A DNA stretch of 64,000 nucleotides from an uncultured Lachnospiraceae bacterium (GTDB lineage Bacteria; Bacillota; Clostridia; Lachnospirales; Lachnospiraceae), in assembly GCA_947589095.1 (NCBI GenBank), contig CANQBX010000007.1:1-64000 (forward strand). Direction: 5' to 3'. The notes below the pieces were generated by a model. The model was not told where the DNA came from. It searched no databases and saw nothing but the letters and a program-made list of their open reading frames with translations. The number at the start of each line of letters is the position of its first letter. Position 1 is the stretch's first letter. Below, in pieces: positions 1 through 64,000 of the stretch. Made by a program: the position numbers and the translations under genes.

Positions 1-276
1 GGAAAAGTCATGGGTATTCGGTCTTTGATTTCATATGAAGGAGAGAACGCGAGGGATCTTCTTGCTGATTTCCATGGTGCGATAGACGATTACCTGGAAT
101 CCTGCAAAGCGGAGGGTAGAGAGCCGGAAACAGCCTATAAGGGAAGCTTTAATATCAGGATTTCACCTGAACTTCACAAAAGACTTATTATCTATGCTAC
201 CGCCCATCAGATGTCCTTAAACCGCTATGTGGAGGAAACTCTTGAGAATTCACCGGCGGCAAAAATTAGTATTTGA
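1..276 (+). CDS. hicB: HicB-family antitoxin, 5' end outside the window
   Basis: The reading frame is open from base 1, so the N-terminus lies outside the window; an in-frame ATG at 10 is probably internal. The visible part has the HicB hallmarks: the end of the degraded RNase H-like fold (ISYEGENARDLLADFHGAID), the DDYLESC helix, then a C-terminal ribbon-helix-helix (GSFNIRISPELHKRL ... SLNRYVEETL) that binds operator DNA. HicB normally neutralises the mRNA interferase HicA, which would lie upstream and is not visible. A GNAT gene starts 15 bases downstream. The family is clear; whether the module is complete cannot be judged here. Confidence 0.85.
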   Translation, partial: GKVMGIRSLISYEGENARDLLADFHGAIDDYLESCKAEGREPETAYKGSFNIRISPELHKRLIIYATAHQMSLNRYVEETLENSPAAKISI

Positions 277-291
277 ACGAGGTAGGTCATC

Positions 292-1077
292 ATGCATTTT
301 ACCAACGAAGATATCCTGCGGATTGCCATGCGGCAGTCCGCGATTGACGCAAACTGTCGCGCGGATGATTTTATGAAGACAGATAATGTCGTTGTTACGT
401 CCGTGCCCAATCCGAAAGCACGGAAATATCTGGCGCTTCCGTTTGCCTGCAACCTTATTTCCTACGGAAACAATATCGTCGCGTCCGTCGAAGAAAAATA
501 CCGCGACGTTGTGACGGATTACATCAGCCGCTTCCCGGTGGAGCACTGCTTCGAAACGCCTAATCTGCATGTCCTTAACGATGAACTGCAGAAGGATGGC
601 CTGCGCATCTGCTTCATGGCGGAATACTTTCTGCCGGATCTGCGGGAACTGAAAGTTCAGGACAGTCCTTACACAACAAAGCTGCTGCACCCGGAGGATT
701 TTGCGCTGCTTTACACTCCGCAGTGGGACAGCGCGCTGTGCGCAGACCGCCGGCATCTGGATATCTTGGGCGTCGGCGCGTACGACGGCGAATCGCTGAT
801 TGGCCTTGCGGCCTGCTCCGCCGACTGCGAGGATATGTGGCAGATCGGCATCGATGTGCTGCCGCCTTACCGCAGGCAGGGCGTCGCATCATCGCTGACA
901 GTCCGTCTGGCCATGGAAATACTAAAGCACGATAAGGTTCCGTTCTATTGCGCCGCATGGTCGAATATCAGGTCTGTGCGAAACGCCATTCGGAGCGGAT
1001 TTCGGCCCGCATGGGTCGAAATGACGGCAAAGAGCGTGGACTTTGTCGAGAAAATGAACGGAGGGAAACGGATATGA
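292..1077 (+). CDS. GNAT family N-acetyltransferase
   Basis: The protein has 261 residues. The C-terminal half carries the acetyl-CoA binding GNAT core: strand 4 with IGIDVLPPYRRQGVASSLT (the R/Q-x-x-G-x-A/G signature) followed by a final N-x-x-S-x-R-x-A-x-x-x-G-F segment (AWSNIRSVRNAIRSGFRPAW). The N-terminal ~110 residues are less conserved and may form a second, degenerate GNAT-like domain or a substrate lid. The start at 292 is preceded by GAGGTAGG. The next gene overlaps as ATGA, suggesting translational coupling. The acceptor substrate cannot be inferred. Confidence 0.85.
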   Translation: MHFTNEDILRIAMRQSAIDANCRADDFMKTDNVVVTSVPNPKARKYLALPFACNLISYGNNIVASVEEKYRDVVTDYISRFPVEHCFETPNLHVLNDELQKDGLRICFMAEYFLPDLRELKVQDSPYTTKLLHPEDFALLYTPQWDSALCADRRHLDILGVGAYDGESLIGLAACSADCEDMWQIGIDVLPPYRRQGVASSLTVRLAMEILKHDKVPFYCAAWSNIRSVRNAIRSGFRPAWVEMTAKSVDFVEKMNGGKRI

Positions 1078-1472
1078 AATGTTATCCGCAGGTGTATGTA
1101 ATGAACAGCCTCGAGGCGGTAGAAACATACTGCAAAGCCTTCGGCGCGGAGGTGACGTTTGCGATAAAGAACGCTGCCGGGACCGCCTACGAACACTGCG
1201 AGCTTTCGGTTAACGGTGAACCCATACTTGCCGCGGCGGAGGCGGCGGAACCCTACGCGAAGCCCTACGACGTCAGCGTGATCCATCGGTTGAAGTGGCA
1301 GACGATGACGTTCAACGCGTTTGAGCTCGGCAGCAGGGAAGCGGTGAAAAACGCGCTCGACGTTCTGAGCGACGGCGGCGTAGTTCTGGAACCCATCTAT
1401 GAGCTCCCCTGGAACAGCTGCTGCGCCACCGTCATCGACCGATACGGCGTGTGCTGGTGGATAGGAATTTAA
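1074..1472 (+). CDS. VOC-superfamily (PhnB/glyoxalase-like) protein
   Basis: This 132-residue protein begins MKCYPQVYVMNSLEAVETYC, typical of PhnB-like single-module VOC proteins (YxAYxFGAE-like: ETYCKAFGAE). It ends with the usual D-x-x-G-V-x-W strand (DRYGVCWWIGI). I chose the ATG at 1074 because it overlaps the acetyltransferase stop (ATGA) and has a GGAGGG ribosome site 7 bases upstream; an in-frame upstream extension to 948 exists but lies inside the previous gene. VOC folds bind metal and small molecules. No specific reaction can be assigned, and resistance or detoxification roles are only possibilities. Confidence 0.8.
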   Translation: MKCYPQVYVMNSLEAVETYCKAFGAEVTFAIKNAAGTAYEHCELSVNGEPILAAAEAAEPYAKPYDVSVIHRLKWQTMTFNAFELGSREAVKNALDVLSDGGVVLEPIYELPWNSCCATVIDRYGVCWWIGI

Positions 1473-1523
1473 GGGACTGCAAGGGCATTACGCGGAAGAT
1501 ACGCGGAAGATGCCAAAAAATGA

Positions 1524-1551
1524 TTGACTATTTGAACAGATATGGTAGAAT
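1524..1551 (+). promoter_or_regulatory. Sigma-A promoter upstream of the type III toxin remnant
   Basis: TTGACT (1524-1529), 16-base spacer, TAGAAT (1546-1551). It sits about 120 bases before the toxin start codon with a terminator-like hairpin in between, which is the layout of type III toxin-antitoxin loci. Confidence 0.6.
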
Positions 1552-1557
1552 ACTATT

Positions 1558-1656
1558 GAAGGAGAGTCCTGCCGACAAGTGGACATTCAAAAAGCGATGG
1601 TGCCGCCGAGATGGCATCACATTGCAGGGCTATGGCGACATGGTCCTGCAATTTTT
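1558..1656 (+). ncRNA. Candidate type III antitoxin RNA (ToxI/antiQ-like), probably degraded
   Basis: The stretch between the promoter and the terminator-like hairpin would be transcribed as a ~100-nt RNA. In ToxIN/AbiQ loci this position holds the tandem-repeat RNA antitoxin that the toxin cleaves and binds. Here no clean ~35-nt repeats are visible; only the short string GTCCTGC recurs (1566 and 1644), plus a small imperfect hairpin around 1603-1618. The call rests on position, not on repeat structure, so it is tentative. Confidence 0.25.
1621..1656 (+). terminator. Rho-independent terminator between promoter and toxin
   Basis: ATTGCAGG (1621-1628) pairs with CCTGCAAT (1645-1652), followed immediately by a T run to 1656. 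Type III loci characteristically place a leaky terminator between antitoxin RNA and toxin gene. Confidence 0.55.
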
Positions 1657-1669
1657 ACGGGGGAATCGC

Positions 1670-2141
1670 ATGGCGCAATCACAATTGGAAGTCTACCGAT
1701 GAGCGCCCTTTTCTGGGAGTAATCATTGTCTGTAATACACATAAATATTGTGTTCCACTGTCTAAACCAAAGAAAAAGCATGAGAAAATGCGGGATAAGA
1801 TAGATTTCAAAAAGATAATCTATGATGATACGCTTATAGGTGTTTTAAATTTTAATCTCATGATACCTGTCGAGGATGCACAAATACAACGAATTGATAC
1901 GGAAATACGTAAACATGATAATTCTGATACAAAAGAGAAAAAGATGCTTCTCCAAAAAGAATTAGCATGGTGTAATGAACATAAGAGAGATCTAATCAAC
2001 ACTGCTAATGTTCTTTACCAAAAGTATGTTTCGGGAGAGAAATTTTCAGCAAAGAATCAATGCTTGGACTTCAGAAGAATGGAACAAGAGTGTTATCGTT
2101 ATAATGAAAAACTTATAAGAAAACAGCAAAAGACGGAATGA
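1670..2141 (+). pseudogene. ToxN/AbiQ-family type III toxin, broken near the N-terminus
   Basis: The downstream frame (about 1697-2141) matches ToxN/AbiQ endoribonucleases along the family's length after the first ~30 residues: ERPFLGVI, HKYCVPLSKPKKKHEKM, IGVLNFNLMIPVEDA, then the helical C-terminus ending LDFRRMEQECYRYNEK. The normal N-terminal strand/helix is missing. In a different frame, an ATG at 1670 behind a GGGGGAA ribosome site encodes MAQSQLEVYR then stops at 1700; LEVY resembles the family's first strand. The simplest reading is a small deletion plus frameshift near 1697 that removed ~20-25 codons. GC is clearly lower than in the flanking genes, suggesting acquisition. Toxicity is probably lost. 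Confidence 0.75.
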
Positions 2142-2256
2142 CTCCTCCTTTCCGCGTTCTTATAATGTCATGATTGATAACTGAATGATGTAACAGTATA
2201 ATATTAAATGTCGGGGACGACAGTCCGACAAATCTTAGTCTATGGAGAAATCAGGT

Positions 2257-2519
2257 ATGTTAAAAACTGAAAGACTGACTCTTACGCCGTTTGATATGAA
2301 GCTCTATGCGCAGCTCTTAACTATACAAGCTCCGAATATGGTAAATATGAATTTTTCTACGAAGCGGACATCCAAAATGAGGCAAGTATCAAGCTGCTGC
2401 ATAAATTTGAAAATGACTACCAAATCGTTGAACCGCAGCCAGAACAATTAACTACCGATTCGGGCAAGGAGTTGGATTCGCGGGAATACATCATTAAGGC
2501 GAAAATGCACAGAATGTGA
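2257..2519 (+). pseudogene. GNAT (RimJ/RimL-type) acetyltransferase remnant, internally deleted
   Basis: The ATG at 2257 opens MLKTERLTLTPFDMKLY, the classic first strand of RimJ/RimL-type acetyltransferases, but the frame stops at 2451. In another frame, from about 2318 to 2519, the sequence encodes GKYEFFYEADIQNEASIKLLHKF, the family's C-terminal N-x-A-S-x-x-L-L-x-K-x-F element. The central acetyl-CoA binding region is missing. These are the two ends of one gene with its middle lost. The remnant shares the low GC of the adjacent broken toxin. Confidence 0.7.
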
Positions 2520-2533
2520 GAGGAGGACAATTG

Positions 2534-3175
2534 ATGAGCAGGAAAATCATAACGGTAAACGCCGGCCCAAGAAAAGGATGGAATACGGATACACTGATCA
2601 CGGAAGCAGCCAGAGGAGCGGAAGACGCAGGCGCGGCGGTAGAGAAGTTTGACCTGTTCCGCCTTGAAAAGTACACGGGCTGTATTTCGTGCTTCGGATG
2701 CAAGAAAGAGATAAACAAGGGCCGCTGCATATGCAGGGACGGACTGACCCCGGTTCTGGATGCGATCCGCGAATCAGACGGCCTTATCATCGGCTCTCCG
2801 AATTATCTGGGCGAGATGACCGCGTCGTTCCGCGCCCTTTATGAGCGGCTCATTTTTCAGAACCTGACCTATAACACGGAACATCCCTGCTGCAGCGCTC
2901 GCCAGATCCCTGTGCTGCTGATCATGACAAGCAACGCGCCGGACCATATGTATCAGGGACTGCTTCGGAATTATCAGCAGACTTTAAGCCGGTTTGTCGG
3001 ACCGGCGGAGGTCTTTGTCAGCGGAGATACCCTTCAGTTGAAGGATTACAGCAGGACGGACTGGCAGTGGACAATGTTTGATCCGGACGCAAAATACAAT
3101 AGGCACGAGACGGTATTTCCGCAGGAATGTAAGAAGATCTATGAGATTGGGGCTTCGATGTTCGGAAAGATGTGA
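2534..3175 (+). CDS. Flavodoxin-fold NAD(P)H-dependent oxidoreductase (iron-sulfur flavoprotein-like)
   Basis: The protein has 213 residues. The N-terminus has the FMN phosphate loop of NADPH-dependent FMN reductases (VNAGPRKGWNTDTL). A cluster of cysteines follows, C-x-x-C-x-x-C (CISCFGCKK) plus CIC, as in iron-sulfur flavoproteins and related multimeric flavodoxin reductases. Next comes IGSPNYLGEMTASFRALYER, which lines the flavin ring. I chose the ATG at 2534 because AGAGGAGG lies 8 bases upstream; the start is 14 bases after the acetyltransferase remnant. Electron transfer or quinone/nitro reduction is typical for the family; the substrate is unknown. Confidence 0.8.
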   Translation: MSRKIITVNAGPRKGWNTDTLITEAARGAEDAGAAVEKFDLFRLEKYTGCISCFGCKKEINKGRCICRDGLTPVLDAIRESDGLIIGSPNYLGEMTASFRALYERLIFQNLTYNTEHPCCSARQIPVLLIMTSNAPDHMYQGLLRNYQQTLSRFVGPAEVFVSGDTLQLKDYSRTDWQWTMFDPDAKYNRHETVFPQECKKIYEIGASMFGKM

Positions 3176-3305
3176 TTCCGTGCTGTGATTCCGTGCTGCT
3201 ATTTACCCTATTTACCGAATCACACCGCAGAATCACACAAAATAATGAAAACGCTTTACTTTTTCGTTACAATGACATATACTATATGCGAAAGGAGTGT
3301 TTCAT

Positions 3306-3575
3306 ATGGCACAGACAGTTAATGTGAACTTTCGCATGGATGCAGATCTGAAGAAAAGCATGGAGCAGACCTGCTCTGATCTGGGAATGTCTATGAGTAC
3401 GGCATTTACCATTTTCGCAAAAAAGGTAAGCCGGGAGAAGCGTATTCCGTTCGAAGTATCGGCGGATCCCTTCTATTCGGAAAGCAATATTCGCTATCTG
3501 GAACGGAAAAAGAGGGAGATTGACGAGGGCAGAGCGCATATTGCGGAGCATAGCTTGATAGAGGTGGATGACTAA
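3306..3575 (+). CDS. relB: RelB/DinJ-family antitoxin
   Basis: This 89-residue protein starts MAQTVNVNFRMDADLKK with the ribbon-helix-helix DNA-binding strand of RelB/DinJ antitoxins; SMSTAFTIFAKKV forms the helices. The C-terminal ~40 residues are charged and would wrap the toxin. The ATG at 3306 has AAAGGAG at the right distance; an upstream in-frame ATG at 3297 lies inside the ribosome site and is unlikely. The stop overlaps the toxin start (TAATG), the usual coupling for this pair. It neutralises the YoeB toxin and probably represses the operon. Confidence 0.9.
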   Translation: MAQTVNVNFRMDADLKKSMEQTCSDLGMSMSTAFTIFAKKVSREKRIPFEVSADPFYSESNIRYLERKKREIDEGRAHIAEHSLIEVDD

Positions 3576-3835
3576 TGCGGTTATCATGGGAGGATGAGGC
3601 CTGGGCAGATTACCTTTATTGGCAAGGAGAAGATAAAAAGACCTTAAAGCGCATCAATATGCTGATAAAAGATATACAGAGAAGCCCATATGATGGCTTA
3701 GGAAAGCCGGAGCCGCTAAAGGAAAACCTAAGCGGCATGTGGAGCAGACGCATAGATGAGGCCAACAGGATAGTCTATTATGAGAAATACGGCGGCATTA
3801 TTATCGTATCATGCCGGGGCCATTACGATGATTAA
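3575..3835 (+). CDS. yoeB: Txe/YoeB-family mRNA interferase toxin
   Basis: The 86-residue protein aligns almost collinearly with E. coli YoeB (SWEDEAWADYLYWQ, GKPEPLKENLSGMWSRRI, CRGHY). Glu46, Arg65, His83 and Tyr84, the catalytic or substrate-contact residues of YoeB, are all present at identical positions, so the toxin should be active. YoeB toxins bind the ribosomal A site and cleave mRNA during translation. It is co-transcribed with and overlaps the RelB-type antitoxin, and a strong terminator follows at 3874. It is intact, unlike the type III remnant 1.4 kb upstream. Confidence 0.93.
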   Translation: MRLSWEDEAWADYLYWQGEDKKTLKRINMLIKDIQRSPYDGLGKPEPLKENLSGMWSRRIDEANRIVYYEKYGGIIIVSCRGHYDD

Positions 3836-3873
3836 ATGAATGACGGTGGCCGTCTTCGGACAACACCTTGAGG

Positions 3874-3899
3874 GAACCCGATGCGTCGGGTTCTTTTTT
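3874..3899 (+). terminator. Rho-independent terminator of the relB-yoeB operon
   Basis: GAACCCGA (3874-3881 region) pairs with TCGGGTTC through a TGCG-type loop, followed by six T residues (3894-3899). It lies 40 bases after the yoeB stop. Confidence 0.9.
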
Positions 3900-3975
3900 C
3901 AATATGATTTACGAAAACCAAAAGATTTATTTTATCTCGTTCCGTTCGCAGCGTTGATTTATTTAGGAGATACTT

Positions 3976-4584
3976 ATGATTTCAGCAACAATTAAAAATG
4001 TCGATTTAGAATTCGAAACGGACGAAGCCCTTTTCTCGCCCCGCGGGATCGATGCCGGGACGATGTTCATGCTGTCTGTTGTGGATTTTCTTCCTGGAGA
4101 TAAGGTATTGGACTTAGGCTGTGGATATGGCGTTGTAGGAATACTGGCCGCAAAGCTGATCGGCGAAGAGAACGTAATCATGTGTGATATTTCTGAACAG
4201 GCAGTGGATTTCGCAAAGAGAAACGCGGGTCTGAACGGCGTACCAGATATCGACATCAGGCTGAGCCGCGATTACGATCAGGTAGAAGAAAACGATTTTA
4301 CGCTTATATTATCCAACCCACCGTATCACGCGGACTTTTCTGTTCCAAAACGCTTTATCGAACTGGGATTTAAGAAACTCGTCCTGGGCGGGAAAATGAT
4401 TATGGTTACCAAAAGGCTCGATTGGTACAAGAATAAGCTGATCTCCGTATTTGGCGGCGTTACGATCTACAGGATCAATGAGTATTTTGTTTTTGTCGCA
4501 GAGAAACGAAGCCAGACAGTCAAAAAGAAGAAAAAAGTTAAAGCGGGTTTATCAAGAAAATTACAGCGCAAAAGCGGCGGATGA
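3976..4584 (+). CDS. Class I SAM-dependent methyltransferase, RsmC-like
   Basis: This 202-residue protein matches the C-terminal catalytic half of RsmC (16S rRNA m2G1207 methyltransferase). It has FSPRGIDAGTMFML upstream of motif I VLDLGCGYGVVGI, the acidic ribose-binding loop (CDISEQAVDFAKRN) and motif IV NPPYH. NPPY is diagnostic for N-methylation of exocyclic amines. It lacks the N-terminal RsmC domain, as is usual in Firmicutes. A Lys-rich C-terminal tail (KKKKKVKAGLSRKLQRK) may bind RNA. AGGAG lies 7 bases before the start. It is flanked by terminators or intergenic gaps, so probably monocistronic. Confidence 0.85.
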   Translation: MISATIKNVDLEFETDEALFSPRGIDAGTMFMLSVVDFLPGDKVLDLGCGYGVVGILAAKLIGEENVIMCDISEQAVDFAKRNAGLNGVPDIDIRLSRDYDQVEENDFTLILSNPPYHADFSVPKRFIELGFKKLVLGGKMIMVTKRLDWYKNKLISVFGGVTIYRINEYFVFVAEKRSQTVKKKKKVKAGLSRKLQRKSGG

Positions 4585-4768
4585 ATATGCGCACGGGGAG
4601 CAGGTACACTGTATCATACGACGAAGGACTTTGCGGCAGAATTATGACCGTGTAACAACAGTTAAATAAATTTCCTGTTCTTTAACTCCTGTTCAATAGA
4701 CGATCGTGCCCGGATCCGCTATACTATATTCAGAATCTATTCAGAGATCACAAAGGAGGCAGCGGATT

Positions 4769-5794
4769 ATGACGATCGGGGATGTTATCAAAAAATACAG
4801 AAAGAATCTGGGCTTGACGCAGGAGGAGATGGCAGCGCGCCTCGGCGTGACCGCTCCCGCCGTCAATAAATGGGAGAAAGGCAATACGCTTCCGGATGTC
4901 GCGCTGCTTGCTCCGATCGCGCGGCTGCTTGGCATTACCACGGATGAGCTTCTGGCCTTCCATGACGAGCTGACCGACGAAGAGATCAACCGGTATCTGA
5001 AGCAGGTTCAAAAGGATCTGGAGAGCAAAGACTTCGATGACGTATTCCGTTCCGTAAAAGAAAAGATCGAGGAGTATCCGAATTGCGAAAAACTGATCTG
5101 GCAGGCGGCCGTCATTCTGGACGCGGGACGAATGGCGGCAGGAATTCCGGACGAGGAAGACTATGATCGTGTGATATTTGGATGGTACGAAAGGTGCCTG
5201 CTCTCCGGAGACGAACGGATCCGCAATCAGGCGGCGGATTCATTGTTCCACGCGTATTTCCGGAAAGAGGATTATGAGAAAGCAGCCGGGTATCTGGATT
5301 ATTTCTCGCTGGAGAATCCGGAACGTAAAGAGGCGCTCGTAAACAGCAGGACTGGGAAGCGGGCAGAGGCTTACCGCGCGTACGAGGAACTGATCTTCAT
5401 CGGATACCAGCACCTGCAGATGACGTTAAATGATCTGCGCGCTCTTTATATGGAGGACGGTGATCATGAGATGGCGAGAAAGCTGGTTGAGGTCTCGTCC
5501 TCTGCCGCTTCCGTATTTGAAATGGGCGGGTATAACGAAGTCTGTTATGGACTGGAGGTCGCAGTATGGGAGAAGAACGCCGCATGGACGTCACAGATTA
5601 TGCGGGAGATACTGGACCGGATCGGTACGATCGGCGATTTTACAAAGTCCAGGCTCTATCAGCATATGACGTTCAAAACAACCGATCCTGATTTTGCGGC
5701 CGGATTAAAGCAGAAGCTTTTGGAATCTCTGGGTGACGAAACGTTTGATTATATGCAGGGGAATGAGGATTGGGAAACGCTGAAAGCAGGATGA
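4769..5794 (+). CDS. HTH (XRE/Cro) regulator with TPR-like C-terminal domain
   Basis: The protein has 341 residues. Residues ~4-60 form an XRE helix-turn-helix (TQEEMAARLGVTAPAVNKWE, then LPDVALLAPIARLLGITTDELL), which binds DNA. The remaining ~270 residues are helical and resemble tetratricopeptide repeats, a layout common in Lachnospiraceae XRE regulators; no sensor chemistry is apparent. I chose the ATG at 4769 because AAAGGAGG is 9 bases upstream and TIGDVIKKYRK is the usual N-terminus. A TATACT -10-like element lies at 4720. A terminator follows the gene. The target is unknown. Confidence 0.85.
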   Translation: MTIGDVIKKYRKNLGLTQEEMAARLGVTAPAVNKWEKGNTLPDVALLAPIARLLGITTDELLAFHDELTDEEINRYLKQVQKDLESKDFDDVFRSVKEKIEEYPNCEKLIWQAAVILDAGRMAAGIPDEEDYDRVIFGWYERCLLSGDERIRNQAADSLFHAYFRKEDYEKAAGYLDYFSLENPERKEALVNSRTGKRAEAYRAYEELIFIGYQHLQMTLNDLRALYMEDGDHEMARKLVEVSSSAASVFEMGGYNEVCYGLEVAVWEKNAAWTSQIMREILDRIGTIGDFTKSRLYQHMTFKTTDPDFAAGLKQKLLESLGDETFDYMQGNEDWETLKAG

Positions 5795-5828
5795 AAGCTG
5801 GCTGTAAATATCGCGGGGAATCCAAGTC

Positions 5829-5866
5829 AGGGACAGTCCGGAATCATGGATTGTCTCTGATTTTTT
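5829..5866 (+). terminator. Terminator of the HTH regulator gene
   Basis: AGGGACAGTCC (5829-5839) pairs, with two G-T wobbles, with GGATTGTCTCT (5848-5858). A T6 run follows at 5861-5866. Confidence 0.75.
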
Positions 5867-5893
5867 ATTCTGACATATTTTTCTTGATGATCA

Positions 5894-5926
5894 TGAGATT
5901 TTCGGATGAGTTTCACCGTCTAATAG
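5894..5926 (+). promoter_or_regulatory. Candidate ECF-sigma autoregulatory promoter
   Basis: TGAGAT (5894-5899), 17-base spacer, then CGTCTAATAG (5917-5926). A CGTC -10 core followed by TAATA is typical of ECF promoters in Firmicutes, and it lies ~120 bases before the ECF sigma gene. The -35 is an imperfect match to TGAAAC. Autoregulation is inferred. Confidence 0.5.
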
Positions 5927-6044
5927 ATGTATACAGTACAGTGAACGTTCACGAAGAATTGCAGCATAAATCAGTCACAGACACAGCGGCGCGGAACCAT
6001 GGCAGCCGCACTGCCAAACAGACAGAAAGGCACAGGAAGAGCCT

Positions 6045-6587
6045 ATGGAGATAACGGAGATTCACCTGGAAACAGAGAAGAACGATGGCTTCGAGCAACA
6101 GCTCGTTGCCCGCGCGAAAAGCCGGGATCCTGACGCGTTCGTCAGCCTGATGCAGCTTCACGCGAAGAGAATGTACCGAGTCGCGCTGGCGATCCTCTTA
6201 AATGATGAGGACGCGGCCGACGCGATCCAGGATACGATCCTGACCTGCTGGGAGAAGATGCATTCGCTTCGGGATGACCGGTATTTCAGTACCTGGATGA
6301 CCCGGATCCTGATCCGCAAATGCTATGATCTGCGGGATGAGAGGCGTCGCTACGCGGACATTGAGGAGATGCCGGAGCCGGCGGAGGAAGATCATTACAA
6401 TCTGGAACTGAAGGAAGCGCTGGCGACTCTCGATGAGAAATACCGTGTCATAATGGTTCTCTTCTACGCGGAGGGCTATCGGACCGACGAGATCGCCCAG
6501 ATCCTGCGGATCCCGAAAAGTACGGTCCAGACGCGGCTTCAGCGCGGTCGGGAGAAGCTGGCGAGGTATTACCGGGACGGGGAGTAA
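6045..6587 (+). CDS. ECF-subfamily RNA polymerase sigma factor
   Basis: The protein has 180 residues. Region 2 is visible as FVSLMQLHAKRMYRVALAIL ... DAADAIQDTILTCWEKMHSLRDDRYFSTWM, covering core binding and -10 recognition. Region 4 carries the HTH (EGYRTDEIAQILRIPKSTVQTRLQRGREKL) for the -35. Size and the absence of regions 1 and 3 define the ECF class. The partner DUF4179 membrane protein begins 43 bases downstream, and an ECF-like promoter lies upstream, fitting an autoregulated sigma/anti-sigma operon that senses envelope stress. Confidence 0.93.
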   Translation: MEITEIHLETEKNDGFEQQLVARAKSRDPDAFVSLMQLHAKRMYRVALAILLNDEDAADAIQDTILTCWEKMHSLRDDRYFSTWMTRILIRKCYDLRDERRRYADIEEMPEPAEEDHYNLELKEALATLDEKYRVIMVLFYAEGYRTDEIAQILRIPKSTVQTRLQRGREKLARYYRDGE

Positions 6588-6630
6588 ACGGAGAAATGAC
6601 CGACACAATCTTACGAAGAGGAGATACAGG

Positions 6631-7869
6631 ATGAAAAACAGAGAATTCTATGTATTTAGAGAAGAAACAGAGCTGCCGGACGTGGTAAATGAGAAAATGA
6701 ACGCGGCATTCCGGCAGATCCGGGAGACATCCGGGCAGCGGACAGGCAGAATTTACGGCTTGCGGACGCGGCAATCCAGGGAGCGTGCCACCGGCACACT
6801 TCCCGCATGGAAATATCGTCGTACGGCGGCTGCCGCGGCGTGCGCGGCGCTCCTGGCGGCAGGAGTGATCACGGCGGCCGCCGCGGCTTACACCTACTGG
6901 GGCCGCGGAATGAGCGGCGCTCTGAAGGCATCGCCTGAGCAGCAGAAAGAACTGACGGAGCAGGGGATGGCTGTTGTGTTTTCCGAAAGCACCGCGGCCG
7001 AAACCGGTTCTGACACAACAGAAGAAAATTCGGCAATACAGAAGATCGCGCCGGTCACGGTAAACGGTGTCACCATCGCGCCGCATACAACCGTCGCTGC
7101 CGGCGACTGTGTGTGGATTTCCTTCACGGTGGACGGCTTCGCGCTTCCGGATGGAGCGGAGCCGGGCTTTGATAACGTGGATTTTCACGGGTTCGGCGAC
7201 GACCTGCGCGGACGGACCAGCTGGTTCAACGCCTGCCACAGCTTCTACGACGGAATCGTTTCCGACGGCAGCGGTCATCCGGTCTACGAGGACGGGACGG
7301 TTCCGGACGGCCAATTGGTGCCTCGGTATACGGATGAAAACGGTACAATGGAGTATATTTTACAGATATCGGCAGATACGGACGACAGCTTTCTGGGCCG
7401 GGAACTCCATATCACATTTCACGATCTGGGAACCTTCGATCGGGGTACATTCCGTAAGCTTACGGAGGGAAGCTGGGATTTTACCATCCCGCTCTCCGGC
7501 AGCGACGCCTACCGGACATTTGCCGCCGCGGATCCCATCGGAGAAACCGGGATTATAGTAAAGGAACTGGAGATATCGCCGGTGTCGGTCCGGGCGTTGC
7601 TGTCTGTTCCGGCCGGAACCGATCCGGAATTTGTCTCGGAACTGACCTATCCCTGCGGCCTTCAGTTTAAGGACGGAACCATGCTGCCGTTTCTTTCTGA
7701 CGGCGGTGGCGGCTCCTTTACGGATGATACGAAGACGGAATACCGGATCATGCATCCATTCGAACGGATCATCGATCTGGCGCAGGTGGACGCGCTGGTC
7801 CTGCAGAATCCGGATGAAGCGGGGAAGCCGCGGGGAGAGAACAGTTATTATATCATTCCTCTGAAATAA
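6631..7869 (+). CDS. DUF4179-type membrane-anchored anti-sigma factor
   Basis: The protein has 412 residues. A ~65-residue basic cytoplasmic N-terminus is followed by one Ala-rich membrane segment (about residues 66-88), then a long extracytoplasmic region. The part just outside the membrane has the DUF4179 look: LKASPEQQKELTEQGMAVVF, then APVTVNGVTIAPHTTVAAGD and later PDGAEPGFDNVDFHG. It starts 43 bases after the ECF sigma gene behind AGAGGAG. DUF4179 proteins paired with ECF sigma factors are taken to hold the sigma at the membrane until a signal arrives; the signal here is unknown. Confidence 0.8.
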   Translation: MKNREFYVFREETELPDVVNEKMNAAFRQIRETSGQRTGRIYGLRTRQSRERATGTLPAWKYRRTAAAAACAALLAAGVITAAAAAYTYWGRGMSGALKASPEQQKELTEQGMAVVFSESTAAETGSDTTEENSAIQKIAPVTVNGVTIAPHTTVAAGDCVWISFTVDGFALPDGAEPGFDNVDFHGFGDDLRGRTSWFNACHSFYDGIVSDGSGHPVYEDGTVPDGQLVPRYTDENGTMEYILQISADTDDSFLGRELHITFHDLGTFDRGTFRKLTEGSWDFTIPLSGSDAYRTFAAADPIGETGIIVKELEISPVSVRALLSVPAGTDPEFVSELTYPCGLQFKDGTMLPFLSDGGGGSFTDDTKTEYRIMHPFERIIDLAQVDALVLQNPDEAGKPRGENSYYIIPLK

Positions 7870-8066
7870 AGAGCGTCGCTGGCACCCTGCCTGCATGAAA
7901 ACATAAATGCGCCGCTGCGAAGCAGATCCCATGTCAGCTGAGCAGCGGCTTTCTGTATGGTTTGTCTGTTACGGATTCATCATCGACAGCCGGGCAGAAG
8001 AACAGCCAGTTATAAGTCCGCTGAGTACCAATATCTTTGACATGGCAGGTAAGAACAAAAGAGTCA

Positions 8067-8095
8067 TTGACATTGTCTGTAGCATGTGTTATATT
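8067..8095 (+). promoter_or_regulatory. Consensus sigma-A promoter of the sdpR-sdpI module
   Basis: TTGACA (8067-8072), 17-base spacer, TATATT (8090-8095). It is immediately followed by the palindrome at 8099, so a bound repressor would block initiation. Confidence 0.85.
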
Positions 8096-8098
8096 ATA

Positions 8099-8123
8099 TT
8101 TAACATTTAAGCTAAATGTTAAA
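8099..8123 (+). promoter_or_regulatory. Palindromic operator for the ArsR/SdpR-type repressor
   Basis: A perfect inverted repeat: TTTAACATTTA (8099-8109), spacer AGC, TAAATGTTAAA (8113-8123). It overlaps the expected transcription start, 18 bases before the sdpR-like ATG. Size, AT-richness and position fit an ArsR-family dimer site, indicating autorepression. Confidence 0.8.
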
Positions 8124-8140
8124 TATGGAGGCTGATTTTC

Positions 8141-8443
8141 ATGGGAATGCAGGACACATTAAGGGCGCTGGCGGATCCGACCCGGCGTGAAATCTTAAAT
8201 CTCCTGAAACCGGGCCGAATGTCCGCCGGTGAGATCGCGGAACATTTCCCGGTCAGCGGCGCGTCCATTTCCAGGCATCTGTCGGTCTTAAAGGACGCGG
8301 ATCTGATCCGGGACCAACGGGAGGGAAAGTACATTTTCTATGAACTGAACGTGTCGGTTCTGGAGGAGATCATGCTCTGGATCACGGATCTGACGGAAGA
8401 GAGCGGCCGCATTATGAAGCTTGGCACTGCAAAGGAGGAATAA
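8141..8443 (+). CDS. sdpR: ArsR-family autorepressor, SdpR-like
   Basis: The protein has 100 residues. It has MQDTLRALADPTRREILNLL and GRMSAGEIAEHFPVSGASIS, the winged-helix ArsR core in the form seen in the SdpR subfamily, then SRHLSVLKDADLIRDQREGKYIFYELN forming the recognition helix and wing. No metal-binding cysteines are present, so it is not an As/Cd sensor. The next gene is an SdpI homologue starting right after its stop (TAAATG). In Bacillus, SdpR is titrated by toxin-bound SdpI at the membrane, relieving repression; a similar circuit is inferred here. Confidence 0.88.
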   Translation: MGMQDTLRALADPTRREILNLLKPGRMSAGEIAEHFPVSGASISRHLSVLKDADLIRDQREGKYIFYELNVSVLEEIMLWITDLTEESGRIMKLGTAKEE

Positions 8444-9754
8444 ATGCGTCGTCCGGATGAGGATTTCTCACTTATCATGAAGCAGTATAAATGGCAGATC
8501 ATTCTGTCGACGATCCTGGTGCTTCTGCCGGCCGCTGCCGGGTTCTTCCTGCTGGCCGCCGCGGGAAGCGCGTCATCGGAGGCCGGAGGAATCGCCTCCT
8601 CGGTCGCGGGCGGACGCCTGAAAGCAATGATCGTTATGTCGCTGTTCTGTCTGCCGAACCATTTTCTCGCGGTCTGGCTTACGCTGCGCGATCCGAAGAA
8701 CCGGGAGCGGAACCGGCAGATGATAAGCTTTATCTTCTGGATCTGTCCGGTCATATCGATCTTCAGCTGCGGCAGCATGTACCGGATCTATACCGGCGCC
8801 CGCGCGGATCAGGGCACGGGCATATCCGTATGTATGGGGCTGATGTTTATTGTTTTGGGAAATTATCTGCCTAAGACCGGACAGAATCACACAGTGGGAA
8901 TCCGCGTGCCGTGGACACTGGCGGATGAAGAGAACTGGAATGCGACGCATCGGTTCGGCGGCCGGGTCTGGGTCGCCGGCGGATTCATTACGATGATCGG
9001 AAGTTTCCTTCCCGGGACGCTGGGACACAGGATCGTGCCGGCGGCGCTTCTGGTGGTCGCTTTGGCTCCGATTCTTTATTCTTATCTGTATTATCGAAGA
9101 CAAAGGAAGCAGAGGAGGCTGTCCGAAACACAGATATCGCAGGGCGCTCAGATGAATCCGAAACGAATGAATTCAAGTCAAACAGATATGGGCGTGAAGA
9201 ATGCCGGAAAAACATCTGCCGAATATGATAAAGCAGGTAATGCGGAGAGAATTGCAACCAGTGAAAAAACCGTTTACGAGGTAAGAAATGTATACGGAGA
9301 AAGGATCTCTACAGAAACAAAAAATACTCCTCTTGCAAGTAAAAAGAGCATATATACTACATCCGCAGTTTCTCTCGGAATCCTCGCTGCAATTCTCATC
9401 GGAACGGCGGTGCTTATGTTCACCGGCAATATCCGCTGCGAGTTTGCGGACGAAGCATTCACGATCAAAGCCTTTTACTGGGATGATCTGACGGTCGCCT
9501 ACGACGAGATCGACAGCCTGGAACTGCGGGAGTACGGTGTTCCTGGCTATCGAAGCTTCGGCTTCGGAAATGCACGGCTGGGGATGGGAACATTCGAGAA
9601 TGAAGAGTTCGGCTCGTATACGCGCTATACCTATGCAGGAAGCCAACCCTGTCTTGTAATCGAAGCAGGCGGTGAGACATTGGTCTTAAACGGAAAGAAT
9701 GAAGCGGAAACCCTGGCAATCTATGAACGGCTGAAGGCTGAGATTTCTAATTGA
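8444..9754 (+). CDS. SdpI-family immunity/sensor membrane protein with C-terminal PH-like domain
   Basis: The protein has 436 residues. It has a DUF1648/SdpI-type arrangement of membrane helices: segments near 15-35, 62-82, 90-108, 120-140, 182-200 and 203-220. The family signatures LGNYLPKTGQNHTVGIRVPWTL and WNATHRFGGRVWVAGG are present. A polar linker (residues ~225-300) leads to a further membrane helix and a C-terminal beta-rich domain like the small bacterial PH domains (FTIKAFYWDDLTVAYDEIDS ... ETLAIYERLKAEI). SdpI confers immunity to the SdpC killing factor and transduces its presence. No sdpC-like toxin gene is visible, so it may guard against other strains. Confidence 0.85.
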   Translation: MRRPDEDFSLIMKQYKWQIILSTILVLLPAAAGFFLLAAAGSASSEAGGIASSVAGGRLKAMIVMSLFCLPNHFLAVWLTLRDPKNRERNRQMISFIFWICPVISIFSCGSMYRIYTGARADQGTGISVCMGLMFIVLGNYLPKTGQNHTVGIRVPWTLADEENWNATHRFGGRVWVAGGFITMIGSFLPGTLGHRIVPAALLVVALAPILYSYLYYRRQRKQRRLSETQISQGAQMNPKRMNSSQTDMGVKNAGKTSAEYDKAGNAERIATSEKTVYEVRNVYGERISTETKNTPLASKKSIYTTSAVSLGILAAILIGTAVLMFTGNIRCEFADEAFTIKAFYWDDLTVAYDEIDSLELREYGVPGYRSFGFGNARLGMGTFENEEFGSYTRYTYAGSQPCLVIEAGGETLVLNGKNEAETLAIYERLKAEISN

Positions 9755-9829
9755 TTGAAAATTCGTTTTCACTTGGATGTACAGGGTTCATAAAAGCAGC
9801 GAAAAAATATAAGGAGGGAATGAAGAATT

Positions 9830-10618
9830 ATGGAATGGGGAACGGTTTCAATGGCCAGCATGGCCGGAATGGTATTTTCACTGATCGTATCGATGGGACT
9901 GCCGGTCATACTGGCGGTTCTGTTCAGCAGGAAATTCAAAGGGCAGCTGATTACCATCTTTGTCGGCGCGGGAACATTTATCTTTTTCGCGATGATCCTG
10001 GAGCAGCTTCTGCACGCGGTGGTTCTGTCCGCCGCTGGAACAGCGCTGACCTCCAGTCTCTTTCTATACGCGCTGTACGGCGGACTGGCAGCGGCGCTGT
10101 TCGAGGAGACCGGCCGCTATATTGCCATGCGTTTCTTCATGAAGAATAATCTGAACCGTGCGAATGCCCTGATGTACGGCGTAGGCCACGGCGGCGTCGA
10201 AGCGATCATGCTGATGGGCATGGTCTCCGTCAACAATCTTGTCACATCGACAATGATCAACAGCGGCAGCATCTCGGAGGTTATGGCCCAGCTGGACGCG
10301 GCGACGGCCCAGCTGACTTACGAGCAGCTGACGGCGCTTTGGCAGACGCCGGCATATATGTTCTACATGGGCGGGGTGGAGCGCGTATCCGCTCTGTTAT
10401 TGCAGATCGGGCTTTCGCTCTTTATGTTCCGCGCAGTGAAGAACGGCCGGAGAAACTGCCTGCTGCTGGCGTTCGGGGTACATTTCCTGGTGGATTTCCT
10501 GACGGTGATCGCTTCGGATTTCCTTCCCACGCTGACGCTGGAACTGGCGCTTGTCGTGATTTCCGCGGCAGTGATCTGGTACGCCGTCCGGATCTGCTGG
10601 GAAGAGAATCAGGCATAA
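9830..10618 (+). CDS. YhfC-family intramembrane protease
   Basis: The protein has 262 residues with about seven predicted membrane helices. YhfC-family signatures are clear: LAAALFEETGRYIAMRFFM with paired glutamates, and YGVGHGGVEAIMLMG with His and Glu, the putative active site within the membrane. The family is related to CPBP/PrsW-type glutamic intramembrane proteases. It follows the SdpI gene by 75 bases with its own AGGAGG, and probably shares the operon. Proximity to SdpR/SdpI suggests a role in processing or resisting membrane-active peptides. Substrate unknown. Confidence 0.82.
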   Translation: MEWGTVSMASMAGMVFSLIVSMGLPVILAVLFSRKFKGQLITIFVGAGTFIFFAMILEQLLHAVVLSAAGTALTSSLFLYALYGGLAAALFEETGRYIAMRFFMKNNLNRANALMYGVGHGGVEAIMLMGMVSVNNLVTSTMINSGSISEVMAQLDAATAQLTYEQLTALWQTPAYMFYMGGVERVSALLLQIGLSLFMFRAVKNGRRNCLLLAFGVHFLVDFLTVIASDFLPTLTLELALVVISAAVIWYAVRICWEENQA

Positions 10619-10692
10619 AGAAACCGGCATATTCCGGTAGCTAAAATTTCACTTCTTTCTTGATTTTACCAGAAGAATAAGGTATTGTATGT

Positions 10693-10722
10693 AGTGGAGC
10701 GGCGGAAGCGGCTCCACTTTTC
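10693..10722 (+). terminator. Hairpin with short T tract, weak terminator
   Basis: AGTGGAGC (10693-10700) pairs with GCTCCACT (10711-10718), followed by four T residues. It lies 75 bases after the YhfC-like gene, so it probably ends the sdpR-sdpI-yhfC transcript. Confidence 0.55.
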
Positions 10723-10869
10723 CACGCGATGCGGTACCGTTATATATGTTATCGCGATATTTGGCAGATGACGGATTCTTACGACGTCGAAAAAAGAAAC
10801 AGAATACTGTGTATGACGCATCGCACACTGACAGAGAAAGCCACTGACAGAGAAAGCGAGGAATATCAG

Positions 10870-11673
10870 TTGAAGATTACTCTTTTGGGAACCGGCAACG
10901 CAGCCGTAACGGAATGCTATAATACCTGTTTTGTCCTGGAGGATGCCGGACAGTATCTGATGGTGGACGGAGGGGGCGGCAATGAAGTGCTGCACCGGCT
11001 GAAGGCCGCGGGATATGACTGGAAGGATATGCGGCATATTTTTGTGACCCATAAGCATATCGACCATCTGCTGGGCATCGTATGGATGATCCGCCTGATC
11101 ACCCAGAACATGCACCGTGGCAAATACGACGGCGAAGCCTGGATTTACGCCCATGATGAGGTGGTCGATATCCTGACGAAGATCGCGGAGATGGTACTGG
11201 AGAAGAAGACGCTGCATTTCATCGGCGAGCGGCTGCATTTCGTGACGCTTACGGACGGTGATGAATTCGAGGCCATGGGACACCGTTTCCGGGTGTTCGA
11301 TATCCAGTCCACGAAGGCGAAGCAGTACGGCTTTACGGTGGAGTACGGCGATGGAAAGAAGCTGACCTGCTGCGGCGACGAGCCTTACTGCGACTATGAG
11401 GAGCCCTACGCCGCCGGCAGCGACTGGCTGCTGCATGAGGCGTTCTGCCTCTATTCCCAGGCGGATATCTTCGATCCGTACAAGAAGAATCACTCCACGG
11501 TGAAGGATGCCTGCGAACTGGCGGAGCGGCTGGGCGTGAAGAACCTGATCCTTTACCACACGGAGGACAAGAACATCCGGAACCGCAAAGAACTTTATAC
11601 GGCGGAAGGAAAGCAGTATTATCACGGCAATCTTTTCGTGCCGGACGATATGGAGGTCATTTCGCTTGACTGA
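10870..11673 (+). CDS. MBL-fold metallohydrolase, RNase Z-like
   Basis: The protein has 267 residues from a TTG start. KITLLGTGNAAVTECYNTC is the typical first strand of ribonuclease-Z-like MBL proteins. Metal ligands are visible in THKHIDHLLG (H-x-H-x-D-H), with later His residues in LLHEAFCL, NHSTVKDA and LYHTED. I chose TTG at 10870 rather than the upstream ATG at 10729 because GCGAGGA is 7 bases upstream and the preceding 47 residues are unlike the family. The ligands suggest an active hydrolase, but the long tRNA-binding arm of true RNase Z is not obvious, so no specific substrate is given. Confidence 0.82.
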   Translation: MKITLLGTGNAAVTECYNTCFVLEDAGQYLMVDGGGGNEVLHRLKAAGYDWKDMRHIFVTHKHIDHLLGIVWMIRLITQNMHRGKYDGEAWIYAHDEVVDILTKIAEMVLEKKTLHFIGERLHFVTLTDGDEFEAMGHRFRVFDIQSTKAKQYGFTVEYGDGKKLTCCGDEPYCDYEEPYAAGSDWLLHEAFCLYSQADIFDPYKKNHSTVKDACELAERLGVKNLILYHTEDKNIRNRKELYTAEGKQYYHGNLFVPDDMEVISLD

Positions 11674-11762
11674 CGCGGGATGATAAGGAAGGCATTTCGT
11701 TTGACGGATGAGGCTTGCCGCACAGGCAAAGCGCGTTTTGCAGGAAGGAGCAGGGATCGCTT

Positions 11763-12743
11763 ATGAACCGACCGCCGCTTGTCATACTTACGGGTCCCAC
11801 GGCCGTGGGAAAGACGGACCTGTCGATCCGTCTGGCCAAAGCAATCGGCGGAGAGATCGTCAGCGCCGATTCCATGCAGGTCTACCGCCATATGGATATC
11901 GGCTCCGCCAAAGTGACGCCGGAGGAAATGGACGGCGTTCCCCACCATCTGATCGATGTGCTGGAGCCGACGGATGATTTCAATGTAGTCGCGTTCCAGG
12001 CTATGGCGAAAGAAGCGCTGCGCGGCATTTACAGCCGCGGACATATTCCGGTCGTGGCGGGAGGTACCGGATTCTATATTCAGGCGCTTCTGTACGACAT
12101 TGATTTTACGGAAAATGATGTCGATACGGCTCTGCGCCGTGATCTGGAGCAGCTTGCGGCCGAACGCGGGCCGGAATACCTCCACGCGATGCTTAAGGAG
12201 ATCGATCCGGCGTCCGCTGACGCGATCCATTCCAACAATATCAAACGGACGATCCGTGCCATCGAGTTCTACCGGCAGACCGGTACGCCCATTTCCGTTC
12301 ATAATGAGGAGCAGAGGGCCAAAGAATCCCCTTATCATTTTCTTTACTACGTCCTGACCACGGACCGGGCCGCGCTTTACGAGCGGATCGACCGTCGGGT
12401 GGAGCGGATGATGGAACAGGGTCTTTTGGAGGAAGTGCGGCGTCTTGCCGCTATGGGCTGCGACCGGCATATGGTTTCCATGCAGGGGCTGGGGTACAAG
12501 GAGATTCTGGCTTATCTGGAAGGAGAATATACCCTGGAGGAAGCCGTTCGGGTCATCAAGCGGGACACCCGGCATTTCGCCAAGCGGCAGATCACATGGT
12601 TTAAGCGGGAGCGAGAGGTACGGTGGCTGAATCTGCCCGATTTTGATAATGACAGAGCAAAGGTTCTGGAACACATCCTGAAGGAAATGAATGAAAAGCA
12701 GATGCTGTGCGGAAAGCAAATACAAGAAATAGAGCAGGCGTAA
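11763..12743 (+). CDS. miaA: tRNA dimethylallyltransferase
   Basis: The protein has 326 residues. MiaA transfers a dimethylallyl group to N6 of A37 in tRNAs reading UNN codons. The P-loop is ILTGPTAVGKTDLSI; further family blocks are GEIVSADSMQVYRHMDIGSAK, PHHLIDVLEPTDDFNVVAFQ and VVAGGTGFYIQALLY. C-terminal LGYKEILAYLEGE and RHFAKRQITWFKRE are also diagnostic. I chose the ATG at 11763 because it directly precedes NRPPLVILTGPT; the upstream in-frame extension is not conserved in character. The MGL-like gene follows 18 bases later. Confidence 0.97.
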   Translation: MNRPPLVILTGPTAVGKTDLSIRLAKAIGGEIVSADSMQVYRHMDIGSAKVTPEEMDGVPHHLIDVLEPTDDFNVVAFQAMAKEALRGIYSRGHIPVVAGGTGFYIQALLYDIDFTENDVDTALRRDLEQLAAERGPEYLHAMLKEIDPASADAIHSNNIKRTIRAIEFYRQTGTPISVHNEEQRAKESPYHFLYYVLTTDRAALYERIDRRVERMMEQGLLEEVRRLAAMGCDRHMVSMQGLGYKEILAYLEGEYTLEEAVRVIKRDTRHFAKRQITWFKREREVRWLNLPDFDNDRAKVLEHILKEMNEKQMLCGKQIQEIEQA

Positions 12744-12761
12744 AAAGGAGATCTTAAGAGC

Positions 12762-14048
12762 ATGCATTCCGATTTAAACAATATGTACAGAAATCTCGGT
12801 ATCAGCGAAAAAGTGCTGAACTTTGCCGCATCGGTAGAGGCGGCTTTAAAGCCGCGTTTTGAGGCGATCGACGCCAGGGCTGAGTATAATCAGCTGAAGG
12901 TCCTTAAGGCCATGCAGGACAACCGTGTCAGCGACATCCATTTCGCGGCGACCACCGGTTACGGCTATAACGATATCGGCCGCGATACGCTGGAGCAGGT
13001 CTACGCTTCCTGCTTTCATACGGAGGCGGCTCTGGTCCGCCCCCAGCTCATGAGCGGTACACATGCGCTCCATATCGCGCTTTCCGGCAACCTGCGTCCG
13101 GGGGATGAACTTCTGTCTCCGGCGGGCGGCCCCTACGACACGCTGGAGGAAGTGATCGGCATACGCCCGTCCGTCGGTTCTCTGGCCGAGTACGGCATTT
13201 CCTACCGGCAGGTAGACCTGCTGCCGGACGGAACCTTTGACTATGAGAATATAGCGAAAGCGGTCAATGAGAAGACGAAGCTGGTCACGATTCAGCGATC
13301 CAAAGGCTACGCGGCCCGGCCCACCTTTTCGGTGGAGCAGATCGGGCAGCTGATCTCATTTGTGAAAAAGATCAAGCCGGACGTGATCTGCATGGTGGAT
13401 AACTGTTACGGGGAATTCGTCGAGACCATCGAACCCACCGATGTGGGCGCGGATATGATCGTCGGCTCCCTGATCAAGAATCCAGGCGGCGGGCTTGCGC
13501 CGATCGGAGGCTATATCGCGGGACGCGGCGACTGCATCGACCGCGCGTCCTACCGATTAAGCGCGCCGGGACTGGGCAGGGAAGTCGGTGCGAGCCTCGG
13601 GCTTAACCAGTCGCTCTATCAGGGCTTTTTCCTGGCGCCGACCGTAGTAGCCGGTGCGTTAAAGGGAGCGGTCTTCGCGGCGAATGTCTATGAGAAGCTG
13701 GGCTTCTCCGTCCATCCGAACGGAACGGAGGAGCGGCACGACATCATTCAGGCCGTTACCTTCGGCAGGCCGGAGGCGGTCGTCGCCTTCTGCGAGGGGA
13801 TCCAGGCGGCGGCGCCCGTGGACAGCTATGTGAAGCCGGAGCCGTGGGATATGCCGGGGTATGATTCGCCGGTCATCATGGCTGCCGGCGCCTTTGTGCA
13901 GGGCTCGTCCATCGAGCTGAGCGCGGACGCGCCCATCCGGCCTCCGTATACGGTATTTTTCCAGGGCGGTCTGACCTGGTACCATGCGAAGCTGGGAATT
14001 TTAAAATCCCTGCAGGCCCTGTTCGACGCGGGAATTGCAAGTGAATAA
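12762..14048 (+). CDS. Methionine gamma-lyase family (aluminium-resistance/YnbB-like) PLP protein
   Basis: The 428-residue protein belongs to the PLP-dependent Cys/Met-metabolism-related family annotated as aluminium resistance protein or YnbB. Blocks include HFAATTGYGYNDIGRDTLEQ, SGTHALHIALSGNLRPGDEL, VDNCYGEFVE (Asp contacts the PLP ring nitrogen) and GSLIKNPGGGLAPIGGY, whose Lys forms the Schiff base. A C-S lyase-like reaction is inferred from the family; true physiological substrates are not established. Directly downstream of miaA with AAGGAG before the ATG, in the arrangement commonly seen in Clostridia. Confidence 0.88.
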   Translation: MHSDLNNMYRNLGISEKVLNFAASVEAALKPRFEAIDARAEYNQLKVLKAMQDNRVSDIHFAATTGYGYNDIGRDTLEQVYASCFHTEAALVRPQLMSGTHALHIALSGNLRPGDELLSPAGGPYDTLEEVIGIRPSVGSLAEYGISYRQVDLLPDGTFDYENIAKAVNEKTKLVTIQRSKGYAARPTFSVEQIGQLISFVKKIKPDVICMVDNCYGEFVETIEPTDVGADMIVGSLIKNPGGGLAPIGGYIAGRGDCIDRASYRLSAPGLGREVGASLGLNQSLYQGFFLAPTVVAGALKGAVFAANVYEKLGFSVHPNGTEERHDIIQAVTFGRPEAVVAFCEGIQAAAPVDSYVKPEPWDMPGYDSPVIMAAGAFVQGSSIELSADAPIRPPYTVFFQGGLTWYHAKLGILKSLQALFDAGIASE

Positions 14049-14167
14049 CTATTACATTTTCATTACTTTTTGTAAATCCTGTATACATCAATACCAGTTT
14101 ATGGTAAACTATATATAGTATGTCCATTTCCGATAACGCACTTGGAGAGCTGCAGACCGGAGGTTAT

Positions 14168-14866
14168 ATGGACAACAGAAAGATGAAAGATATTCCCGCG
14201 GAGAGCCGTCCCTATGAACGGTGCGTACGGATGGGGCCGGAAGCGCTGAATGATGAGGAGCTGCTGTCCATCATCATACGGACCGGCAGCCGCGGACAGA
14301 ATTCCCTGGAGACTGCCAGACAGATCCTTGCGCTCAGTTATCCGGAGGATGGGATCCTGGGCCTTGGCCATCTGTCCCTGCAGGATCTGACAGGTATAGA
14401 CGGGATCGGTACCGTCAAAGGGATCCAGCTGCTCTGTATCGGCGAGCTGTCCAGACGGATCAGCAAGCGTTTCGCCATTTCCCGAATCCGGGTTTTCAAT
14501 CTGCCGGAAGAGGTGGTGAACTACTATATGGAAGATATGCGCCATATGGAGCAGGAACAGCTTTACGCCATGTATCTGGACATGAAGCACCGCCTGATCA
14601 AGGATATGCTCATTTCCAAGGGAACCGCCGGCGCGACGATCATATCCCCTCGGGAGATCTTTATCGAGGCGGTTCGCTGCCGCGCCACGGGTGTGATCCT
14701 TGTCCACAATCATCCCAGCGGCGATCCTACGCCCAGCTATCAGGACTGCCTGCTGACGAAGAGGGTGCAGGAGTCGGGGAATCTCCTGGGTATCCAGCTG
14801 CTGGACCATGTGGTGATCGGCGACCATGCCTACTGCAGCTTTAAAAGAGAAGGAAAACTAGAATGA
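14168..14866 (+). CDS. radC: RadC-family JAB-domain protein
   Basis: The protein has 232 residues. The N-terminal RadC block is MKDIPAESRPYERCVRMGPEALNDEELLSIIIRTGS with a helix-hairpin-helix (LTGIDGIGTVKGIQL). The C-terminal JAB/MPN domain has the metal motif VHNHPSGDPTPSYQD (H-x-H-P-x-G-x-x-x-P-S-x-x-D). The ATG at 14168 has CGGAGG 5 bases upstream. It overlaps mreC as ATGA. Despite the name, RadC is not an established DNA repair factor; the domain suggests a metallo-hydrolase. The position ahead of mreCD is typical of Firmicutes. Confidence 0.93.
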   Translation: MDNRKMKDIPAESRPYERCVRMGPEALNDEELLSIIIRTGSRGQNSLETARQILALSYPEDGILGLGHLSLQDLTGIDGIGTVKGIQLLCIGELSRRISKRFAISRIRVFNLPEEVVNYYMEDMRHMEQEQLYAMYLDMKHRLIKDMLISKGTAGATIISPREIFIEAVRCRATGVILVHNHPSGDPTPSYQDCLLTKRVQESGNLLGIQLLDHVVIGDHAYCSFKREGKLE

Positions 14867-15708
14867 ACTCCAAATATAACCGCTATATTCTGATCGGACT
14901 GACCGTATTCTGCCTTGCGCTGATCGTCGTGACCACGTTCACGGATCAGTGGCTGGCGCCGCTGCGTACGGCGGTAGGCTACCTGGTAACGCCGATCCAG
15001 ACAGGCGTCAACCGTGTCGGCGTCGCGGTCTACGATGATGTGGCAGATTACACAAAGCTGAAATCCGCTCTTGCGGAGAATGAAGAGCTGCGCAGGCAGA
15101 TCGGGGAACTGACCGAGGAGAATAACCGTCTGACCTCGGAAGTTTTTGAGCTGGACAGGCTGCGGGAACTGTACGAGCTGGATCAGGAGTATATGCAGTA
15201 TGAGAAGACAGCCGCGCGGGTCATTGCCAATGATTCCGGCGACTGGTTCCAGGTCTTCCGCGTGGATAAGGGTTCGGCGGACGGCATACAGGAAGGGAAT
15301 AACGTCCTGGCCGGCGGCGGCCTGGTTGGAATCGTCACCGATGTGGGCGCCCATTACGCCACGGTTCGATCCATTATTGACGATTCCAGCCGTGTCAGCG
15401 CTATGGCCCTTCAGTCCGGCGACACCTGCATCGTAGGCGGAGACCTGACCCTTTACCGGGAAGGGCGGCTTACGATCTCCAATATCCAGAAAGACGGCGA
15501 TGTGAAGGATGGCGACAGGATCGTTACGTCGAACATCAGCTCCAGCTATCTTCCCGGTATTCTGATCGGCTACGCCAAGGATATTACCCTGGACAACAAT
15601 CAGCTGACCAGTTCCGGCTATCTGGTTCCGGTGGCGGAATTCCATAATCTCCGGGAGGTCCTGATCATCACCGATGTGAAGGAGACCGGCGATCCGGAGG
15701 TGGAATGA
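14863..15708 (+). CDS. mreC: Rod shape-determining protein MreC
   Basis: This 281-residue protein scaffolds the lateral wall elongasome. It has a short cytoplasmic N-terminus, one membrane helix (residues ~7-27), a coiled coil (~60-100; ENEELRRQIGELTEENNRLTS), then the beta-barrel periplasm-facing-type domain (RVIANDSGDWFQVFRVDKGS, GLVGIVTDVGAHYATVRSI). It overlaps radC upstream (ATGA) and mreD downstream (ATGATG). No mreB lies in the window, so the actin homologue must be elsewhere. Confidence 0.95.
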   Translation: MNSKYNRYILIGLTVFCLALIVVTTFTDQWLAPLRTAVGYLVTPIQTGVNRVGVAVYDDVADYTKLKSALAENEELRRQIGELTEENNRLTSEVFELDRLRELYELDQEYMQYEKTAARVIANDSGDWFQVFRVDKGSADGIQEGNNVLAGGGLVGIVTDVGAHYATVRSIIDDSSRVSAMALQSGDTCIVGGDLTLYREGRLTISNIQKDGDVKDGDRIVTSNISSSYLPGILIGYAKDITLDNNQLTSSGYLVPVAEFHNLREVLIITDVKETGDPEVE

Positions 15709-16226
15709 TGAGGCGTGCGCTTGTCAATCTGGCTCTGATCCTTGTGGCGTTCACGATCCAGAACTGCGTGTTCCCCCTGATCCCTGTGCTGGTATCGACG
15801 CCGAACCTGCTGCTGATCCTGACGTTCTCCTTCGGCTTTATGGACGGGCGGAGGATGGGGATGCTCTACGGTGTCCTGGCCGGACTTATGCTGGATCTGT
15901 TTTACAGCGGGCCATTCGGCTTCTACACGCTGTTTTATGTATACGTCGGATACATCAACGGAATCTGTACGAAGTATTTTTATGAGGATTATGTCACGGT
16001 TCCCCTGCTCTTAAGCGTCGCAAATGAACTGGCCTACAATCTTTATGTGTACGTATTCCGTTTCCTGATCCGGGGACGTCTGGATTTCATGTACTATTTC
16101 CGGGAGCTGATGGTGCCGGAGACGATCTTTACCGTTGTAACGACCCTGTTCCTTTACCGGCTGCTGCTCTTTATCAACAGGAAGCTTAAGGACTATGAAA
16201 GCGGGAGGGATACCACCCTTGTTTAA
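15705..16226 (+). CDS. mreD: Rod shape-determining protein MreD
   Basis: The 173-residue integral membrane protein has about five helices and the MreD pattern FTIQNCVFPLIP, PNLLLILTFSFGFMDGRRMG, YGVLAGLMLDLFYSGPFGFY. It works with MreC, RodA and PBP2 in side-wall synthesis. It overlaps mreC by four bases and the PBP2 gene by 32 bases, implying tight translational coupling. Confidence 0.92.
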   Translation: MMRRALVNLALILVAFTIQNCVFPLIPVLVSTPNLLLILTFSFGFMDGRRMGMLYGVLAGLMLDLFYSGPFGFYTLFYVYVGYINGICTKYFYEDYVTVPLLLSVANELAYNLYVYVFRFLIRGRLDFMYYFRELMVPETIFTVVTTLFLYRLLLFINRKLKDYESGRDTTLV

Positions 16227-19104
16227 AGAGATTCTCGAGGTTATCTTAGAGCTTATAAAACGCCTGGTCACATCCAGGCTTTTTCTGCTGTTTGTAATCT
16301 TTACCGGCATGTTTATGATGCTGGTCGGACGTCTTTTTAATCTGCAGATCATCAACGGAGAGAAATATCTGGACGATTATGTGACCACAACCTTCCGCAC
16401 GATGACCACGCCGGGGACGCGGGGCAATATCTACGACGCCGACGGCAATCTCCTGGCGTACAATGAACTGGCGTATTCCGTGACGCTTCGCGATACAGGG
16501 ACGTATAAGAACAATCAGTCCATGAACCTGATGCTCTACCAGCTGATCCGGATCCTGGACAAGCATGGGGAGACGGTAGCTTCCAAGCTGGAGCTGGATT
16601 TTGACGCGGAAGGCAATCTGGTCTATACATCCGCCTCGGAAGCGGCCAGAAAGCGTTTCCTCCGGGACTATTACGGCCTGACTTCCGTAGATAAGCTGGA
16701 CGACGCTGGCGGCAAATATCCATCGAATATCACTGCGGCGGAGCTCCTGGCGCAGCTGCGCTCCAAGAGCCGCTACGATCTGGACAGCCTGAAGGACAAG
16801 AAAGGCAACGCCATCGTCCTGACGGACCGGGAGGCCCTTCAGATCGCCCATCTGCGCTACGCCCTGTCGCTGATCGCTTTCCGCAAATATGTAACGGTCA
16901 ATGTAGCCGATCATGTTTCTCAGGAAACGGTGGCGGATATTCTGGAGCATACGGCGGACATGGACGGGGTCGAGATCGCGGAATCCACGATCCGGGTCTA
17001 TAACGACGCGGTCTATTTTGCGCCGATCATCGGTTATACGGGCAAGGTACAGACGGAGCAGCTTGAGCAGCTGCAGGAGCAGGATCCCAGCTACGACGCC
17101 AATGATATCGTCGGGCGGACCGGCGTGGAGGCGTCCATGGAATCCGTGCTTCACGGCCAAAAGGGCGTCACCAATATGTATGTGGACAGCTATGGCCAGA
17201 TCCTGAAGGTGGAGGACGATTCCACGGAGGCCAGCGCAGGCGACGACATTTACCTGACGATCAAAAGCGACCTGCAGAAAGGCATCTACCATCTGCTGGA
17301 GCAGCAGCTGGCCGGCGTTCTGGTGTCCCATCTGGTGAACCGCGACGTTACGGAGGAAGAGAACCGCGACTCCAGTAAGATCAAGATCTCGATCAAGGAC
17401 GCCTACTATCAGCTTGTCAACAATAACGTCCTTTCCTTAAGCCATATGGAGGGAGAGGACGCTTCTTTAATAGAACGTCAGATCTATGAGAAATATGTAG
17501 CGTCCCGCGAGCGGATCCTCCGGGATATCGAAGCGCAGCTTGACGACCCGGACGCGCCGCCGCTGTCGGAGCTTCCCGAAGATATGCGTTCCTATATGAA
17601 TTATATTTACACCTATCTTGCGGGGGATACCGTAGGGATCATCCGGCGGGAGCTGATCGATTCGGAGAATGCGCAGACCATCGCCTGGAATGAAGGCAGC
17701 ATCAGCCTGCGCGACTATCTTTACGCCGGCATATCCGGCAGCTGGGTCGATACGACGAAGCTGGAGACCGAGCATAAGTATTCCAGCGCGGACAGCAGCT
17801 TCCAGACCCTTAAGGAGTATATAATCTCATCGATCCGTGACGACGCGGCCTTTACAAAGCGTATCTACCGTTACCTCGTGAATCAGGATATCGTTACCGG
17901 ACGTGAGCTCTGCCTGGCGCTTTACTACCAGGGCGTCCTTCCCTATGATGAGGAACAGGTACAGATGCTTACGGAAAACGGCGCCGATTACGCGTTTGAT
18001 TTCCTGATCGACAAGCTTACCAAGCTGGAGATCACACCCGCGCAGCTGGCCCTGGATCCATGTACCGCAGGATGCACGGTCGTGGATATCAAGACCGGAA
18101 AGGTGCTGGCTGTGGTCACCTATCCGAGCTATGACAACAACCGGATGAGCGGCAGCGTAGACGCGGTCTATTTTAACCAGCTGAATAACGATCTTTCGCG
18201 GCCGTTCTATAATAACGCGACCCAGGCGCTTAAAGCTCCGGGATCCACCTTCAAGCCGATCACGGCTGTAGCGGCCCTGGAGGAGCACGCGGTGACCATC
18301 GATGAGCAGATCGAGTGTACCGGGCGGTATACGGAGGTCACGAATCCGATCCGCTGCTGGATCTATCCCGGTAAGCACGGGCAGCTGACCATTGCGGAGG
18401 GCATCCAGGAATCCTGCAACTACTTCTTCGCGGAGCTGGCCCACCGTCTCTCTACGGATGAAAACGGCGTATATTCTACGGATACGGGCCTGAAGCTTAT
18501 ACAGAAGTACGCGACGATGTTCGGACTTGACCATACCTCCGGAATCGAGATCGAGGAGAGTTCGCCCAGCCTGTCGGACATGGATCCGGAGCGTTCCGCC
18601 ATGGGGCAGGGCACCCATGCCTATACGAACGTTCAGCTGTCACGTTACGTAACGGCGCTGGCTAACCGGGGCAGCGTGTTTGAACTGAGCCTGATCGACC
18701 ACATTACGGAGCCGGACGGGACGATGGTGCAGGAGTATACACCGGAGATCTCCAATCAGATCCAGGTTGCGGATTCCACCTGGGATACCGTCCAGAAAGG
18801 CATGCGCAATGTGATCGCCCTGGGGTCTGTGCGGACGATCTTCAAGGATCTGGAGGTAGATATCGCCGGCAAGACCGGTACCGCCCAGGAGAACGCCCGC
18901 GGCAACCACGCGTTCTTTATCTCCTACGGTCCCTATGAGAATCCCGAGATCAGCGTGACCGTAAACATTCCTTACGGCTACAGCTCCGCGGAAGCGGCGG
19001 CCGTAGCGAAGAACGTATACCGGCTTTATTACGGATATACGGATCTGGATTACATCATGAATACCGGCGCCCTGGATGCTACTAACATCGTCGTCGGGGA
19101 TTAA
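16195..19104 (+). CDS. mrdA: Penicillin-binding protein 2 (class B transpeptidase)
   Basis: At 969 residues this is ~300 longer than most PBP2 proteins. It has a membrane helix (about 25-45), the pedestal domain (TTPGTRGNIYDADGNLLAYN, then IIGYTGKVQTEQLEQ, NDIVGRTGVEASMES) and the transpeptidase domain with APGSTFKP (Ser about 684), SCN (about 740) and AGKTGTAQE (about 893). The extra length is an insertion at ~355-610 between pedestal and catalytic domains, rich in charged helices. It cross-links peptidoglycan during elongation with RodA. The reading frame begins inside mreD; LFKEILEVIL follows. Confidence 0.93.
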   Translation: MKAGGIPPLFKEILEVILELIKRLVTSRLFLLFVIFTGMFMMLVGRLFNLQIINGEKYLDDYVTTTFRTMTTPGTRGNIYDADGNLLAYNELAYSVTLRDTGTYKNNQSMNLMLYQLIRILDKHGETVASKLELDFDAEGNLVYTSASEAARKRFLRDYYGLTSVDKLDDAGGKYPSNITAAELLAQLRSKSRYDLDSLKDKKGNAIVLTDREALQIAHLRYALSLIAFRKYVTVNVADHVSQETVADILEHTADMDGVEIAESTIRVYNDAVYFAPIIGYTGKVQTEQLEQLQEQDPSYDANDIVGRTGVEASMESVLHGQKGVTNMYVDSYGQILKVEDDSTEASAGDDIYLTIKSDLQKGIYHLLEQQLAGVLVSHLVNRDVTEEENRDSSKIKISIKDAYYQLVNNNVLSLSHMEGEDASLIERQIYEKYVASRERILRDIEAQLDDPDAPPLSELPEDMRSYMNYIYTYLAGDTVGIIRRELIDSENAQTIAWNEGSISLRDYLYAGISGSWVDTTKLETEHKYSSADSSFQTLKEYIISSIRDDAAFTKRIYRYLVNQDIVTGRELCLALYYQGVLPYDEEQVQMLTENGADYAFDFLIDKLTKLEITPAQLALDPCTAGCTVVDIKTGKVLAVVTYPSYDNNRMSGSVDAVYFNQLNNDLSRPFYNNATQALKAPGSTFKPITAVAALEEHAVTIDEQIECTGRYTEVTNPIRCWIYPGKHGQLTIAEGIQESCNYFFAELAHRLSTDENGVYSTDTGLKLIQKYATMFGLDHTSGIEIEESSPSLSDMDPERSAMGQGTHAYTNVQLSRYVTALANRGSVFELSLIDHITEPDGTMVQEYTPEISNQIQVADSTWDTVQKGMRNVIALGSVRTIFKDLEVDIAGKTGTAQENARGNHAFFISYGPYENPEISVTVNIPYGYSSAEAAAVAKNVYRLYYGYTDLDYIMNTGALDATNIVVGD

Positions 19105-19141
19105 GCAGGGATCATCGCAGCTAAAAGCAAGGAGGAATATA

Positions 19142-19792
19142 ATGAAGAATTCCGTAGTGATCAAAAGCAACCGTTCCGGTATGACCGTGATCCTGGATCC
19201 GGAACTGCCGTTCGACCAGCTTCTTAAAGACGTGGCGGCAAAGTTCGGAGAGAGCGCCAAATTCTGGGGGTCCGTACAGATGGCGCTGACGCTGGCCGGC
19301 AGGGAGCTTTCGCCGGAGGAGGAGTTTGAACTGGTCAATGTGATCACCGGCAGCTCCGATATCGAGATCCTTTGCCTTCTGGATCAGGATCTTGAACGCA
19401 CCCGCAAATGTGAGAAAGCCCTCAATGAGAAGCTGATGGAGCTGTCGGCCGCCAACGGCCAGTTCTACCGCGGGACCCTGAAGGAAGGCGAGAGTATAGA
19501 CGCGGAAACCAGTATTGTGGTCATCGGAGATGTGGAAAAGGGCGCCAGGATCATTTCCAAGGGCCATGTGGTGGTGATCGGCGATCTGCGGGGCTCCGTC
19601 GTCGCGGGCGTTTCCGGAAATTCGGAGGCGGTGGTCGCGGCCATGGAGATGGCTCCGTCGGCCCTCAGGATCGCGGATTACGAGGTACACTGCTCCGAGA
19701 AGGGGAAACGTCTCGCGAAGGGACCTGTGATCGTAAGCGTGGAGGACGGCCGGATCAGCATTAAGAGCATGCGCAGGGGTCTGTTCGGCTGA
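19142..19792 (+). CDS. minC: Septum site-determining protein MinC
   Basis: The protein has 216 residues. The N-terminal domain (KNSVVIKSNRSGMTVILDPELP ... ) disrupts FtsZ polymers; the C-terminal beta-helix binds MinD (FYRGTLKEGESIDAETSIVV, IGDVEKGARIISKGHVVVIG, DLRGSVVAGVSGNSEAVVAA). The ATG at 19142 has AAGGAGG upstream. First gene of minCDE, which here follows the mre-PBP2 genes. Confidence 0.92.
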   Translation: MKNSVVIKSNRSGMTVILDPELPFDQLLKDVAAKFGESAKFWGSVQMALTLAGRELSPEEEFELVNVITGSSDIEILCLLDQDLERTRKCEKALNEKLMELSAANGQFYRGTLKEGESIDAETSIVVIGDVEKGARIISKGHVVVIGDLRGSVVAGVSGNSEAVVAAMEMAPSALRIADYEVHCSEKGKRLAKGPVIVSVEDGRISIKSMRRGLFG

Positions 19793-19956
19793 TCGGCGCG
19801 CATCCGCCAGGCGATGTACACCGGTTCCCGCATCGGACGGAACAGTCGTCGTCTTAGACAAAATTTATCTCGAAAAATATACAAAATGCTACTGGAAATA
19901 TCCATAAAGATAGGGTAGAATATCTGTGACAGTCATTTTTTTTGGAGGAATCAGAC

Positions 19957-20748
19957 ATGAGTGAAGTCATCGTTGTTACCTCCGGAAAAGGCGGGGTGGG
20001 TAAGACCACAACCTCTGCCAACATTGGGACAGGCCTTGCGATCCTCGGGAAGCGCACGGTGATGATCGATACAGACATCGGACTGCGCAACCTGGACGTC
20101 GTCATGGGACTGGAGAACCGGATCGTTTATAATCTGGTGGATGTGGTAGAGGGAAACTGCAGAATGAAGCAGGCCCTGATTAGAGACAAGAGATACCCGA
20201 ACCTGTATCTACTTCCGTCAGCACAGACAAGAGATAAATCCGCGGTGAATCCCGAGCAGATGATGAAGCTGGTAGATGACCTGCAGGACGATTTCGATTA
20301 CATACTGCTCGACTGTCCGGCCGGGATCGAGCAGGGCTTTAAGAACGCCGTGGCGGGCGCAGGCCGGGCCCTCGTGGTCACGACACCGGAGGTATCCGCC
20401 ATACGCGACGCCGACCGCATCATTGGACTTCTGGATGCCGGACAGATGAAAAGCATTCATCTGATCGTCAACCGGGTTCGGCACGATATGGTGCGGAGAG
20501 GAGATATGATGTCGGTCGACGACGTTATGGACATCCTGGCGGTACCGCTGATCGGCGCCATTCCGGACGATGAAGCGATCGTCATCTCCACGAATCAGGG
20601 AGAACCTCTGGCAGGGACGGACACGGCGGCCGGACAGGCATTCATGGATATCTGCCGGCGTCTGCTTGGGGAGGATGTGCCGCTTACGCTTCCGAATGTG
20701 TCGTACGGCATCTTCGGCCGTCTGACAAGCTTACTTAAGAGGGCGTAG
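19957..20748 (+). CDS. minD: Septum site-determining ATPase MinD
   Basis: The protein has 263 residues. The deviant Walker A motif is SGKGGVGKTTTSANIGTGLA; TDIGLRNLDVVMGLENRIVYN and LLDCPAGIEQGF are Walker A' and B. The C-terminal amphipathic helix (YGIFGRLTSLLKRA) would target the membrane. The ATG at 19957 follows GGAGGAA; a TTG at 19942 overlaps the ribosome site. MinD recruits MinC and is cycled by MinE. A TAGAAT element near 19915 may provide a separate promoter in the 164-base gap after minC. Confidence 0.96.
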   Translation: MSEVIVVTSGKGGVGKTTTSANIGTGLAILGKRTVMIDTDIGLRNLDVVMGLENRIVYNLVDVVEGNCRMKQALIRDKRYPNLYLLPSAQTRDKSAVNPEQMMKLVDDLQDDFDYILLDCPAGIEQGFKNAVAGAGRALVVTTPEVSAIRDADRIIGLLDAGQMKSIHLIVNRVRHDMVRRGDMMSVDDVMDILAVPLIGAIPDDEAIVISTNQGEPLAGTDTAAGQAFMDICRRLLGEDVPLTLPNVSYGIFGRLTSLLKRA

Positions 20749-20758
20749 GAGGTGGGGC

Positions 20759-21049
20759 ATGATGTACAGCCGGACTTCCGTACTCAGGAGAAAGCGTTCG
20801 GGAGCGATCGCCGCGAACCGTCTGAAGGCGCTGCTTGCGGCGGATCAGACCGGTTTCCCGCCCGAAGTGCTGGAGATGCTTAAGGATGACCTGCTCCGCG
20901 TGATTTCCAGATATATGGACGTTGACGCGCAGCGGATGGAACTCCGCGTCAGGCGTTCGGACGGCGCAGAGTCCGGGGATGAGGATCCGGCAGCTCTTTA
21001 TACAGTGATACCGGTCAGGAGCCTCAGGCTTAAGGGGACGATTGCATGA
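20759..21049 (+). CDS. minE: Cell division topological specificity factor MinE
   Basis: This 96-residue protein has the MinE pattern: the N-terminal MinD-interacting stretch (SGAIAANRLKALLAADQTGF), the helix EVLEMLKDDLLRVISRYMDVDAQRMEL, and beta strands ending in VIPVRSLRLKG. It lies 10 bases after minD and overlaps rodA as ATGA. A MinE rather than DivIVA-only arrangement is common in Clostridia. Confidence 0.9.
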   Translation: MMYSRTSVLRRKRSGAIAANRLKALLAADQTGFPPEVLEMLKDDLLRVISRYMDVDAQRMELRVRRSDGAESGDEDPAALYTVIPVRSLRLKGTIA

Positions 21050-22170
21050 CACTTTTTGATTATAATTTTCGAAGATACAACGTTCGCCTGCTTCTGTATA
21101 TGGCGGCGCTGAGCGTGATCGGCCTTATGGCGATCTACAGCGCCACCAATCAGAATCAGGCGACGGTCAGCAAGCAGCTTATGGGGATCGGAGTCGGTCT
21201 CGTGATCGCGATCGTTTTATCGCTCATCGATTATCACTGGATCCTGTCCTTCCATATACTGATTTATCTGGCATGCGCGGCGTTTCTGGCGGCCGTGATC
21301 CTGTTCGGACGCAGCCGCGGTATCTCGACACGCTGGCTTCAGCTTCCGGTTATCGGACAGATCCAGCCGTCGGAATTTGTCAAGATCGGCATAATCCTGT
21401 TCTTCTCCTGGTATTTTGATCGGTACCGGGAGAAGATGAACCGGGTCACCGTAGTTTTCGCGGCGGCAGCGCTGTTCGCTGTTCCTGCGGTTCTGATCTA
21501 TATGCAGCCGAATCTGTCGACGCTGATCGTACTGACCATTGTAGTGGCGGCCATTGTTTTTTCTGCCGGGATCAGCTACCGGTGGATCCTGGGAGTGCTC
21601 GCCGTAGCCATACCGGCAGTGTTTTTGCTGTTCTATCTGCTCCAGCATGGGATGATTCCGTTTCTGCAGCAGTATCAGGCGAACCGGATCCTGTCCTGGC
21701 AGAATCCCGAGCTGTACTCGGAGACCTATTACCAGCAGGAGAATTCCATTATGGCCATCGGTTCCGGCCAGTTGTGGGGAAAGGGATGGAATAACACCGG
21801 GATTCTCTCCGTAAAGGCCGGGAATTTCCTTGTAGAAGAGCAGAACGATTTTATTTTTGCGATAATCGGCGAGGAATTCGGATTTGTCGGCTCCATGGTC
21901 GTTATCATCCTGTATCTCGTTCTGGTTTACGAATGTCTGATCATGGCCATGAGGGCCTCCGATCTGTCGGGCCGGATGATCTGCGTGGGTATGGCGACCC
22001 TGCTGGGTTTCCAGAGCTTCGCTAATATTGCCGTGGCCACGGCAATATTTCCCAATACAGGGCTGCCGCTTCCGTTTATCAGTTCCGGCGTAAGTTCCCT
22101 GTTAAGTCTGTTTATTGGTATGGGTATTGTTCTCAACGTGGGACTGCAGCGCAAGTACAATAACGAATAA
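21046..22170 (+). CDS. rodA: SEDS peptidoglycan glycosyltransferase, RodA/FtsW family
   Basis: This 374-residue polytopic protein has about ten helices. SEDS signatures are present: MAIYSATNQNQ, RWLQLPVIGQIQPSEFVKIG, NFLVEEQNDFIFAIIGEEFGF (with the catalytic Asp) and NTGLPLPFISSGVSSLL. It polymerises lipid II glycan strands, probably with the PBP2 encoded 2 kb upstream. Context (mre-PBP2-min) favours RodA over FtsW or SpoVE. Confidence 0.92.
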   Translation: MTLFDYNFRRYNVRLLLYMAALSVIGLMAIYSATNQNQATVSKQLMGIGVGLVIAIVLSLIDYHWILSFHILIYLACAAFLAAVILFGRSRGISTRWLQLPVIGQIQPSEFVKIGIILFFSWYFDRYREKMNRVTVVFAAAALFAVPAVLIYMQPNLSTLIVLTIVVAAIVFSAGISYRWILGVLAVAIPAVFLLFYLLQHGMIPFLQQYQANRILSWQNPELYSETYYQQENSIMAIGSGQLWGKGWNNTGILSVKAGNFLVEEQNDFIFAIIGEEFGFVGSMVVIILYLVLVYECLIMAMRASDLSGRMICVGMATLLGFQSFANIAVATAIFPNTGLPLPFISSGVSSLLSLFIGMGIVLNVGLQRKYNNE

Positions 22171-22183
22171 AGGAGGAGTGTAC

Positions 22184-22579
22184 ATGAACGTAGGTTTGAT
22201 CGCACATGATTCCAAGAAGAAACTGATGCAGAATTTCTGTATCGCTTACAGGGGAATCCTAAGCAAGCATTCCCTTTACGCCACCGGTACTACGGGGCGG
22301 CTGATCGAGGAAGTGACGAATCTGAACATACACAAGTATCTGGCCGGACATCTGGGCGGGGCGGAGCAGATGTGTACGGATATCGAGCAGGACCAGCTTG
22401 ATCTGGTGATCTTTTTCCGGGAGCCGGTATCCCCGAAACGCACCGACCCGGACGGAAGCAGCATCATACGGATGTGCGACCTTCACAATATACCTGTCGC
22501 CACCAATCTGGCTACCGGCGAGCTTCTGGTCAAAGCGCTGGAGCACGGCGATCTGGAATGGCGCGAGATGTACAAATAA
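22184..22579 (+). CDS. mgsA: MgsA-family protein (methylglyoxal synthase-like) with altered active site
   Basis: The 131-residue protein is clearly an MgsA homologue (NVGLIAHDSKKKLM, LYATGTTGRLIEE, LVIFFREP, IPVATNLATGELLVKAL). MgsA converts dihydroxyacetone phosphate to methylglyoxal. However, three active-site residues known from E. coli differ: Asp71 of GGDQQ is Ala60 here (GGAEQ), Asp91 of FWDP is Glu80 (FREP), and His98 is Thr87; Asp101 is kept as Asp90. Loss of the catalytic base argues against normal activity. AGGAGG precedes the ATG at 22184, 13 bases after rodA. It may have become a phosphate- or metabolite-binding protein. Confidence 0.85.
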   Translation: MNVGLIAHDSKKKLMQNFCIAYRGILSKHSLYATGTTGRLIEEVTNLNIHKYLAGHLGGAEQMCTDIEQDQLDLVIFFREPVSPKRTDPDGSSIIRMCDLHNIPVATNLATGELLVKALEHGDLEWREMYK

Positions 22580-22618
22580 TCCGCCGCCTGCAGGAATGGC
22601 GGATGGGAGGTTTATGGA

Positions 22619-23635
22619 ATGGCGATTCACAGCGGCGGACGGCGTACCGCAATCCGCACTGCTTCAGTTTGCGCGGCCTTTACGGTGCTGGCCCTCTTAA
22701 GCGGCTGCGGGGAAAGGGAATTGGAAAACCCGTATCGGATCGAAGAGCGGGATATGGGGCTGGAAAGTATATTATCGGACGGCAGCCTTCCGGATGCGGA
22801 TTTCGGTGAGGGAGAACTATTTGCCTCGGATCTGTGCGTAGTGACGGATGAGTCGCTTTACAGCGCGGATGAGATCACATCGGAAGCGGGAGCGGTATTC
22901 GATCTGTCTTCCCGGGAAACGCTCTACAGCAAGAACGCGTTCGAACGGCTGTACCCGGCCAGCATCACCAAGGTTATGACGGCGATCCTGGCGATCAAAT
23001 ACGGGAACCTTTCGGATCTTGTAACCGTAACGGAGGATGCCGTGATCACGGAATCCGGCGCGTCCCTGTGCGGAATCAATCCGGGAGACCGGCTGACCCT
23101 GGAGCAGCTTCTTTACGGGCTGATGCTTCCGTCGGGCAACGACGCGGGCGCGGCGATCGCGGTACATATGGCGGGCAGTATCGAAGCGTTTGCGGACAGG
23201 ATGAACCAGGAGGCCCGAGCGCTCGGGGCGACAGACACGCATTTTGTGAATCCTCACGGCCTTACGGACGAGAATCATTATACGACGGCCTATGATCTGT
23301 ATCTGATCTACAGGGAAGCGCTCACGCTTCCGAAGTTCAGGGAGGTCACGGGTACGGTATCCTATAACGCTTCCTATGTGGACGCGTCCGGAGCGGCGGT
23401 GGAGAAAACATGGGGCGGAACCAATCTGTATATGCTGGGCAAGCGGGACACGCCCGGAGGCCTCACCGTTTTTTCCAGCAAGACGGGTACAACGCAGGCG
23501 GCCGGAAGCTGTCTGATCATGGCGACGCGGGATGATGACAGCGGAGACGAATATATTTCCGTCATTCTGAAGTCGGAGAACCGGAACAGTCTGTACGACA
23601 ACATGACAAAGTTAATTTCCAAGATTGACAATTAG
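22619..23635 (+). CDS. dacA: D-alanyl-D-alanine carboxypeptidase (PBP5-like), lipoprotein
   Basis: The protein has 338 residues. The N-terminal signal with lipobox LLSGC (Cys about 30) suggests lipid anchoring. The S11 peptidase motifs are YPASITKVMTAIL (SxxK), LPSGNDAGAAIA (SxN) and FSSKTGTTQAAG (KTG). It trims the terminal D-Ala of stem peptides outside the membrane. It lacks the PBP5 C-terminal beta domain, ending soon after the catalytic domain. A promoter for the next gene begins right at its stop. Confidence 0.92.
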   Translation: MAIHSGGRRTAIRTASVCAAFTVLALLSGCGERELENPYRIEERDMGLESILSDGSLPDADFGEGELFASDLCVVTDESLYSADEITSEAGAVFDLSSRETLYSKNAFERLYPASITKVMTAILAIKYGNLSDLVTVTEDAVITESGASLCGINPGDRLTLEQLLYGLMLPSGNDAGAAIAVHMAGSIEAFADRMNQEARALGATDTHFVNPHGLTDENHYTTAYDLYLIYREALTLPKFREVTGTVSYNASYVDASGAAVEKTWGGTNLYMLGKRDTPGGLTVFSSKTGTTQAAGSCLIMATRDDDSGDEYISVILKSENRNSLYDNMTKLISKIDN

Positions 23636-23638
23636 TGA

Positions 23639-23667
23639 TTGCCTTTTCGGACGAGATATACTATAAT
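23639..23667 (+). promoter_or_regulatory. Sigma-A promoter for the P-loop protein gene
   Basis: TTGCCT (23639-23644), 17-base spacer, TATAAT (23662-23667), 59 bases before the next start codon. Confidence 0.65.
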
Positions 23668-23725
23668 TGAATTGAAAATAAATAACTTTTTATACAATAA
23701 CCAATCACTCAAGGAGGACAAACAC

Positions 23726-24145
23726 ATGGTGCAGATTATCGCAGGCGACAAGGGAAAGGGCAAGACCAAGTATCTGCTGGACAAGGCCAATGCGGCGATC
23801 AAGGAAGCAAAGGGCTCCATCGTTTATCTGGATAAAAGTTCCAAGCATATGTACGAGCTTAACAACAAGATCCGTCTGATCAACGTCAAGGGATTCGATA
23901 TTAACGACAGCTCAGGTTTTCTAGGATTCGTCAGCGGGATCATTTCTCAGGATCATGACCTGGAGATCATGTTCCTGGACAGCTTTTTGAAGCTTGCCTG
24001 CCTGGAGGGTCAGGATATTACGGAGACCGTGAACGCGCTGGAGCAGATCGGAGAGAAGTTCCATGTGACATTCGTCCTGAGCGTATCCAGGGACGCGGAC
24101 GCGCTCCCGGACAGCATGAAGGAGAAGATTACGATCTCCCTGTAG
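23726..24145 (+). CDS. Small conserved P-loop protein of unknown function
   Basis: This 139-residue protein has Walker A GDKGKGKTKYLL at the N-terminus and a Walker B-like hydrophobic strand ending in Asp (LEIMFLDSF). It therefore probably binds a nucleotide. The rest, including VYLDKSSKHMYELNNKIRLI, does not identify a reaction. Homologues in Clostridia are sometimes labelled twitching motility protein PilT, which nothing here supports. It has its own promoter, an AAGGAGG site before the ATG at 23726, and a strong terminator afterwards, so it is monocistronic. Confidence 0.75.
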   Translation: MVQIIAGDKGKGKTKYLLDKANAAIKEAKGSIVYLDKSSKHMYELNNKIRLINVKGFDINDSSGFLGFVSGIISQDHDLEIMFLDSFLKLACLEGQDITETVNALEQIGEKFHVTFVLSVSRDADALPDSMKEKITISL

Positions 24146-24180
24146 GAGACCGACGTTCATAAGATATTTACATGATACTT

Positions 24181-24208
24181 AAGAGCCTGCCGAGCCAGGC
24201 TCTTTTTG
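24181..24208 (+). terminator. Rho-independent terminator after the P-loop gene
   Basis: AAGAGCCTG (24181-24189) pairs with CAGGCTCTT (24196-24204) around CCGAGC, followed by a T run. It ends only ~17 bases before the next start codon, so the next gene must rely on readthrough or a promoter inside this short gap. Confidence 0.88.
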
Positions 24209-24223
24209 AGGAGAACCGGTTCC

Positions 24224-25621
24224 ATGGCGAAGAAGAACAAGAAGATAGTCAAATACCGCCGCCCGCTGCAGATCAATATCGGAATGATCATATTTTTCGT
24301 TATTTTTCTGTATCTGGCTTTTTATGTCTATCAGTATTGTACGCGGACCAAAGTGCAGCCTTACGAGGTGACGGAGGGGGCCATCGCAAGCGACCGGAAT
24401 TTCACCGGCATCATCCTTCGGGATGAGACGACGGAGTACGCGGCCCGGAGCGGCTATGTCAATTATTACATCCGCGAAGGGAAGCGGGCTGCCGCAGGAA
24501 GCAGCGTTTATTCCATGGATGAGACCGGAGAAGCGGCAAAGCTTCTGGAGGAAAACGCCGCGGCGGAGCTGTTGTCGGAGGAAGACGTGATCAGTGTCAA
24601 GAAAGCCCTTTCCGCATTCAGTCTTTCCTATTCGGACATGGACTTCAGTCAGGTATACGATTCCAAGTATTCTCTGGACGCTATGGTCATGGAGTATGCC
24701 AACTTTAATGCCGCCAGCGCGGACGATCAGCTGGCCGAACAGCTGGGCGGTAATTTTTCCCGTGTCAGCACTCCGGTCAGCGGCGTGATCTCCTACTCGA
24801 TCGATGGCCTTGAGGATCTCGACGCTTCGCAGGTCTCGGAGAGCAGCTTCGACAGGAGCCGGTACAGCAGAGCCATCACCCACGCAGGGGATCTGGTAGA
24901 GCAGGGGACCCCGATCTATAAGGTTATAACCGATGATAACTGGTCTCTGGTTTTTCCGTTATCGGAAAAGGATGTGAATGATTTTCAGGATCTCACATCC
25001 CTTACTGTGCGTTTTCCCGGTCATGATCTGACGACAGACGGAGTTTTTTCCATCATCACGGGGGCTGACGGAGATTCCTACGGCAAGCTTGATTTTAACC
25101 GGTATATGGTACAGTTTATATCGGAGCGGTATCTGGATTTCCAGGTAGCCATGGATGTGGCGCAGGGACTTAAGATTCCTGTCAGTTCCGTTACCTCGAA
25201 GAATTTCTACCTTGTGCCGGTTACCTATCTGACGACCGGAGGCGACACGGACCAGGAAGGCTTTAACAAGGAGATCTACACCGAGAACGGCACGCTGGTC
25301 GAGTTTGTACCTGCGACGATCTATTACTCCACAGATGAATTTTATTATATCGATACGTCGGAGGACGAAGAAATACACGCGGGAGATTATCTTGTAAAAC
25401 CGGATTCATCCGACCGTTTTCAGGTCGGGCAGACGGCGTCCCTTCAGGGCGTATACAATATCAACCGCGGATATTCGGTATTCAAGCAGATCGAGATCCT
25501 TGCGCAGAACGATGAATTCTATACGGTGAAGAAGGGTACCAGCTACGGCTTGAGCGTATATGACCATATCGTGCTGGACGCCTCCGCTGTAACCGGCGAG
25601 GATCAGCTGATCTATCAATAG
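24224..25621 (+). CDS. HlyD-like single-pass membrane protein of the sepF cluster
   Basis: The protein has 465 residues. A basic N-terminus (KKNKKIVKYRR) precedes one membrane helix (about residues 18-40). The outside part resembles HlyD-type adaptors: a short lipoyl/barrel-like region (EGAIASDRNFTGIILRDETTEYAARSGYVNYYIREGKRAAAGSSVY), a central helical part and a second beta region. No ABC exporter or outer-membrane partner is nearby, and the organism is Gram-positive. It directly precedes yggS and sepF, pointing to a role in envelope or division rather than export. The start at 24224 follows GGAG. Confidence 0.72.
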   Translation: MAKKNKKIVKYRRPLQINIGMIIFFVIFLYLAFYVYQYCTRTKVQPYEVTEGAIASDRNFTGIILRDETTEYAARSGYVNYYIREGKRAAAGSSVYSMDETGEAAKLLEENAAAELLSEEDVISVKKALSAFSLSYSDMDFSQVYDSKYSLDAMVMEYANFNAASADDQLAEQLGGNFSRVSTPVSGVISYSIDGLEDLDASQVSESSFDRSRYSRAITHAGDLVEQGTPIYKVITDDNWSLVFPLSEKDVNDFQDLTSLTVRFPGHDLTTDGVFSIITGADGDSYGKLDFNRYMVQFISERYLDFQVAMDVAQGLKIPVSSVTSKNFYLVPVTYLTTGGDTDQEGFNKEIYTENGTLVEFVPATIYYSTDEFYYIDTSEDEEIHAGDYLVKPDSSDRFQVGQTASLQGVYNINRGYSVFKQIEILAQNDEFYTVKKGTSYGLSVYDHIVLDASAVTGEDQLIYQ

Positions 25622-25636
25622 GCAGGAGAATAAGAA

Positions 25637-26335
25637 ATGGTTGCGGAACGGTATCATGCGATTCAGGCAAGGGTTGAATCAGCCTGCAAGAGGGCCGGAC
25701 GGAATACATCGGATGTAACGCTGATCGCGGTCAGCAAGACGAAGCCTGTCAAACTGCTGAGCGAGGCCTACGAAGCGGGAGCAAGGGATTTCGGAGAGAA
25801 TAAAGTGCAGGAGATCCTTGAAAAATATCCGCTGCTTCCCGCAGATATACGGTGGCACATGATCGGCCATCTGCAGACGAACAAGGTACGTCAGGTAGTC
25901 GGCAGGGTGTGCCTGATCCACTCCGTAGATTCCGTCAAGCTGGCCCGGGAGATCGAGAAGGAATCCTCCAAACAGGATATAGTCACCCCGATTCTTCTGG
26001 AAGTCAACGTGGCGCGGGAAGAGAGTAAATTCGGCTTTTTCCTGGAGGATACGGAATCTGCTCTGAAGGAAATCGCTGCTTTTCCCCATGTAAACATACA
26101 GGGACTTATGACGATCGCGCCTTTCGTAGAGAATGCGGAAGAAAACAGGCATATTTTTCGAAAATTGTATCAATTTTTTATTGACATCAAAAGCAAAAAC
26201 GTCGATAATGTTAATATGAATGTTCTCTCCATGGGAATGACCGGTGATTTTGAGGTCGCGATAGAAGAGGGCGCTACCATGGTGAGAGTAGGCACCGGAA
26301 TTTTTGGTGAACGACAAATAAGGGAGAATTATTAG
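25637..26335 (+). CDS. yggS: YggS/YlmE-family PLP homeostasis protein
   Basis: The 232-residue protein has the alanine-racemase-like barrel without the second domain. Blocks: VTLIAVSKTKPV (Lys binds PLP), DFGENKVQEILEKYP, RWHMIGHLQTNKVR, HSVDSVKLAREIEKE and NVLSMGMTGDFEVAIEEGATMVRVGTGIFG. It maintains PLP and amino acid balance. The gene starts 15 bases after the HlyD-like gene and ends two bases before sepF, the usual ylm cluster order. Confidence 0.95.
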   Translation: MVAERYHAIQARVESACKRAGRNTSDVTLIAVSKTKPVKLLSEAYEAGARDFGENKVQEILEKYPLLPADIRWHMIGHLQTNKVRQVVGRVCLIHSVDSVKLAREIEKESSKQDIVTPILLEVNVAREESKFGFFLEDTESALKEIAAFPHVNIQGLMTIAPFVENAEENRHIFRKLYQFFIDIKSKNVDNVNMNVLSMGMTGDFEVAIEEGATMVRVGTGIFGERQIRENY

Positions 26336-26337
26336 CG

Positions 26338-26874
26338 ATGGGTGTTTTTGGCAAATTTATGGACAGTATCCGGCTGCGTGATAATGAGGACGACGATTAT
26401 TTCCTGGACGACGACTATGAGGATGAGGAGAAGCCCGCCAAGAAGAGTCTGTTCGGGGGCGGGAGCCGCCAGGATGATGATTATTATGACGATATAGAGG
26501 AAGAGGAGCCGCCCAAGCCTCGTTTTCTCGGGAACAGCAGCCGCTCCGCCAAGGTAGTCCCGATGAAGCAGCAGCGTTCCATGGAAGTATCCATGGTGAA
26601 GCCGACCTCCATTGAGGACGCGAAGGAGATCTGCGATTATCTGCTGGCCGGCAAGGCAGTGGTTCTGAATATGGAAGGACTGCAGACGGAGGTAGCGCAG
26701 AGGATCATTGATTTCACCTCCGGCGCCACCTATTCCATGAACGGAAACCTTCAGAAGATATCCAACTATATCTTTATAGCGACTCCCGAGTCTGTAGAGC
26801 TTTCCGGCGATTTCCAGGATCTGCTGGGCAGTGGAAGCAGCATGGATATCTCCGGATTGAATTTCCGGATCTAG
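26338..26874 (+). CDS. sepF: Cell division protein SepF
   Basis: The protein has 178 residues. The N-terminal amphipathic helix (MGVFGKFMDSIRL) anchors to the membrane; an acidic linker (residues ~15-60) follows; the C-terminal SepF core binds and aligns FtsZ (VVPMKQQRSMEVSMVKPTSI, EICDYLLAGKAVVLNME, QRIIDFTSGATYSM, IFIATPESVELSG). SepF tethers FtsZ in Gram-positive bacteria. Together with yggS it forms a small operon closed by the structured terminator at 26892. Confidence 0.95.
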   Translation: MGVFGKFMDSIRLRDNEDDDYFLDDDYEDEEKPAKKSLFGGGSRQDDDYYDDIEEEEPPKPRFLGNSSRSAKVVPMKQQRSMEVSMVKPTSIEDAKEICDYLLAGKAVVLNMEGLQTEVAQRIIDFTSGATYSMNGNLQKISNYIFIATPESVELSGDFQDLLGSGSSMDISGLNFRI

Positions 26875-26891
26875 GCTTAAACAGAACTTAT

Positions 26892-26962
26892 AGCAGGCAT
26901 TCCCTTGTCTGTGATCCTGCCGCAGGGCAGCAGAACCGATAGGGTGAAGTGTCTGCTTTTTT
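26892..26962 (+). terminator. Structured terminator between sepF and aroB
   Basis: AGCAGGCATT (26892-26901) pairs along its full length, allowing wobbles, with AGTGTCTGCT (26948-26957), followed by six T residues. The ~45-base interior can form further nested stems (CCCT/AGGG and CCTGC/GCAGG). The final stem is terminator-like; whether the interior makes this an attenuator or riboswitch for aroB is open. Confidence 0.6.
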
Positions 26963-27001
26963 ATACGCGGGAACTATACTTAAATGAGAGGCATTCTTAC
27001 G

Positions 27002-28090
27002 ATGGACAGACGACTGACCGTTTGCAGGGATCATATCCCGATCTATGATATTGTATTGTCCGGTTCCTTCGATGAACTGGCGGAAGAGGTTAAGAAACTG
27101 AATGTGAGCGGCCGGCGGATCTGCGTCGTGACCGATTCGAACGTGGCCGGTCTCTATCTGGAGCAGGTGACGGATATTCTGAGGGAGTGCTGCGGCGCAC
27201 TTACCTCGTTTGTATTCCCGGCCGGCGAAGAGTATAAGAATCTGGACACGGTACGCGGACTTTACCGGCAGCTGATCCTGCGTCAGTTTGACCGGAAGGA
27301 CATGCTGGTGGCGTTAGGCGGGGGCGTGGTCGGCGATCTGTGCGGCTATGCTGCAGCCACTTATCTGCGCGGTATTTCATTCATCCAGATTCCGACCACG
27401 CTGCTTTCCCAGGTGGACAGCTCCATCGGCGGCAAGACGGGCGTGGATTTCGAGGCTTATAAGAATATGGTCGGCGCGTTCCATATGCCGCGGCTGGTCT
27501 ATACCAATGTAAATACGCTGAAAACGCTTTCGGCTGAGCAGTACAGCTCCGGAATGGGAGAGATCATCAAGCACGGCCTGATCCGTGATCAACGGTACTA
27601 TCAATGGCTTTATGAGAACCGGGATCGAATCCTTCAGAGGGACGAAACGGTCTGTATGGCGATGATTGGGCGCAGCGACGAAATAAAACGCCAGGTGGTA
27701 GAGAATGACCCGACGGAGCAGGGAGAGCGGGCGCTCCTGAATTTCGGACACACGCTGGGACATGCGATCGAGAAGCTTACCGATTTCACTCTTCCTCACG
27801 GTCATTGCGTCGGTCTCGGACTTCTGGCGGCGTCGGAGATATCGAGGGGGCGCGGATGGATCGGCCGGGAGGATATCGACCGGCTGAAAGCACTGCTAAA
27901 GTGGTATGGTATGCCGGTGAGCGTAAGCGGACCGGATGCCGGCGCTGTACTCGCTGCTACGAAGAACGATAAGAAGATGGATGGCGGAAGGATCCGCTTT
28001 ATACTCCTTCGCTCGATCGGCGACGCCGTGATCGACAGAACCGTGACGGAAGAGGAGATGCAGGAAGCCTTGAATACGATATTGAAATGA
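27002..28090 (+). CDS. aroB: 3-dehydroquinate synthase
   Basis: The protein has 362 residues from the ATG at 27002. It converts DAHP to 3-dehydroquinate in the shikimate pathway using NAD and a divalent metal. Signatures: FPAGEEYKNLDTV, ALGGGVVGDLCGYAAATYLRGI, QIPTTLLSQVDSSIGGKTGVD, GMGEIIKHGLI (Lys, His), NFGHTLGHAIEKL and LPHGHCVGLGLL with metal-binding His residues. An ATG at 26984 is also in frame but lies against a TATACT element; 27002 has GAGAGG upstream. No other aro gene is adjacent. Confidence 0.95.
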   Translation: MDRRLTVCRDHIPIYDIVLSGSFDELAEEVKKLNVSGRRICVVTDSNVAGLYLEQVTDILRECCGALTSFVFPAGEEYKNLDTVRGLYRQLILRQFDRKDMLVALGGGVVGDLCGYAAATYLRGISFIQIPTTLLSQVDSSIGGKTGVDFEAYKNMVGAFHMPRLVYTNVNTLKTLSAEQYSSGMGEIIKHGLIRDQRYYQWLYENRDRILQRDETVCMAMIGRSDEIKRQVVENDPTEQGERALLNFGHTLGHAIEKLTDFTLPHGHCVGLGLLAASEISRGRGWIGREDIDRLKALLKWYGMPVSVSGPDAGAVLAATKNDKKMDGGRIRFILLRSIGDAVIDRTVTEEEMQEALNTILK

Positions 28091-28121
28091 TTTTCGAATA
28101 TTTCAGGAGGATACGATCGTT

Positions 28122-28640
28122 ATGAACAAACGGATCATTCGTCTGGCATTAAGCTTTCTGCTGTTCGGGCTTCTGTATGCGCTGGATCAGTTTACGAAAG
28201 CTGTGGCAGCGGAAAGTCTGAAAGGTCATGAACCGTATGTAATATGGAAGGGTGTTTTCGAACTGCAATATTCGGAGAACCAGGGCGCGGCCTTCGGACT
28301 TCTCCAGGGACAGCAGCTCCTGTTTTTTATCGTAGCCATTCTTGTATTTGCGGCTGCGCTTTATCTGATATGGACATTGCCTGAAAGGACGCGTTATCTG
28401 CCGCTGATCCTCTGCCTGACTGTAATCGCCGCCGGCGCCGCCGGCAATCTGGCGGATCGGGTCAGCCAGGGGTACGTAGTGGATTTCCTCTATTTTAAGC
28501 TGATCGATTTTCCGATCTTTAATGTGGCTGACTGCTATGTTACCGGGGCGACCGCATTGCTCTTTGTCCTTTTGTTTTTCGGATTTTACAGCGAGGAGGA
28601 GATCGCGGCCATGGTTCCCGGAAGAAAGGAGCCGAGGTGA
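28122..28640 (+). CDS. lspA: Signal peptidase II (lipoprotein)
   Basis: The 172-residue protein has four membrane helices and the LspA aspartate pair: NLADRVSQGYVVDF and FPIFNVADCYV. YSENQGAAFGLLQG is the conserved N-x-G-A-A-F loop. It cleaves prolipoproteins just before the lipidated Cys; several lipoproteins are encoded in this window (dacA, serpin, two M15 proteins). It overlaps rluD by four bases. Confidence 0.95.
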   Translation: MNKRIIRLALSFLLFGLLYALDQFTKAVAAESLKGHEPYVIWKGVFELQYSENQGAAFGLLQGQQLLFFIVAILVFAAALYLIWTLPERTRYLPLILCLTVIAAGAAGNLADRVSQGYVVDFLYFKLIDFPIFNVADCYVTGATALLFVLLFFGFYSEEEIAAMVPGRKEPR

Positions 28641-29548
28641 AACGACAGCTTCTGGTCATGGACGCCGAAGGCACCGACCGGATCGACCGGTACCTTGCAG
28701 AGCATTGTGAAGGGCTGACAAGGTCTCATCTTCAGAAGCTTCTGAAATCCGGCGATATCTTCGTAAACGGTCTTTCGGTAAAGCCCAATTACAAGGTGAA
28801 CGCCGCGGACCGGATCGAATTTGAGATGCCGGAAGCAAAAGAACCGGAGATCGTCGCCAGAGAGATACCGCTTGATATCATTTACGAAGACGATGACGTT
28901 CTGCTTGTCAATAAGCCCAAGGGAATGGTCGTCCATCCGGCGGCGGGGCACGCCGACGACACGCTGGTCAACGGACTGATGGCCCATTGCCGCGGAAGCC
29001 TTTCCGGGATCAACGGCGTCATGCGGCCGGGGATCGTGCATCGGATCGACCGGGACACCACCGGTATCCTGATCGTCTGTAAGAATGACGCGGCCCACAA
29101 TTCCATCGCGCTTCAGCTGAAGGAGCACACGATTACCAGACGGTACGAGGCGATTGTCTGCGGCGTTATAAAGGAGGATGAAGGAGTCATTGACGCACCG
29201 ATCGGCCGGCATCCTGCGGATCGGAAGAAGATGGCTGTGAATGTAAAAAACGGCCGCAGGGCGGTGACCCATTACCGGGTTCTGGAACGTTTTAAGGGCT
29301 ATACTTACGTGGAATGCAGGCTGGAGACCGGCCGGACCCATCAGATCCGTGTACACATGAGTTCCATCCATCATCCGGTACTGGGAGATGCTGTATACGG
29401 ACCGGCCCGATGTCCCTACGCGCTTGAAGGTCAGACGCTTCATGCGGGAGTGCTTGGTTTCGTCCATCCCCGTACCGGCGAATATATGGAATTTCATGCG
29501 CCGCTTCCGGAATATTTTACGGCTTTACTCGAGAAGCTGCGAAAATGA
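28637..29548 (+). CDS. rluD: RluA/RluD-family 23S rRNA pseudouridine synthase
   Basis: The protein has 303 residues. An N-terminal S4 RNA-binding domain (DRYLAEHCEGLTRSHLQKLLKSG) precedes the catalytic domain: VLLVNKPKGMVVHPAAGH, then IVHRIDRDTTGIL with the catalytic Asp, and GRTHQIRVHM. RluD-type enzymes modify helix 69 of 23S rRNA; exact target not provable here. Usual lspA-rluD coupling. Confidence 0.93.
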   Translation: MKRQLLVMDAEGTDRIDRYLAEHCEGLTRSHLQKLLKSGDIFVNGLSVKPNYKVNAADRIEFEMPEAKEPEIVAREIPLDIIYEDDDVLLVNKPKGMVVHPAAGHADDTLVNGLMAHCRGSLSGINGVMRPGIVHRIDRDTTGILIVCKNDAAHNSIALQLKEHTITRRYEAIVCGVIKEDEGVIDAPIGRHPADRKKMAVNVKNGRRAVTHYRVLERFKGYTYVECRLETGRTHQIRVHMSSIHHPVLGDAVYGPARCPYALEGQTLHAGVLGFVHPRTGEYMEFHAPLPEYFTALLEKLRK

Positions 29549-29638
29549 CATAAATTTATACTATACTTTCCGGAACGATTGATGTATAATTTCTATGACA
29601 GGATTATCGTTTCTACAGGCAGGAAGGAGAGAGGATAT

Positions 29639-30268
29639 ATGGAAGGCAAGCTTATATTTACAATCGGACGGCAGTGCGGAAGTAAAGGGCGTTCCATCGG
29701 TCTGAAGCTGGCGGAGACGATGGGGATCAAATGCTATGACAAGGAGCTCCTGACCGAGGCGGCTAAGAACAGCGGTCTCTGCAAGGAAGTATTCGAAACC
29801 CATGATGAGAAAGCTGCCGGCAGCTTCCTTTACTCATTTGTTATGGATACGTATTCCATGGGATATAATACTTCATCTTATATGAATATGCCGATCAACC
29901 ATAAGGTCTTTCTGGCCCAGTTCGATACGATCAAGAAGCTGGCTGAGGAGGAGTCCTGTGTGTTTGTCGGACGCTGTGCGGATTATGCGCTTGCGAACCG
30001 CGCTGATACCGTTACCGTCTTCATTACCGGGGACGAAGAGGATAAGATCCGGCACCTGATGGAGCTCCATAACGTAAACGAGTCCAAAGCGAAGGACATC
30101 ATGATCAAGACAGATAAAAACCGTTCCAGCTATTACAATTATTATTCCGGCAAGAAGTGGGGCGATGCCAGAAACTACGATCTGTGCATTAACAGCAGCG
30201 CTACGGGAGTCGAGGGCGCAGTCAGGCTGATCTGCGAGTTTGCCCGTATCAAGGCAGGCGAGAATTAA
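29639..30268 (+). CDS. Cytidylate kinase-like family protein
   Basis: This 209-residue protein belongs to the cytidylate-kinase-like family (AAA_26) common in Clostridia. The P-loop is FTIGRQCGSKGRSIGLKLAE; most family members have GSGGR, so the Lys is a small deviation. CYDKELLTEAAKNSG, VFVGRCADYAL and a C-terminal NYYSGKKWGDARNYDLCINS are family blocks. True Cmk has a different length and lid. Substrate unknown. AAGGAGAGAGG lies before the ATG at 29639. Confidence 0.85.
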   Translation: MEGKLIFTIGRQCGSKGRSIGLKLAETMGIKCYDKELLTEAAKNSGLCKEVFETHDEKAAGSFLYSFVMDTYSMGYNTSSYMNMPINHKVFLAQFDTIKKLAEEESCVFVGRCADYALANRADTVTVFITGDEEDKIRHLMELHNVNESKAKDIMIKTDKNRSSYYNYYSGKKWGDARNYDLCINSSATGVEGAVRLICEFARIKAGEN

Positions 30269-30294
30269 GTAGAGGACAGGAGTATTCAGTTCAT

Positions 30295-32490
30295 ATGAAT
30301 CGTTTTTACATAGATTGGAAGAAGGGATTGGAGATGATCCGGCACAGGGCATCGGTAGAGATCGCCGCTATGCTGATCGTCTCCATTTTCTGTTGTGCCA
30401 TAGCAGAAAACTACCCCACCTCCCGGACGGGAAATGAGGCTGTGGTTGTAAGTCTGTCCTCGGAAAATGAGCAGGACAGGCAGCCATCCCCTCAGGCGGA
30501 TGCCGATGAAGCGGCGAAGGACGCCGAAGCGCCGCCTGTCACCGAGACAGTCCCGGAAAGCGAGGCGGCTACGGCCGAAGCAGCCGCAGAAGAAGTGCTT
30601 CCGCCGCCTACGGAAGCGGAGCTTATGGCGCAGGCTGAACCATCCCCGGTCCGGCTCAATATGGCTTATGCGTTTGTTTCGGACGCATCGAACGAGCCTT
30701 CGGACAGCTATGCGGGGAAGGCCTATTATAGTCTGACATCGAAAGATGAGGCGTGGGTATCCCGAATGTATGCCAACCGGGAGGCTGCGCCGGGCGTTAT
30801 GGCGGTCAATCTGGGAATAACGGGGAAAAACATCAGTGATTATTCCGAATGGACCAATGTCGGTCTGCTGTTCTATGACGGAGACGGCAATATGATCAGC
30901 GGATATTCCAATGCCAGAGAGATCATGGCAATGGCGAATGTTTATTCCTTTTTCCATCCATTTGAAAGTATAGACGAATTCTATCAATATACAGGCAATC
31001 TGTGGAATGCTTCTCACAAATACAGTATTTCGGTCAGTGATATATATTTCTGCGAGGGTGAATGCAAATACGACAGCACATATATTGACGAAGATGATTC
31101 CGATGTTTCATGGGCAGATCCGGACGGACTCGCTCCGGTCGAATCGACCGCAGAAGGAACCATTCGGATCGGGCCGTGGTCCGAATCGCCGGGATCTGCA
31201 GAAGATTCCGGTGGGCCTCTTGGTATCCTGGATGAAGCAGCAGCGGTGCCGGAGAACGCCCTGGCAGCAGACGCGGCGGCAGATGTGTCGGCTGCAACGG
31301 CTGCTCCGGCGGCGGATCCTGCGATGACCTCGATGGCCGTTCCGGCAGATGATACATCGATAACATCGTCGGTGACACCGGAGAGTCCAGAAGCGTCGGC
31401 CGGTCCTCTGGCCTCGTTTGTCGAGTCTTCGGAGGCATCGGCGGACAACGCCGCGGAGACGGAAGTCCCGACTGCGGAGATGACGGTTCCGTCTGCGGAG
31501 ATCTCCACCGAGGCTTCGGAGACAGAAGAATCCGTCGGATCGGGCGGCCCGCTGGGATTCCTTTCGTCCTCCGCTGCGGCAGAGCAGCACTCGGATGCTT
31601 CAGAAGCGGCATCCGGCGCAGAATCTGCGCCCGAAGAGACGCTTCCCGCGGCAGATGAAGCCGGTCAGGAATCTCTGGCTTCTTCCGAAACGATTCAGAG
31701 CGGCCCATTAGCCGAAACACAGGCGGAGGAGAGCGGCAGCGCCGATGAAGCAGAGGAGGAAAAAGAGTGCAAAGGCCACATTGATCTGACGATCCATGCG
31801 ACGATCATCGGCCTGAACGAAACCGGAACGAATCTGTTCAGGCTCGATGAAAAGAGCCGATCGGAGGAAGAATATACCGATACCTGGAAGGGCTGGTCAA
31901 TGCTCAGAAAACGCTATGTGCAGACCTTGATGGATCAGGATTGGTACGATCTATATGGTCTGAGGGTACCGGCCAGCCTGTATATCCAGAATCCGCTTAC
32001 TGCAGCAGAGATTCGATACTATATGAATATGATGCCGGAAGACACGGCAGAAGAGAGAAAAGCACTGGTCAAACTGGCCCTTGAGTCCGTCGGATGCATA
32101 CCGTATTACTGGGGCGGCAAGCCCTCCGGCCCCGGATATGAAGCAAACGGCTTTGGAACGCTTATAAATCCGGATGAAAACGGCCGCAGTCTGCGGGGCC
32201 TGGACTGTTCGGGGTGGATATCCTGGCTTTACTGGACAGCGCTTGGACGTCATCTGCCATATGAAAGCACAGCCGGACTCTATGCCCTTGGAAGGCAGGT
32301 CGACCGCTCCGAACTGAAGCCAGGCGATTACATCGTCCGTACCGGCGACGATGCGCACGTATGTCTGTTCCTGGCCTGGGCGCCCGACGGAACCATGTAT
32401 GTGATCCATGAACGAGGAAGTTCCAGCAATAATGTGATCGTAAGCAATATTGATCTGTATTGGCCGTATTACCGTAATCTGCTGGATTAA
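30295..32490 (+). CDS. Large secreted NlpC/P60-like cell wall hydrolase with GPL-repeat linker
   Basis: The protein has 731 residues. The N-terminal signal/anchor (about 20-40) is followed by an Ala/Glu-rich segment, a first globular region (~120-270), a ~240-residue low-complexity Ser/Ala/Glu linker (~270-495), then the C-terminal NlpC/P60 domain: VKLALESVGCIPYYWGGKPS, the nucleophile in GLDCSGWISWLYW and the His in DDAHVCLFLAW. NlpC/P60 enzymes cut gamma-D-Glu-diamino acid bonds in stem peptides. The linker carries four imperfect GPL[GA] repeats at ~305, 368, 416 and 468. The domain is at the C-terminus, outside the cell. It is followed by a separate promoter. Confidence 0.82.
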   Translation: MNRFYIDWKKGLEMIRHRASVEIAAMLIVSIFCCAIAENYPTSRTGNEAVVVSLSSENEQDRQPSPQADADEAAKDAEAPPVTETVPESEAATAEAAAEEVLPPPTEAELMAQAEPSPVRLNMAYAFVSDASNEPSDSYAGKAYYSLTSKDEAWVSRMYANREAAPGVMAVNLGITGKNISDYSEWTNVGLLFYDGDGNMISGYSNAREIMAMANVYSFFHPFESIDEFYQYTGNLWNASHKYSISVSDIYFCEGECKYDSTYIDEDDSDVSWADPDGLAPVESTAEGTIRIGPWSESPGSAEDSGGPLGILDEAAAVPENALAADAAADVSAATAAPAADPAMTSMAVPADDTSITSSVTPESPEASAGPLASFVESSEASADNAAETEVPTAEMTVPSAEISTEASETEESVGSGGPLGFLSSSAAAEQHSDASEAASGAESAPEETLPAADEAGQESLASSETIQSGPLAETQAEESGSADEAEEEKECKGHIDLTIHATIIGLNETGTNLFRLDEKSRSEEEYTDTWKGWSMLRKRYVQTLMDQDWYDLYGLRVPASLYIQNPLTAAEIRYYMNMMPEDTAEERKALVKLALESVGCIPYYWGGKPSGPGYEANGFGTLINPDENGRSLRGLDCSGWISWLYWTALGRHLPYESTAGLYALGRQVDRSELKPGDYIVRTGDDAHVCLFLAWAPDGTMYVIHERGSSSNNVIVSNIDLYWPYYRNLLD

Positions 32491-32500
32491 AAGTTATATA

Positions 32501-32529
32501 TTGACTTTTATGGCGGTTCATAGTAGAAT
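32501..32529 (+). promoter_or_regulatory. Sigma-A promoter for the ttcA-like gene
   Basis: TTGACT (32501-32506), 17-base spacer, TAGAAT (32524-32529), 10 bases after the NlpC/P60 stop. Confidence 0.8.
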
Positions 32530-32545
32530 AGGGATATCGAAACAA

Positions 32546-32575
32546 CTATTCGCGAAAGTCTAGTTTAACGAATAG
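32546..32575 (+). repeat. Inverted repeat in the 5' leader of the ttcA-like gene
   Basis: CTATTCG (32546-32552) and CGAATAG (32569-32575) flank a 16-base loop, starting ~10 bases after the expected transcription start. It could be an operator or a leader hairpin; no T tract follows. Confidence 0.5.
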
Positions 32576-32601
32576 ATAGTGCCATAAATGGAGGGATATC
32601 C

Positions 32602-33363
32602 GTGAAATTACAGCGCCTATACAGTTTAACGCGTCAGGCAATCGACGATTACCATCTGATTCAGGATGGGGACCGCATTGCTGTCGGTATCTCCGGCGGC
32701 AAGGACAGCCTGGCGCTTCTTTATGCGCTGCATGGTCTGCAGAAATTCTATCCGGAGAAATTCGAACTGCAGGCGATCACGGTAGATCTCGGTTACGAAG
32801 GCTTCGATCTGACTCCCGTAAAAATGCTCTGTGAGCGATTTCTGATTCCGTATACGATAGTTTCCACGGATATCGGAAAAATATTGTTTCAGGTACGAAA
32901 GGAATCGAATCCCTGTTCACTTTGCGCGAAGCTTCGCAAAGGCGCTCTTAACAAGGCCGCGGCCGGTCTTGGCTGCAATAAGGTCGCATACGCGCATCAC
33001 AGGGACGATGTAATCGAGACCCTATTATTATCGCTTATGTATGAAGGCCGGTTTTATTCGTTCGCGCCGGCAACGTATCTGGACCGTTCCGGTCTGACTG
33101 TCATCCGGCCGATGATCTATGTGAACGAAGCAGATATAATCGGTTTTAGAAACAAATATCAACTTCCTGTATGTAAGAATCCATGTCCGGCCGACGGATT
33201 TACGAAACGCGAATATGTTAAAAATTTAACAAATGCTCTGGTAAAGGATAATCCACAGCTTAAAAACAATCTCTTTCATGCAATAACTTCCAGTTCCGTC
33301 CCGGGCTGGTCGCCGGTCCGAGGCCGGCCTGCCGTTGAACATGAAATGGACCCGGAATCGTAA
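32602..33363 (+). CDS. TtcA-like PP-loop tRNA sulfur-transfer ATPase
   Basis: The protein has 253 residues. The PP-loop ATP pyrophosphatase motif is GISGGKDSLALLYAL. CSLCAKLRKGALNKAA holds a C-x-x-C that would ligate an iron-sulfur cluster, and CKNPCP near the C-terminus is a second Cys pair. AYAHHRDDVIETLLLSL completes the TtcA/TtuA-type pattern. TtcA makes 2-thiocytidine at tRNA position 32; related enzymes thiolate other positions, so the exact product is inferred. Preceded by its own promoter; the recombinase starts 13 bases downstream. Confidence 0.85.
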   Translation: MKLQRLYSLTRQAIDDYHLIQDGDRIAVGISGGKDSLALLYALHGLQKFYPEKFELQAITVDLGYEGFDLTPVKMLCERFLIPYTIVSTDIGKILFQVRKESNPCSLCAKLRKGALNKAAAGLGCNKVAYAHHRDDVIETLLLSLMYEGRFYSFAPATYLDRSGLTVIRPMIYVNEADIIGFRNKYQLPVCKNPCPADGFTKREYVKNLTNALVKDNPQLKNNLFHAITSSSVPGWSPVRGRPAVEHEMDPES

Positions 33364-33376
33364 AGGAGGAACGGCT

Positions 33377-34516
33377 ATGGCCAATATTCCATATTATGAG
33401 CAAAAAGACCGTGAAAACACGCTGCATCTGCGTGAAATGATCAAGGAACTGCCGCCCTACTGCTCCGATTTCTTCAGAGGAATCGAACCCCAGACATCAT
33501 CGCGGACAAGAATCGCCTACGCCTATGATATGAAGGTATTCTTTGAATTTCTTCGGAAAGAAAACCCTGTATTTGCTTCCAGGGATATCCGTGATATCTC
33601 ACTGGAGCAGCTCGACCAAATCCGTGCAGGCGATCTGGAAGAATACATGGAATATCTGAAGTACCGCTATGACGACAAAAACCTCGAAGTAGTCAACAAG
33701 GAACGCGGCATAATGCGTAAAATATCCTCTTTAAAGAGCTTCTACAACTACTTCTACCGTCTGGAACGGCTTAAAAATAATCCCGCTGCGCTGATAAAGC
33801 TGCCGAAGCTTCACGAGAAAGAGATCATTCGGCTGGATATCGACGAGGTCGCGGCGCTTTTGGATACCGTGGAAAGCGGTGATTCTCTTACGAAAAAGCA
33901 GCGCGACTTTCACGAAAAGACCCAGGTGCGGGATCTGGCTCTGATGACGCTCCTTCTGGGAACCGGCATCCGCGTGTCGGAATGTGTGGGACTTGACATC
34001 AGCGACGTGGATTTCAAAAACAGCGGTATTCGGATCCACCGCAAGGGAGGCAAGGAGGTCACCGTCTATTTCGGCGATGAAGTGGAGGAAGCCCTGCTTC
34101 AGTATCTGGATCAGCGCAGGCATATGATCCCGGCCGAAGGACATGAAAACGCTCTCTTCCTCTCTCTGCAAATGAAGCGGATCTCTGTGCGCAGCGTCGA
34201 GAACCTGGTTAAAAAGTATGCGAAAATCGTAACGCCGCTCAAACGGATCACTCCGCATAAGCTCCGCAGCACCTACGGTACTTCTCTCTATCAGGAAACC
34301 GGCGACATCTATCTGGTCGCGGATGTTCTGGGCCATACGGATGTAAACACGACCAAGAAACACTATGCCGCTCTGGACGACGCCCGCAGGCGAAGCGCCC
34401 GCGATAAAGTCCGTCTGCGTGAGGAGGCGCCGGAATATGCCGCAGCTCCAGCTGAAACTGCCTCTCCCACCGCTTCTCAGTCTGAAAAAACTTACGATGA
34501 CGGCAGCCGGATCTGA
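33377..34516 (+). CDS. Tyrosine recombinase (XerC/XerD-like)
   Basis: The protein has 379 residues. The N-terminal SAM-like core-binding domain is at ~45-140. The catalytic domain keeps all residues: Arg in LLGTGIRVSECVG, Lys in HRKGGKEV, H-x-x-R in TPHKLRSTYGT, His in LGHTDVNTT and the nucleophile Tyr in KKHYAAL. A ~45-residue polar tail follows. No attachment site or phage genes are adjacent, so a housekeeping role (chromosome dimer resolution) is more likely than element mobility. The ATG at 33377 follows AAAGGAGG. Confidence 0.87.
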   Translation: MANIPYYEQKDRENTLHLREMIKELPPYCSDFFRGIEPQTSSRTRIAYAYDMKVFFEFLRKENPVFASRDIRDISLEQLDQIRAGDLEEYMEYLKYRYDDKNLEVVNKERGIMRKISSLKSFYNYFYRLERLKNNPAALIKLPKLHEKEIIRLDIDEVAALLDTVESGDSLTKKQRDFHEKTQVRDLALMTLLLGTGIRVSECVGLDISDVDFKNSGIRIHRKGGKEVTVYFGDEVEEALLQYLDQRRHMIPAEGHENALFLSLQMKRISVRSVENLVKKYAKIVTPLKRITPHKLRSTYGTSLYQETGDIYLVADVLGHTDVNTTKKHYAALDDARRRSARDKVRLREEAPEYAAAPAETASPTASQSEKTYDDGSRI

Positions 34517-34543
34517 ATGGCAGCTGCAGGGATCCGGCTCCTT

Positions 34544-34838
34544 TCATCGGGCCGCACGATACATAACCGTCAGATAACAGCCCTCATGTATCGTGTCGTC
34601 CTCCAGATGATTCATCCGCTTAAGCCGGTCGATATACTCCCCCCGCGGAAAGGCCGAGCTCCGGCGCATATCTTCGGGCAATACTCCACAGGGAGTCGCC
34701 GTGGCCGATCTCAATACTTGTATAATATACAGCTGTAGCCGCCGCAGGTTCCTTCGCCATCGAACTCATCAGCGCGCCGCCGCAGAAACCGAAGCCGAGC
34801 ATAACCATTATCGCTGCCGCAAGAAAATTCCTTCTCAT
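34544..34838 (-). pseudogene. yneA: YneA-like LysM cell-division suppressor, frameshifted in a G6 run
   Basis: From the ATG at 34838 (GGAGG upstream) the frame encodes a membrane/signal segment and the start of a LysM domain (SIEIGHGDSLWSIARRYAPE), then stops at 34620. If one G is removed from the G6 run (C6 at 34639-34644 on +), the frame continues as EYIDRLKRMNHLEDDTIHEG, then CYLTVMYRAAR and a stop at 34544. That is the expected LysM end, giving a 97-residue protein like YneA, the SOS-induced division inhibitor. Divergent to lexA with SOS boxes in its promoter. Either a true frameshift, slippage-based on/off switch, or a sequencing error. Confidence 0.78.
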
Positions 34839-34856
34839 AAAAGCACCTCCATACCC

Positions 34857-34952
34857 GAACGTACGTTGCGAACAAATGTTCTGTATGCATTAATTATACC
34901 ACCGAACAAATGTTTGTCAAGATGGATTTTGATTTTTTTCGAACAAAGGTTT
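34857..34952. promoter_or_regulatory. Four LexA (SOS) boxes between yneA-like gene and lexA
   Basis: Matches to the Firmicutes GAAC-N4-GTT(C/T) operator are at 34857-34868 (GAACGTACGTTG), 34870-34881 (GAACAAATGTTC), 34904-34915 (GAACAAATGTTT) and 34941-34952 (GAACAAAGGTTT). One lies in the yneA promoter spacer/-35 area and one overlaps the lexA -35. Confidence 0.9.
34893..34920 (-). promoter_or_regulatory. Consensus promoter of the yneA-like gene
   Basis: On the - strand: TTGACA (34920-34915), 16-base spacer, TATAAT (34898-34893). The LexA box at 34904-34915 fills the spacer. Confidence 0.88.
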
Positions 34953-34979
34953 GCATTTTTGCCGGATCTATGGTAAGAT
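34951..34979 (+). promoter_or_regulatory. lexA promoter
   Basis: TTGCAT (34951-34956), 17-base spacer, TAAGAT (34974-34979). The LexA box at 34941-34952 abuts the -35, indicating autorepression. Confidence 0.75.
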
Positions 34980-35020
34980 AACAGCAGAGACAGAATATGC
35001 GTTCTGATTGGAGGTAAATT

Positions 35021-35635
35021 ATGGCACAGGGGAAGATCAGCGCGAAACAGCAGGAAATATTGGAATATATTAAAGAAACGATTCTTAAGAAGGGGTATCC
35101 GCCGGCCGTGCGCGAGATCTGTGAAGCGGTTCATCTGAAGTCCACCTCTTCCGTCCATTCCCACCTGGAGACGCTGGAGAAGAACGGTTATATCCGCCGC
35201 GATCCGACGAAGCCCAGGACGATCGAGATCATTGACGACTGCTTTAACTTAAACCGCAGGGAGGTCGTGAATGTTCCCTTAGTCGGCACGATCGCAGCCG
35301 GCCAGCCGATCCTCGCCGAGCAGAATATTGAGAACTATTTTCCGATTCCAGTTGAACTGCTGCCGAACCAGGAGACCTTTATGCTCCGCGTGAAGGGCGA
35401 CAGCATGATCAATGTCGGCATTTTTGACGGCGACCAGATCATCGTCAAGAGCCAGCCGACCGCCCGCAACGGCGAGATCGTCGCCGCGCTTGTGGACGAT
35501 TCCGCCACCGTGAAGCGTTTTTACAAGGAGAACGGCCGCTACCGCCTCCAGCCAGAGAATGATGCTATGGATCCGATCATCGTAGACCATGCCGATGTGC
35601 TTGGAGTCGTGATCGGCCTGATCCGGATGATGTGA
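35021..35635 (+). CDS. lexA: SOS transcriptional repressor LexA
   Basis: The protein has 204 residues. N-terminal winged helix: KQQEILEYIKETILKKGYPP, VREICEAVHLKSTSSVHSHL. The autocleavage site is Ala-Gly in VGTIAAGQPI; the catalytic dyad is Ser in VKGDSMINVGI and Lys in DDSATVKRFY. RecA-stimulated self-cleavage induces the SOS genes. It binds the four upstream boxes, controlling itself and the divergent yneA-like gene. Confidence 0.97.
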   Translation: MAQGKISAKQQEILEYIKETILKKGYPPAVREICEAVHLKSTSSVHSHLETLEKNGYIRRDPTKPRTIEIIDDCFNLNRREVVNVPLVGTIAAGQPILAEQNIENYFPIPVELLPNQETFMLRVKGDSMINVGIFDGDQIIVKSQPTARNGEIVAALVDDSATVKRFYKENGRYRLQPENDAMDPIIVDHADVLGVVIGLIRMM

Positions 35636-35685
35636 TTGTTCCGGCCTTTATCTGATCCGCAGAAGACCCGGCCGATATAACGCAT

Positions 35686-35734
35686 AAACCGTCTGCGCCG
35701 TACAGGATCCTTCCTGCACAGTGCGGACGGTTTT
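35686..35734 (+). terminator. lexA terminator
   Basis: AAACCGTCTGC (35686-35696) pairs with GCGGACGGTTT (35723-35733) with one wobble; the 3' side ends in a T run. It separates lexA from the convergent rsfS. Confidence 0.7.
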
Positions 35735-35765
35735 CAATTACGCCGGTATAGGAACCGCGTCCCTG

Positions 35766-36188
35766 TCAGATATCCGTTTCGACCAGCTTCCCGTCTCTCC
35801 AGATCCGTTCCAGATCATAGAACAGCCGGTCCTCCCGGCAGAACGCATGAACGATCATGTCGCCGTAATCCATCAGGATCCAGTTGGCCGTGCCGTAGCC
35901 CTCGATCTGGCGGCATTCATAGCCCGCTTTTCCGAGAACCTCCTCCACGTTATCGACCATGGCCTGAACCTGATTGGGATTGGAACCGTCGGCAATGATA
36001 AAATAATCGGCCAGAACGGAAACCCGGCTGATATCGATGATCTTGATATTCTGGCCCTTCTTGTCTTCCAGCGCCTCTCTGGCCAGCCGCACCATTTCCG
36101 GCGCGTCAGCCAGATTATGAACGCCCTTTTCCTCCCGGACGGAAGCGGATCCCGCCTCCGCGGATTCCTTCATTTTCACTTCACCCAT
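35766..36188 (-). CDS. rsfS: Ribosomal silencing factor RsfS
   Basis: The protein has 140 residues. The DUF143 core is present: ARLALEDKKGQNIKIIDIS-like (AREALEDKKGQNIKIIDISR), VLADYFIIADGSNPNQVQAM, GYGTANWILMDYGDMIVHAF and FYDLERIW. RsfS binds uL14 and blocks subunit joining during starvation. The ATG at 36188 has AAAGGAGAA at 8 bases and overlaps yqeK by 8 bases. Confidence 0.95.
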   Translation of the reverse strand: MGEVKMKESAEAGSASVREEKGVHNLADAPEMVRLAREALEDKKGQNIKIIDISRVSVLADYFIIADGSNPNQVQAMVDNVEEVLGKAGYECRQIEGYGTANWILMDYGDMIVHAFCREDRLFYDLERIWRDGKLVETDI

Positions 36189-36768
36189 GTACATTCTCCT
36201 TTTCCTGTAAAAGATATTCATAAGTTCTTCTTGTCATCGGATCAGTGGCGATCCCGCGCTTCTGCAGATAGCCGAGTGTCCCCTCCACGATCCGAAACAG
36301 CGCTTCGTCGATATCCTCAAAAGCCAACCGCCTTATCTCGGGGAGATTCTCCGCCTTATCCCGCCGCACTTCAATATAATCCGCAATATAAAGGATTTTA
36401 TCAAGAAGTCCCATACCGGGCCTGCCGGTCGTATGGCATGCAATGGCGCTTAGAATCTCTTCGTCCCGGATCCCGTAACGCTCCCTCGCTATCCAGGCGC
36501 CCAGTTTGGCGTGGAGGACGGCCGGAGCCGCCTTTTCTTCTGCCGAAAGCGGTATCCCGTGCTTCTCGCACCGGCTGACGTAGCTGTCCTCCGGGTAGCA
36601 TTTGGCGCAGTCATGCAGAAGACCCGCGATCTCCGCTTTCTCCAGCGGGTATCCGTAACGCATGGCCAGACAGACGCAGGTATAGGATACGCTTAAGGTA
36701 TGCTCGTAGCGGGACTCACTCAGCTTCTTTTTCAGTTTTTTACGCGCATATGCAATAAACTCATTCAT
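36181..36768 (-). CDS. yqeK: YqeK-family HD hydrolase (symmetrical Ap4A hydrolase type)
   Basis: The 195-residue protein has HD-domain metal ligands: YEHTLSVSYTCVCLA, AGLLHDCAKCYP (His-Asp), HAKLGAWIARERYG and CHTTGRPGMGLLDKILYIADYIE. YqeK proteins hydrolyse diadenosine tetraphosphate to two ADP. Overlaps nadD by eight bases and rsfS by eight, the standard Firmicutes nadD-yqeK-rsfS order. Confidence 0.93.
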   Translation of the reverse strand: MNEFIAYARKKLKKKLSESRYEHTLSVSYTCVCLAMRYGYPLEKAEIAGLLHDCAKCYPEDSYVSRCEKHGIPLSAEEKAAPAVLHAKLGAWIARERYGIRDEEILSAIACHTTGRPGMGLLDKILYIADYIEVRRDKAENLPEIRRLAFEDIDEALFRIVEGTLGYLQKRGIATDPMTRRTYEYLLQEKENVHG

Positions 36769-37381
36769 GGCGTTTCTCCTGGTACAGATGATGTTCTTCG
36801 ATATACCCGGCCACCGCGTCCGGCACCCACTGCCGGATGCTTAAGCCTTCCGATACTGCCCGGCGGATCTCATGGGAGGAAATATCCGTCTCCGCACAGT
36901 GGAGCTTCCGGATCCTGGCGTCAAAACGTTCGTTAAGATACGCGATCTGCTCATCGAAGGAGCGGTGAAAATGCCTGTATTCGCGCACAGCCGCCAGGAT
37001 CTCCGCGTTGGCGAGGATCTCCTCTGGATGGTACCAGTTCTCGATCTCGTACAGCGAATCGGCTCCGATGATAAAATAAAACGCATCCGACGGATAAGCC
37101 TCTTTAAGGAGCTTAAGCGTCTCGGCCGTGTAAGTCGTTCCCGGCCGCAAGGTCTCGAATTCCGAAAGGTACAGCCCCTCCTCCTTTTCCACAGCCAGGG
37201 AAACCATGGCGCAGCGGACAGCGGCCGGAGAAATCTCCTGCTCCTTCTTATGAGGAGGCTGCCCGGAAGGCATATACCAGACCTGATCAAGGCCGTACTC
37301 CCTGTAAGCCTGCCGGCCCAGCATGAGATGTCCGTTATGGATCGGATCGAAGGTTCCGCCCATAATTCCGATTCTAGCCAT
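36761..37381 (-). CDS. nadD: Nicotinate-nucleotide adenylyltransferase
   Basis: The protein has 206 residues. It forms nicotinic acid adenine dinucleotide for NAD synthesis. The nucleotidyltransferase motif is GIMGGTFDPIHNGHLML; MPSGQPPHKKEQE, IIGADSLYEIENWYHPEEI and the C-terminal SSHEIRRAVSEG (ISxTxxR-type) complete it. I chose the ATG at 37381; the TTG at 37408 gives a non-conserved extension. Confidence 0.96.
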   Translation of the reverse strand: MARIGIMGGTFDPIHNGHLMLGRQAYREYGLDQVWYMPSGQPPHKKEQEISPAAVRCAMVSLAVEKEEGLYLSEFETLRPGTTYTAETLKLLKEAYPSDAFYFIIGADSLYEIENWYHPEEILANAEILAAVREYRHFHRSFDEQIAYLNERFDARIRKLHCAETDISSHEIRRAVSEGLSIRQWVPDAVAGYIEEHHLYQEKRHE

Positions 37382-37410
37382 CTGTGTAAAGGTGCTCCTT
37401 CCAATCAATG

Positions 37411-37707
37411 CTATCTCGGAAGCTCGATCTTTCGCTTAAATTCATCCTTTGCGGGCTTATAGAGCACGATCTTGTTCCCGATCACCTGAACGACCTCGGA
37501 GCGCGTCCGTTCCGCAAGCGTGGACGCGATCTCTCTTCCGTCGTCCAGACAGTTCTTGAGCACGTTCAGCTTCACAAGCTCCCGCGCCTCAAGCGCCTCG
37601 GCCACCGCACGGGTCAGCTCCGGCGTCACGCTGGATTTACCCACCTGAAAAATGGGTTCCAGATTCATCGCAAGGCCCTTCAGATAGGACCGCTGTTTTG
37701 AAGTCAT
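37411..37707 (-). CDS. yhbY: YhbY-family (CRM domain) RNA-binding protein
   Basis: The 98-residue protein has the CRM fold: MTSKQRSYLKGLAMNLEPIF, QVGKSSVTPELTRAVAEALE, ARELVKLNVL and VQVIGNKIVLYK. It associates with pre-50S ribosomes. AGGAGAA precedes the ATG at 37707. It lies between obgE and nadD. Confidence 0.93.
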   Translation of the reverse strand: MTSKQRSYLKGLAMNLEPIFQVGKSSVTPELTRAVAEALEARELVKLNVLKNCLDDGREIASTLAERTRSEVVQVIGNKIVLYKPAKDEFKRKIELPR

Positions 37708-37732
37708 ATCCTGTTCTCCTGTTAAATCATAA

Positions 37733-39037
37733 CTATTTGTAATAATCAAACGCGAATCCGTACATCCTTACCGTGTCTCCGTCCTGAATCCCGGCATCCT
37801 CCAGATCCTTGAGGATCCCTGTATCCTTAAGGAAATTCTGGAAGAACAGAAACCCCTTCTCCGATTCCAGATTCGTATACCCCAGCATCTTCTCGATCCG
37901 CGGACCCTCGACCACATAGGCGCCTTCTTCATCCCGCTCGATGGTATAAGGAAGGTTCGAGCCGGCCCTGAGCTCGTTAACGTCGAGTTCTTTCTCAAAG
38001 ATCACCGGAGCCCGGTCAACGGTCTGCAGAACCTGATATACCGCGTACAGAAGCTCCCTCACGCCTTCTCCGCTTACAGCCGAGATCGGATATACGGGAA
38101 TTCCATGCGGCTCAAATTCTGCTTTCAGCCGGCCCAGCGGATCCGTGTCGTTGCCCTGGGCGTCCAAGGTCTGGTACATGGCGTCGATCTTGTTGGCCGC
38201 GATAACCTGCGGACGCTTCAGCAGTTCGGGATCATACTTTTCAAGCTCGCGGTTGATCACACGGATATCCTCCACCGGATCCCGACCCTCCGTGGACGCG
38301 GCGTCCACCACATGTACGAGCACCTTCGTCCGCTCTATATGCTGCAGGAAATCGTGCCCGAGGCCGACCCCTTCCGACGCACCCTCGATCAGTCCGGGGA
38401 TATCCGCCATCACAAAGCCGGCTCCGTCGGAAAGATCCACCACCCCCAGATGGGGATCCAGCGTCGTAAAATGATAGTTGGCGATCTTCGGCCTTGCATT
38501 GCTGACTCTGGAAAGGAGCGTGGATTTCCCTACGTTCGGGAAACCGACCAGCCCTACATCCGCGATCACCTTCAGCTCCAGCTGCACCCAGAGCTCCTGT
38601 CCGGGCTGTCCCGGCTGGGCATACTGGGGCGCCTGCATGGTGGCGGTTGCATAGTTCATATTCCCAAGGCCGCCTTTCCCGCCCTTTAAGACCACTTCCC
38701 GGCGGTTTTCACCCGACATGTCGGTAATTACCTTACCGGACTCGAAATCCCGGATTACGGTGCCCTCAGGGACCTTAACGATCCGATCCTCGCCGTTTCT
38801 GCCGCTGCAGCGGCGTTTGCCGCCCGGTTCGCCGTTACCTGCGGTATACTTGCGTTTATAGCGGAAATCCGTCAGCGTGTTCAGACCCTCGTCCACCACA
38901 AAGATCACGTCGCCGCCCCGGCCGCCGTTGCCTCCGTCCGGACCTCCCGCCGGAACGTAAAGTTCCCTGCGGAAGCTTACATGGCCGTCGCCGCCGTTGC
39001 CGGATCTTATAAATATTTTCGCGCGGTCTGCAAACAT
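37733..39037 (-). CDS. obgE: Obg-family GTPase (ObgE/CgtA)
   Basis: This 434-residue protein has the glycine-rich Obg domain (FIRSGNGGDGHVSFRREL, GGPDGGNGGRGGDVIFV), the G domain (GFPNVGKSTLLS, DIPGLIEGASEGVGLGHDFL, NKID, ISAVSGEGV) and a C-terminal OCT domain (~345-434). It couples ribosome assembly to growth and stress control. A strong terminator separates it from rpmA upstream. Confidence 0.97.
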   Translation of the reverse strand: MFADRAKIFIRSGNGGDGHVSFRRELYVPAGGPDGGNGGRGGDVIFVVDEGLNTLTDFRYKRKYTAGNGEPGGKRRCSGRNGEDRIVKVPEGTVIRDFESGKVITDMSGENRREVVLKGGKGGLGNMNYATATMQAPQYAQPGQPGQELWVQLELKVIADVGLVGFPNVGKSTLLSRVSNARPKIANYHFTTLDPHLGVVDLSDGAGFVMADIPGLIEGASEGVGLGHDFLQHIERTKVLVHVVDAASTEGRDPVEDIRVINRELEKYDPELLKRPQVIAANKIDAMYQTLDAQGNDTDPLGRLKAEFEPHGIPVYPISAVSGEGVRELLYAVYQVLQTVDRAPVIFEKELDVNELRAGSNLPYTIERDEEGAYVVEGPRIEKMLGYTNLESEKGFLFFQNFLKDTGILKDLEDAGIQDGDTVRMYGFAFDYYK

Positions 39038-39052
39038 AGGTACCTCTTTCTG

Positions 39053-39089
39053 AAAAAGAAGGCTTCATACTGGCAGGTATGAAGCCTTC
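39053..39089 (-). terminator. Terminator of the rplU-prp-rpmA operon
   Basis: On the - strand a perfect 13-bp stem: GAAGGCTTCATAC (39089-39077) with GTATGAAGCCTTC (39070-39058), followed by CTTTTTC-type T run. It lies 12 bases after the rpmA stop and 16 before the obgE start, so obgE depends on readthrough or an own promoter. Confidence 0.9.
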
Positions 39090-39101
39090 GGACAAATCTC
39101 A

Positions 39102-39395
39102 TTACTCAGCTGCTTCCGCTTTCGGATATACAGAAACCTGCTTCTTGTCTCTGCCCTTCCTCTCAAAGCGGACGATTCCGTCTACCTTGGCAAACAGGGT
39201 GTCGTCGCCTCCGCGGCCAACGTTGTTGCCGGGATGGATCTTGGTTCCGCGCTGCCGGTAGAGAATGTTGCCAGCCAGTACGAACTGTCCGTCGGCCCTC
39301 TTCGCGCCCAGCCGCTTGGACTCGGAGTCACGTCCGTTCTTCGTGGAACCGACGCCCTTCTTGTGAGCGAATAACTGAAGGTTCATCTGAAACAT
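39102..39395 (-). CDS. rpmA: 50S ribosomal protein bL27 with cleavable N-terminus
   Basis: The protein has 97 residues. [20 protein letters not shown] shows the Firmicutes-type extension ending in LQLFA, removed by Prp before AHKKG, which reaches the peptidyl-transferase centre. GAGGAGG stands 8 bases before the ATG at 39395. Confidence 0.96.
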
Positions 39396-39398
39396 GAA

Positions 39399-39737
39399 TT
39401 ACACCTCCTCAAATCGAATGTTGATATATGGTTCCCCATACGCCTCCGCGATGTTCATAAGTCCGAACACCAGTGAATTCATAAGGAGCTTTGACTCGGA
39501 GCTTAAGGCGTCCGTAAACCGGAAATCAAACATTCCGGCACCTTCATCCTCATCCGCCGTGAAACGGTCGTCGGTAAAATGTTCCACCGAATTGGCCATA
39601 TTAAGCGTCATGGCCGATACCGCCGCGCACACGGCATCCTGCCCTTCCTGCGGGTCGTCCGCAAGTCCGGCGTGACCGATCAGATGAATGCCTCTGTAGT
39701 TATGTTCCGAATCAACCAGTACTGTCACATGGATCAT
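39399..39737 (-). CDS. prp: Ribosomal-processing cysteine protease Prp
   Basis: The 112-residue protein has the Prp catalytic pair: His in IHLIGHAGLADDP and Cys in GQDAVCAAVSAMT. Prp trims the N-terminus of bL27, whose gene follows three bases downstream and has the matching LQLFA site. Confidence 0.93.
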   Translation of the reverse strand: MIHVTVLVDSEHNYRGIHLIGHAGLADDPQEGQDAVCAAVSAMTLNMANSVEHFTDDRFTADEDEGAGMFDFRFTDALSSESKLLMNSLVFGLMNIAEAYGEPYINIRFEEV

Positions 39738-39789
39738 ACGTTAAAGCGCGCCTTCCGCGCGTACGTCACCGGCCTGCGCCGGCAACCGG

Positions 39790-40098
39790 TCAGGCGTTGA
39801 TCTTGTCGATCTTAACCTGGGTGAACAGCTGTCTGTGACCGTTCTTCTTGTGATATCCGGTCTTCCTCTTGTACTTGTAGACGATCACTTTCTTCGCTTT
39901 CCCCTGCATCTCAACAGTCGCGGAAACGCTGGCTCCCTCGACAGTCGGGCATCCGACCTTGAGTTCTCCGTCACTCACCGCAAGCACCTGGTCAAAGGTC
40001 ACGGTCTCGCCAGCTTCCACCGGAAGCTTCTCAATCCTAATGACATCGCCCTCGGATACCTTATACTGCTTACCGCCGGTAGCAATAATAGCGTACAT
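39790..40098 (-). CDS. rplU: 50S ribosomal protein bL21
   Basis: This 102-residue protein starts [20 protein letters not shown] with the standard bL21 fold, ending with [20 protein letters not shown], the rRNA-binding signature. GAGGAGG lies 7 bases before the ATG at 40098. First gene of rplU-prp-rpmA. Confidence 0.97.
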
Positions 40099-40211
40099 AT
40101 ATGGCACCTCCTCTTTATCATTACTCGCCAACTACGGTGTCCCCGCAGCCTGTCCCCAATGCGGAGCCGGCCCGGAATCTTTCAGAACCTCATTGTGCGG
40201 CACACTAACAA
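40099..40211 (-). promoter_or_regulatory. Long structured 5' leader of rplU (candidate L21 leader)
   Basis: About 110 bases separate the promoter from the rplU start. The RNA is GC-rich and holds pairable blocks (for example CCGGCTCCGCAT region near 40150-40165). Firmicutes have an autoregulatory L21 leader here. The assignment is by position; I could not verify the consensus. Confidence 0.4.
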
Positions 40212-40240
40212 ATCATATCATTTCGCCGGCCAAATGTCAA
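40212..40240 (-). promoter_or_regulatory. rplU operon promoter
   Basis: On the - strand TTGACA (40240-40235), 17-base spacer, TATGAT (40217-40212). Confidence 0.88.
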
Positions 40241-40304
40241 CCGTAAAATCGAATAATTTCCGGTCATTTCCGGGCAATCATTTCCGGTCATGCGGCCGCA
40301 CAGA

Positions 40305-41357
40305 TCAGTATCCGGCGCCGCGGCAGTCGAAATGCATGTAATCCGGCGTATACTGCCAGTCTCCTCCCCAGGTGAACCCGGCTTCTTTAAATAAGCGGAC
40401 GCACAGATCGTCCGGATCGATCTTATAGGGATAATCCTGCGTGCGGTCCAGGTAATTGACGCCGGCGACAGGCGTGCACACCTTCTCCCCGTCTGTATTA
40501 TATCCGGAAATGATATACGGATTATACAGCGGATTGATGTTCACGGCGAGCCCCCTCGCGTGATACGAGAGCCTGTCGGTATTGGCTATGCTGCGGAAGT
40601 TAAAGCACGACGTGTTGTTGTCCGAGCTGGACGCCTCATCGTCCGCGTCGTATTCGTCCACCAGAACCATTTTCTCGATCGGATAACGGGCGTCATACAG
40701 CTGCCTGAAAATAGAAAGCAGAACGTCCGTGATCCGCCGGTTGCTGATCATTTCGCCCACGTGGATATTTCCCTCCAGGTCATAATGCAGAAGCTGCATA
40801 TACCGCAGGTCCTCACGCGGGACTGTGCAGCCCTCCTTATAGGATTTCCCGTAGATCCTGGCAAAGGTCGCATCATCCAGCGGCTCCTGCCGGAACAGCT
40901 CGTCCGTTCCGATACCGGCGACCTCTTCCGGTGAAAGAATACAGCCCGGAGTAATATCGATCAGCGCATCGGACGCATTTTCGGCGGACGGCTCCGTTTC
41001 CCCGGCTTCATCCGCGGGCGTCTCTTCCGGTTCTGCCTCAGCGGCGCCTTCGGAAGCGCCGGACGCTTCCGTATCCGTCCCGTCGGACGGCGCCGTCTCC
41101 ATGGCCGACGTCGTTTCCTCGGGCGCTGTCTCCGGCTCCTCTTCCGCCGGCAGCCGGCCTGCCTGCGAAGCGGTCGTTTCATCGGCGGTAATGATCGTTA
41201 TCCTGGCCGCGTCTGTTGACGATTTTATGGAGCCCGCTTCCGTTTCGACAAATTTAAGCCCCTCCGCACCCGAACAACCGGCCAGACCGATCACCAGCAG
41301 AAAAAGCGCCGCCTGCTTCCGAAAACCGTTATCCTTATTTTTTCTCTGATCGAGCAT
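40305..41357 (-). CDS. M15 (VanY-like) D,D-peptidase-fold lipoprotein with a substituted zinc ligand
   Basis: The 350-residue protein has a lipobox (IGLAGC, Cys28) and a ~100-residue acidic linker. The C-terminal M15 fold has SYHARGLAVNINPLYNPYI and WQYTPDYMHFD. M15 enzymes bind zinc with H-x6-D-H: here His266 and His342 are kept but the Asp is Asn273 (codon AAC). The paralogue at 47592 keeps Asp in the same context (SKHAKGLAVDINP). This copy may therefore be catalytically weak or a stem-peptide binder. It overlaps the DltA-like gene by 23 bases and ends the dlt-like operon. Confidence 0.8.
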   Translation of the reverse strand: MLDQRKNKDNGFRKQAALFLLVIGLAGCSGAEGLKFVETEAGSIKSSTDAARITIITADETTASQAGRLPAEEEPETAPEETTSAMETAPSDGTDTEASGASEGAAEAEPEETPADEAGETEPSAENASDALIDITPGCILSPEEVAGIGTDELFRQEPLDDATFARIYGKSYKEGCTVPREDLRYMQLLHYDLEGNIHVGEMISNRRITDVLLSIFRQLYDARYPIEKMVLVDEYDADDEASSSDNNTSCFNFRSIANTDRLSYHARGLAVNINPLYNPYIISGYNTDGEKVCTPVAGVNYLDRTQDYPYKIDPDDLCVRLFKEAGFTWGGDWQYTPDYMHFDCRGAGY

Positions 41358-42864
41358 ACGTTTCCTTCAACCCCCTGCGGTCTGCTTTGCCGTTTTCGTT
41401 TCTCGGCATCTGTTCAAGGCGGATGTACCGGTTCGGCATCATATAACGCGGAATCCTTTCCGAGATACGGCCCGAGATCGTCCTGGAATCTATTTTTTCG
41501 GCGGACGTATACAGCATCAGGATCATCTGCTTTTCCTCGTTGTAGACGCAGACGCATTCGCTGATCTCAGGGACTGCCGAAGCGGCCGCTTCGATTTCCC
41601 CGAGCTCGATCCGGTATCCCATCCGTTTGATCTGAAAGTCCTCTCGTCCATGGTAGACGATATTTCCGTCCGCATCATATGACGCGATATCCCCCGTACG
41701 GTAGAACCGTTCGCTTTCCGTGGACGCGGTTTTTAAGAAAATGAAGCGGTCTTTTGTCTTCTCCGGATCCTTGTAATATCCGAGAGACAGGGCCGCGCCG
41801 CCGATACACAACTCTCCCTCTGCCTCCGACCCGGGCGGGACAGGCCGTCCGCCCTCATCCAGGATCAGGGCCCTGACATTTTCGCATGCCTGTCCGAGCG
41901 GCAGCCGCTCCTCGTCCCTAAAGTCCCGGAAGAGCTCATAGAACATACTGACATGGGTCTCCGTCGAACCGTACATGTTCACATAACGCGCGTCCGGCAG
42001 ATGACGTCTCCAGTAATTCAAGTATCTTACCGGCATCACCTCGCCGATAAAGAAAATATAACGGAGGAACGCAGGCAGCTGAGTGTCGAAGCCGTTCAGC
42101 CTGGCAACCACCGTCAGTGCGGACGGAACCCAGAAAACGGACGTTACATGTCTGTCGTTTAAGCAGTTGACCAGCCTGGCAGGGGAAGAAAAATACTCCT
42201 GCGGAATGATATACGTACTGCAGCCGAACCGGAGAGGTACGAAAATATCATGAAGCGATATGACGAAATGGAACGGCACCTGGCTGCCCAGGACATCCTC
42301 CGGCTCATAGGGAAATTCCTTCGCAAGCCAGCGGAGGTTATTAAGAATCATTCGATGGCAGCCCATAACGCCCTTGGGGATCCCCGTTGAACCGCTGGTA
42401 AACAGGATATAAAGCGGGTCCGTCTCCCTTCGGCTGTCCCGGATATGCGCCAGCAGTTCCGCATCCTCCGGCGTTCCGCTCAGCCCGGCAAAGTCCCAGA
42501 CCGGACAGGCAGGAGAAAAAAGCTTCGTCAGATCGCGGCTGTCCGTCTCTGCGATGACAGCGGCCGGATCCAGCACGGAAAGGATTGTCCGGATACGCTC
42601 CTCCGGCATGGAAACGTCGATCGGGCAATAGCAGCAGCCTCCGTACAGAACGCCGAGAATGGCGACCGCCATAGACGCGCTTTTTTCCATAAAGACAGCC
42701 ACCGGCCGGCCGGGGGCCCTAAGGCTCCCTACCCGGCTGCCGATGGCTCTCGCTGTGCGTACGGCTTCCGCAAAAGTATAGGTACGTTCTGGGTCGCTGT
42801 AAACACACCGGTCAGGATAAGAGACCGCTGTCTCTTCCAGAAATTCCAGAACACTTTTCTTCAT
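41335..42864 (-). CDS. DltA-like carrier-protein ligase (adenylation domain) with non-D-Ala pocket
   Basis: The 509-residue protein is collinear with DltA: ILFTSGSTGIPKGV (154-167), NMYGSTE (296-302), YRTGD (388-392), GREDFQIKRMGYRIELGEIE and the C-terminal catalytic Lys493 in NENGKADR. It should adenylate a carboxylic acid and load it on the ACP encoded 3 genes upstream. In DltA the pocket Asp (PFSFDLS) binds the amino group and a Cys (FCGEVLP) selects D-Ala. Here they are Val201 (PFHFVIS) and Ile273 (FIGEVMP). An acyl group without an alpha-amino group is therefore likely; identity unknown. Confidence 0.85.
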   Translation of the reverse strand: MKKSVLEFLEETAVSYPDRCVYSDPERTYTFAEAVRTARAIGSRVGSLRAPGRPVAVFMEKSASMAVAILGVLYGGCCYCPIDVSMPEERIRTILSVLDPAAVIAETDSRDLTKLFSPACPVWDFAGLSGTPEDAELLAHIRDSRRETDPLYILFTSGSTGIPKGVMGCHRMILNNLRWLAKEFPYEPEDVLGSQVPFHFVISLHDIFVPLRFGCSTYIIPQEYFSSPARLVNCLNDRHVTSVFWVPSALTVVARLNGFDTQLPAFLRYIFFIGEVMPVRYLNYWRRHLPDARYVNMYGSTETHVSMFYELFRDFRDEERLPLGQACENVRALILDEGGRPVPPGSEAEGELCIGGAALSLGYYKDPEKTKDRFIFLKTASTESERFYRTGDIASYDADGNIVYHGREDFQIKRMGYRIELGEIEAAASAVPEISECVCVYNEEKQMILMLYTSAEKIDSRTISGRISERIPRYMMPNRYIRLEQMPRNENGKADRRGLKETYARSEKK

Positions 42865-42878
42865 CCGTCAAACCCCCG

Positions 42879-43418
42879 CTATTTCTCCGGAATTACAATG
42901 TACTCGATCGCATCGACCACATCCTTGGTGGTGTAAACCTTTAACTGGGTATTTCCGGCCGTATAGGCATATGTGCCGAATTTCGCCTCGTCCGCATTAT
43001 ACGCGTCGCCGTAAGCGGCAAGAACTTCCTTCTTGGTGGAGCCGATCTTGATGCCCTCCGGCGTCGATACGGAAGCGTCGAAGATATATACCGATTCAAC
43101 GCAGTCTTTCTTGTTTACAGGATAGGTACAGAGCTCGAAGCCCTTATAGGTGTACACCTTATTCTTTCCCTGATATGCGCAGCTGTCGCGCTCAAAGGTA
43201 GAGGCCGCTTTTCCAAGCGCCTTCAGGATCCCGGCCGCCTCCGCCCCCATCGAAATAACGGTCTCGCCGGATTTGAATTCATATTTTACCTCTTCTTCCT
43301 TCGTCTCTGTCTTTTTGCCAGCCAAAGGCCCGCCGATCGCCAGGGACGGAACCGCCGATGAAACCGTCATCGCAGCGGCAAGTGCCAGAACAACCAGGGT
43401 TTTCAAACTCCTCTTCAT
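42879..43418 (-). CDS. Small secreted protein, BamE/SmpA-like C-terminal fold, unknown function
   Basis: The 179-residue protein has a clear signal peptide (KTLVVLALAAAMTVSSAVPSLA). Residues ~120-179 contain PEGIKIGSTKKEVLAAYG followed by strands and VDAIEYIVI, the helix-then-sheet pattern of the BamE/SmpA-like fold seen in many Clostridial surface proteins. Two Cys residues (about 81 and 97) could form a disulfide. It sits inside the dlt-like operon between the SGNH and ligase genes, so probably helps handle the modified surface polymer. No function assigned. Confidence 0.7.
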   Translation of the reverse strand: MKRSLKTLVVLALAAAMTVSSAVPSLAIGGPLAGKKTETKEEEVKYEFKSGETVISMGAEAAGILKALGKAASTFERDSCAYQGKNKVYTYKGFELCTYPVNKKDCVESVYIFDASVSTPEGIKIGSTKKEVLAAYGDAYNADEAKFGTYAYTAGNTQLKVYTTKDVVDAIEYIVIPEK

Positions 43419-43433
43419 AAATTTTCTCCTCCT

Positions 43434-44531
43434 TTATTGTATATAAAATTGTTTAATATAACCAAGCCTGGCGAACTCCTCTTCCTGAGAAGCCTTCATC
43501 CGGTCGTAAAAATCGCATTTTTCCTGCCAGACGGTATCGAGCCCGATTCCCGCCTTATATCCGCGCGCCGCGCCGGAAACGGTTCCCCTGCGGTCTTCGA
43601 CGCCCGGGATTTCAAGAAGGATCGGCCCCCAATACCGGGCCATCTTCTCCGCTCCGTACACATTCATGTGAAGTCCCGCGTCGTAGGTGTCGGTCGAAAA
43701 ATCAATGCCGATGTCGTCGGAAACCTCCAGACAGTTCACGTATGTGAGATCATGCTCCGCCGCGTATTCCTCGATCTGGACCTCCCACTGATCGTACCAC
43801 GCCGGATAAAGCGAAGGCGCTTTCATCAGAACCAGCCGGATTCCGTTCTGCTCACAGAGCGTACGGATCTTCTCCAGATATTCCCAGCAGCGCGGATCGA
43901 AGGAATAATCCGATCTCCGCCGCTCTACCGGCAGATCTCCCGCCGGCCTCACATCCGCCCGCAGGTAGTAGCCGTTATGGGCCACTTTGCCGCTCCCCAT
44001 GAAATATTTCAGATCGTCCGGCTCCAGTTCCTTAAAGCGGGAATGGAACCGAAGGATCGGAAAAATGTATTCTATTATATGCTCATCTTCCATCCTGGTT
44101 GCGCGGATCGCGTTCCACTTGGAAGAGGACCAGCGCATTCCGTCCATGGTCATACGGTTGTAGCTCTCATTATCCTGCTCAAACTGCTGCATGGCAGATA
44201 CGTTGAAAACGACGGCCGCAGGCGTCTCATAGGCGAGCGTATCCTCTAACAGATAATAGGACTGAGCGATCAGCTGCTGCGCGTTGCCGCGTATATAGCT
44301 GGTGATGCCGAATTCCCTCCACAAAACGATCGGCGAAATATTCTCGTAGACCTCGCAGTTCCCGAGAAATATCACATCGTGGGGCGTCGTCTCTTCATAA
44401 TATTCGGAAGTGAAATTCCCCTCGACGACCAGTCCCATATATTTGGGCTCCACAAGTCTCTGCAGGCCGGCGATCACGGCCGCGCCCGCCGCCGCAAGAA
44501 GCAGAACGCAGACCGGTTTCTTCCATCTCAT
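43434..44531 (-). CDS. SGNH/DltD-like membrane-anchored protein with Cys in the nucleophile block
   Basis: The 365-residue protein has one N-terminal membrane helix and an outside SGNH-type domain. The first block is VIFLGNCEVYENISP, where DltD-like proteins have G-x-S; the last block is DAGLHMNVYGAEKMA (D-x-x-H-x-N), the SGNH catalytic D/H motif. Such proteins partner MBOAT acyltransferases, as DltD does with DltB and AlgX/AlgJ with AlgI. The Cys at the Ser position would make a thiol nucleophile or an inactive fold. It lies 12 bases after the MBOAT gene. Confidence 0.75.
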   Translation of the reverse strand: MRWKKPVCVLLLAAAGAAVIAGLQRLVEPKYMGLVVEGNFTSEYYEETTPHDVIFLGNCEVYENISPIVLWREFGITSYIRGNAQQLIAQSYYLLEDTLAYETPAAVVFNVSAMQQFEQDNESYNRMTMDGMRWSSSKWNAIRATRMEDEHIIEYIFPILRFHSRFKELEPDDLKYFMGSGKVAHNGYYLRADVRPAGDLPVERRRSDYSFDPRCWEYLEKIRTLCEQNGIRLVLMKAPSLYPAWYDQWEVQIEEYAAEHDLTYVNCLEVSDDIGIDFSTDTYDAGLHMNVYGAEKMARYWGPILLEIPGVEDRRGTVSGAARGYKAGIGLDTVWQEKCDFYDRMKASQEEEFARLGYIKQFYIQ

Positions 44532-44543
44532 GGGCTCCGCCTC

Positions 44544-46133
44544 CTAAAACTGATTATAAATAAACCGGCTGGCGTCATATCCGCGTCCGTAGCAACCCGT
44601 CACCAGTATCGCGGCAAACAGCAGAAACACCGCGGTATAGCGCAGAACAAGCGGTCTTTCGGCCAGTCTTTTCCGGACGCTTCCGGACTCCTGCAGAACG
44701 CTGACCGCCAGCATAAGGATAAGGCCGGCCGCCAATACCGCCAGGTCCGCTCCCGCAAGCCCCAATTCCGCGAAACGCCCGTCATACAGCTGGGACAGGC
44801 GCCCCGTCGTGATCAGACTGCCCAGCATCGCGAATACCGTTCCGAACGAATAGTACTGAAACATCAGCAGAACCGAAAACAGCAGGCCGGTCCGTACCTT
44901 CTGGAACGCGCCGTATACGCTTCCGTCCGCTTTCGGGAAACGTCTGTGAAAGCCGCGGTACAGCTCCGCAAACTCCTGCGAAACCATCATGACGATGCCG
45001 TTGGCAAGTCCCCACAGGACAAAATTCCAGGCCGCTCCATGCCAGATACCGGTGACAAACCATACGATCAGATTGGCGGTATAAACCGGCAGCTTTTTAC
45101 TGAGCGTTTTCAGCCCCGCCTTTCCTGCCAGGTGCGAAACGGCCCTGCAGAAACGGCTCGTCGATACCGGAAAGAAAACATATTCCCTGAACCATCCGGT
45201 CAGCGTCATATGCCATCTGCGCCAGAGCTCCGAAAGGTTCTTCGCCCCGAACGGTCTTTGGAAATTCTCAGGCAGCCGGATGCCGAAGCACTGCGACGTC
45301 CCGATCACGATATCCATACAACCGGAAAAATCAGCATACAGACGGAGCGTATACCCCAGCATGCCGAGCAGCACATATATCCCGTCATATGTCTCCGGCG
45401 ATGAAGTGATCATCGCGACAGCCGGGGCAATACGGTCGGCAATTACCAGCTTCTTGAAAAAGCCCCAGAGGATACGCCATAATCCGAAGGTGAACTGGGT
45501 CCCGTCAAAGGCGTGTTCCCGGAACAGCTCCTCACGCAGCAGATCGAAACGGCTGATCGGTCCGCTGGTCATCTGCGGGAAATACGTAACAAAAAGCATA
45601 AACCGGAACAGATTCTTCTCCGGCTTATACCGGCCCCGGAAAACATCGATCAGGTATCCCATGGTCTGAAAGGTATAATAGGAAATACCCAGCGGAAGGA
45701 GCCAGCCGGCCTGCCATACAGATCCGTCTTCTCCGGCAAGGGGAATAAGCAGGTTCAGATTCTGCAGGAAAAAATCCGTGTACTTCAAAACCGCCAGGAT
45801 ACCGAAGTTAAGCAGGATACCCGCGATCATCAGCCGCTTTTTCCGCTTTCTTATGTGAGCCTGGTATGCCTTTTTCTGCTCCTTGTCCGGCTTATGCTCC
45901 TGTATGTACGCTTTGGATACGCTGTCCTCTTTCCCGATCCTGAGCGCAAGAAACCACGTGCTCACGGCCGTTGCCAGCGGATACAGCAGATAGACGGCTC
46001 CGCCGCCCGCATAAAACAGAATGCTGACGGCCAGAAGAAGCATCCACTGAAACCTTCCGGGGACCAGGTAATACAGCAGAGCCGCGATGGCGAAAAAGGC
46101 TAAAAATTCGTAAGACACCAGCGACATGGTCAT
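44544..46133 (-). CDS. MBOAT-family membrane O-acyltransferase (DltB/AlgI-like)
   Basis: This 529-residue protein has ~11 helices. MBOAT signatures: GISYYTFQTMGYLIDVFRGR, NFLRFMLFVTYFPQMTSGPI-like (FRFMLFVTYFPQMTSGPISR), RPFGAKNLSELWRRWHMTLT and the catalytic His (about 362) in GIWHGAAWNFVLWGL. It moves acyl groups across the membrane from a carrier protein to a surface polymer. It overlaps the ACP gene by four bases. Confidence 0.9.
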   Translation of the reverse strand: MTMSLVSYEFLAFFAIAALLYYLVPGRFQWMLLLAVSILFYAGGGAVYLLYPLATAVSTWFLALRIGKEDSVSKAYIQEHKPDKEQKKAYQAHIRKRKKRLMIAGILLNFGILAVLKYTDFFLQNLNLLIPLAGEDGSVWQAGWLLPLGISYYTFQTMGYLIDVFRGRYKPEKNLFRFMLFVTYFPQMTSGPISRFDLLREELFREHAFDGTQFTFGLWRILWGFFKKLVIADRIAPAVAMITSSPETYDGIYVLLGMLGYTLRLYADFSGCMDIVIGTSQCFGIRLPENFQRPFGAKNLSELWRRWHMTLTGWFREYVFFPVSTSRFCRAVSHLAGKAGLKTLSKKLPVYTANLIVWFVTGIWHGAAWNFVLWGLANGIVMMVSQEFAELYRGFHRRFPKADGSVYGAFQKVRTGLLFSVLLMFQYYSFGTVFAMLGSLITTGRLSQLYDGRFAELGLAGADLAVLAAGLILMLAVSVLQESGSVRKRLAERPLVLRYTAVFLLFAAILVTGCYGRGYDASRFIYNQF

Positions 46134-46360
46134 TCATCCTCTTGAAGCCGCTCGATCAGATCCATCATAGCCCGGACGGAATTAAAATTCTCGGGAATAA
46201 TGGCTTCCGACGGAACGGACACGCCAAATTCATCGCTGATCTGCGTTACAAGCATCACCAGTTCAAAAGAAGTCAGGATCTCATCGTCGACCAGATGCTC
46301 ATTCGTCTCATAATCCGCATCGGGATTTATATCATTCAGAATCTCAAGCAGTTCATCCAT
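46130..46360 (-). CDS. Acyl carrier protein, DltC-like, with unusual TSF phosphopantetheine site
   Basis: The 76-residue protein has helices and the loop DDEILTSFELVMLV; Ser31 would take the phosphopantetheine arm. Most ACP/DltC have D-S-[LM]; here the residue before Ser is Thr30. VTQISDEFGVSVPSEAI matches helices 2-3. The ATG at 46360 has AAAGGAG 8 bases upstream. It should shuttle the acyl group from the DltA-like ligase to the MBOAT protein. Confidence 0.82.
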   Translation of the reverse strand: MDELLEILNDINPDADYETNEHLVDDEILTSFELVMLVTQISDEFGVSVPSEAIIPENFNSVRAMMDLIERLQEDE

Positions 46361-46377
46361 GCTCCGAACTCCTTTCA

Positions 46378-47454
46378 TCAGGGTGTAGGCGGATAAATCG
46401 AACGGTCAAATGCGAAGCAGTTGCCGTGGCCCGCCGAATAATTCAGCATCTGGGCGTCCGTCCACAGGCAGAAATATCCGCCAAGTCTTCTCGGCGTCGC
46501 ATCGAAATGGTACCAGTTGCCGTCGCTTAACTGAACCAGGTTCCAATAATGCCCGTTATCCGTATAGCGCAGGACCTCGATGCAGGGGATACCGCACCGC
46601 ATAAGGAGAGCCGCCGATACGGAATAATAGGTGAAACAGTCTCCGTGACGCCTGCGGAATCCGTTATAGGCCTCCAGAACCCAGTCTCTGGTCGCCGCAT
46701 GGCCGCTGTATGTAAAGCTTCCCCGTACCCAGGCGTATATGGCCTCCGCCTTCTGGCGGTCCGTCATACTGTTGTTTACGATCCCGGCCAGAATGGAATC
46801 CGCCATCGCGGAAACCGTCTGCCACATCTCCTGCTGTTCGGCGGAAACGCTGGTTATCGCTTTGTAGGGCCATGCCGCCGCGCCCGAGCTGCCGAACGTA
46901 TAGGTCACTCCGCCGACGGTAAGCTGGGTATCGTGGGCCATGGCGCCGTTGTCGTACAGGTAATAGGTAGCGCCGCCGTCGCTGATCAGTCCGGTCTTCA
47001 TATAGCCGACCGAATCGAAATAATACCATTCGCCGTCGATCTGTTTCCAGCCGTTGGTCACAAAGGATCCGTCCGGATTTCTGTAATACCAGTTAATATC
47101 GTCGATCATCCATCCGGAATAGAACGGTGAAAGATTTGTCCCGACTCCGTCATGATCGAACTTCCAGACGCTTCCTTCCAGCGTCTGGGTCCGGTCCGCG
47201 ATCATGGTGCCGTCCGTGACACGCAGATAATAGGTCTTGCCTCCCGAATAAAGGAAACCTGTATGCGCGTATCCGTCCTCGTCAAAATAATACCAGGGCC
47301 CGTTCTCTCCGTTCTGATACCATCCGGTCACATCCGCTCCCGCTTCATCACGGCACCGGAATCCGGTTCCGTCATGATACACGGTCCCGGCTGCGGACGA
47401 TATGGCAAATAAGCAGGAAAAAATGATTGAAAATAGAAAAATACGTGTTTTCAT
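46378..47454 (-). CDS. Secreted transglutaminase-like protein with cell-wall-binding repeats
   Basis: The protein has 358 residues. A signal peptide (~1-22) precedes four or five choline/cell-wall-binding-type repeats of ~20 residues (GWYQNGENGPWYYFDEDGYA, GWKQIDGEWYYFDSVGYMKT and others, residues 40-185). A transglutaminase-like domain follows with Cys in RRHGDCFTYYSVSAAL, His in NGHYWNLVQL and Asp in WYHFDATP. Such domains are often proteases or cross-linkers at the wall. First gene of the dlt-like operon with a consensus promoter 64 bases upstream. Confidence 0.85.
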   Translation of the reverse strand: MKTRIFLFSIIFSCLFAISSAAGTVYHDGTGFRCRDEAGADVTGWYQNGENGPWYYFDEDGYAHTGFLYSGGKTYYLRVTDGTMIADRTQTLEGSVWKFDHDGVGTNLSPFYSGWMIDDINWYYRNPDGSFVTNGWKQIDGEWYYFDSVGYMKTGLISDGGATYYLYDNGAMAHDTQLTVGGVTYTFGSSGAAAWPYKAITSVSAEQQEMWQTVSAMADSILAGIVNNSMTDRQKAEAIYAWVRGSFTYSGHAATRDWVLEAYNGFRRRHGDCFTYYSVSAALLMRCGIPCIEVLRYTDNGHYWNLVQLSDGNWYHFDATPRRLGGYFCLWTDAQMLNYSAGHGNCFAFDRSIYPPTP

Positions 47455-47517
47455 AGTTCCTTATCCATCCAGTTCTTAACTGATTTGATTGCGATATACG
47501 GATATATATCACCTTAT

Positions 47518-47546
47518 ATAATAGCGCTCATTTATATTCATGTCAA
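47518..47546 (-). promoter_or_regulatory. Promoter of the dlt-like operon
   Basis: On the - strand TTGACA (47546-47541), 17-base spacer, TATTAT (47523-47518). The seven genes down to 40305 have short or overlapping junctions and no strong terminator between them. Confidence 0.88.
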
Positions 47547-47591
47547 TACACATTATCACGAAACAAAGCAGTGCCGAAGCTCTTCGCCGCC

Positions 47592-48473
47592 TTATTTTTC
47601 TTTCTCAAAATGCATGTAATCCGGCGCGCTTTCCCATGTTCCTCCCCATGTAAATCCGGCTTCGGTGAACAGCTGGTAGCACAAATCGTTTTCATCGATC
47701 TTATAGGAAAAATCAAGCGTTCTGTCCGCATAATCCGAAGCGCCTGCCGGTACAGTGCCGGTTCCGCTGCTGAGAATATAAGGATTATACAGCGGGTTGA
47801 TATCAACGGCCAGCCCCTTCGCATGTTTGGAAAGACTGCTCCCCTCCGTCTTTTTGCGGTAATTAAAGCAGGAGGAATTGTTGTCGGCACAGGAGGACTC
47901 ATCGTCGGCATCGTACTCGTCGATCAGGAGTATCTTTTCAACCGGGTATTTCTCCTCATAGAGTCTGTGAAAGATATAAAGGACGTCGCTGCTGACGGAT
48001 CGGTTGCAGATGAGTTCCCCGACCCGGACATTGCCGTAAAAATCATAGTGAAGGACCTGGAGGTAGCGCAGCTCGTCCCGGATATTACAGTCATCCTTAT
48101 AGGATTTTCCGTTGATGCGTTCAAAGATCGAATCCGAGATCCCGCTCTGCCAGAAGAACTGATCCGCATTGGAGGCGTTAAGCGATTCGGCAGGCAGCTT
48201 CTGCCCCGGCACCACGTCGTGGGGCAGCGGGAGCGCCTCCGTCGTCTCTTCCGCCGTCGTGGAAGGTTCTTCCGTCGTCTCCTGCTCTATGCTCTCAAAT
48301 GTCTCCGGTTCAAACAGCGTCTCCACTCCCAGAAGCTCATGGGGCTTCACGCCGCAGCCGGTAAGAAAAAGCCCTGCCAGAAGGGCCGCAGCCAGAAGGC
48401 CCGCCCATACTCCTTCCCTTAACTTTGCCGATCTGCTTATCTTCTTCATCGCATCTTCACCGCCACTGCTCAT
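47592..48473 (-). CDS. M15 (VanY-like) D,D-carboxypeptidase lipoprotein, zinc ligands intact
   Basis: The 293-residue protein has a signal with lipobox (FLTGC, Cys40) and a Thr/Glu-rich linker. The M15 ligands are His217 and Asp224 in SKHAKGLAVDINPLYNPYI and His288 in PDYMHFE, with the standard H-x6-D spacing. It probably trims terminal D-Ala from stem peptides. It is a close paralogue of the protein at 40305. Start at 48473 (AAGGAA upstream) overlaps rng by 17 bases; an internal ATG at 48449 is also possible. Confidence 0.85.
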   Translation of the reverse strand: MSSGGEDAMKKISRSAKLREGVWAGLLAAALLAGLFLTGCGVKPHELLGVETLFEPETFESIEQETTEEPSTTAEETTEALPLPHDVVPGQKLPAESLNASNADQFFWQSGISDSIFERINGKSYKDDCNIRDELRYLQVLHYDFYGNVRVGELICNRSVSSDVLYIFHRLYEEKYPVEKILLIDEYDADDESSCADNNSSCFNYRKKTEGSSLSKHAKGLAVDINPLYNPYILSSGTGTVPAGASDYADRTLDFSYKIDENDLCYQLFTEAGFTWGGTWESAPDYMHFEKEK

Positions 48474-49614
48474 GCAGTGGTTTCCTTGTCTTTTTTCTCG
48501 TAATCTCGACCAGGCCCAGCCTGGTCATATCCAAAACGGTGGTCTTCACCGGATCGTTAAAGCAGTGCTCCGCCAGAGCGCGCAGCAGTTCTTCCCGGTC
48601 CGCGGCCGATTCCATATTGATGAAATCGACCAGGATGATACCGGACAGGTTCCGGAGACGAAGCTGTCTCGCCGTCTCCTTCGCCGCTTCCAGGTTGATC
48701 ATGCGGATCGTGTCCCTCACGGCCTTCCTGCCCGTAAATTTGCCGGTATTTACATCGATGACCGTCATGGCTTCCGTCTGCTCAATGACCAGATAAGCGC
48801 CGGACGCAAGCCACACACGCTTCTGCAGGGCGTCGTGAAGGTTCTTTTCGATGGAATACAGCTTCACCAGCGAGACCATCGGATCCTCGTAGAAACGCAG
48901 CCGTCCTGCCGTGTCCGGCTGTTCAGACTCCAGAAATTCCTTCAGCTTACGGAAAATCTCCCCATCGTCCGTCACGATCTCACCGGCTGTCTGCACGTCA
49001 TGATCCCGCAGCCTGGCAATATAGGACGGCGCTTCCTCATAAAGAAGGCTGAAGCATGTGCGGTAGGGGGCCGCCGCCAGGATCTGCTTCATCCGCTCCG
49101 TCAGCCGGTTCATCTCATTCAGGATCCGCTCCGGCGGCGCCTGATAGGCGTTTGTCCGCACGATCAGTCCGAAGGCGTCGTCTCTTGCGGAGCGAAGGTA
49201 TTCCGCCATCTGTTTCTTCCAGGCTTCATCGTTTATCTTGCCGGAAAAGCGGACGTGCCCTTTTTCTCCGGACGGATCCGCCGACAGGACGCAGTAGCGG
49301 CCGGTCAGCGTCAGCTGCGCGGTCAGAACCGGATCCTTCGACTTCACGGCGTCCTTCGACACCTGGACCAGGATCTCGTCCCCGGGGCGCAGCGCGTCCG
49401 AAGACGCGCCCGGACTGTAGTAGCCGGTGACGCCTCCGCCCAGATCCACAAATGCGGCGTTGATATTCTTCACCACATCCTTTACTTTTCCGATATAGAT
49501 ATTGCCCAGGAGCGACGGCCCGGGATCCTGAAAATCCATCTGGACCGCTTTCATGTCATCCATAAGGACGGTCAGGATCCGTCCTTCAAGCCTGGTAATG
49601 ATCAGTCTGTTCAA
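48457..49614 (-). CDS. rng: Ribonuclease G/E family endoribonuclease, lacking the Zn-link
   Basis: The protein has 385 residues from TTG at 49614 (NRLIITRLEGRILT). S1 domain: GNIYIGKVKDVVKNINAAFVD with an insertion GVTGYYSPG; RNase-H-like and 5'-sensor regions; catalytic Asp in TVIDVNTGKF and LVDFINM. It ends at TRKKTRKPLHEQWR, where longer relatives continue into the C-P-x-C zinc-link that holds the dimer. The TTG has GGGAGAG only two bases upstream, so the exact start is uncertain. Processes rRNA/mRNA. Confidence 0.88.
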   Translation of the reverse strand: MNRLIITRLEGRILTVLMDDMKAVQMDFQDPGPSLLGNIYIGKVKDVVKNINAAFVDLGGGVTGYYSPGASSDALRPGDEILVQVSKDAVKSKDPVLTAQLTLTGRYCVLSADPSGEKGHVRFSGKINDEAWKKQMAEYLRSARDDAFGLIVRTNAYQAPPERILNEMNRLTERMKQILAAAPYRTCFSLLYEEAPSYIARLRDHDVQTAGEIVTDDGEIFRKLKEFLESEQPDTAGRLRFYEDPMVSLVKLYSIEKNLHDALQKRVWLASGAYLVIEQTEAMTVIDVNTGKFTGRKAVRDTIRMINLEAAKETARQLRLRNLSGIILVDFINMESAADREELLRALAEHCFNDPVKTTVLDMTRLGLVEITRKKTRKPLHEQWR

Positions 49615-50494
49615 TGCTCTCTCCCAACGCCTCAAGGGGCACCAGCTTCCGTCCGCCTTCTTCCTCTCCGACCAGATCCGCGTAGACTTCCTCCCGCTCC
49701 GCCTGGAACGTGAACGGAGCCAGTTCAAGTCCCATAAAATCGTAAAGCGCCTTCATGACAAGCTCCGGTTTGATGTTATCGGTGCTGCCGGTACAGACCT
49801 GAAGAAATACTGCATCTGAAGGCACATTCACTGCACCGGAAATGATCACCGGAAGCTTTTTTCCGTTCAACGCTGCTGCGCCGGGAAAACCGCAATCCTG
49901 GCCTGCCGCGGAATCCGGTGGGGAAAGCCGATCAGATACACCAGCGCAGTCCGAATCTGCCGCCAGGCATTCTTCATCCGGCACGGCCCGTACCCGCTCC
50001 ATCCGGTAGATCAGCGGTTTCAGATCCATTTCCTTCTCTCCGTGCTTGGTCTTCTTCGTCACCGGTATCTGTGGCTGTGCGTAAAACTCTGCCAGAGCCG
50101 CGAAAAACGACTCCATGTCTTCCGGCTCCTTTCCGGGGCGGAACGCCAGCACATAGTCGGCGGCCGCTACCAGCGACATGGCGCTTTTGGCGGAATCGTC
50201 CAGCCGGCGGTAGGAAATGACTTCCATGCCTTCCGACATGACCGCATTCATCCGTCGGATCATCTCCGCCGAGCTGTCCGTCGAGTTCACCTCGATGTCC
50301 AGATACTCGCCGTTGCTTAAAAGGCCCACGCCCAGAGGAGCCGCGAAGGACATGATCTGGTGGGGGCTGAAGCCCCCGCTGTAGCAGATGTCCACGTCCG
50401 CCCGCCGCATGACCTTCTGAAAATACCGCATAATGTCCAGATGCCCGATGAATTTCATGGCGCCCTGCTTACGGAACTTAATTCTTATCTTCAA
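49586..50494 (-). CDS. TIGR03936-family (DUF2344) radical-SAM-associated protein
   Basis: The 302-residue protein starts at TTG 50494 with GGAGGAG 8 bases upstream; KIRIKFRKQGAMKFIGHLDI and YSGGFSPHQIMSFAAPLGVG are the family blocks. It always follows the TIGR03960 radical SAM gene, here overlapping by 17 bases, and may modify RNA; function unproven. It overlaps rng. Confidence 0.9.
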   Translation of the reverse strand: MKIRIKFRKQGAMKFIGHLDIMRYFQKVMRRADVDICYSGGFSPHQIMSFAAPLGVGLLSNGEYLDIEVNSTDSSAEMIRRMNAVMSEGMEVISYRRLDDSAKSAMSLVAAADYVLAFRPGKEPEDMESFFAALAEFYAQPQIPVTKKTKHGEKEMDLKPLIYRMERVRAVPDEECLAADSDCAGVSDRLSPPDSAAGQDCGFPGAAALNGKKLPVIISGAVNVPSDAVFLQVCTGSTDNIKPELVMKALYDFMGLELAPFTFQAEREEVYADLVGEEEGGRKLVPLEALGESIEQTDHYQA

Positions 50495-52343
50495 AGCAGA
50501 CACCTCCTCCGAACACACGGGCGCCGCAGCCGGCGCAGCCCTGACGGCAGTTGGGCGTGACGGTCCCTTCCGTCGCCCTCTTCCATTCCCGCTTTAAGAA
50601 TTCCTTCGACACGCCCGCGTCGATGAAATCCCACGGCAGCTTCTCGTCCAGGTCCCGGTCGCGGACCGTATAGAAATCCGGATCCACGCCGCAGGCGTCA
50701 AACGCCGCCATCCACAGATCGTTATCAAAATTCTCGCCCCAGGAGTCGAACATGGCTCCGCGGCGGTACGCCTCTTCGATCACCGGCGCGACCCGGCGGT
50801 CTCCGCGGGCCAGAACGCCTTCCAGCACGCTTAAGTCTGCCTCGTGATAGTTGTACTTCAGGCTGCGGGCGTTCTTCATCTCCTGGAAGGTGTCGCGCAC
50901 CAGCCAGGCCCGCCGCAGGAATTCTTCCTTCGTACACTGCTTCGCCCACTGGAACGGTGTAAACGGCTTCGGCACAAAGAAAGACGAACTGGCTACGATC
51001 TGCACTCTTTTCTGCCTCTTCTCCACGGGCAGATCGTAAAACGTCTCCGCCACTTTCTCCGACAGATAAGCGATGCCCTTCATATCCTCTTCCGTTTCTG
51101 TCGGCTGACCCAGCATAAAATATAATTTGACACGGCTCCAGCCGCCCAGGAAGGCGTCGCGGGCGCCGTTTAGGATTGCTTCTTCCGTCAGGCCTTTATT
51201 GATCACGTCGCGCAGGCGCTGGGAACCGGCCTCCGGCGCGAAGGTCAGAGAACTCTTCTTCACATCCTGAACCTTGCTCATCACGTCCAGTGAAAAGGCG
51301 TCGATGCGCAGGGACGGCAGGGAAATATTGATCCCCTTGCCCTTCACCTCGTCGAGAAGGAAACCGATCAGTTCCGGAAGCTTCGAGTAATCGCTGGAGC
51401 TTAGGGAGCTTAAGGAGATCTCCTCGTGGCCGGTGCTCCTTAACATTTTTACGGCGTAATCCTTCAGATATTCCAGGCTGTGTTCCCGAAGCGGCCGGTA
51501 AATGTTCCCCGCCTGGCAGAACCGGCAGCCGCGGATGCAGCCCCGCTGGATCTCCAGAACGACCCGGTCCTGGGTCACCTTGATGAACGGCACCAGAGGC
51601 TTTTCGATATACCAGGCGTCATCCATATTGACGACCAGCTCCTTGGTGACCTTCTCCGGCGCGTGCGGGTTATTGGGCTTAAAATCCGCGATCGTTCCGT
51701 CGCTGTTATACGTCACGTCATAGAATGCCGGAACATAGAGGCCGGGAATCTGCGCCGCCGCTTCCAGGAACTCCCTGCGGCTTCCTCCGCGGCTCTTACC
51801 CGCCTTGTAAGCGTCGAAAAGCTGTCCGTAGACCGTTTCCCCTTCTCCGATGTAGAAAATGTCAAAGAAAGGCGCTAAAGGCTCCGGATTGTAGGCGCAG
51901 GGGCCGCCTCCGATGACGATGGGATCCGCTTCGGTCCGGTCGGCGGCATACAGCGGGATCCGGCTCAGATCCAGGATCTGAAGCACATTGGTATAGCACA
52001 TCTCATACTGGAGCGTGATGCCCAGGAAATCGAAATCCTTTACCGGATCCTGGGACTCCAGCGCGAAAAGAGGGATATCCTTCTCCCGCAGCAGTTTGTC
52101 CATATCGGTCCACGGAGAATAGACCCGCTCGCAGTAGACATCGTCCCGGCCGTTGAACATGTCATAGAGGATCTGGATGCCCAGATGGGACATGCCGATT
52201 TCGTATACGTCCGGGAAACACATACAGAAACGGATGTCCACCTTCTTCGGGTCTTTCGCCGCCATATTCACTTCTCCGCCGATATAGCGGGCAGGCTGCT
52301 GGACGGACAGCAGGATCTCGTCATCTAACATCAGTTTTCTCAT
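50478..52343 (-). CDS. TIGR03960-family B12-binding radical SAM protein
   Basis: The 621-residue protein has an N-terminal B12-binding-like domain and a radical SAM barrel with C-x3-C-x2-C in LEIQRGCIRGCRFCQAGNIY. LSSLSSSDYSKLPELIGFLL and FAPEAGSQRLRDVINKGL are SAM-domain signatures. A Cys-rich C-terminus (CRQGCAGCGARVFGGGVC) may bind another Fe-S cluster. Function unknown; co-occurs with rng and rplU in Firmicutes. Confidence 0.93.
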   Translation of the reverse strand: MRKLMLDDEILLSVQQPARYIGGEVNMAAKDPKKVDIRFCMCFPDVYEIGMSHLGIQILYDMFNGRDDVYCERVYSPWTDMDKLLREKDIPLFALESQDPVKDFDFLGITLQYEMCYTNVLQILDLSRIPLYAADRTEADPIVIGGGPCAYNPEPLAPFFDIFYIGEGETVYGQLFDAYKAGKSRGGSRREFLEAAAQIPGLYVPAFYDVTYNSDGTIADFKPNNPHAPEKVTKELVVNMDDAWYIEKPLVPFIKVTQDRVVLEIQRGCIRGCRFCQAGNIYRPLREHSLEYLKDYAVKMLRSTGHEEISLSSLSSSDYSKLPELIGFLLDEVKGKGINISLPSLRIDAFSLDVMSKVQDVKKSSLTFAPEAGSQRLRDVINKGLTEEAILNGARDAFLGGWSRVKLYFMLGQPTETEEDMKGIAYLSEKVAETFYDLPVEKRQKRVQIVASSSFFVPKPFTPFQWAKQCTKEEFLRRAWLVRDTFQEMKNARSLKYNYHEADLSVLEGVLARGDRRVAPVIEEAYRRGAMFDSWGENFDNDLWMAAFDACGVDPDFYTVRDRDLDEKLPWDFIDAGVSKEFLKREWKRATEGTVTPNCRQGCAGCGARVFGGGVCFEDKN

Positions 52344-52419
52344 ATTATTGTCCTTGATGTAATCTGTCGGTGTTCTATGAATATTCTTACTTTCCGCACT
52401 ACCGCAGTTTCAAATATTA

Positions 52420-53649
52420 TCACAGTTCGGTAAATTTCTCCGCGATCTTGATCACCAGTTCCACCGTCTGCTCCATGGACTGAATGCAGACTAACTCAAA
52501 TTTACCGTGGCCGTTGTGAGCGCCGATGCCCAGATTCGGACACGGCAGGCCCATATAGGACAGCCGCGCGCCGTCGGTACCGCCGCGGATCGGCAAAACT
52601 TCCGGTCGGATTCCCAGTTCCGCCATGGCCTCTTTCGCCAGATCGATCAGGTACATATGGGGCTTGATCTGTTCCTTCATGTTGTAGTAGCTGTCACGCA
52701 GGGAAAGCTCAAAGGTTCCTTCCCCGTACTTTGCGTTCAGATAATCCACGGCTCTGGAAAAATAATCCTTCTTCTGAAGGAATTTATTCATATCGTGGTC
52801 CCGGATGATGTAGTGCATCTTCGTCTGCTCCACATTGCCCTGGATATCGTTCAAATGATAGAAGCCCTCGTATCCCTCCGTGTACATGGGATTCTCCGCC
52901 ACGGGAAGCATGGACTGCAGCTCCATAGCCATGAGGATCGCGTTCTTCATCTTGTTCTTCGAAGCACCGGGATGGATGCTTAAGCCGTGGATCGTTACGT
53001 CAGCCGCCGCGGCGTTGAAATTCTCGTAGTCGATCCCGCCGATTGCGCCGCCGTCCATCGTATAGGCCACGTCCGCGCCGAAGCCCTTCACATCGAACAG
53101 ATCCGCGCCGCGGCCCACTTCCTCATCCGGCGTAAAGCCGATCTGAATGGTTCCGTGGGGAATCTCGGGGTGCTTTATGAGATACTCAGCCATCGCCATG
53201 ATCTCGGCAACGCCGGCTTTGTCGTCGCCGCCCAGGAGTGTGGTTCCGTCCGTAGTGATCAGATCCTGCCCCACATAATTAAGCAAATGCGGATATTGAT
53301 CCGGACTCATGGCAGTATGGGGATTTTCATTCAATACGATCTCCCCGCCGTCATAGCCGCGGATGATGTGCGGATTCACGCAGCCGTCCGGAAAGTCCGG
53401 TGAGGTGTCCATATGGGCGATCAGGCCGAGAACCGGCACTTTCTTATCGATCGTTGCCGGAATCGTCGCGTAGACGTAGCAGTGATCGTCGATACGGACG
53501 TCGGACGCGCCGATCTCCTCCAGCTCGCTGACCAGCATATGGGCCAGCGTAAACTGCTTCTGCGTGCTGGGAATCGCTTCCTGATCCGGCTTCGACTGGG
53601 TATCAATGGCAATGTAGCGTAAAAATCTTGAAATTACAGAGGTTTCCAT
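52420..53649 (-). CDS. pepT: Peptidase T (tripeptide aminopeptidase)
   Basis: The 409-residue M20 protein has zinc ligands His in [10 protein letters not shown], Asp in LLGGDDKAG, Glu-Glu in [10 protein letters not shown], plus [10 protein letters not shown] and a late [12 protein letters not shown]. It removes N-terminal residues from tripeptides. The ATG at 53649 has AAGGAG upstream. Upstream palindrome at 53759 may regulate it. Confidence 0.95.
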
Positions 53650-53758
53650 ATTAATGCTCCTTTTTGTGTCTCTTTTTTCTCTATTGTTTTGCACATAGCT
53701 CAAGCTAAGGCTTTTTTCTACTGGTACATCATAATAAAATACGAATCAGAGCTAATTT

Positions 53759-53783
53759 GTTGACATAATTATTTTATGTCAAC
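53759..53783. repeat. Perfect palindrome between pepT and hisIE
   Basis: GTTGACATAA (53759-53768), TTATT, TTATGTCAAC (53774-53783). Outer AATTTGTT (53754) and AACAAATT (53803) also pair. It is 110 bases upstream of pepT, and 64 after the hisIE stop; a repressor operator or terminator-like element without T tract. Confidence 0.6.
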
Positions 53784-53846
53784 CACGGCCTTCCACATAA
53801 CCAACAAATTGACGGAGCGGCAGCACAGTATATCCGAATTTCTATA

Positions 53847-55148
53847 CTACCGGTTCGCCAGTTCATGGGTGATCTCTTCCCATGTAATCCCCTTCTCCGC
53901 CATCAGAACCATCATATGGTAGAGGAAATCCGAGATCTCATACTTGATCTCCTCCGGATTCGGATTCTTGGCGGCGATGACGATCTCCGTGGCTTCCTCG
54001 CCCAGCTTCTTCAGAATCTTATCCAGCCCCTTGTCGAACAGATAATTGGTGTAGGATCCTTCCTTCGGATGCTCCTTCCGGTCGCGGATAACGGCAAATA
54101 CATCCTCAAACACCCGCAGTGGGTTCACATCCCGGTACTCCTTCTCCGCCAGCGTTGTAAAGAAACAGGACTGCTCTCCGGTATGGCAGGCCGGCCCGAT
54201 CTGCCGGACCTTCGCCAGGATCGTATCATGGTCGCAGTCCAGCTTTAAGGATTTAACAAACTGGAAATGACCGGAGGTCTCTCCCTTCACCCAAAGCGTC
54301 TGGTGGCTGCGGCTGAAATACGTCATCCGTCCGGTCTCAAGGGTCTTATTGAACGCTTCCTGGTTCATATAAGCCAGCATCAGCACCTGGGACGTCTGAT
54401 AATCCTGGACAATCACAGGGATCAGCCCGTCGGAATTCAGCTTGAAATCCTCCCAGCCGACGCTGCTCTCAAAGGTCTCCACCGGGATCCCCCGCTTCTT
54501 CAGCTCCTGTTTCCAGCGCATGCAGTCGCCTTCCAGCTTCTCCGGCACCGTCAGCACCACGCCGGCGACGGACGGAACCTTCAGATACGCGGCAATGGTT
54601 CCCGCGATATCCTCGTCGCAGACCGCCAGGATCGGGATCGGACTGGCCGGCATTGAGGCGATCTCACTGTCGTCCATCATTACGTCCAGAATCGCCATGG
54701 ACGCGCCCAACTGGGCATATTCCTCAATATGGTGCCGCAGATACTGGATTCCCGGCATATAGGCATAGATCTTCTCACTGCCGAAGCGGTTACTTGCCTC
54801 CTTGATCAGATCCACATTTTCCGGAATGGATACATTGAGAAATGTGGCTTTGGCCCCGGCGTAGAGATACTTTTTCACATCTTCGAGACGCTTCACACGT
54901 CCGCCTGCGATGACAGGGATATCGATCTCCCGCGCCACCTGCCGGATCGTATCGATCGTCTTTTCGTGATCCGCGTCGTCCTCGGACAGATCGCAGATCA
55001 GCAAGCTGTCCGCTCCGTTATCGCTGTAATAGCGGGCAAGCGAAAGAATATCGTCGCTGTAATATTCACGGCCTTCATCCATAATGATCGCCCGGCCGTT
55101 TTTGCATCCGAAACTGGGGATGAGTTTTTTCTTTTCCATAATCTGCAT
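53847..55148 (-). CDS. hisIE: HisIE with N-terminal HisF-like domain
   Basis: The protein has 433 residues. C-terminal ~205 residues are HisI ([60 protein letters not shown]) and HisE ([32 protein letters not shown]), which do steps 2 and 3 of histidine synthesis. The N-terminal ~225 residues form a HisF/HisA-like barrel ([13 protein letters not shown]), but the catalytic Asp of HisF (CLDVK) is Gly. Start 55148; an ATG at 55139 is an alternative. It follows hisA by 10 bases. Confidence 0.9.
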
Positions 55149-55158
55149 ATGCTCCTGT

Positions 55159-55899
55159 TCAGGGAATAAATGTCTCTGACGGCTGCTGGTATCTGCGGAC
55201 GGCTTCCGAAAGATCCACCCGCTTCTCATACAAAGCTTTCCCGATGATCGCGCCCCGGATACCATTCCGGTACAATTCTTCCAGATCTTCCATGCAGGAT
55301 ACGCCGCCGGACGCGATAATGTCCAGACCGGTCTCCTCCGTTAATTTCTTCGTGGCCGCAACATTCGGCCCGGACAGCATGCCGTCTCTGGAAATATCCG
55401 TATAGACGATGTGGCGCACGCCGTACCGCTTCATCGTCCGGCACAGCTCTACGGCCGTCATGGAACTCACCTTCTCCCAGCCTTCCACCGCCACCAGGCC
55501 GTCCTTCGCGTCCACGCCGACGACAATACGCTCTTCACCGAATTCCTCAATGAGTTCCCGGATGAACTCCGGCCGCTCTACGGCTTTCGTTCCGATAATA
55601 ACCCGGCTGACGCCCATAAACAGCAGATCGCGGACCGTTCCGCGGCTTCGGATGCCGCCGCCAAGCTGAACCGGCACGCTGACCGATTCCACGATTCGGC
55701 GGATCACAGGCTCATTGACGGAACGTCCCGCCAGGGCGCCGTCCAGATCCACCAGATGAAGATAAGAGGCGCCTTTCTGGACCCACAGACGCGCCATCTC
55801 AGACGGCGTGTCCGAATAGATCTTCGCCTGGTCAAACAGTCCCTGGGTCAGCCGGACGCACTGGCCTCCCTTTATATCGATCGCCGGATAAAGCTGCAT
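55159..55899 (-). CDS. hisA: Phosphoribosylformimino-AICAR isomerase
   Basis: The 246-residue barrel starts [20 protein letters not shown] (catalytic Asp in AIDIKGG). [32 protein letters not shown] and [15 protein letters not shown] complete HisA; a second Asp is in TDISRDG. It catalyses step 4 of histidine synthesis. Operon hisA-hisIE. Confidence 0.96.
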
Positions 55900-55993
55900 A
55901 TTGTCGTCTCACTCCCTGCCTGCTTATCTGCATATTCAGCTGTGTATCTGCACAGCGTGTACGTTTGAATTTCTGTACAAAAAACTTATATAC

Positions 55994-56032
55994 AAAAAGA
56001 GCAGCCTGCCATGATCACCAAGCGGCTACTCT
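55994..56032 (-). terminator. Terminator between the GNAT gene and hisA
   Basis: On the - strand AGAGTAGCC (56032-56024) pairs with GGCTGCTCT (56006-55998), followed by T5. It ends the GNAT transcript before hisA. Confidence 0.85.
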
Positions 56033-56083
56033 TTATTCTAACGATATTTTAAATCTTTGTCAATTTTTGCTGCACATTCTGTG

Positions 56084-56512
56084 TCAAAAATATTTAAAAA
56101 ATGTTTTCTTATCCGTGCCTTCTTCATATCCGCAGCTGCGGTAGAATTCATGGGCGCCGTCCCGGTGCGATCCGGAGACGACCCTCACGCCCGCGCAGTG
56201 TTCTTCTCTGGCCCATTCCTCCGCCTTCTCAAGCAGCGCCAGGCCAATCCCCTGTTCCCGGTACGCGGCGTCCACGGCGATCCCCATAAGGTTCTTCAGG
56301 GAATCCATATAAGTACATTCATAATCAGCGGCATGGACATAGCCGACGACGCGGCCGTTCTCACAGGCGACATAAATTTTATCCGTCGGACGGCGGATCA
56401 CCTTCATCAGGCGCTCCCAAGTCTTCTCCACCGGATAATCATATCCCAGCGCGTCCCGGTTCAGTTCATAGATCCGCATAAAATCCTTGTCCAAAGCTTC
56501 CCGTATCTCCAT
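56084..56512 (-). CDS. GNAT family N-acetyltransferase
   Basis: The 142-residue protein starts MEIREALDKDFMRIYELNRD. Strand 4 and the pyrophosphate loop are NLMGIAVDAAYREQGIGLAL; AHEFYRSCGYEE ends it. AAGAGGGG lies before the ATG at 56512. RimI/generic GNAT; substrate unknown. Confidence 0.88.
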   Translation of the reverse strand: MEIREALDKDFMRIYELNRDALGYDYPVEKTWERLMKVIRRPTDKIYVACENGRVVGYVHAADYECTYMDSLKNLMGIAVDAAYREQGIGLALLEKAEEWAREEHCAGVRVVSGSHRDGAHEFYRSCGYEEGTDKKTFFKYF

Positions 56513-56638
56513 CGTATCCCCTCTTTCTGCCAGATCGATCATGCTGGCATCATTCAGACTCATATACCGGAGAACGATGACACCCCCGCAGTACAAACAT
56601 CTCTCCTCGAACAATTATACTGGAAACTGTGAGGAAAA

Positions 56639-57949
56639 TCAATTATTTTCTGACGGATTTACACAAACACCGATGAAAATGGGCGCGTACCCACAATATG
56701 AATCCCTGATCACGAACAGAAACGGCCGGTCAAGGATCATTTCCGCTTTGTCCTGAGGCATTCCGGCTCCCGCATAGCCCAGGTCCGTATAGGCTGCCGC
56801 CTCGACGCCGTCCTCATTGATACCGACATGGACCATCTGAGTGGCGGAATCGATCCAGACCGGGTCGTCCGTCATTGCGGTGAATTCAGCGGTCTCGTCA
56901 AATGCCTTCTCCATGCCAAGTTTCGCCAGCATGCTCTTCAGCTTGAATTTGCTTCCGTAAGAGAATTTCGGCGCTTTCCAGGTGATCTCGCCGTAAAGAC
57001 CGGTCGTATCGTCGGTCTCCAGAACCTGCTTAAGATGCTCCGGCGACTCCAGGAACGCATGGACGTCCACGCCTTCGTCCGGCAGCACAAACTGGACCTG
57101 GCCGTTTTTGGTGCCAAGGCTCGCCATCAGATAATTATCCCCGCGAAAGAAGCTTCCACTGCTTATGCGGTTCATAAAATCGACTTTTACAGTGCCGCCG
57201 TCCTGCAGATGGAAAACACCCGCTTTTGTGTTCTCCGTCCTGAACTGATCGATCCATTCCGCGTAATAATAAACCGTATTCATCATATGCATCAGTATGT
57301 CTTCCGTCTCTACAGACGGCCGGATCAGACCGCCGGTGTGTTCCTGGACCCAATCCTCCATGGCGTCCTTCATGTTCGCCGTATTCATCTCTCCTTCGAA
57401 GATGTCGGCATAAAAATCATCGGCGGCTGTCTGCAGATACGCATCCTTAAGCGAAAGACCCTTGTCGAACCAGATGGAATTAGCCATCCGGAATTTGTAG
57501 CTGTCCTCGTCACGGTAAAAGACCGCGAACTGCTTCCCGGCCCGAGCGGCCAGATCGTCCGCATCGTCCATCCGAAGAAGAGAAAGGATCTGGGCCTGCG
57601 TCTCTCCTTTTGCTCCAGCCGCGGCCAGCGACAGCGCATAGTAGAGGGAAAGCGGCGAATAGATCGTGTTACCGGCTTTCTCCCTCAGAAGCGGGCTTGC
57701 GGTGTCATAAGCGAAATACGCAAGCTTCTCGCAGAGATCCGCGTCGATATTATGACGTTCCTGAATCTCGGCTTCCCATTTTTCATCTTCATTTTTGTAT
57801 TCCTTTACAGGGCAGACAGCCTCTGCCAGCTGTTCGACTTTGCTGCCTTCATTGTTTGCACAGGCAGTCAGGCTTGTACTCGCCAGAGCCGCGGCCAGAA
57901 AGGCGGCTGCGGCACAACGGATGGTAATGTTACTGATGATGTTTTCCAC
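56639..57949 (-). CDS. Serpin-family protease inhibitor lipoprotein
   Basis: The protein has 436 residues from GTG 57949 (AAGAGGAG 6 bases upstream). Lipobox SLTAC. Serpin blocks: YSPLSLYYALSLAAAGAKGE, MANSIWFDKGLSL, MMNTVYYYAEWIDQF, the hinge INEDGVEAAAYTDLGY and DRPFLFVIRD. The small-residue hinge suggests an inhibitory, loop-inserting serpin. Counting from the hinge Glu puts P1-P1' near Ala-Gly, hinting at elastase-like targets. Surface exposure fits protection from host or bacterial proteases. Confidence 0.93.
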   Translation of the reverse strand: MENIISNITIRCAAAAFLAAALASTSLTACANNEGSKVEQLAEAVCPVKEYKNEDEKWEAEIQERHNIDADLCEKLAYFAYDTASPLLREKAGNTIYSPLSLYYALSLAAAGAKGETQAQILSLLRMDDADDLAARAGKQFAVFYRDEDSYKFRMANSIWFDKGLSLKDAYLQTAADDFYADIFEGEMNTANMKDAMEDWVQEHTGGLIRPSVETEDILMHMMNTVYYYAEWIDQFRTENTKAGVFHLQDGGTVKVDFMNRISSGSFFRGDNYLMASLGTKNGQVQFVLPDEGVDVHAFLESPEHLKQVLETDDTTGLYGEITWKAPKFSYGSKFKLKSMLAKLGMEKAFDETAEFTAMTDDPVWIDSATQMVHVGINEDGVEAAAYTDLGYAGAGMPQDKAEMILDRPFLFVIRDSYCGYAPIFIGVCVNPSENN

Positions 57950-58140
57950 AATGTTCTCCTCTTCTGAGCTAAAAGTTTCTCTGATCAAATTTTTTCTATC
58001 CGGATATATACGTTACGTTCTGAAAAAGAAATTTTATGGAAAATACGAAAATAGTTTTGGATTTTCTGCCGTATGAAGCCAGATCACCGTTTCTTCTCGG
58101 AACGCTTGCTGGCAAGCGGCAATAGTACTATTCAATTTCG

Positions 58141-59289
58141 TTATGATCCAACGATGGTTCCACCGTTCGGGTGCAGCACCTGCCCGGTCATGTAAGAAGA
58201 GTCATCAGAAGCCAGAAATACGTAGCACGGCGACACCTCGCAGGGCTGGCCAGCCCGCTTCATAGGCACCTCGGACGTCTTGCGGCCGAAGGTAGTCACC
58301 TCTTCCGCGGAGAACGATGCCGGTATTAACGGCGTCCAGATCGGTCCTGGGGCGACGCCGTTGACGCGAATTCCCTGATCAGCCAGGGACAGGGACAGCG
58401 ATCTTGTGAGCGCGACGATCGCGCCCTTGGTGGCGCTGTAATCGATCAGGTCTTTATTTCCCTGATAGGCGGTAACGGACGTAGTGTTAATGATAGCCGC
58501 TCCCTTCTTCATATGAGGCAGTGCAGCCTGAATAAGGTAGAAAAACGAGATCACATTGTTCTGAAATACGAAATTCAGTTGTTCCGGCGAGATGTCCAGA
58601 ATGCTGCGCTGGAGGAACTGGACAGCATGGTTGTTCACAAGTACATCGAGGCGGCCGAATTCTTCCATCGTCCGGTCGATGCAGCTATGAATGAAATCGC
58701 GATCCCGCAGATCACCCCGAAGCAGAAGGCAGGTTCCGCCAAGTTCCCCGATCCGCGCCTTTGTCTCCTGGGCGTCTGTCTCCTCGTCGTAGTAAATCAG
58801 CACCACTGCCGCGCCTTCCTTTACAAAATCGTAGGCGACAGACCGGCCGATGCCGCTGTCCCCGCCGGTGATGACAGCCACTTTGCCTTCCAGCTTTCGT
58901 CCTGAAATCGGCCGCTCGGATATGGGGCGCGGATCCATAACGTATTCGAAACCCGGCTGACGGTCCTGATGCTGCGGCGGGAATGTAAACTGGACGGTCT
59001 CGCAGAAATGCTCGCTCCCGTAATCGTTATATGTCTGCTCTGTTCCGACGTCGGCACTATCATTGGCAGGCATAGTTCCAACATCGGCATTACCGCTAGC
59101 AGACACAGACGTGATGCCATTGACAGCATTGTCCATATTGGATACCGGCACGATATTACCCGCATCGCATACCGGTACGGTACTGCTGACAACCGGCGCT
59201 GCGGTGCAGTTATCTATTGCCGGTCTTTTCTCTCCACATTCGTAAGTTTTTTCTTCCCATCCGGGGACATAATCACTTTCGCTTAACAA
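58141..59289 (-). CDS. SDR-family oxidoreductase with N-terminal extension
   Basis: The 382-residue protein has a ~125-residue N-terminal extension of low complexity (SASGNADVGTMPANDSADVG), then the SDR core: VAVITGGDSGIGRSVAYDFV, NNHAVQFLQ, the Ser in TTSVTAY, YSATKGA and VNGVAPGPIWTPL. QHQDRQPGFEYVMDPRPIS before the core is typical of the YghA/glucose-dehydrogenase-like SDRs tied to general stress. NAD(P)-dependent; substrate unknown. Confidence 0.88.
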   Translation of the reverse strand: MLSESDYVPGWEEKTYECGEKRPAIDNCTAAPVVSSTVPVCDAGNIVPVSNMDNAVNGITSVSASGNADVGTMPANDSADVGTEQTYNDYGSEHFCETVQFTFPPQHQDRQPGFEYVMDPRPISERPISGRKLEGKVAVITGGDSGIGRSVAYDFVKEGAAVVLIYYDEETDAQETKARIGELGGTCLLLRGDLRDRDFIHSCIDRTMEEFGRLDVLVNNHAVQFLQRSILDISPEQLNFVFQNNVISFFYLIQAALPHMKKGAAIINTTSVTAYQGNKDLIDYSATKGAIVALTRSLSLSLADQGIRVNGVAPGPIWTPLIPASFSAEEVTTFGRKTSEVPMKRAGQPCEVSPCYVFLASDDSSYMTGQVLHPNGGTIVGS

Positions 59290-59342
59290 GGTTCACACAC
59301 CTCCTGTGATTTCGGTATGAGAACCATTAGCCGCAAAAAATC

Positions 59343-59383
59343 ATGGTTCACACACCTTTCTGAAGCCAAGGTATGTGAACCAT
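59343..59383. repeat. Long inverted repeat upstream of the SDR gene
   Basis: ATGGTTCACA (59343-59352) and TGTGAACCAT (59374-59383) with an inner CCTT/AAGG pair. GGTTCACACACCT occurs again at ~59289. It lies ~55 bases before the SDR start on the - strand and may be an operator or hairpin. Confidence 0.6.
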
Positions 59384-59561
59384 AAAATATACGTGATTTG
59401 TCCGACTGTACGGATTTATTTTTCGTTTGGAGATATGGACCAAATTCGGACTTTGTCGCCTGCTCCAAAGTCTGTGAAAACATTCGAAAAATCTTACCAC
59501 TAATCCACAGAATTCTTCGTCAAACTCAAAAGTCAGCCCCAAGGTACAGAAGCTTCAAGCC

Positions 59562-61376
59562 TTAGCCGTTCAGAATTGCCATAAATTCCTCGCCGGTAAT
59601 CGTCTCATGCTCGTAGAGGTACATGGCCAGCTCGTCCAGCTTCCCGCGGTTCTCCATCAGGATCCGGGCCGCCTTCTCATGCTGCTTCTTGACCAGCTCC
59701 ACCACCTTCCGGTCGATCTCGGCCTGCGTCTCGGCGGCGCAGATCAGGGAGGTGTCGCCGCCTAGGTACTGCCCGTTCACCGTCTCCAGCGCCACCATGT
59801 CGAAGTCGCCGCTCATTCCGTACCGCGTGATCATGGCGCGGGCCAGCTTGGTCGCCTGCTCGATATCATTGGCGGCGCCCGTCGTCACAGAACTGAACAC
59901 GATCTCCTCTGCCGCTCTGCCTCCCGTAAAGGTGGCGATCCGGTTCTCGATCTCCTCCTTGCTCATCAGATAATGATTGCCTTCCTCCACCTGCATGGTG
60001 TAGCCAAGCGCACCGGAGGTCCTGGGGATGATCGTGATCTTCTGCACCGGCGCGGAGTTGGTCTGCATCGCAGCGACCAGGGCGTGGCCGATCTCGTGAT
60101 AGGACACGATCCGCTTCTCCTTGTCGGTCAGAATGGCGTTCTTCTTCTGATAACCGGCGATCACGACTTCAATGCTTTCCTCCAGATCCGGCTGAGTCGC
60201 GAATTTCCGGCCGGAACGAACTGCCCTAAGCGCCGCCTCATTGACAATATTGGCAAGCTCCGCGCCCGACGCGCCGGAAGCCATTCGCGCTACCTTTAAG
60301 AAATCTACGTTGTCTGCGATCCTGACCTTCTTTGCGTGTACCTTCAGGATCGCTTCCCGTCCCTTTAAGTCCGGAAGCTCCACAGGGACGCGGCGGTCGA
60401 AACGGCCTGGTCTCGTCAGCGCCGGATCCAGCGCCTCCGGACGGTTAGTCGCCGCCAGGATGATGACGCCGTTGTTGCCCTCGAAACCGTCCATCTCGGT
60501 AAGCAGCTGGTTCAGCGTCTGCTCCCGCTCGTCGTTGCCGCCCACGTTGCCGCTGCTGCGCTTCTGGCCGATGGCGTCGATCTCGTCGATGAAAACGATG
60601 CAGGGAGCTTTCTCCTTGGCCTGCTTAAATAGGTCGCGTACCTTGGACGCGCCCATGCCGACGAACATTTCCACGAATTCGGAACCGGACATGGAGAAGA
60701 ACGGAACGTTTGCTTCGCCGGCTACCGCCTTGGCCAGCATGGTCTTGCCGGTACCGGGAGGGCCCACAAGAAGAAGTCCCTTCGGCATGGATGCGCCGAT
60801 CTCTTTGTATTTGTCGGGATTGTGCAGGTAATCGACGATCTCCTGGAGGCTTTCCTCCGCCTCGTCGACGCCTTCCACGTCAGAGAATTTGATGCCGTCG
60901 GAGGATTTCACATAGATCTTGGCATTGCTCTTGCCCATGTTGAACATCATGGAATTGGGGCCGCCGGCTTTATCCATCATTTTTTTCGACAGGAACTGAC
61001 CGATGATGAAGAAGATCGCGATGGGCAGCACCCAGGACAGGATAATGCTGAGCAGCGGCGACATTTCCTCAATGATCTCGCTGGAGAATACCGCTCCCGA
61101 AGCATGCAGGCGGTTTACCAGATCCGGGTCGGAAATGGGGCCGGTCTTAAAGACCTGGGTCTCCTCCTTGTCCGTGAACAGGATCTGGTTGCTCTGGATC
61201 TCGACCCGCCCGATGTTCTTCTCTTCCGTCATGGTCATGAAGGTGCCGTAATCCACCTCCCGGATCTGCCGCCTGGCAGCCCAGGGCATGACGATCAGGT
61301 TGATGAGCATCAGGATCAGCATTACGATGCCGTAATAATACAGCAGCGGTTTTTGCGGACGTTTCACTTCATTCAT
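59562..61376 (-). CDS. ftsH: ATP-dependent zinc metalloprotease FtsH
   Basis: The 604-residue protein has two membrane helices (~13-32 and ~108-128), AAA domain with Walker A GPPGTGKT (205-212), Walker [34 protein letters not shown], and zinc site HEIGH (427-431). It degrades membrane and regulatory proteins. The loop between the helices is short (~75 residues). Confidence 0.97.
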
Positions 61377-61433
61377 AACAAACTTCCCCCTTTTTTGCGT
61401 AATTTAAAGCTTTGTCCTTTTGTATATCATTCT

Positions 61434-61473
61434 GCCTCCGGCGCGTCACGAATATGACGGATACGCCGGAGGC
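61434..61473. repeat. Perfect 10-bp hairpin upstream of ftsH
   Basis: GCCTCCGGCG (61434-61443) and CGCCGGAGGC (61464-61473), with an inner CGTCA/TGACG pair. No T tract on either strand. It is 58 bases before the ftsH start on the - strand; may be a leader structure. Confidence 0.6.
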
Positions 61474-61563
61474 GGAAGTTGCTTTACGTCAGTAATTTGC
61501 TTTATAGCAGTATCTTTTTCCCAGTATGCAGGAAAATACATCTGCGGCGCGCCTTCTGTATTC

Positions 61564-61623
61564 CCATGCAGTCAGGACACCAGTGAAGCTCTGCCCATAT
61601 CCATGCAAGCAAGGCGCCAGTGA
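61564..61623. repeat. Two imperfect 23-base direct repeats after the MFS gene
   Basis: 61564-61586 and 61601-61623 match at 18 of 23 positions (CCATGCA...CCAGTGA). The second copy is also inside a CAAGCAAG/CTTGCTTG hairpin (61606-61632). Noncoding; origin unknown. Confidence 0.5.
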
Positions 61624-61639
61624 CATCTTGCTTGTATTT

Positions 61640-63121
61640 TCAATTATCTGACGGTTCTACAAAATGATACCGGCTCAAGATCCGTCCGAATACCAGACAA
61701 ATAACGACGCTGCCGATACAGAGCAGGAACATCGTCATCGCCGCGCCGGAGCCTTTGCCGATGCCGAACAACGCCGTGAAAAGCCCCTGCGGATCCGCGG
61801 CCGACATAAACGGTTCGCAGACCTTATCTACCAGGAAACCGCCCAGGAAAAGGCCGACTGGGATCGTAAAAAACTGCAGCGTGTTCCGGCAGGAATAGAC
61901 TCTCCCCTGCATTTCCGGCGGAATCGTGCTGCGCAGGATCACATCCAGATTGGCGTCCATAAGCGGAACCGGAAGCCACCCGATCACCTGAGCGACGCAC
62001 CAAAGCGCGGGCGTACGCGCAAATGCCAGCAGAAATGTCTCCGCCCCCAGGGAAAATATCATGGTCAGCCAGATCACGCGGATCCGGTTCTTCGGCGCCG
62101 GAAGCGCCGTCACCACAAGGCTTCCGAGAAGCATCGCGATCCCCGCACAGGAGGTGACGACTCCCAGGACCGTCTCGCCGCCCCGCGGATTGGACAGTAC
62201 GTAAGGCGGCAGCACCGCGTCGAATACGGACGCGGACAGATTCACGCCTGCCATAAAAAGGATCAGCGCCAGGATCAGGCCGTGGTCGCGCAGATACAGA
62301 AGACCGGCTTTCGCGGAGGTCCACAGGGATTCCTGACCGGGCGACTCTTCCGCTTTTACGTCATCTGTCCGGACATCCTTCACACTTTCGGCATTCTCAC
62401 CCACATCAGCTGCATTCTCACTGCCTGCAATTAGATCCTCCTCCAAGCTGTTTCTACCGGCAGCATAGTCTTCTGCTTCGGACTGCCCGTTGACAGTTTC
62501 AGATCTGTCTTCTCCCACAACAGCTGCCGTACGCGCATTCACATCCGGAATCCGCACAAACAGCAGAAGCGCCAAAAACGCCGCCGCGAACGTCCCCAGA
62601 TCGATATAGATCACGCCTGCCATCCCCACGAACGCGAACATGGTCGTCGCGAAAACCGGATGCAGGATCGTCACAAGGGAATTGGAAAAGGATCTCAGCC
62701 CGCTGACCTTCTGGTAATGCTTCTTCGGCGTGATCAGCGTCATGGCCACATCGCCGGCCGGCTGCTGAACCGTGTTCATAAGTCCGTTTACCGCGTTCAG
62801 AATATACATATGAACGGGCTGCAGCGAATCCGTTTTCAGAAGCACCAGTACCGCCACCGAACAGCAGGCCGCGAAGGTATCGCAGCACAGCATGACCTTC
62901 TTCTTGTCCCAGCGGTCGCTTAACGCGCCCGCGAAGATACTCATCAGCACATACGGCGCGTAGGAACAGATGGACAATGCCGCCGTCTGCAACGCCGATC
63001 CGGTCTTCTCATAAAGCCACAGCGTCAGCGCGAAATTCGTCATGGCGCTGCCAAGCTGGGACAGCGACTGGGTACTCCACAGGATCAGAAATGTTTTCAG
63101 CTCTTTTATTAAATTTTTCAT
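61640..63121 (-). CDS. MFS transporter with acidic central loop
   Basis: This 493-residue protein has ~12 helices. It has the MFS-3 / MdtG-like motif GALSDRWDKKKVMLCCD between helices 2 and 3. The central loop (~195-265) is unusually long and acidic. Drug-efflux or metabolite export is likely; substrate unknown. No neighbour shares its function. Confidence 0.87.
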   Translation of the reverse strand: MKNLIKELKTFLILWSTQSLSQLGSAMTNFALTLWLYEKTGSALQTAALSICSYAPYVLMSIFAGALSDRWDKKKVMLCCDTFAACCSVAVLVLLKTDSLQPVHMYILNAVNGLMNTVQQPAGDVAMTLITPKKHYQKVSGLRSFSNSLVTILHPVFATTMFAFVGMAGVIYIDLGTFAAAFLALLLFVRIPDVNARTAAVVGEDRSETVNGQSEAEDYAAGRNSLEEDLIAGSENAADVGENAESVKDVRTDDVKAEESPGQESLWTSAKAGLLYLRDHGLILALILFMAGVNLSASVFDAVLPPYVLSNPRGGETVLGVVTSCAGIAMLLGSLVVTALPAPKNRIRVIWLTMIFSLGAETFLLAFARTPALWCVAQVIGWLPVPLMDANLDVILRSTIPPEMQGRVYSCRNTLQFFTIPVGLFLGGFLVDKVCEPFMSAADPQGLFTALFGIGKGSGAAMTMFLLCIGSVVICLVFGRILSRYHFVEPSDN

Positions 63122-63237
63122 TTTACTTTGCTCCTTTGATTATGTTGATTACAGATAAGAGCGCCGGGCAGCGCACTTTCTGCGTCTTCTTCAAGTCTTT
63201 TTCGAACATGAATCAAGTCGCAAAGTCTGAGGACTAC

Positions 63238-63292
63238 TGCCTGTGGTCAGGCACCTTCCTCTCCACGCATCGTCCTCAAACCCTGCGTGGAG
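63238..63292. repeat. Two hairpins upstream of the MFS gene
   Basis: TGCCTG-TGGT-CAGGCA (63238-63253) and CTCCACGCA (63261-63269) with TGCGTGGAG (63284-63292). The 284-base gap between hisB and the MFS gene holds no plausible gene; these stems are its only visible structure. Confidence 0.5.
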
Positions 63293-63405
63293 CGGATGCA
63301 TTGATCAGACGCATTCCAAAGAACTCCTTTCTGAGACAGCATTCCCCTCAGGATGGTCTATGATTCATCAGGACAAATATTGTCCTGCCCATCGGGCTGT
63401 AATGA

Positions 63406-63993
63406 TTATAATGTTCCTTTTGTAGACAGTACTCCGGCGATCCGCGGGTCTGTCTGCGTTGCCTCATCCAGCGCCTTGGCAAACGCCTTAAAGGCCGCCT
63501 CGATGATATGATGGTTATTGTAACCGGAAATCTGTTTCAGATGCAGGTTCATCTCCGCAGCGTAAGAGACTGCGTAGAAGAACTCCCGCACCATCTCGGT
63601 CTCAAGCTCGCCGACCTTCTCACGATCCAGGTTCAGGTCGTAAGCAAGATAGGGCCGGCCGCTTAAGTCCAGCGCACAGAGAACAAGGGCGTCGTCCATA
63701 GGAAGGATCTTCGTACCGAAACGGACGATTCCTTTCTTGTCTCCGACTGCCTCGCGGATGGCCTTTCCGAGAACGATTCCGGTATCTTCCACCGTGTGAT
63801 GCGTGTCGACATGCAGATCGCCGTCTGCCCGGACGATCAGGTCGAAGAGACCATGGCGGGCGAAGCCGTCAAGCATATGGTCGAAGAACCCGATGCCGGT
63901 GTGGATGTCAGACCGGCCGGTTCCGTCCAGATTCAGCGATACGGTTATCTTTGTCTCCTTTGTGTTTCGTTCGATCGTCGCTGTGCGCGGCAT
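63406..63993 (-). CDS. hisB: Imidazoleglycerol-phosphate dehydratase
   Basis: The 195-residue protein begins MPRTATIERNTKETKI; metal-binding blocks are GIGFFDHMLDGFARHGLFDL, GDLHVDTHHTVEDTGIVLG and ISGYNNHHIIEAAFKAFAKA. It catalyses step 6 of histidine synthesis. The start may also be the ATG at 63999; the ribosome site is outside the window. hisA and hisIE lie 8 kb away on the same strand, so the his genes are split. Confidence 0.96.
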   Translation of the reverse strand: MPRTATIERNTKETKITVSLNLDGTGRSDIHTGIGFFDHMLDGFARHGLFDLIVRADGDLHVDTHHTVEDTGIVLGKAIREAVGDKKGIVRFGTKILPMDDALVLCALDLSGRPYLAYDLNLDREKVGELETEMVREFFYAVSYAAEMNLHLKQISGYNNHHIIEAAFKAFAKALDEATQTDPRIAGVLSTKGTL

Positions 63994-64000
63994 ATCCATC

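Follow-up and report, generated by a model that had tools for sequence, protein, structure and literature searches.

A probable Dlt-like but non-Dlt surface-acylation operon with a cysteine SGNH nucleophile in an uncultured Lachnospiraceae bacterium

An operon on the minus strand of the window (the whole 64,000-nucleotide stretch analyzed, positions 1 to 64,000 of contig CANQBX010000007.1 in assembly GCA_947589095.1) probably encodes an MBOAT-SGNH cell-surface acylation system that is Dlt-like but not Dlt, and whose donor would be something other than D-alanine. Judged from sequence, its SGNH protein belongs to a large family with a Cys nucleophile, nearly always accompanied by a transglutaminase and a small secreted protein. 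Literature searches among open-licence PMC papers listed none recognized as treating a TG-MBOAT-SGNH cassette, a Cys-nucleophile SGNH acyltransferase or Dlt-like surface D-aspartylation, and the MBOAT-SGNH pairs described in the excerpts that we drew on have a catalytic Ser at the end; this widespread system is apparently undescribed.

All seven minus-strand open reading frames named in a preliminary description of this DNA were found at their positions. In operon order they encode TG, a secreted transglutaminase-like protein with choline-binding-type repeats and a retained Cys-His-Asp triad (46378..47454); ACP, an acyl carrier protein with its phosphopantetheine Ser within ILTSFE (46130..46378); an MBOAT protein with the WHG histidine and a fused C-terminal FIYNQF (44544..46133); an SGNH-fold putative acyltransferase in which Cys59 (GNCEVYEN) replaces Ser, alongside His288 and Asp284 (43434..44531); SEC, a small secreted protein (42879..43418); LIG, a stand-alone adenylation ligase (41335..42864); and M15b, an M15_4-type lipoprotein (40305..41357). 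A second M15_4-type lipoprotein with an intact motif, M15a, is the upstream neighbor on the same strand (47592..48473). Pfam searches matched TG to Transglut_core plus choline-binding-type repeats, ACP to PP-binding (PF00550), MBOAT to the family of that name, LIG to AMP-binding plus its C-terminal domain and both M15 proteins to Peptidase_M15_4, and returned no match at 1e-3 for SGNH or SEC. Alignments showed the active-site motifs of ACP (including its phosphopantetheine Ser), MBOAT, SGNH, TG and LIG to be conserved among relatives, and dN/dS was 0.06–0.20 for LIG, SGNH, MBOAT, TG and M15b. As the preliminary description held, functional counterparts of DltA, DltB, DltC and DltD are all present (the ligase, MBOAT, carrier and SGNH-type genes), in an order unlike that of Dlt.

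Because the gaps between the seven genes are tight (−23 to +15 nt), TG to M15b look like a single transcription unit; M15a lies 137 nt upstream and probably has a separate transcript, and L21 follows 173 nt downstream. The consensus promoter that the genes had been said to share does exist as a promoter-like site 5′ of the TG gene (TTGACA-17-TATTAT, 11/12 consensus, 47518..47546, minus strand), which is one of the two best within 40000–48600, the other preceding L21 (40240–40212). Such single sites are weak evidence, since the scan found 14 where 6.3 were expected.

One feature that sets the operon apart is the nucleophile of its SGNH protein. The preliminary description had called this protein DltD-like; an AlphaFold model bears out the SGNH fold, but Cys59 occupies the position of the catalytic Ser of DltD. 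Cys was found in all 81 aligned sequences (the window and 80 loci), in 29/29 profile-found loci and in 20/20 further Cys-family loci, the last from a set of 20 Cys and 20 Ser loci hand-picked among the matches listed in the SGNH profile search. A chance Ser-to-Cys change or a sequencing error was rejected, given Cys in every close homologue examined and the low dN/dS. Selection bias was likewise considered, as one of our two search patterns contained the Cys, and was set aside on a profile-only check: among the matches listed, 39 of the 44 at E ≤ 1e-135 were inspected (the window, the 29 and 9 more) and all 39 have Cys, and the first match past this group, G369, has Ser.

To count neighbors without redundancy, the 160 loci with an SGNH match were clustered at 97% identity into 140 clusters (107 Cys, 33 Ser), from which 24 lacking 7 kb of upstream flank were excluded. 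With near-duplicates thus removed and at least 7 kb of upstream flank, TG occurs within 10 kb in 86/87 Cys against 0/29 Ser clusters, and SEC in 80/87 against 0/29. An earlier count, with 14 duplicate loci removed by hand, gave TG in 73/74 Cys and 0/11 Ser full-flank loci, although it still held the near-duplicates L109/L252, L114/L115 and L116/L117, and L103/L301 across two sets. At short-flank loci TG was found near 10/19 Cys and 1/3 Ser proteins, the latter (L064) with a weak TG score. No TG was detected at one Cys locus, L263. The TG triad (PF01841) is kept in 14/14 aligned rows. Gene order varies among the Cys loci (20 loci, among the matches listed), and such reshuffling weakens an explanation of the TG link as a mere frozen block; one ancestral association is possible, and because the Cys-SGNH proteins form a single family the link does not represent many independent events. 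TG and SEC accompany Cys-SGNH even in loci without LIG and ACP: LIG is absent within 10 kb in 6/87 full-flank Cys clusters and, since whole-genome searches for six LIG-less loci recovered a LIG in only 2, the donor module is not universal.

This neighborhood search thus recovered a conserved set, and it redraws the earlier view that wall-binding and peptidase modules had been added to a dlt core. The M15 gene (cluster 7) does behave as an add-on, occurring in 16/33 loci of the window's group (G1) and 0/59 of the sister group (G2), but TG belongs to the core. In M15b the presumed zinc-ligand Asp of HxxGxAxD is replaced by Asn, a change confined to the window clade; M15a, its homologue, and the other aligned relatives keep the Asp.

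The ligase provides the second line of evidence. After the general adenylation model TIGR01733 (341 bits, passing the cut-off of 317), the best matches of LIG are the NCBIfam DltA models, at 284 and 270 bits, which do not reach their cut-offs of 476 and 559.85. In the adenylation-domain tree that the preliminary description had proposed as a check, DltA (12 rows, support 99), NRPS (13 rows, 96) and LIG (48 rows, 100) form three separate groups, and LIG groups neither inside the DltA clade nor, despite TIGR01733, with the NRPS rows. The DltA set comprised 12 of 16 DltA-model loci (L187 gave no complete domain; L217, L222 and L223 were left out). The DltA cut-off is exceeded as a single piece by 4 of these 12; the remainder score 483–549 bits against 559.85. 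The pocket string of the window ligase reads VIHWFIMVSK, against DLMSLCTAVK-like strings in DltA; position 278 is Trp in 48/48 LIG and Ser in 12/12 DltA sequences. Asp235, which holds the substrate amine, is absent in 11/48 LIG sequences (at fewest, 5 changes on the tree) and is Val in the window's clade (Val201 in LIG). These data support the reading that LIG is not a DltA and has a different pocket, as the preliminary description had noted for the pocket residues; on its tree position and its pocket, an ordinary dlt operon was rejected.

What the comparison does not bear out is an origin from dlt: beside the three separate tree groups, the shuttle tail is fused to MBOAT, as in PatA, where Dlt has a separate DltX. 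The MBOAT protein scores 165.4 bits against the DltB equivalog TIGR04091, below the cut-off of 375, and its own C-terminal FIYNQF fits FxYxxF, which the excerpts of PMC12148441 at hand give as the acyl-shuttle motif demonstrated for PatA and DltX. No separate DltX microprotein was found inside the operon, where intergenic gaps are at most 15 nt. Of the earlier summary, a dlt-derived envelope acylation with another donor, the Dlt-like acylation and the non-DltA ligase with its other pocket thus stand at the level of sequence, and "dlt-derived" does not. The Ser-to-Cys change in SGNH, the association with TG, the co-conservation of SEC and the racemase described below had escaped that summary.

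Several systems come close. The Dlt pathway of teichoic-acid D-alanylation (DltA-DltC-DltB-DltX-DltD) follows the same logic of ligase, carrier, MBOAT and SGNH-fold transferase, but it has a separate DltX where the shuttle motif is here part of MBOAT, a Ser where SGNH has Cys, and a different ligase group, pocket and gene order, and TG and SEC almost always accompany the window-type system. PatA/PatB (and AlgI/AlgX-type) O-acetylation likewise pairs a separate SGNH protein with an MBOAT whose C-terminal tail has FxYxxF; PatB uses Ser in place of Cys and, as far as the excerpts of PMC12148441 go, PatA uses acetyl-CoA without a carrier, whereas a ligase and carrier are present here. Ser-type ligase/ACP/MBOAT/SGNH cassettes found in this analysis (such as L059, L070 and L246) are also close; they share the large LIG group, ACP and a similar MBOAT tail but have the Ser nucleophile and neither TG, SEC nor racemase; LIG is present at 6/20 Ser loci among the matches listed. 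A LysA-like PLP enzyme adjoins LIG or ACP in the Ser cassettes L062, L070 and L246, and a GNAT in L059. Look-alike genes of ~400 aa, recognized by position and size only, sit at the corresponding position in L251, L253 and L257. Two exosortase-A-associated families were also matched, both far below cut-off: the AMP-forming ligase_PEP_1 (TIGR03098) by the window LIG and the PLP decarboxylase dCO2ase_PEP1 (TIGR03099) by the LysA-like enzymes.

Candidate donors are suggested by what lies beside and within the ligase. An Asp/Glu-type racemase (family TIGR00035; both Cys of its pair kept in 33/33; 3/5 above the CuyB cut-off) occurs nearby in 32/49 sister-group loci, and a search found none in 24 full-flank loci of the window's group or in 11 Ser loci. 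Examples of racemase-linked sister loci are L264 and L116, the latter from Paenibacillus glycanilyticus. An acidic D-amino acid of Asp/Glu/cysteate type may serve as donor in the sister group; because the window's own group lacks the racemase, this enzyme says nothing direct about the donor of the window operon. There, LIG of the window's clade has lost the amine-binding Asp, so that a donor acid lacking the alpha-amino group is probable. Lys239, although suited to an acidic donor, was rejected as proof of one: it is not specific, since ligases of Ser cassettes with an adjacent LysA-like enzyme have it too (L070 and, for L246, its ligase L235), and the G2 members L114 and L115 have Arg.

From the observed gene set, motifs, phylogeny and co-occurrence we infer the substrates, the order of transfer and the bond formed. 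LIG would adenylate a carboxylic acid other than D-alanine and load it onto ACP; MBOAT would carry the acyl group across the membrane onto the Tyr of its own FIYNQF tail, which would pass it to Cys59 of SGNH as a thioester; and SGNH, aided by TG and SEC, would transfer it to an extracellular acceptor. TG, MBOAT, Cys-SGNH and SEC would then form a near-constant acceptor-side core, and LIG/ACP an exchangeable donor module, to which a racemase is added in much of the sister group.

As to the bond formed, we consider it possible, as a refinement compatible with the preferred scheme, that the SGNH Cys forms amides, an amine (amino sugar, Lys or wall peptide) attacking the surface-exposed thioester while TG forms or cleaves isopeptide-type bonds of a related sort on that acceptor. 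The Cys nucleophile accompanies TG, which also works through a Cys in acyl/amide chemistry, full-flank Ser homologues lack TG, and Cys thioesters serve N-acylation in Lnt and in transglutaminases; against this, Cys enzymes form esters too, and bacterial TG-like domains are often proteases or hydrolases. A bolder version, which we regard as doubtful, is a widespread bacterial system coupling small acids to the cell surface through amide bonds: the acyl group would run from carrier thioester through Tyr ester and Cys thioester to an amine, and a transglutaminase dedicated to the system would take part in the delivery. An acidic D-amino acid donor, made with the on-site racemase, would be ancestral or commonest, and the window clade would have exchanged it in situ for an acid that is not an amino acid, losing the amine-binding Asp of LIG and the M15 zinc-ligand Asp on the same branch. 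An acceptor that is a protein (SEC or TG) and not a polymer, with Cys80 of SEC as acceptor or second relay thiol, seems unlikely. Cys80 is invariant (47/47), and the SEC gene directly follows SGNH in most Cys loci and is confined to Cys clusters (80/87 against 0/29); it was, on the other side, undetected in 9/92 Cys loci (some being cut contigs) and 7/87 full-flank clusters. As no Pfam family scored above its cut-off for SEC, the protein was modeled, and its model resembles CAP-associated and DUF4309-like domains among the families in the fold lists.

A rearranged D-alanylation operon, with LIG loading D-alanine or a near neighbor, an anionic glycopolymer as acceptor and the Cys simply tolerated, is very unlikely. 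It would account for the full complement of Dlt counterparts, for the DltA models ranking next after the general one among LIG's matches, and for the draft genome, in which no DltA exceeds the family cut-off and the top DltA-model match is LIG itself. It is contradicted by LIG's sub-threshold scores, its tree position, its pocket and the amine-binding Asp missing from the window's clade, and by a Cys that is invariant among close homologues and tied to TG. We give still less credence to a small-molecule or lipid pathway, in which LIG and ACP supply an MBOAT acylating a lipid or glycan precursor, with TG, SEC and M15 as unrelated wall enzymes on the same transcript: MBOATs acylate many kinds of acceptor, and the M15 gene is restricted to the window's group among the loci compared, but TG and SEC track Cys-SGNH across reshuffled orders, even without LIG and ACP.

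MBOAT-SGNH pairs are a route by which many bacteria acylate their envelopes. If confirmed, the scheme preferred here would extend the surface chemistry of gut Lachnospiraceae, other Clostridia and Paenibacillus by a further step in the relay, by new acyl groups and perhaps by a new kind of bond. A testable rule would come with it, in which Cys accompanies TG and SEC, and the ligase pocket together with an adjacent racemase or PLP enzyme hints at the donor.

Seven minus-strand genes are packed like a single transcription unit (intergenic gaps of -23 to +15 nt) behind a promoter-like site, TTGACA-17-TATTAT at 47546-47518, in agreement with the gene set and shared consensus promoter of the preliminary description. 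From 5′ to 3′ they encode a transglutaminase-like protein (TG; Transglut_core plus choline-binding-type repeats; 46378-47454), an acyl carrier (ACP; PP-binding; 46130-46378), an MBOAT (PF03062; 44544-46133), a DltD-like SGNH-fold protein with nucleophile Cys59 (SGNH; 43434-44531), a small secreted protein (SEC; 42879-43418), an adenylation ligase (LIG; AMP-binding; 41335-42864) and an M15 lipoprotein (M15b; Peptidase_M15_4; 40305-41357); SGNH and SEC gave no Pfam match at 1e-3. The operon is flanked on one side by RNase G paired with M15a, a homologous Peptidase_M15_4 lipoprotein, and on the other by L21-L27-Obg (RNase G, L21, L27 and Obg being what we take these genes to be from their sequences).

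The set is conserved: LIG was matched at E ≤ 1e-150 in 16/26 genomes of the genus (13 of these 16 at E ≤ 2e-286), and several, e.g. those of loci L052 and L055, keep identical gene order and neighbours. SGNH of one uncultured Lachnospiraceae MAG (L075) is 100% identical to the window's. A MAG from within the genus, G009, carries two operon versions on contigs C20 and C61 (L045, L048), with LIG 100% and 82% identical to the window's, and this bin may be mixed. Beyond the genus, a single scan with the SGNH alignment yielded 572 relatives, and the 80 retained span Lachnospiraceae, Oribacterium, Oscillospiraceae, Thermoclostridium, Paenibacillus, Cohnella and others. LIG, SGNH, MBOAT, TG and M15b are under purifying selection, as dN/dS is 0.06-0.20 (against three relatives; two for TG). 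Six loci (L296, L297, L298, L299, L307, L312) have a TG-MBOAT-Cys-SGNH-SEC core with no ligase or carrier nearby, and such a ligase is absent from 4/6 of their genomes at E ≤ 1e-60.

Judged by its sequence, LIG is no DltA. It scores 284 and 270 bits against two NCBIfam DltA models (cut-offs 476 and 559.85) and 341 bits against the general adenylation model (cut-off 317). A quick-search, unrooted 73-row tree resolves three groups: 12 DltA rows (matches of the DltA model; support 99), 13 NRPS A domains (support 96) and 48 stand-alone ligases with LIG among them, the last set off by a branch of length 1.06 (support 100). Given these scores and three separate groups, "Dlt-like" fits the envelope acylation system proposed earlier, but "dlt-derived" does not follow. 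The operon joins a donor side shared with Dlt (ligase and carrier) to a fused shuttle shared with Pat-type systems, since its MBOAT ends in FIYNQF. This exact terminus occurs in 65/80 MBOAT sequences, the window's included, and variants in 15/80, three of which end in Tyr. PMC12148441 shows FxYxxF to be the acyl shuttle: DltX carries it in the Dlt pathway, whereas in PatA it is part of the MBOAT itself. The paper also states that, Dlt apart, MBOAT/SGNH pathways have no similar carrier protein. The window's own genome holds a second MBOAT, ACP and AMP-ligase cluster (L010; contig C49, about 4500-9550), whose MBOAT tail is FIYMNF and whose ligase, 22% identical to LIG, has a pocket stretch (MNHSG) that looks unlike that of an amino-acid ligase.

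The pocket, with positions assigned via alignment in what we take to be PheA numbering, is unlike that of D-Ala ligases, as had been claimed: position 278 is W in 48/48 ligases versus S in 12/12 DltA, which also have D at 235 in 12/12. Asp235 binds the substrate's alpha-amine. It is absent from 11/48 ligases (a fewest-changes count of five on the tree), among them the window's four-row clade, with pocket VIHWFIMVSK. The nearest tree relatives outside this clade, L052 and L055, read DVHWFAMVCK; because they occupy the same chromosomal place, the change occurred in situ. Loss of Asp235 points to a donor acid without an alpha-amine in the window's clade. M15b has exchanged the presumed zinc-ligand Asp of HxxGxAxD for Asn in the window, L076, L077, L078, L080 and L081, a change confined to the clade in which LIG lost Asp235; the other aligned M15 rows keep Asp. 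The two losses, on the same branch, are a single coincident event, and purifying selection on M15b persists despite the Asn (dN/dS 0.14-0.20).

Elsewhere the neighbourhood indicates other donors. A racemase lies nearby in 32/49 full-flank loci of the sister group G2; none was found in the 24 of the window's group or in the 11 Ser loci (named, like Cys loci, by SGNH nucleophile). With near-duplicates counted, it lies on the same strand within 300 bp of LIG in 12/12 cases in an additional set of chosen loci, and in the other set within 300 bp in 18/31 and on the same strand in 30/31. It is a strong TIGR00035 match with its Cys pair intact in 33/33; against cysteate racemase CuyB (cut-off 190), 3/5 scanned exceed the cut-off (195.1, 193.9, 191.2) and two score 177.5 and 174.1. 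Pocket position 239 is Lys in all 14 G2 rows of the pocket comparison; two other G2 members, L114 and L115, have Arg there. Lys239 is known from Glu-activating domains; it also occurs in ligases of Ser cassettes adjoining LysA-like enzymes, so the racemase, not Lys239, is the main donor evidence. Loci that have the racemase most likely use an acidic D-amino acid as donor.

In Ser cassettes L062, L070 and L246, a LysA/ornithine-decarboxylase-like PLP enzyme (~400 aa) adjoins LIG or ACP, which suggests another dedicated donor. These three were scanned; in L067, where SGNH was not detected, L251, L253 and L257 the enzyme was recognized solely from its length, its position and its initial residues. 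A GNAT adjoins LIG or ACP in Ser cassette L059, and in L059 and L261 the acetyltransferase gene lies between the two, an arrangement that hints at N-acetylation of the loaded group. Since Ser cassettes carry other enzymes beside LIG or ACP, exchange of donor modules is suggested.

From the observed gene set, motifs, predicted folds, phylogeny and co-occurrence, we propose that LIG would load an acyl group onto ACP, MBOAT would transfer it to the Tyr of its own tail, the tail would pass it to Cys59 of SGNH, and SGNH would hand it to an extracellular acceptor on which TG and SEC may also act. Thioesters lend themselves to transfer onto amines, so an amide product deserves serious consideration; an ester stands as the alternative. 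No description of such a cassette was found in the open-access literature searched. The MBOAT-SGNH relay is already known; neither a Cys nucleophile accompanied almost always by TG and SEC nor these donor modules appeared in the papers searched.
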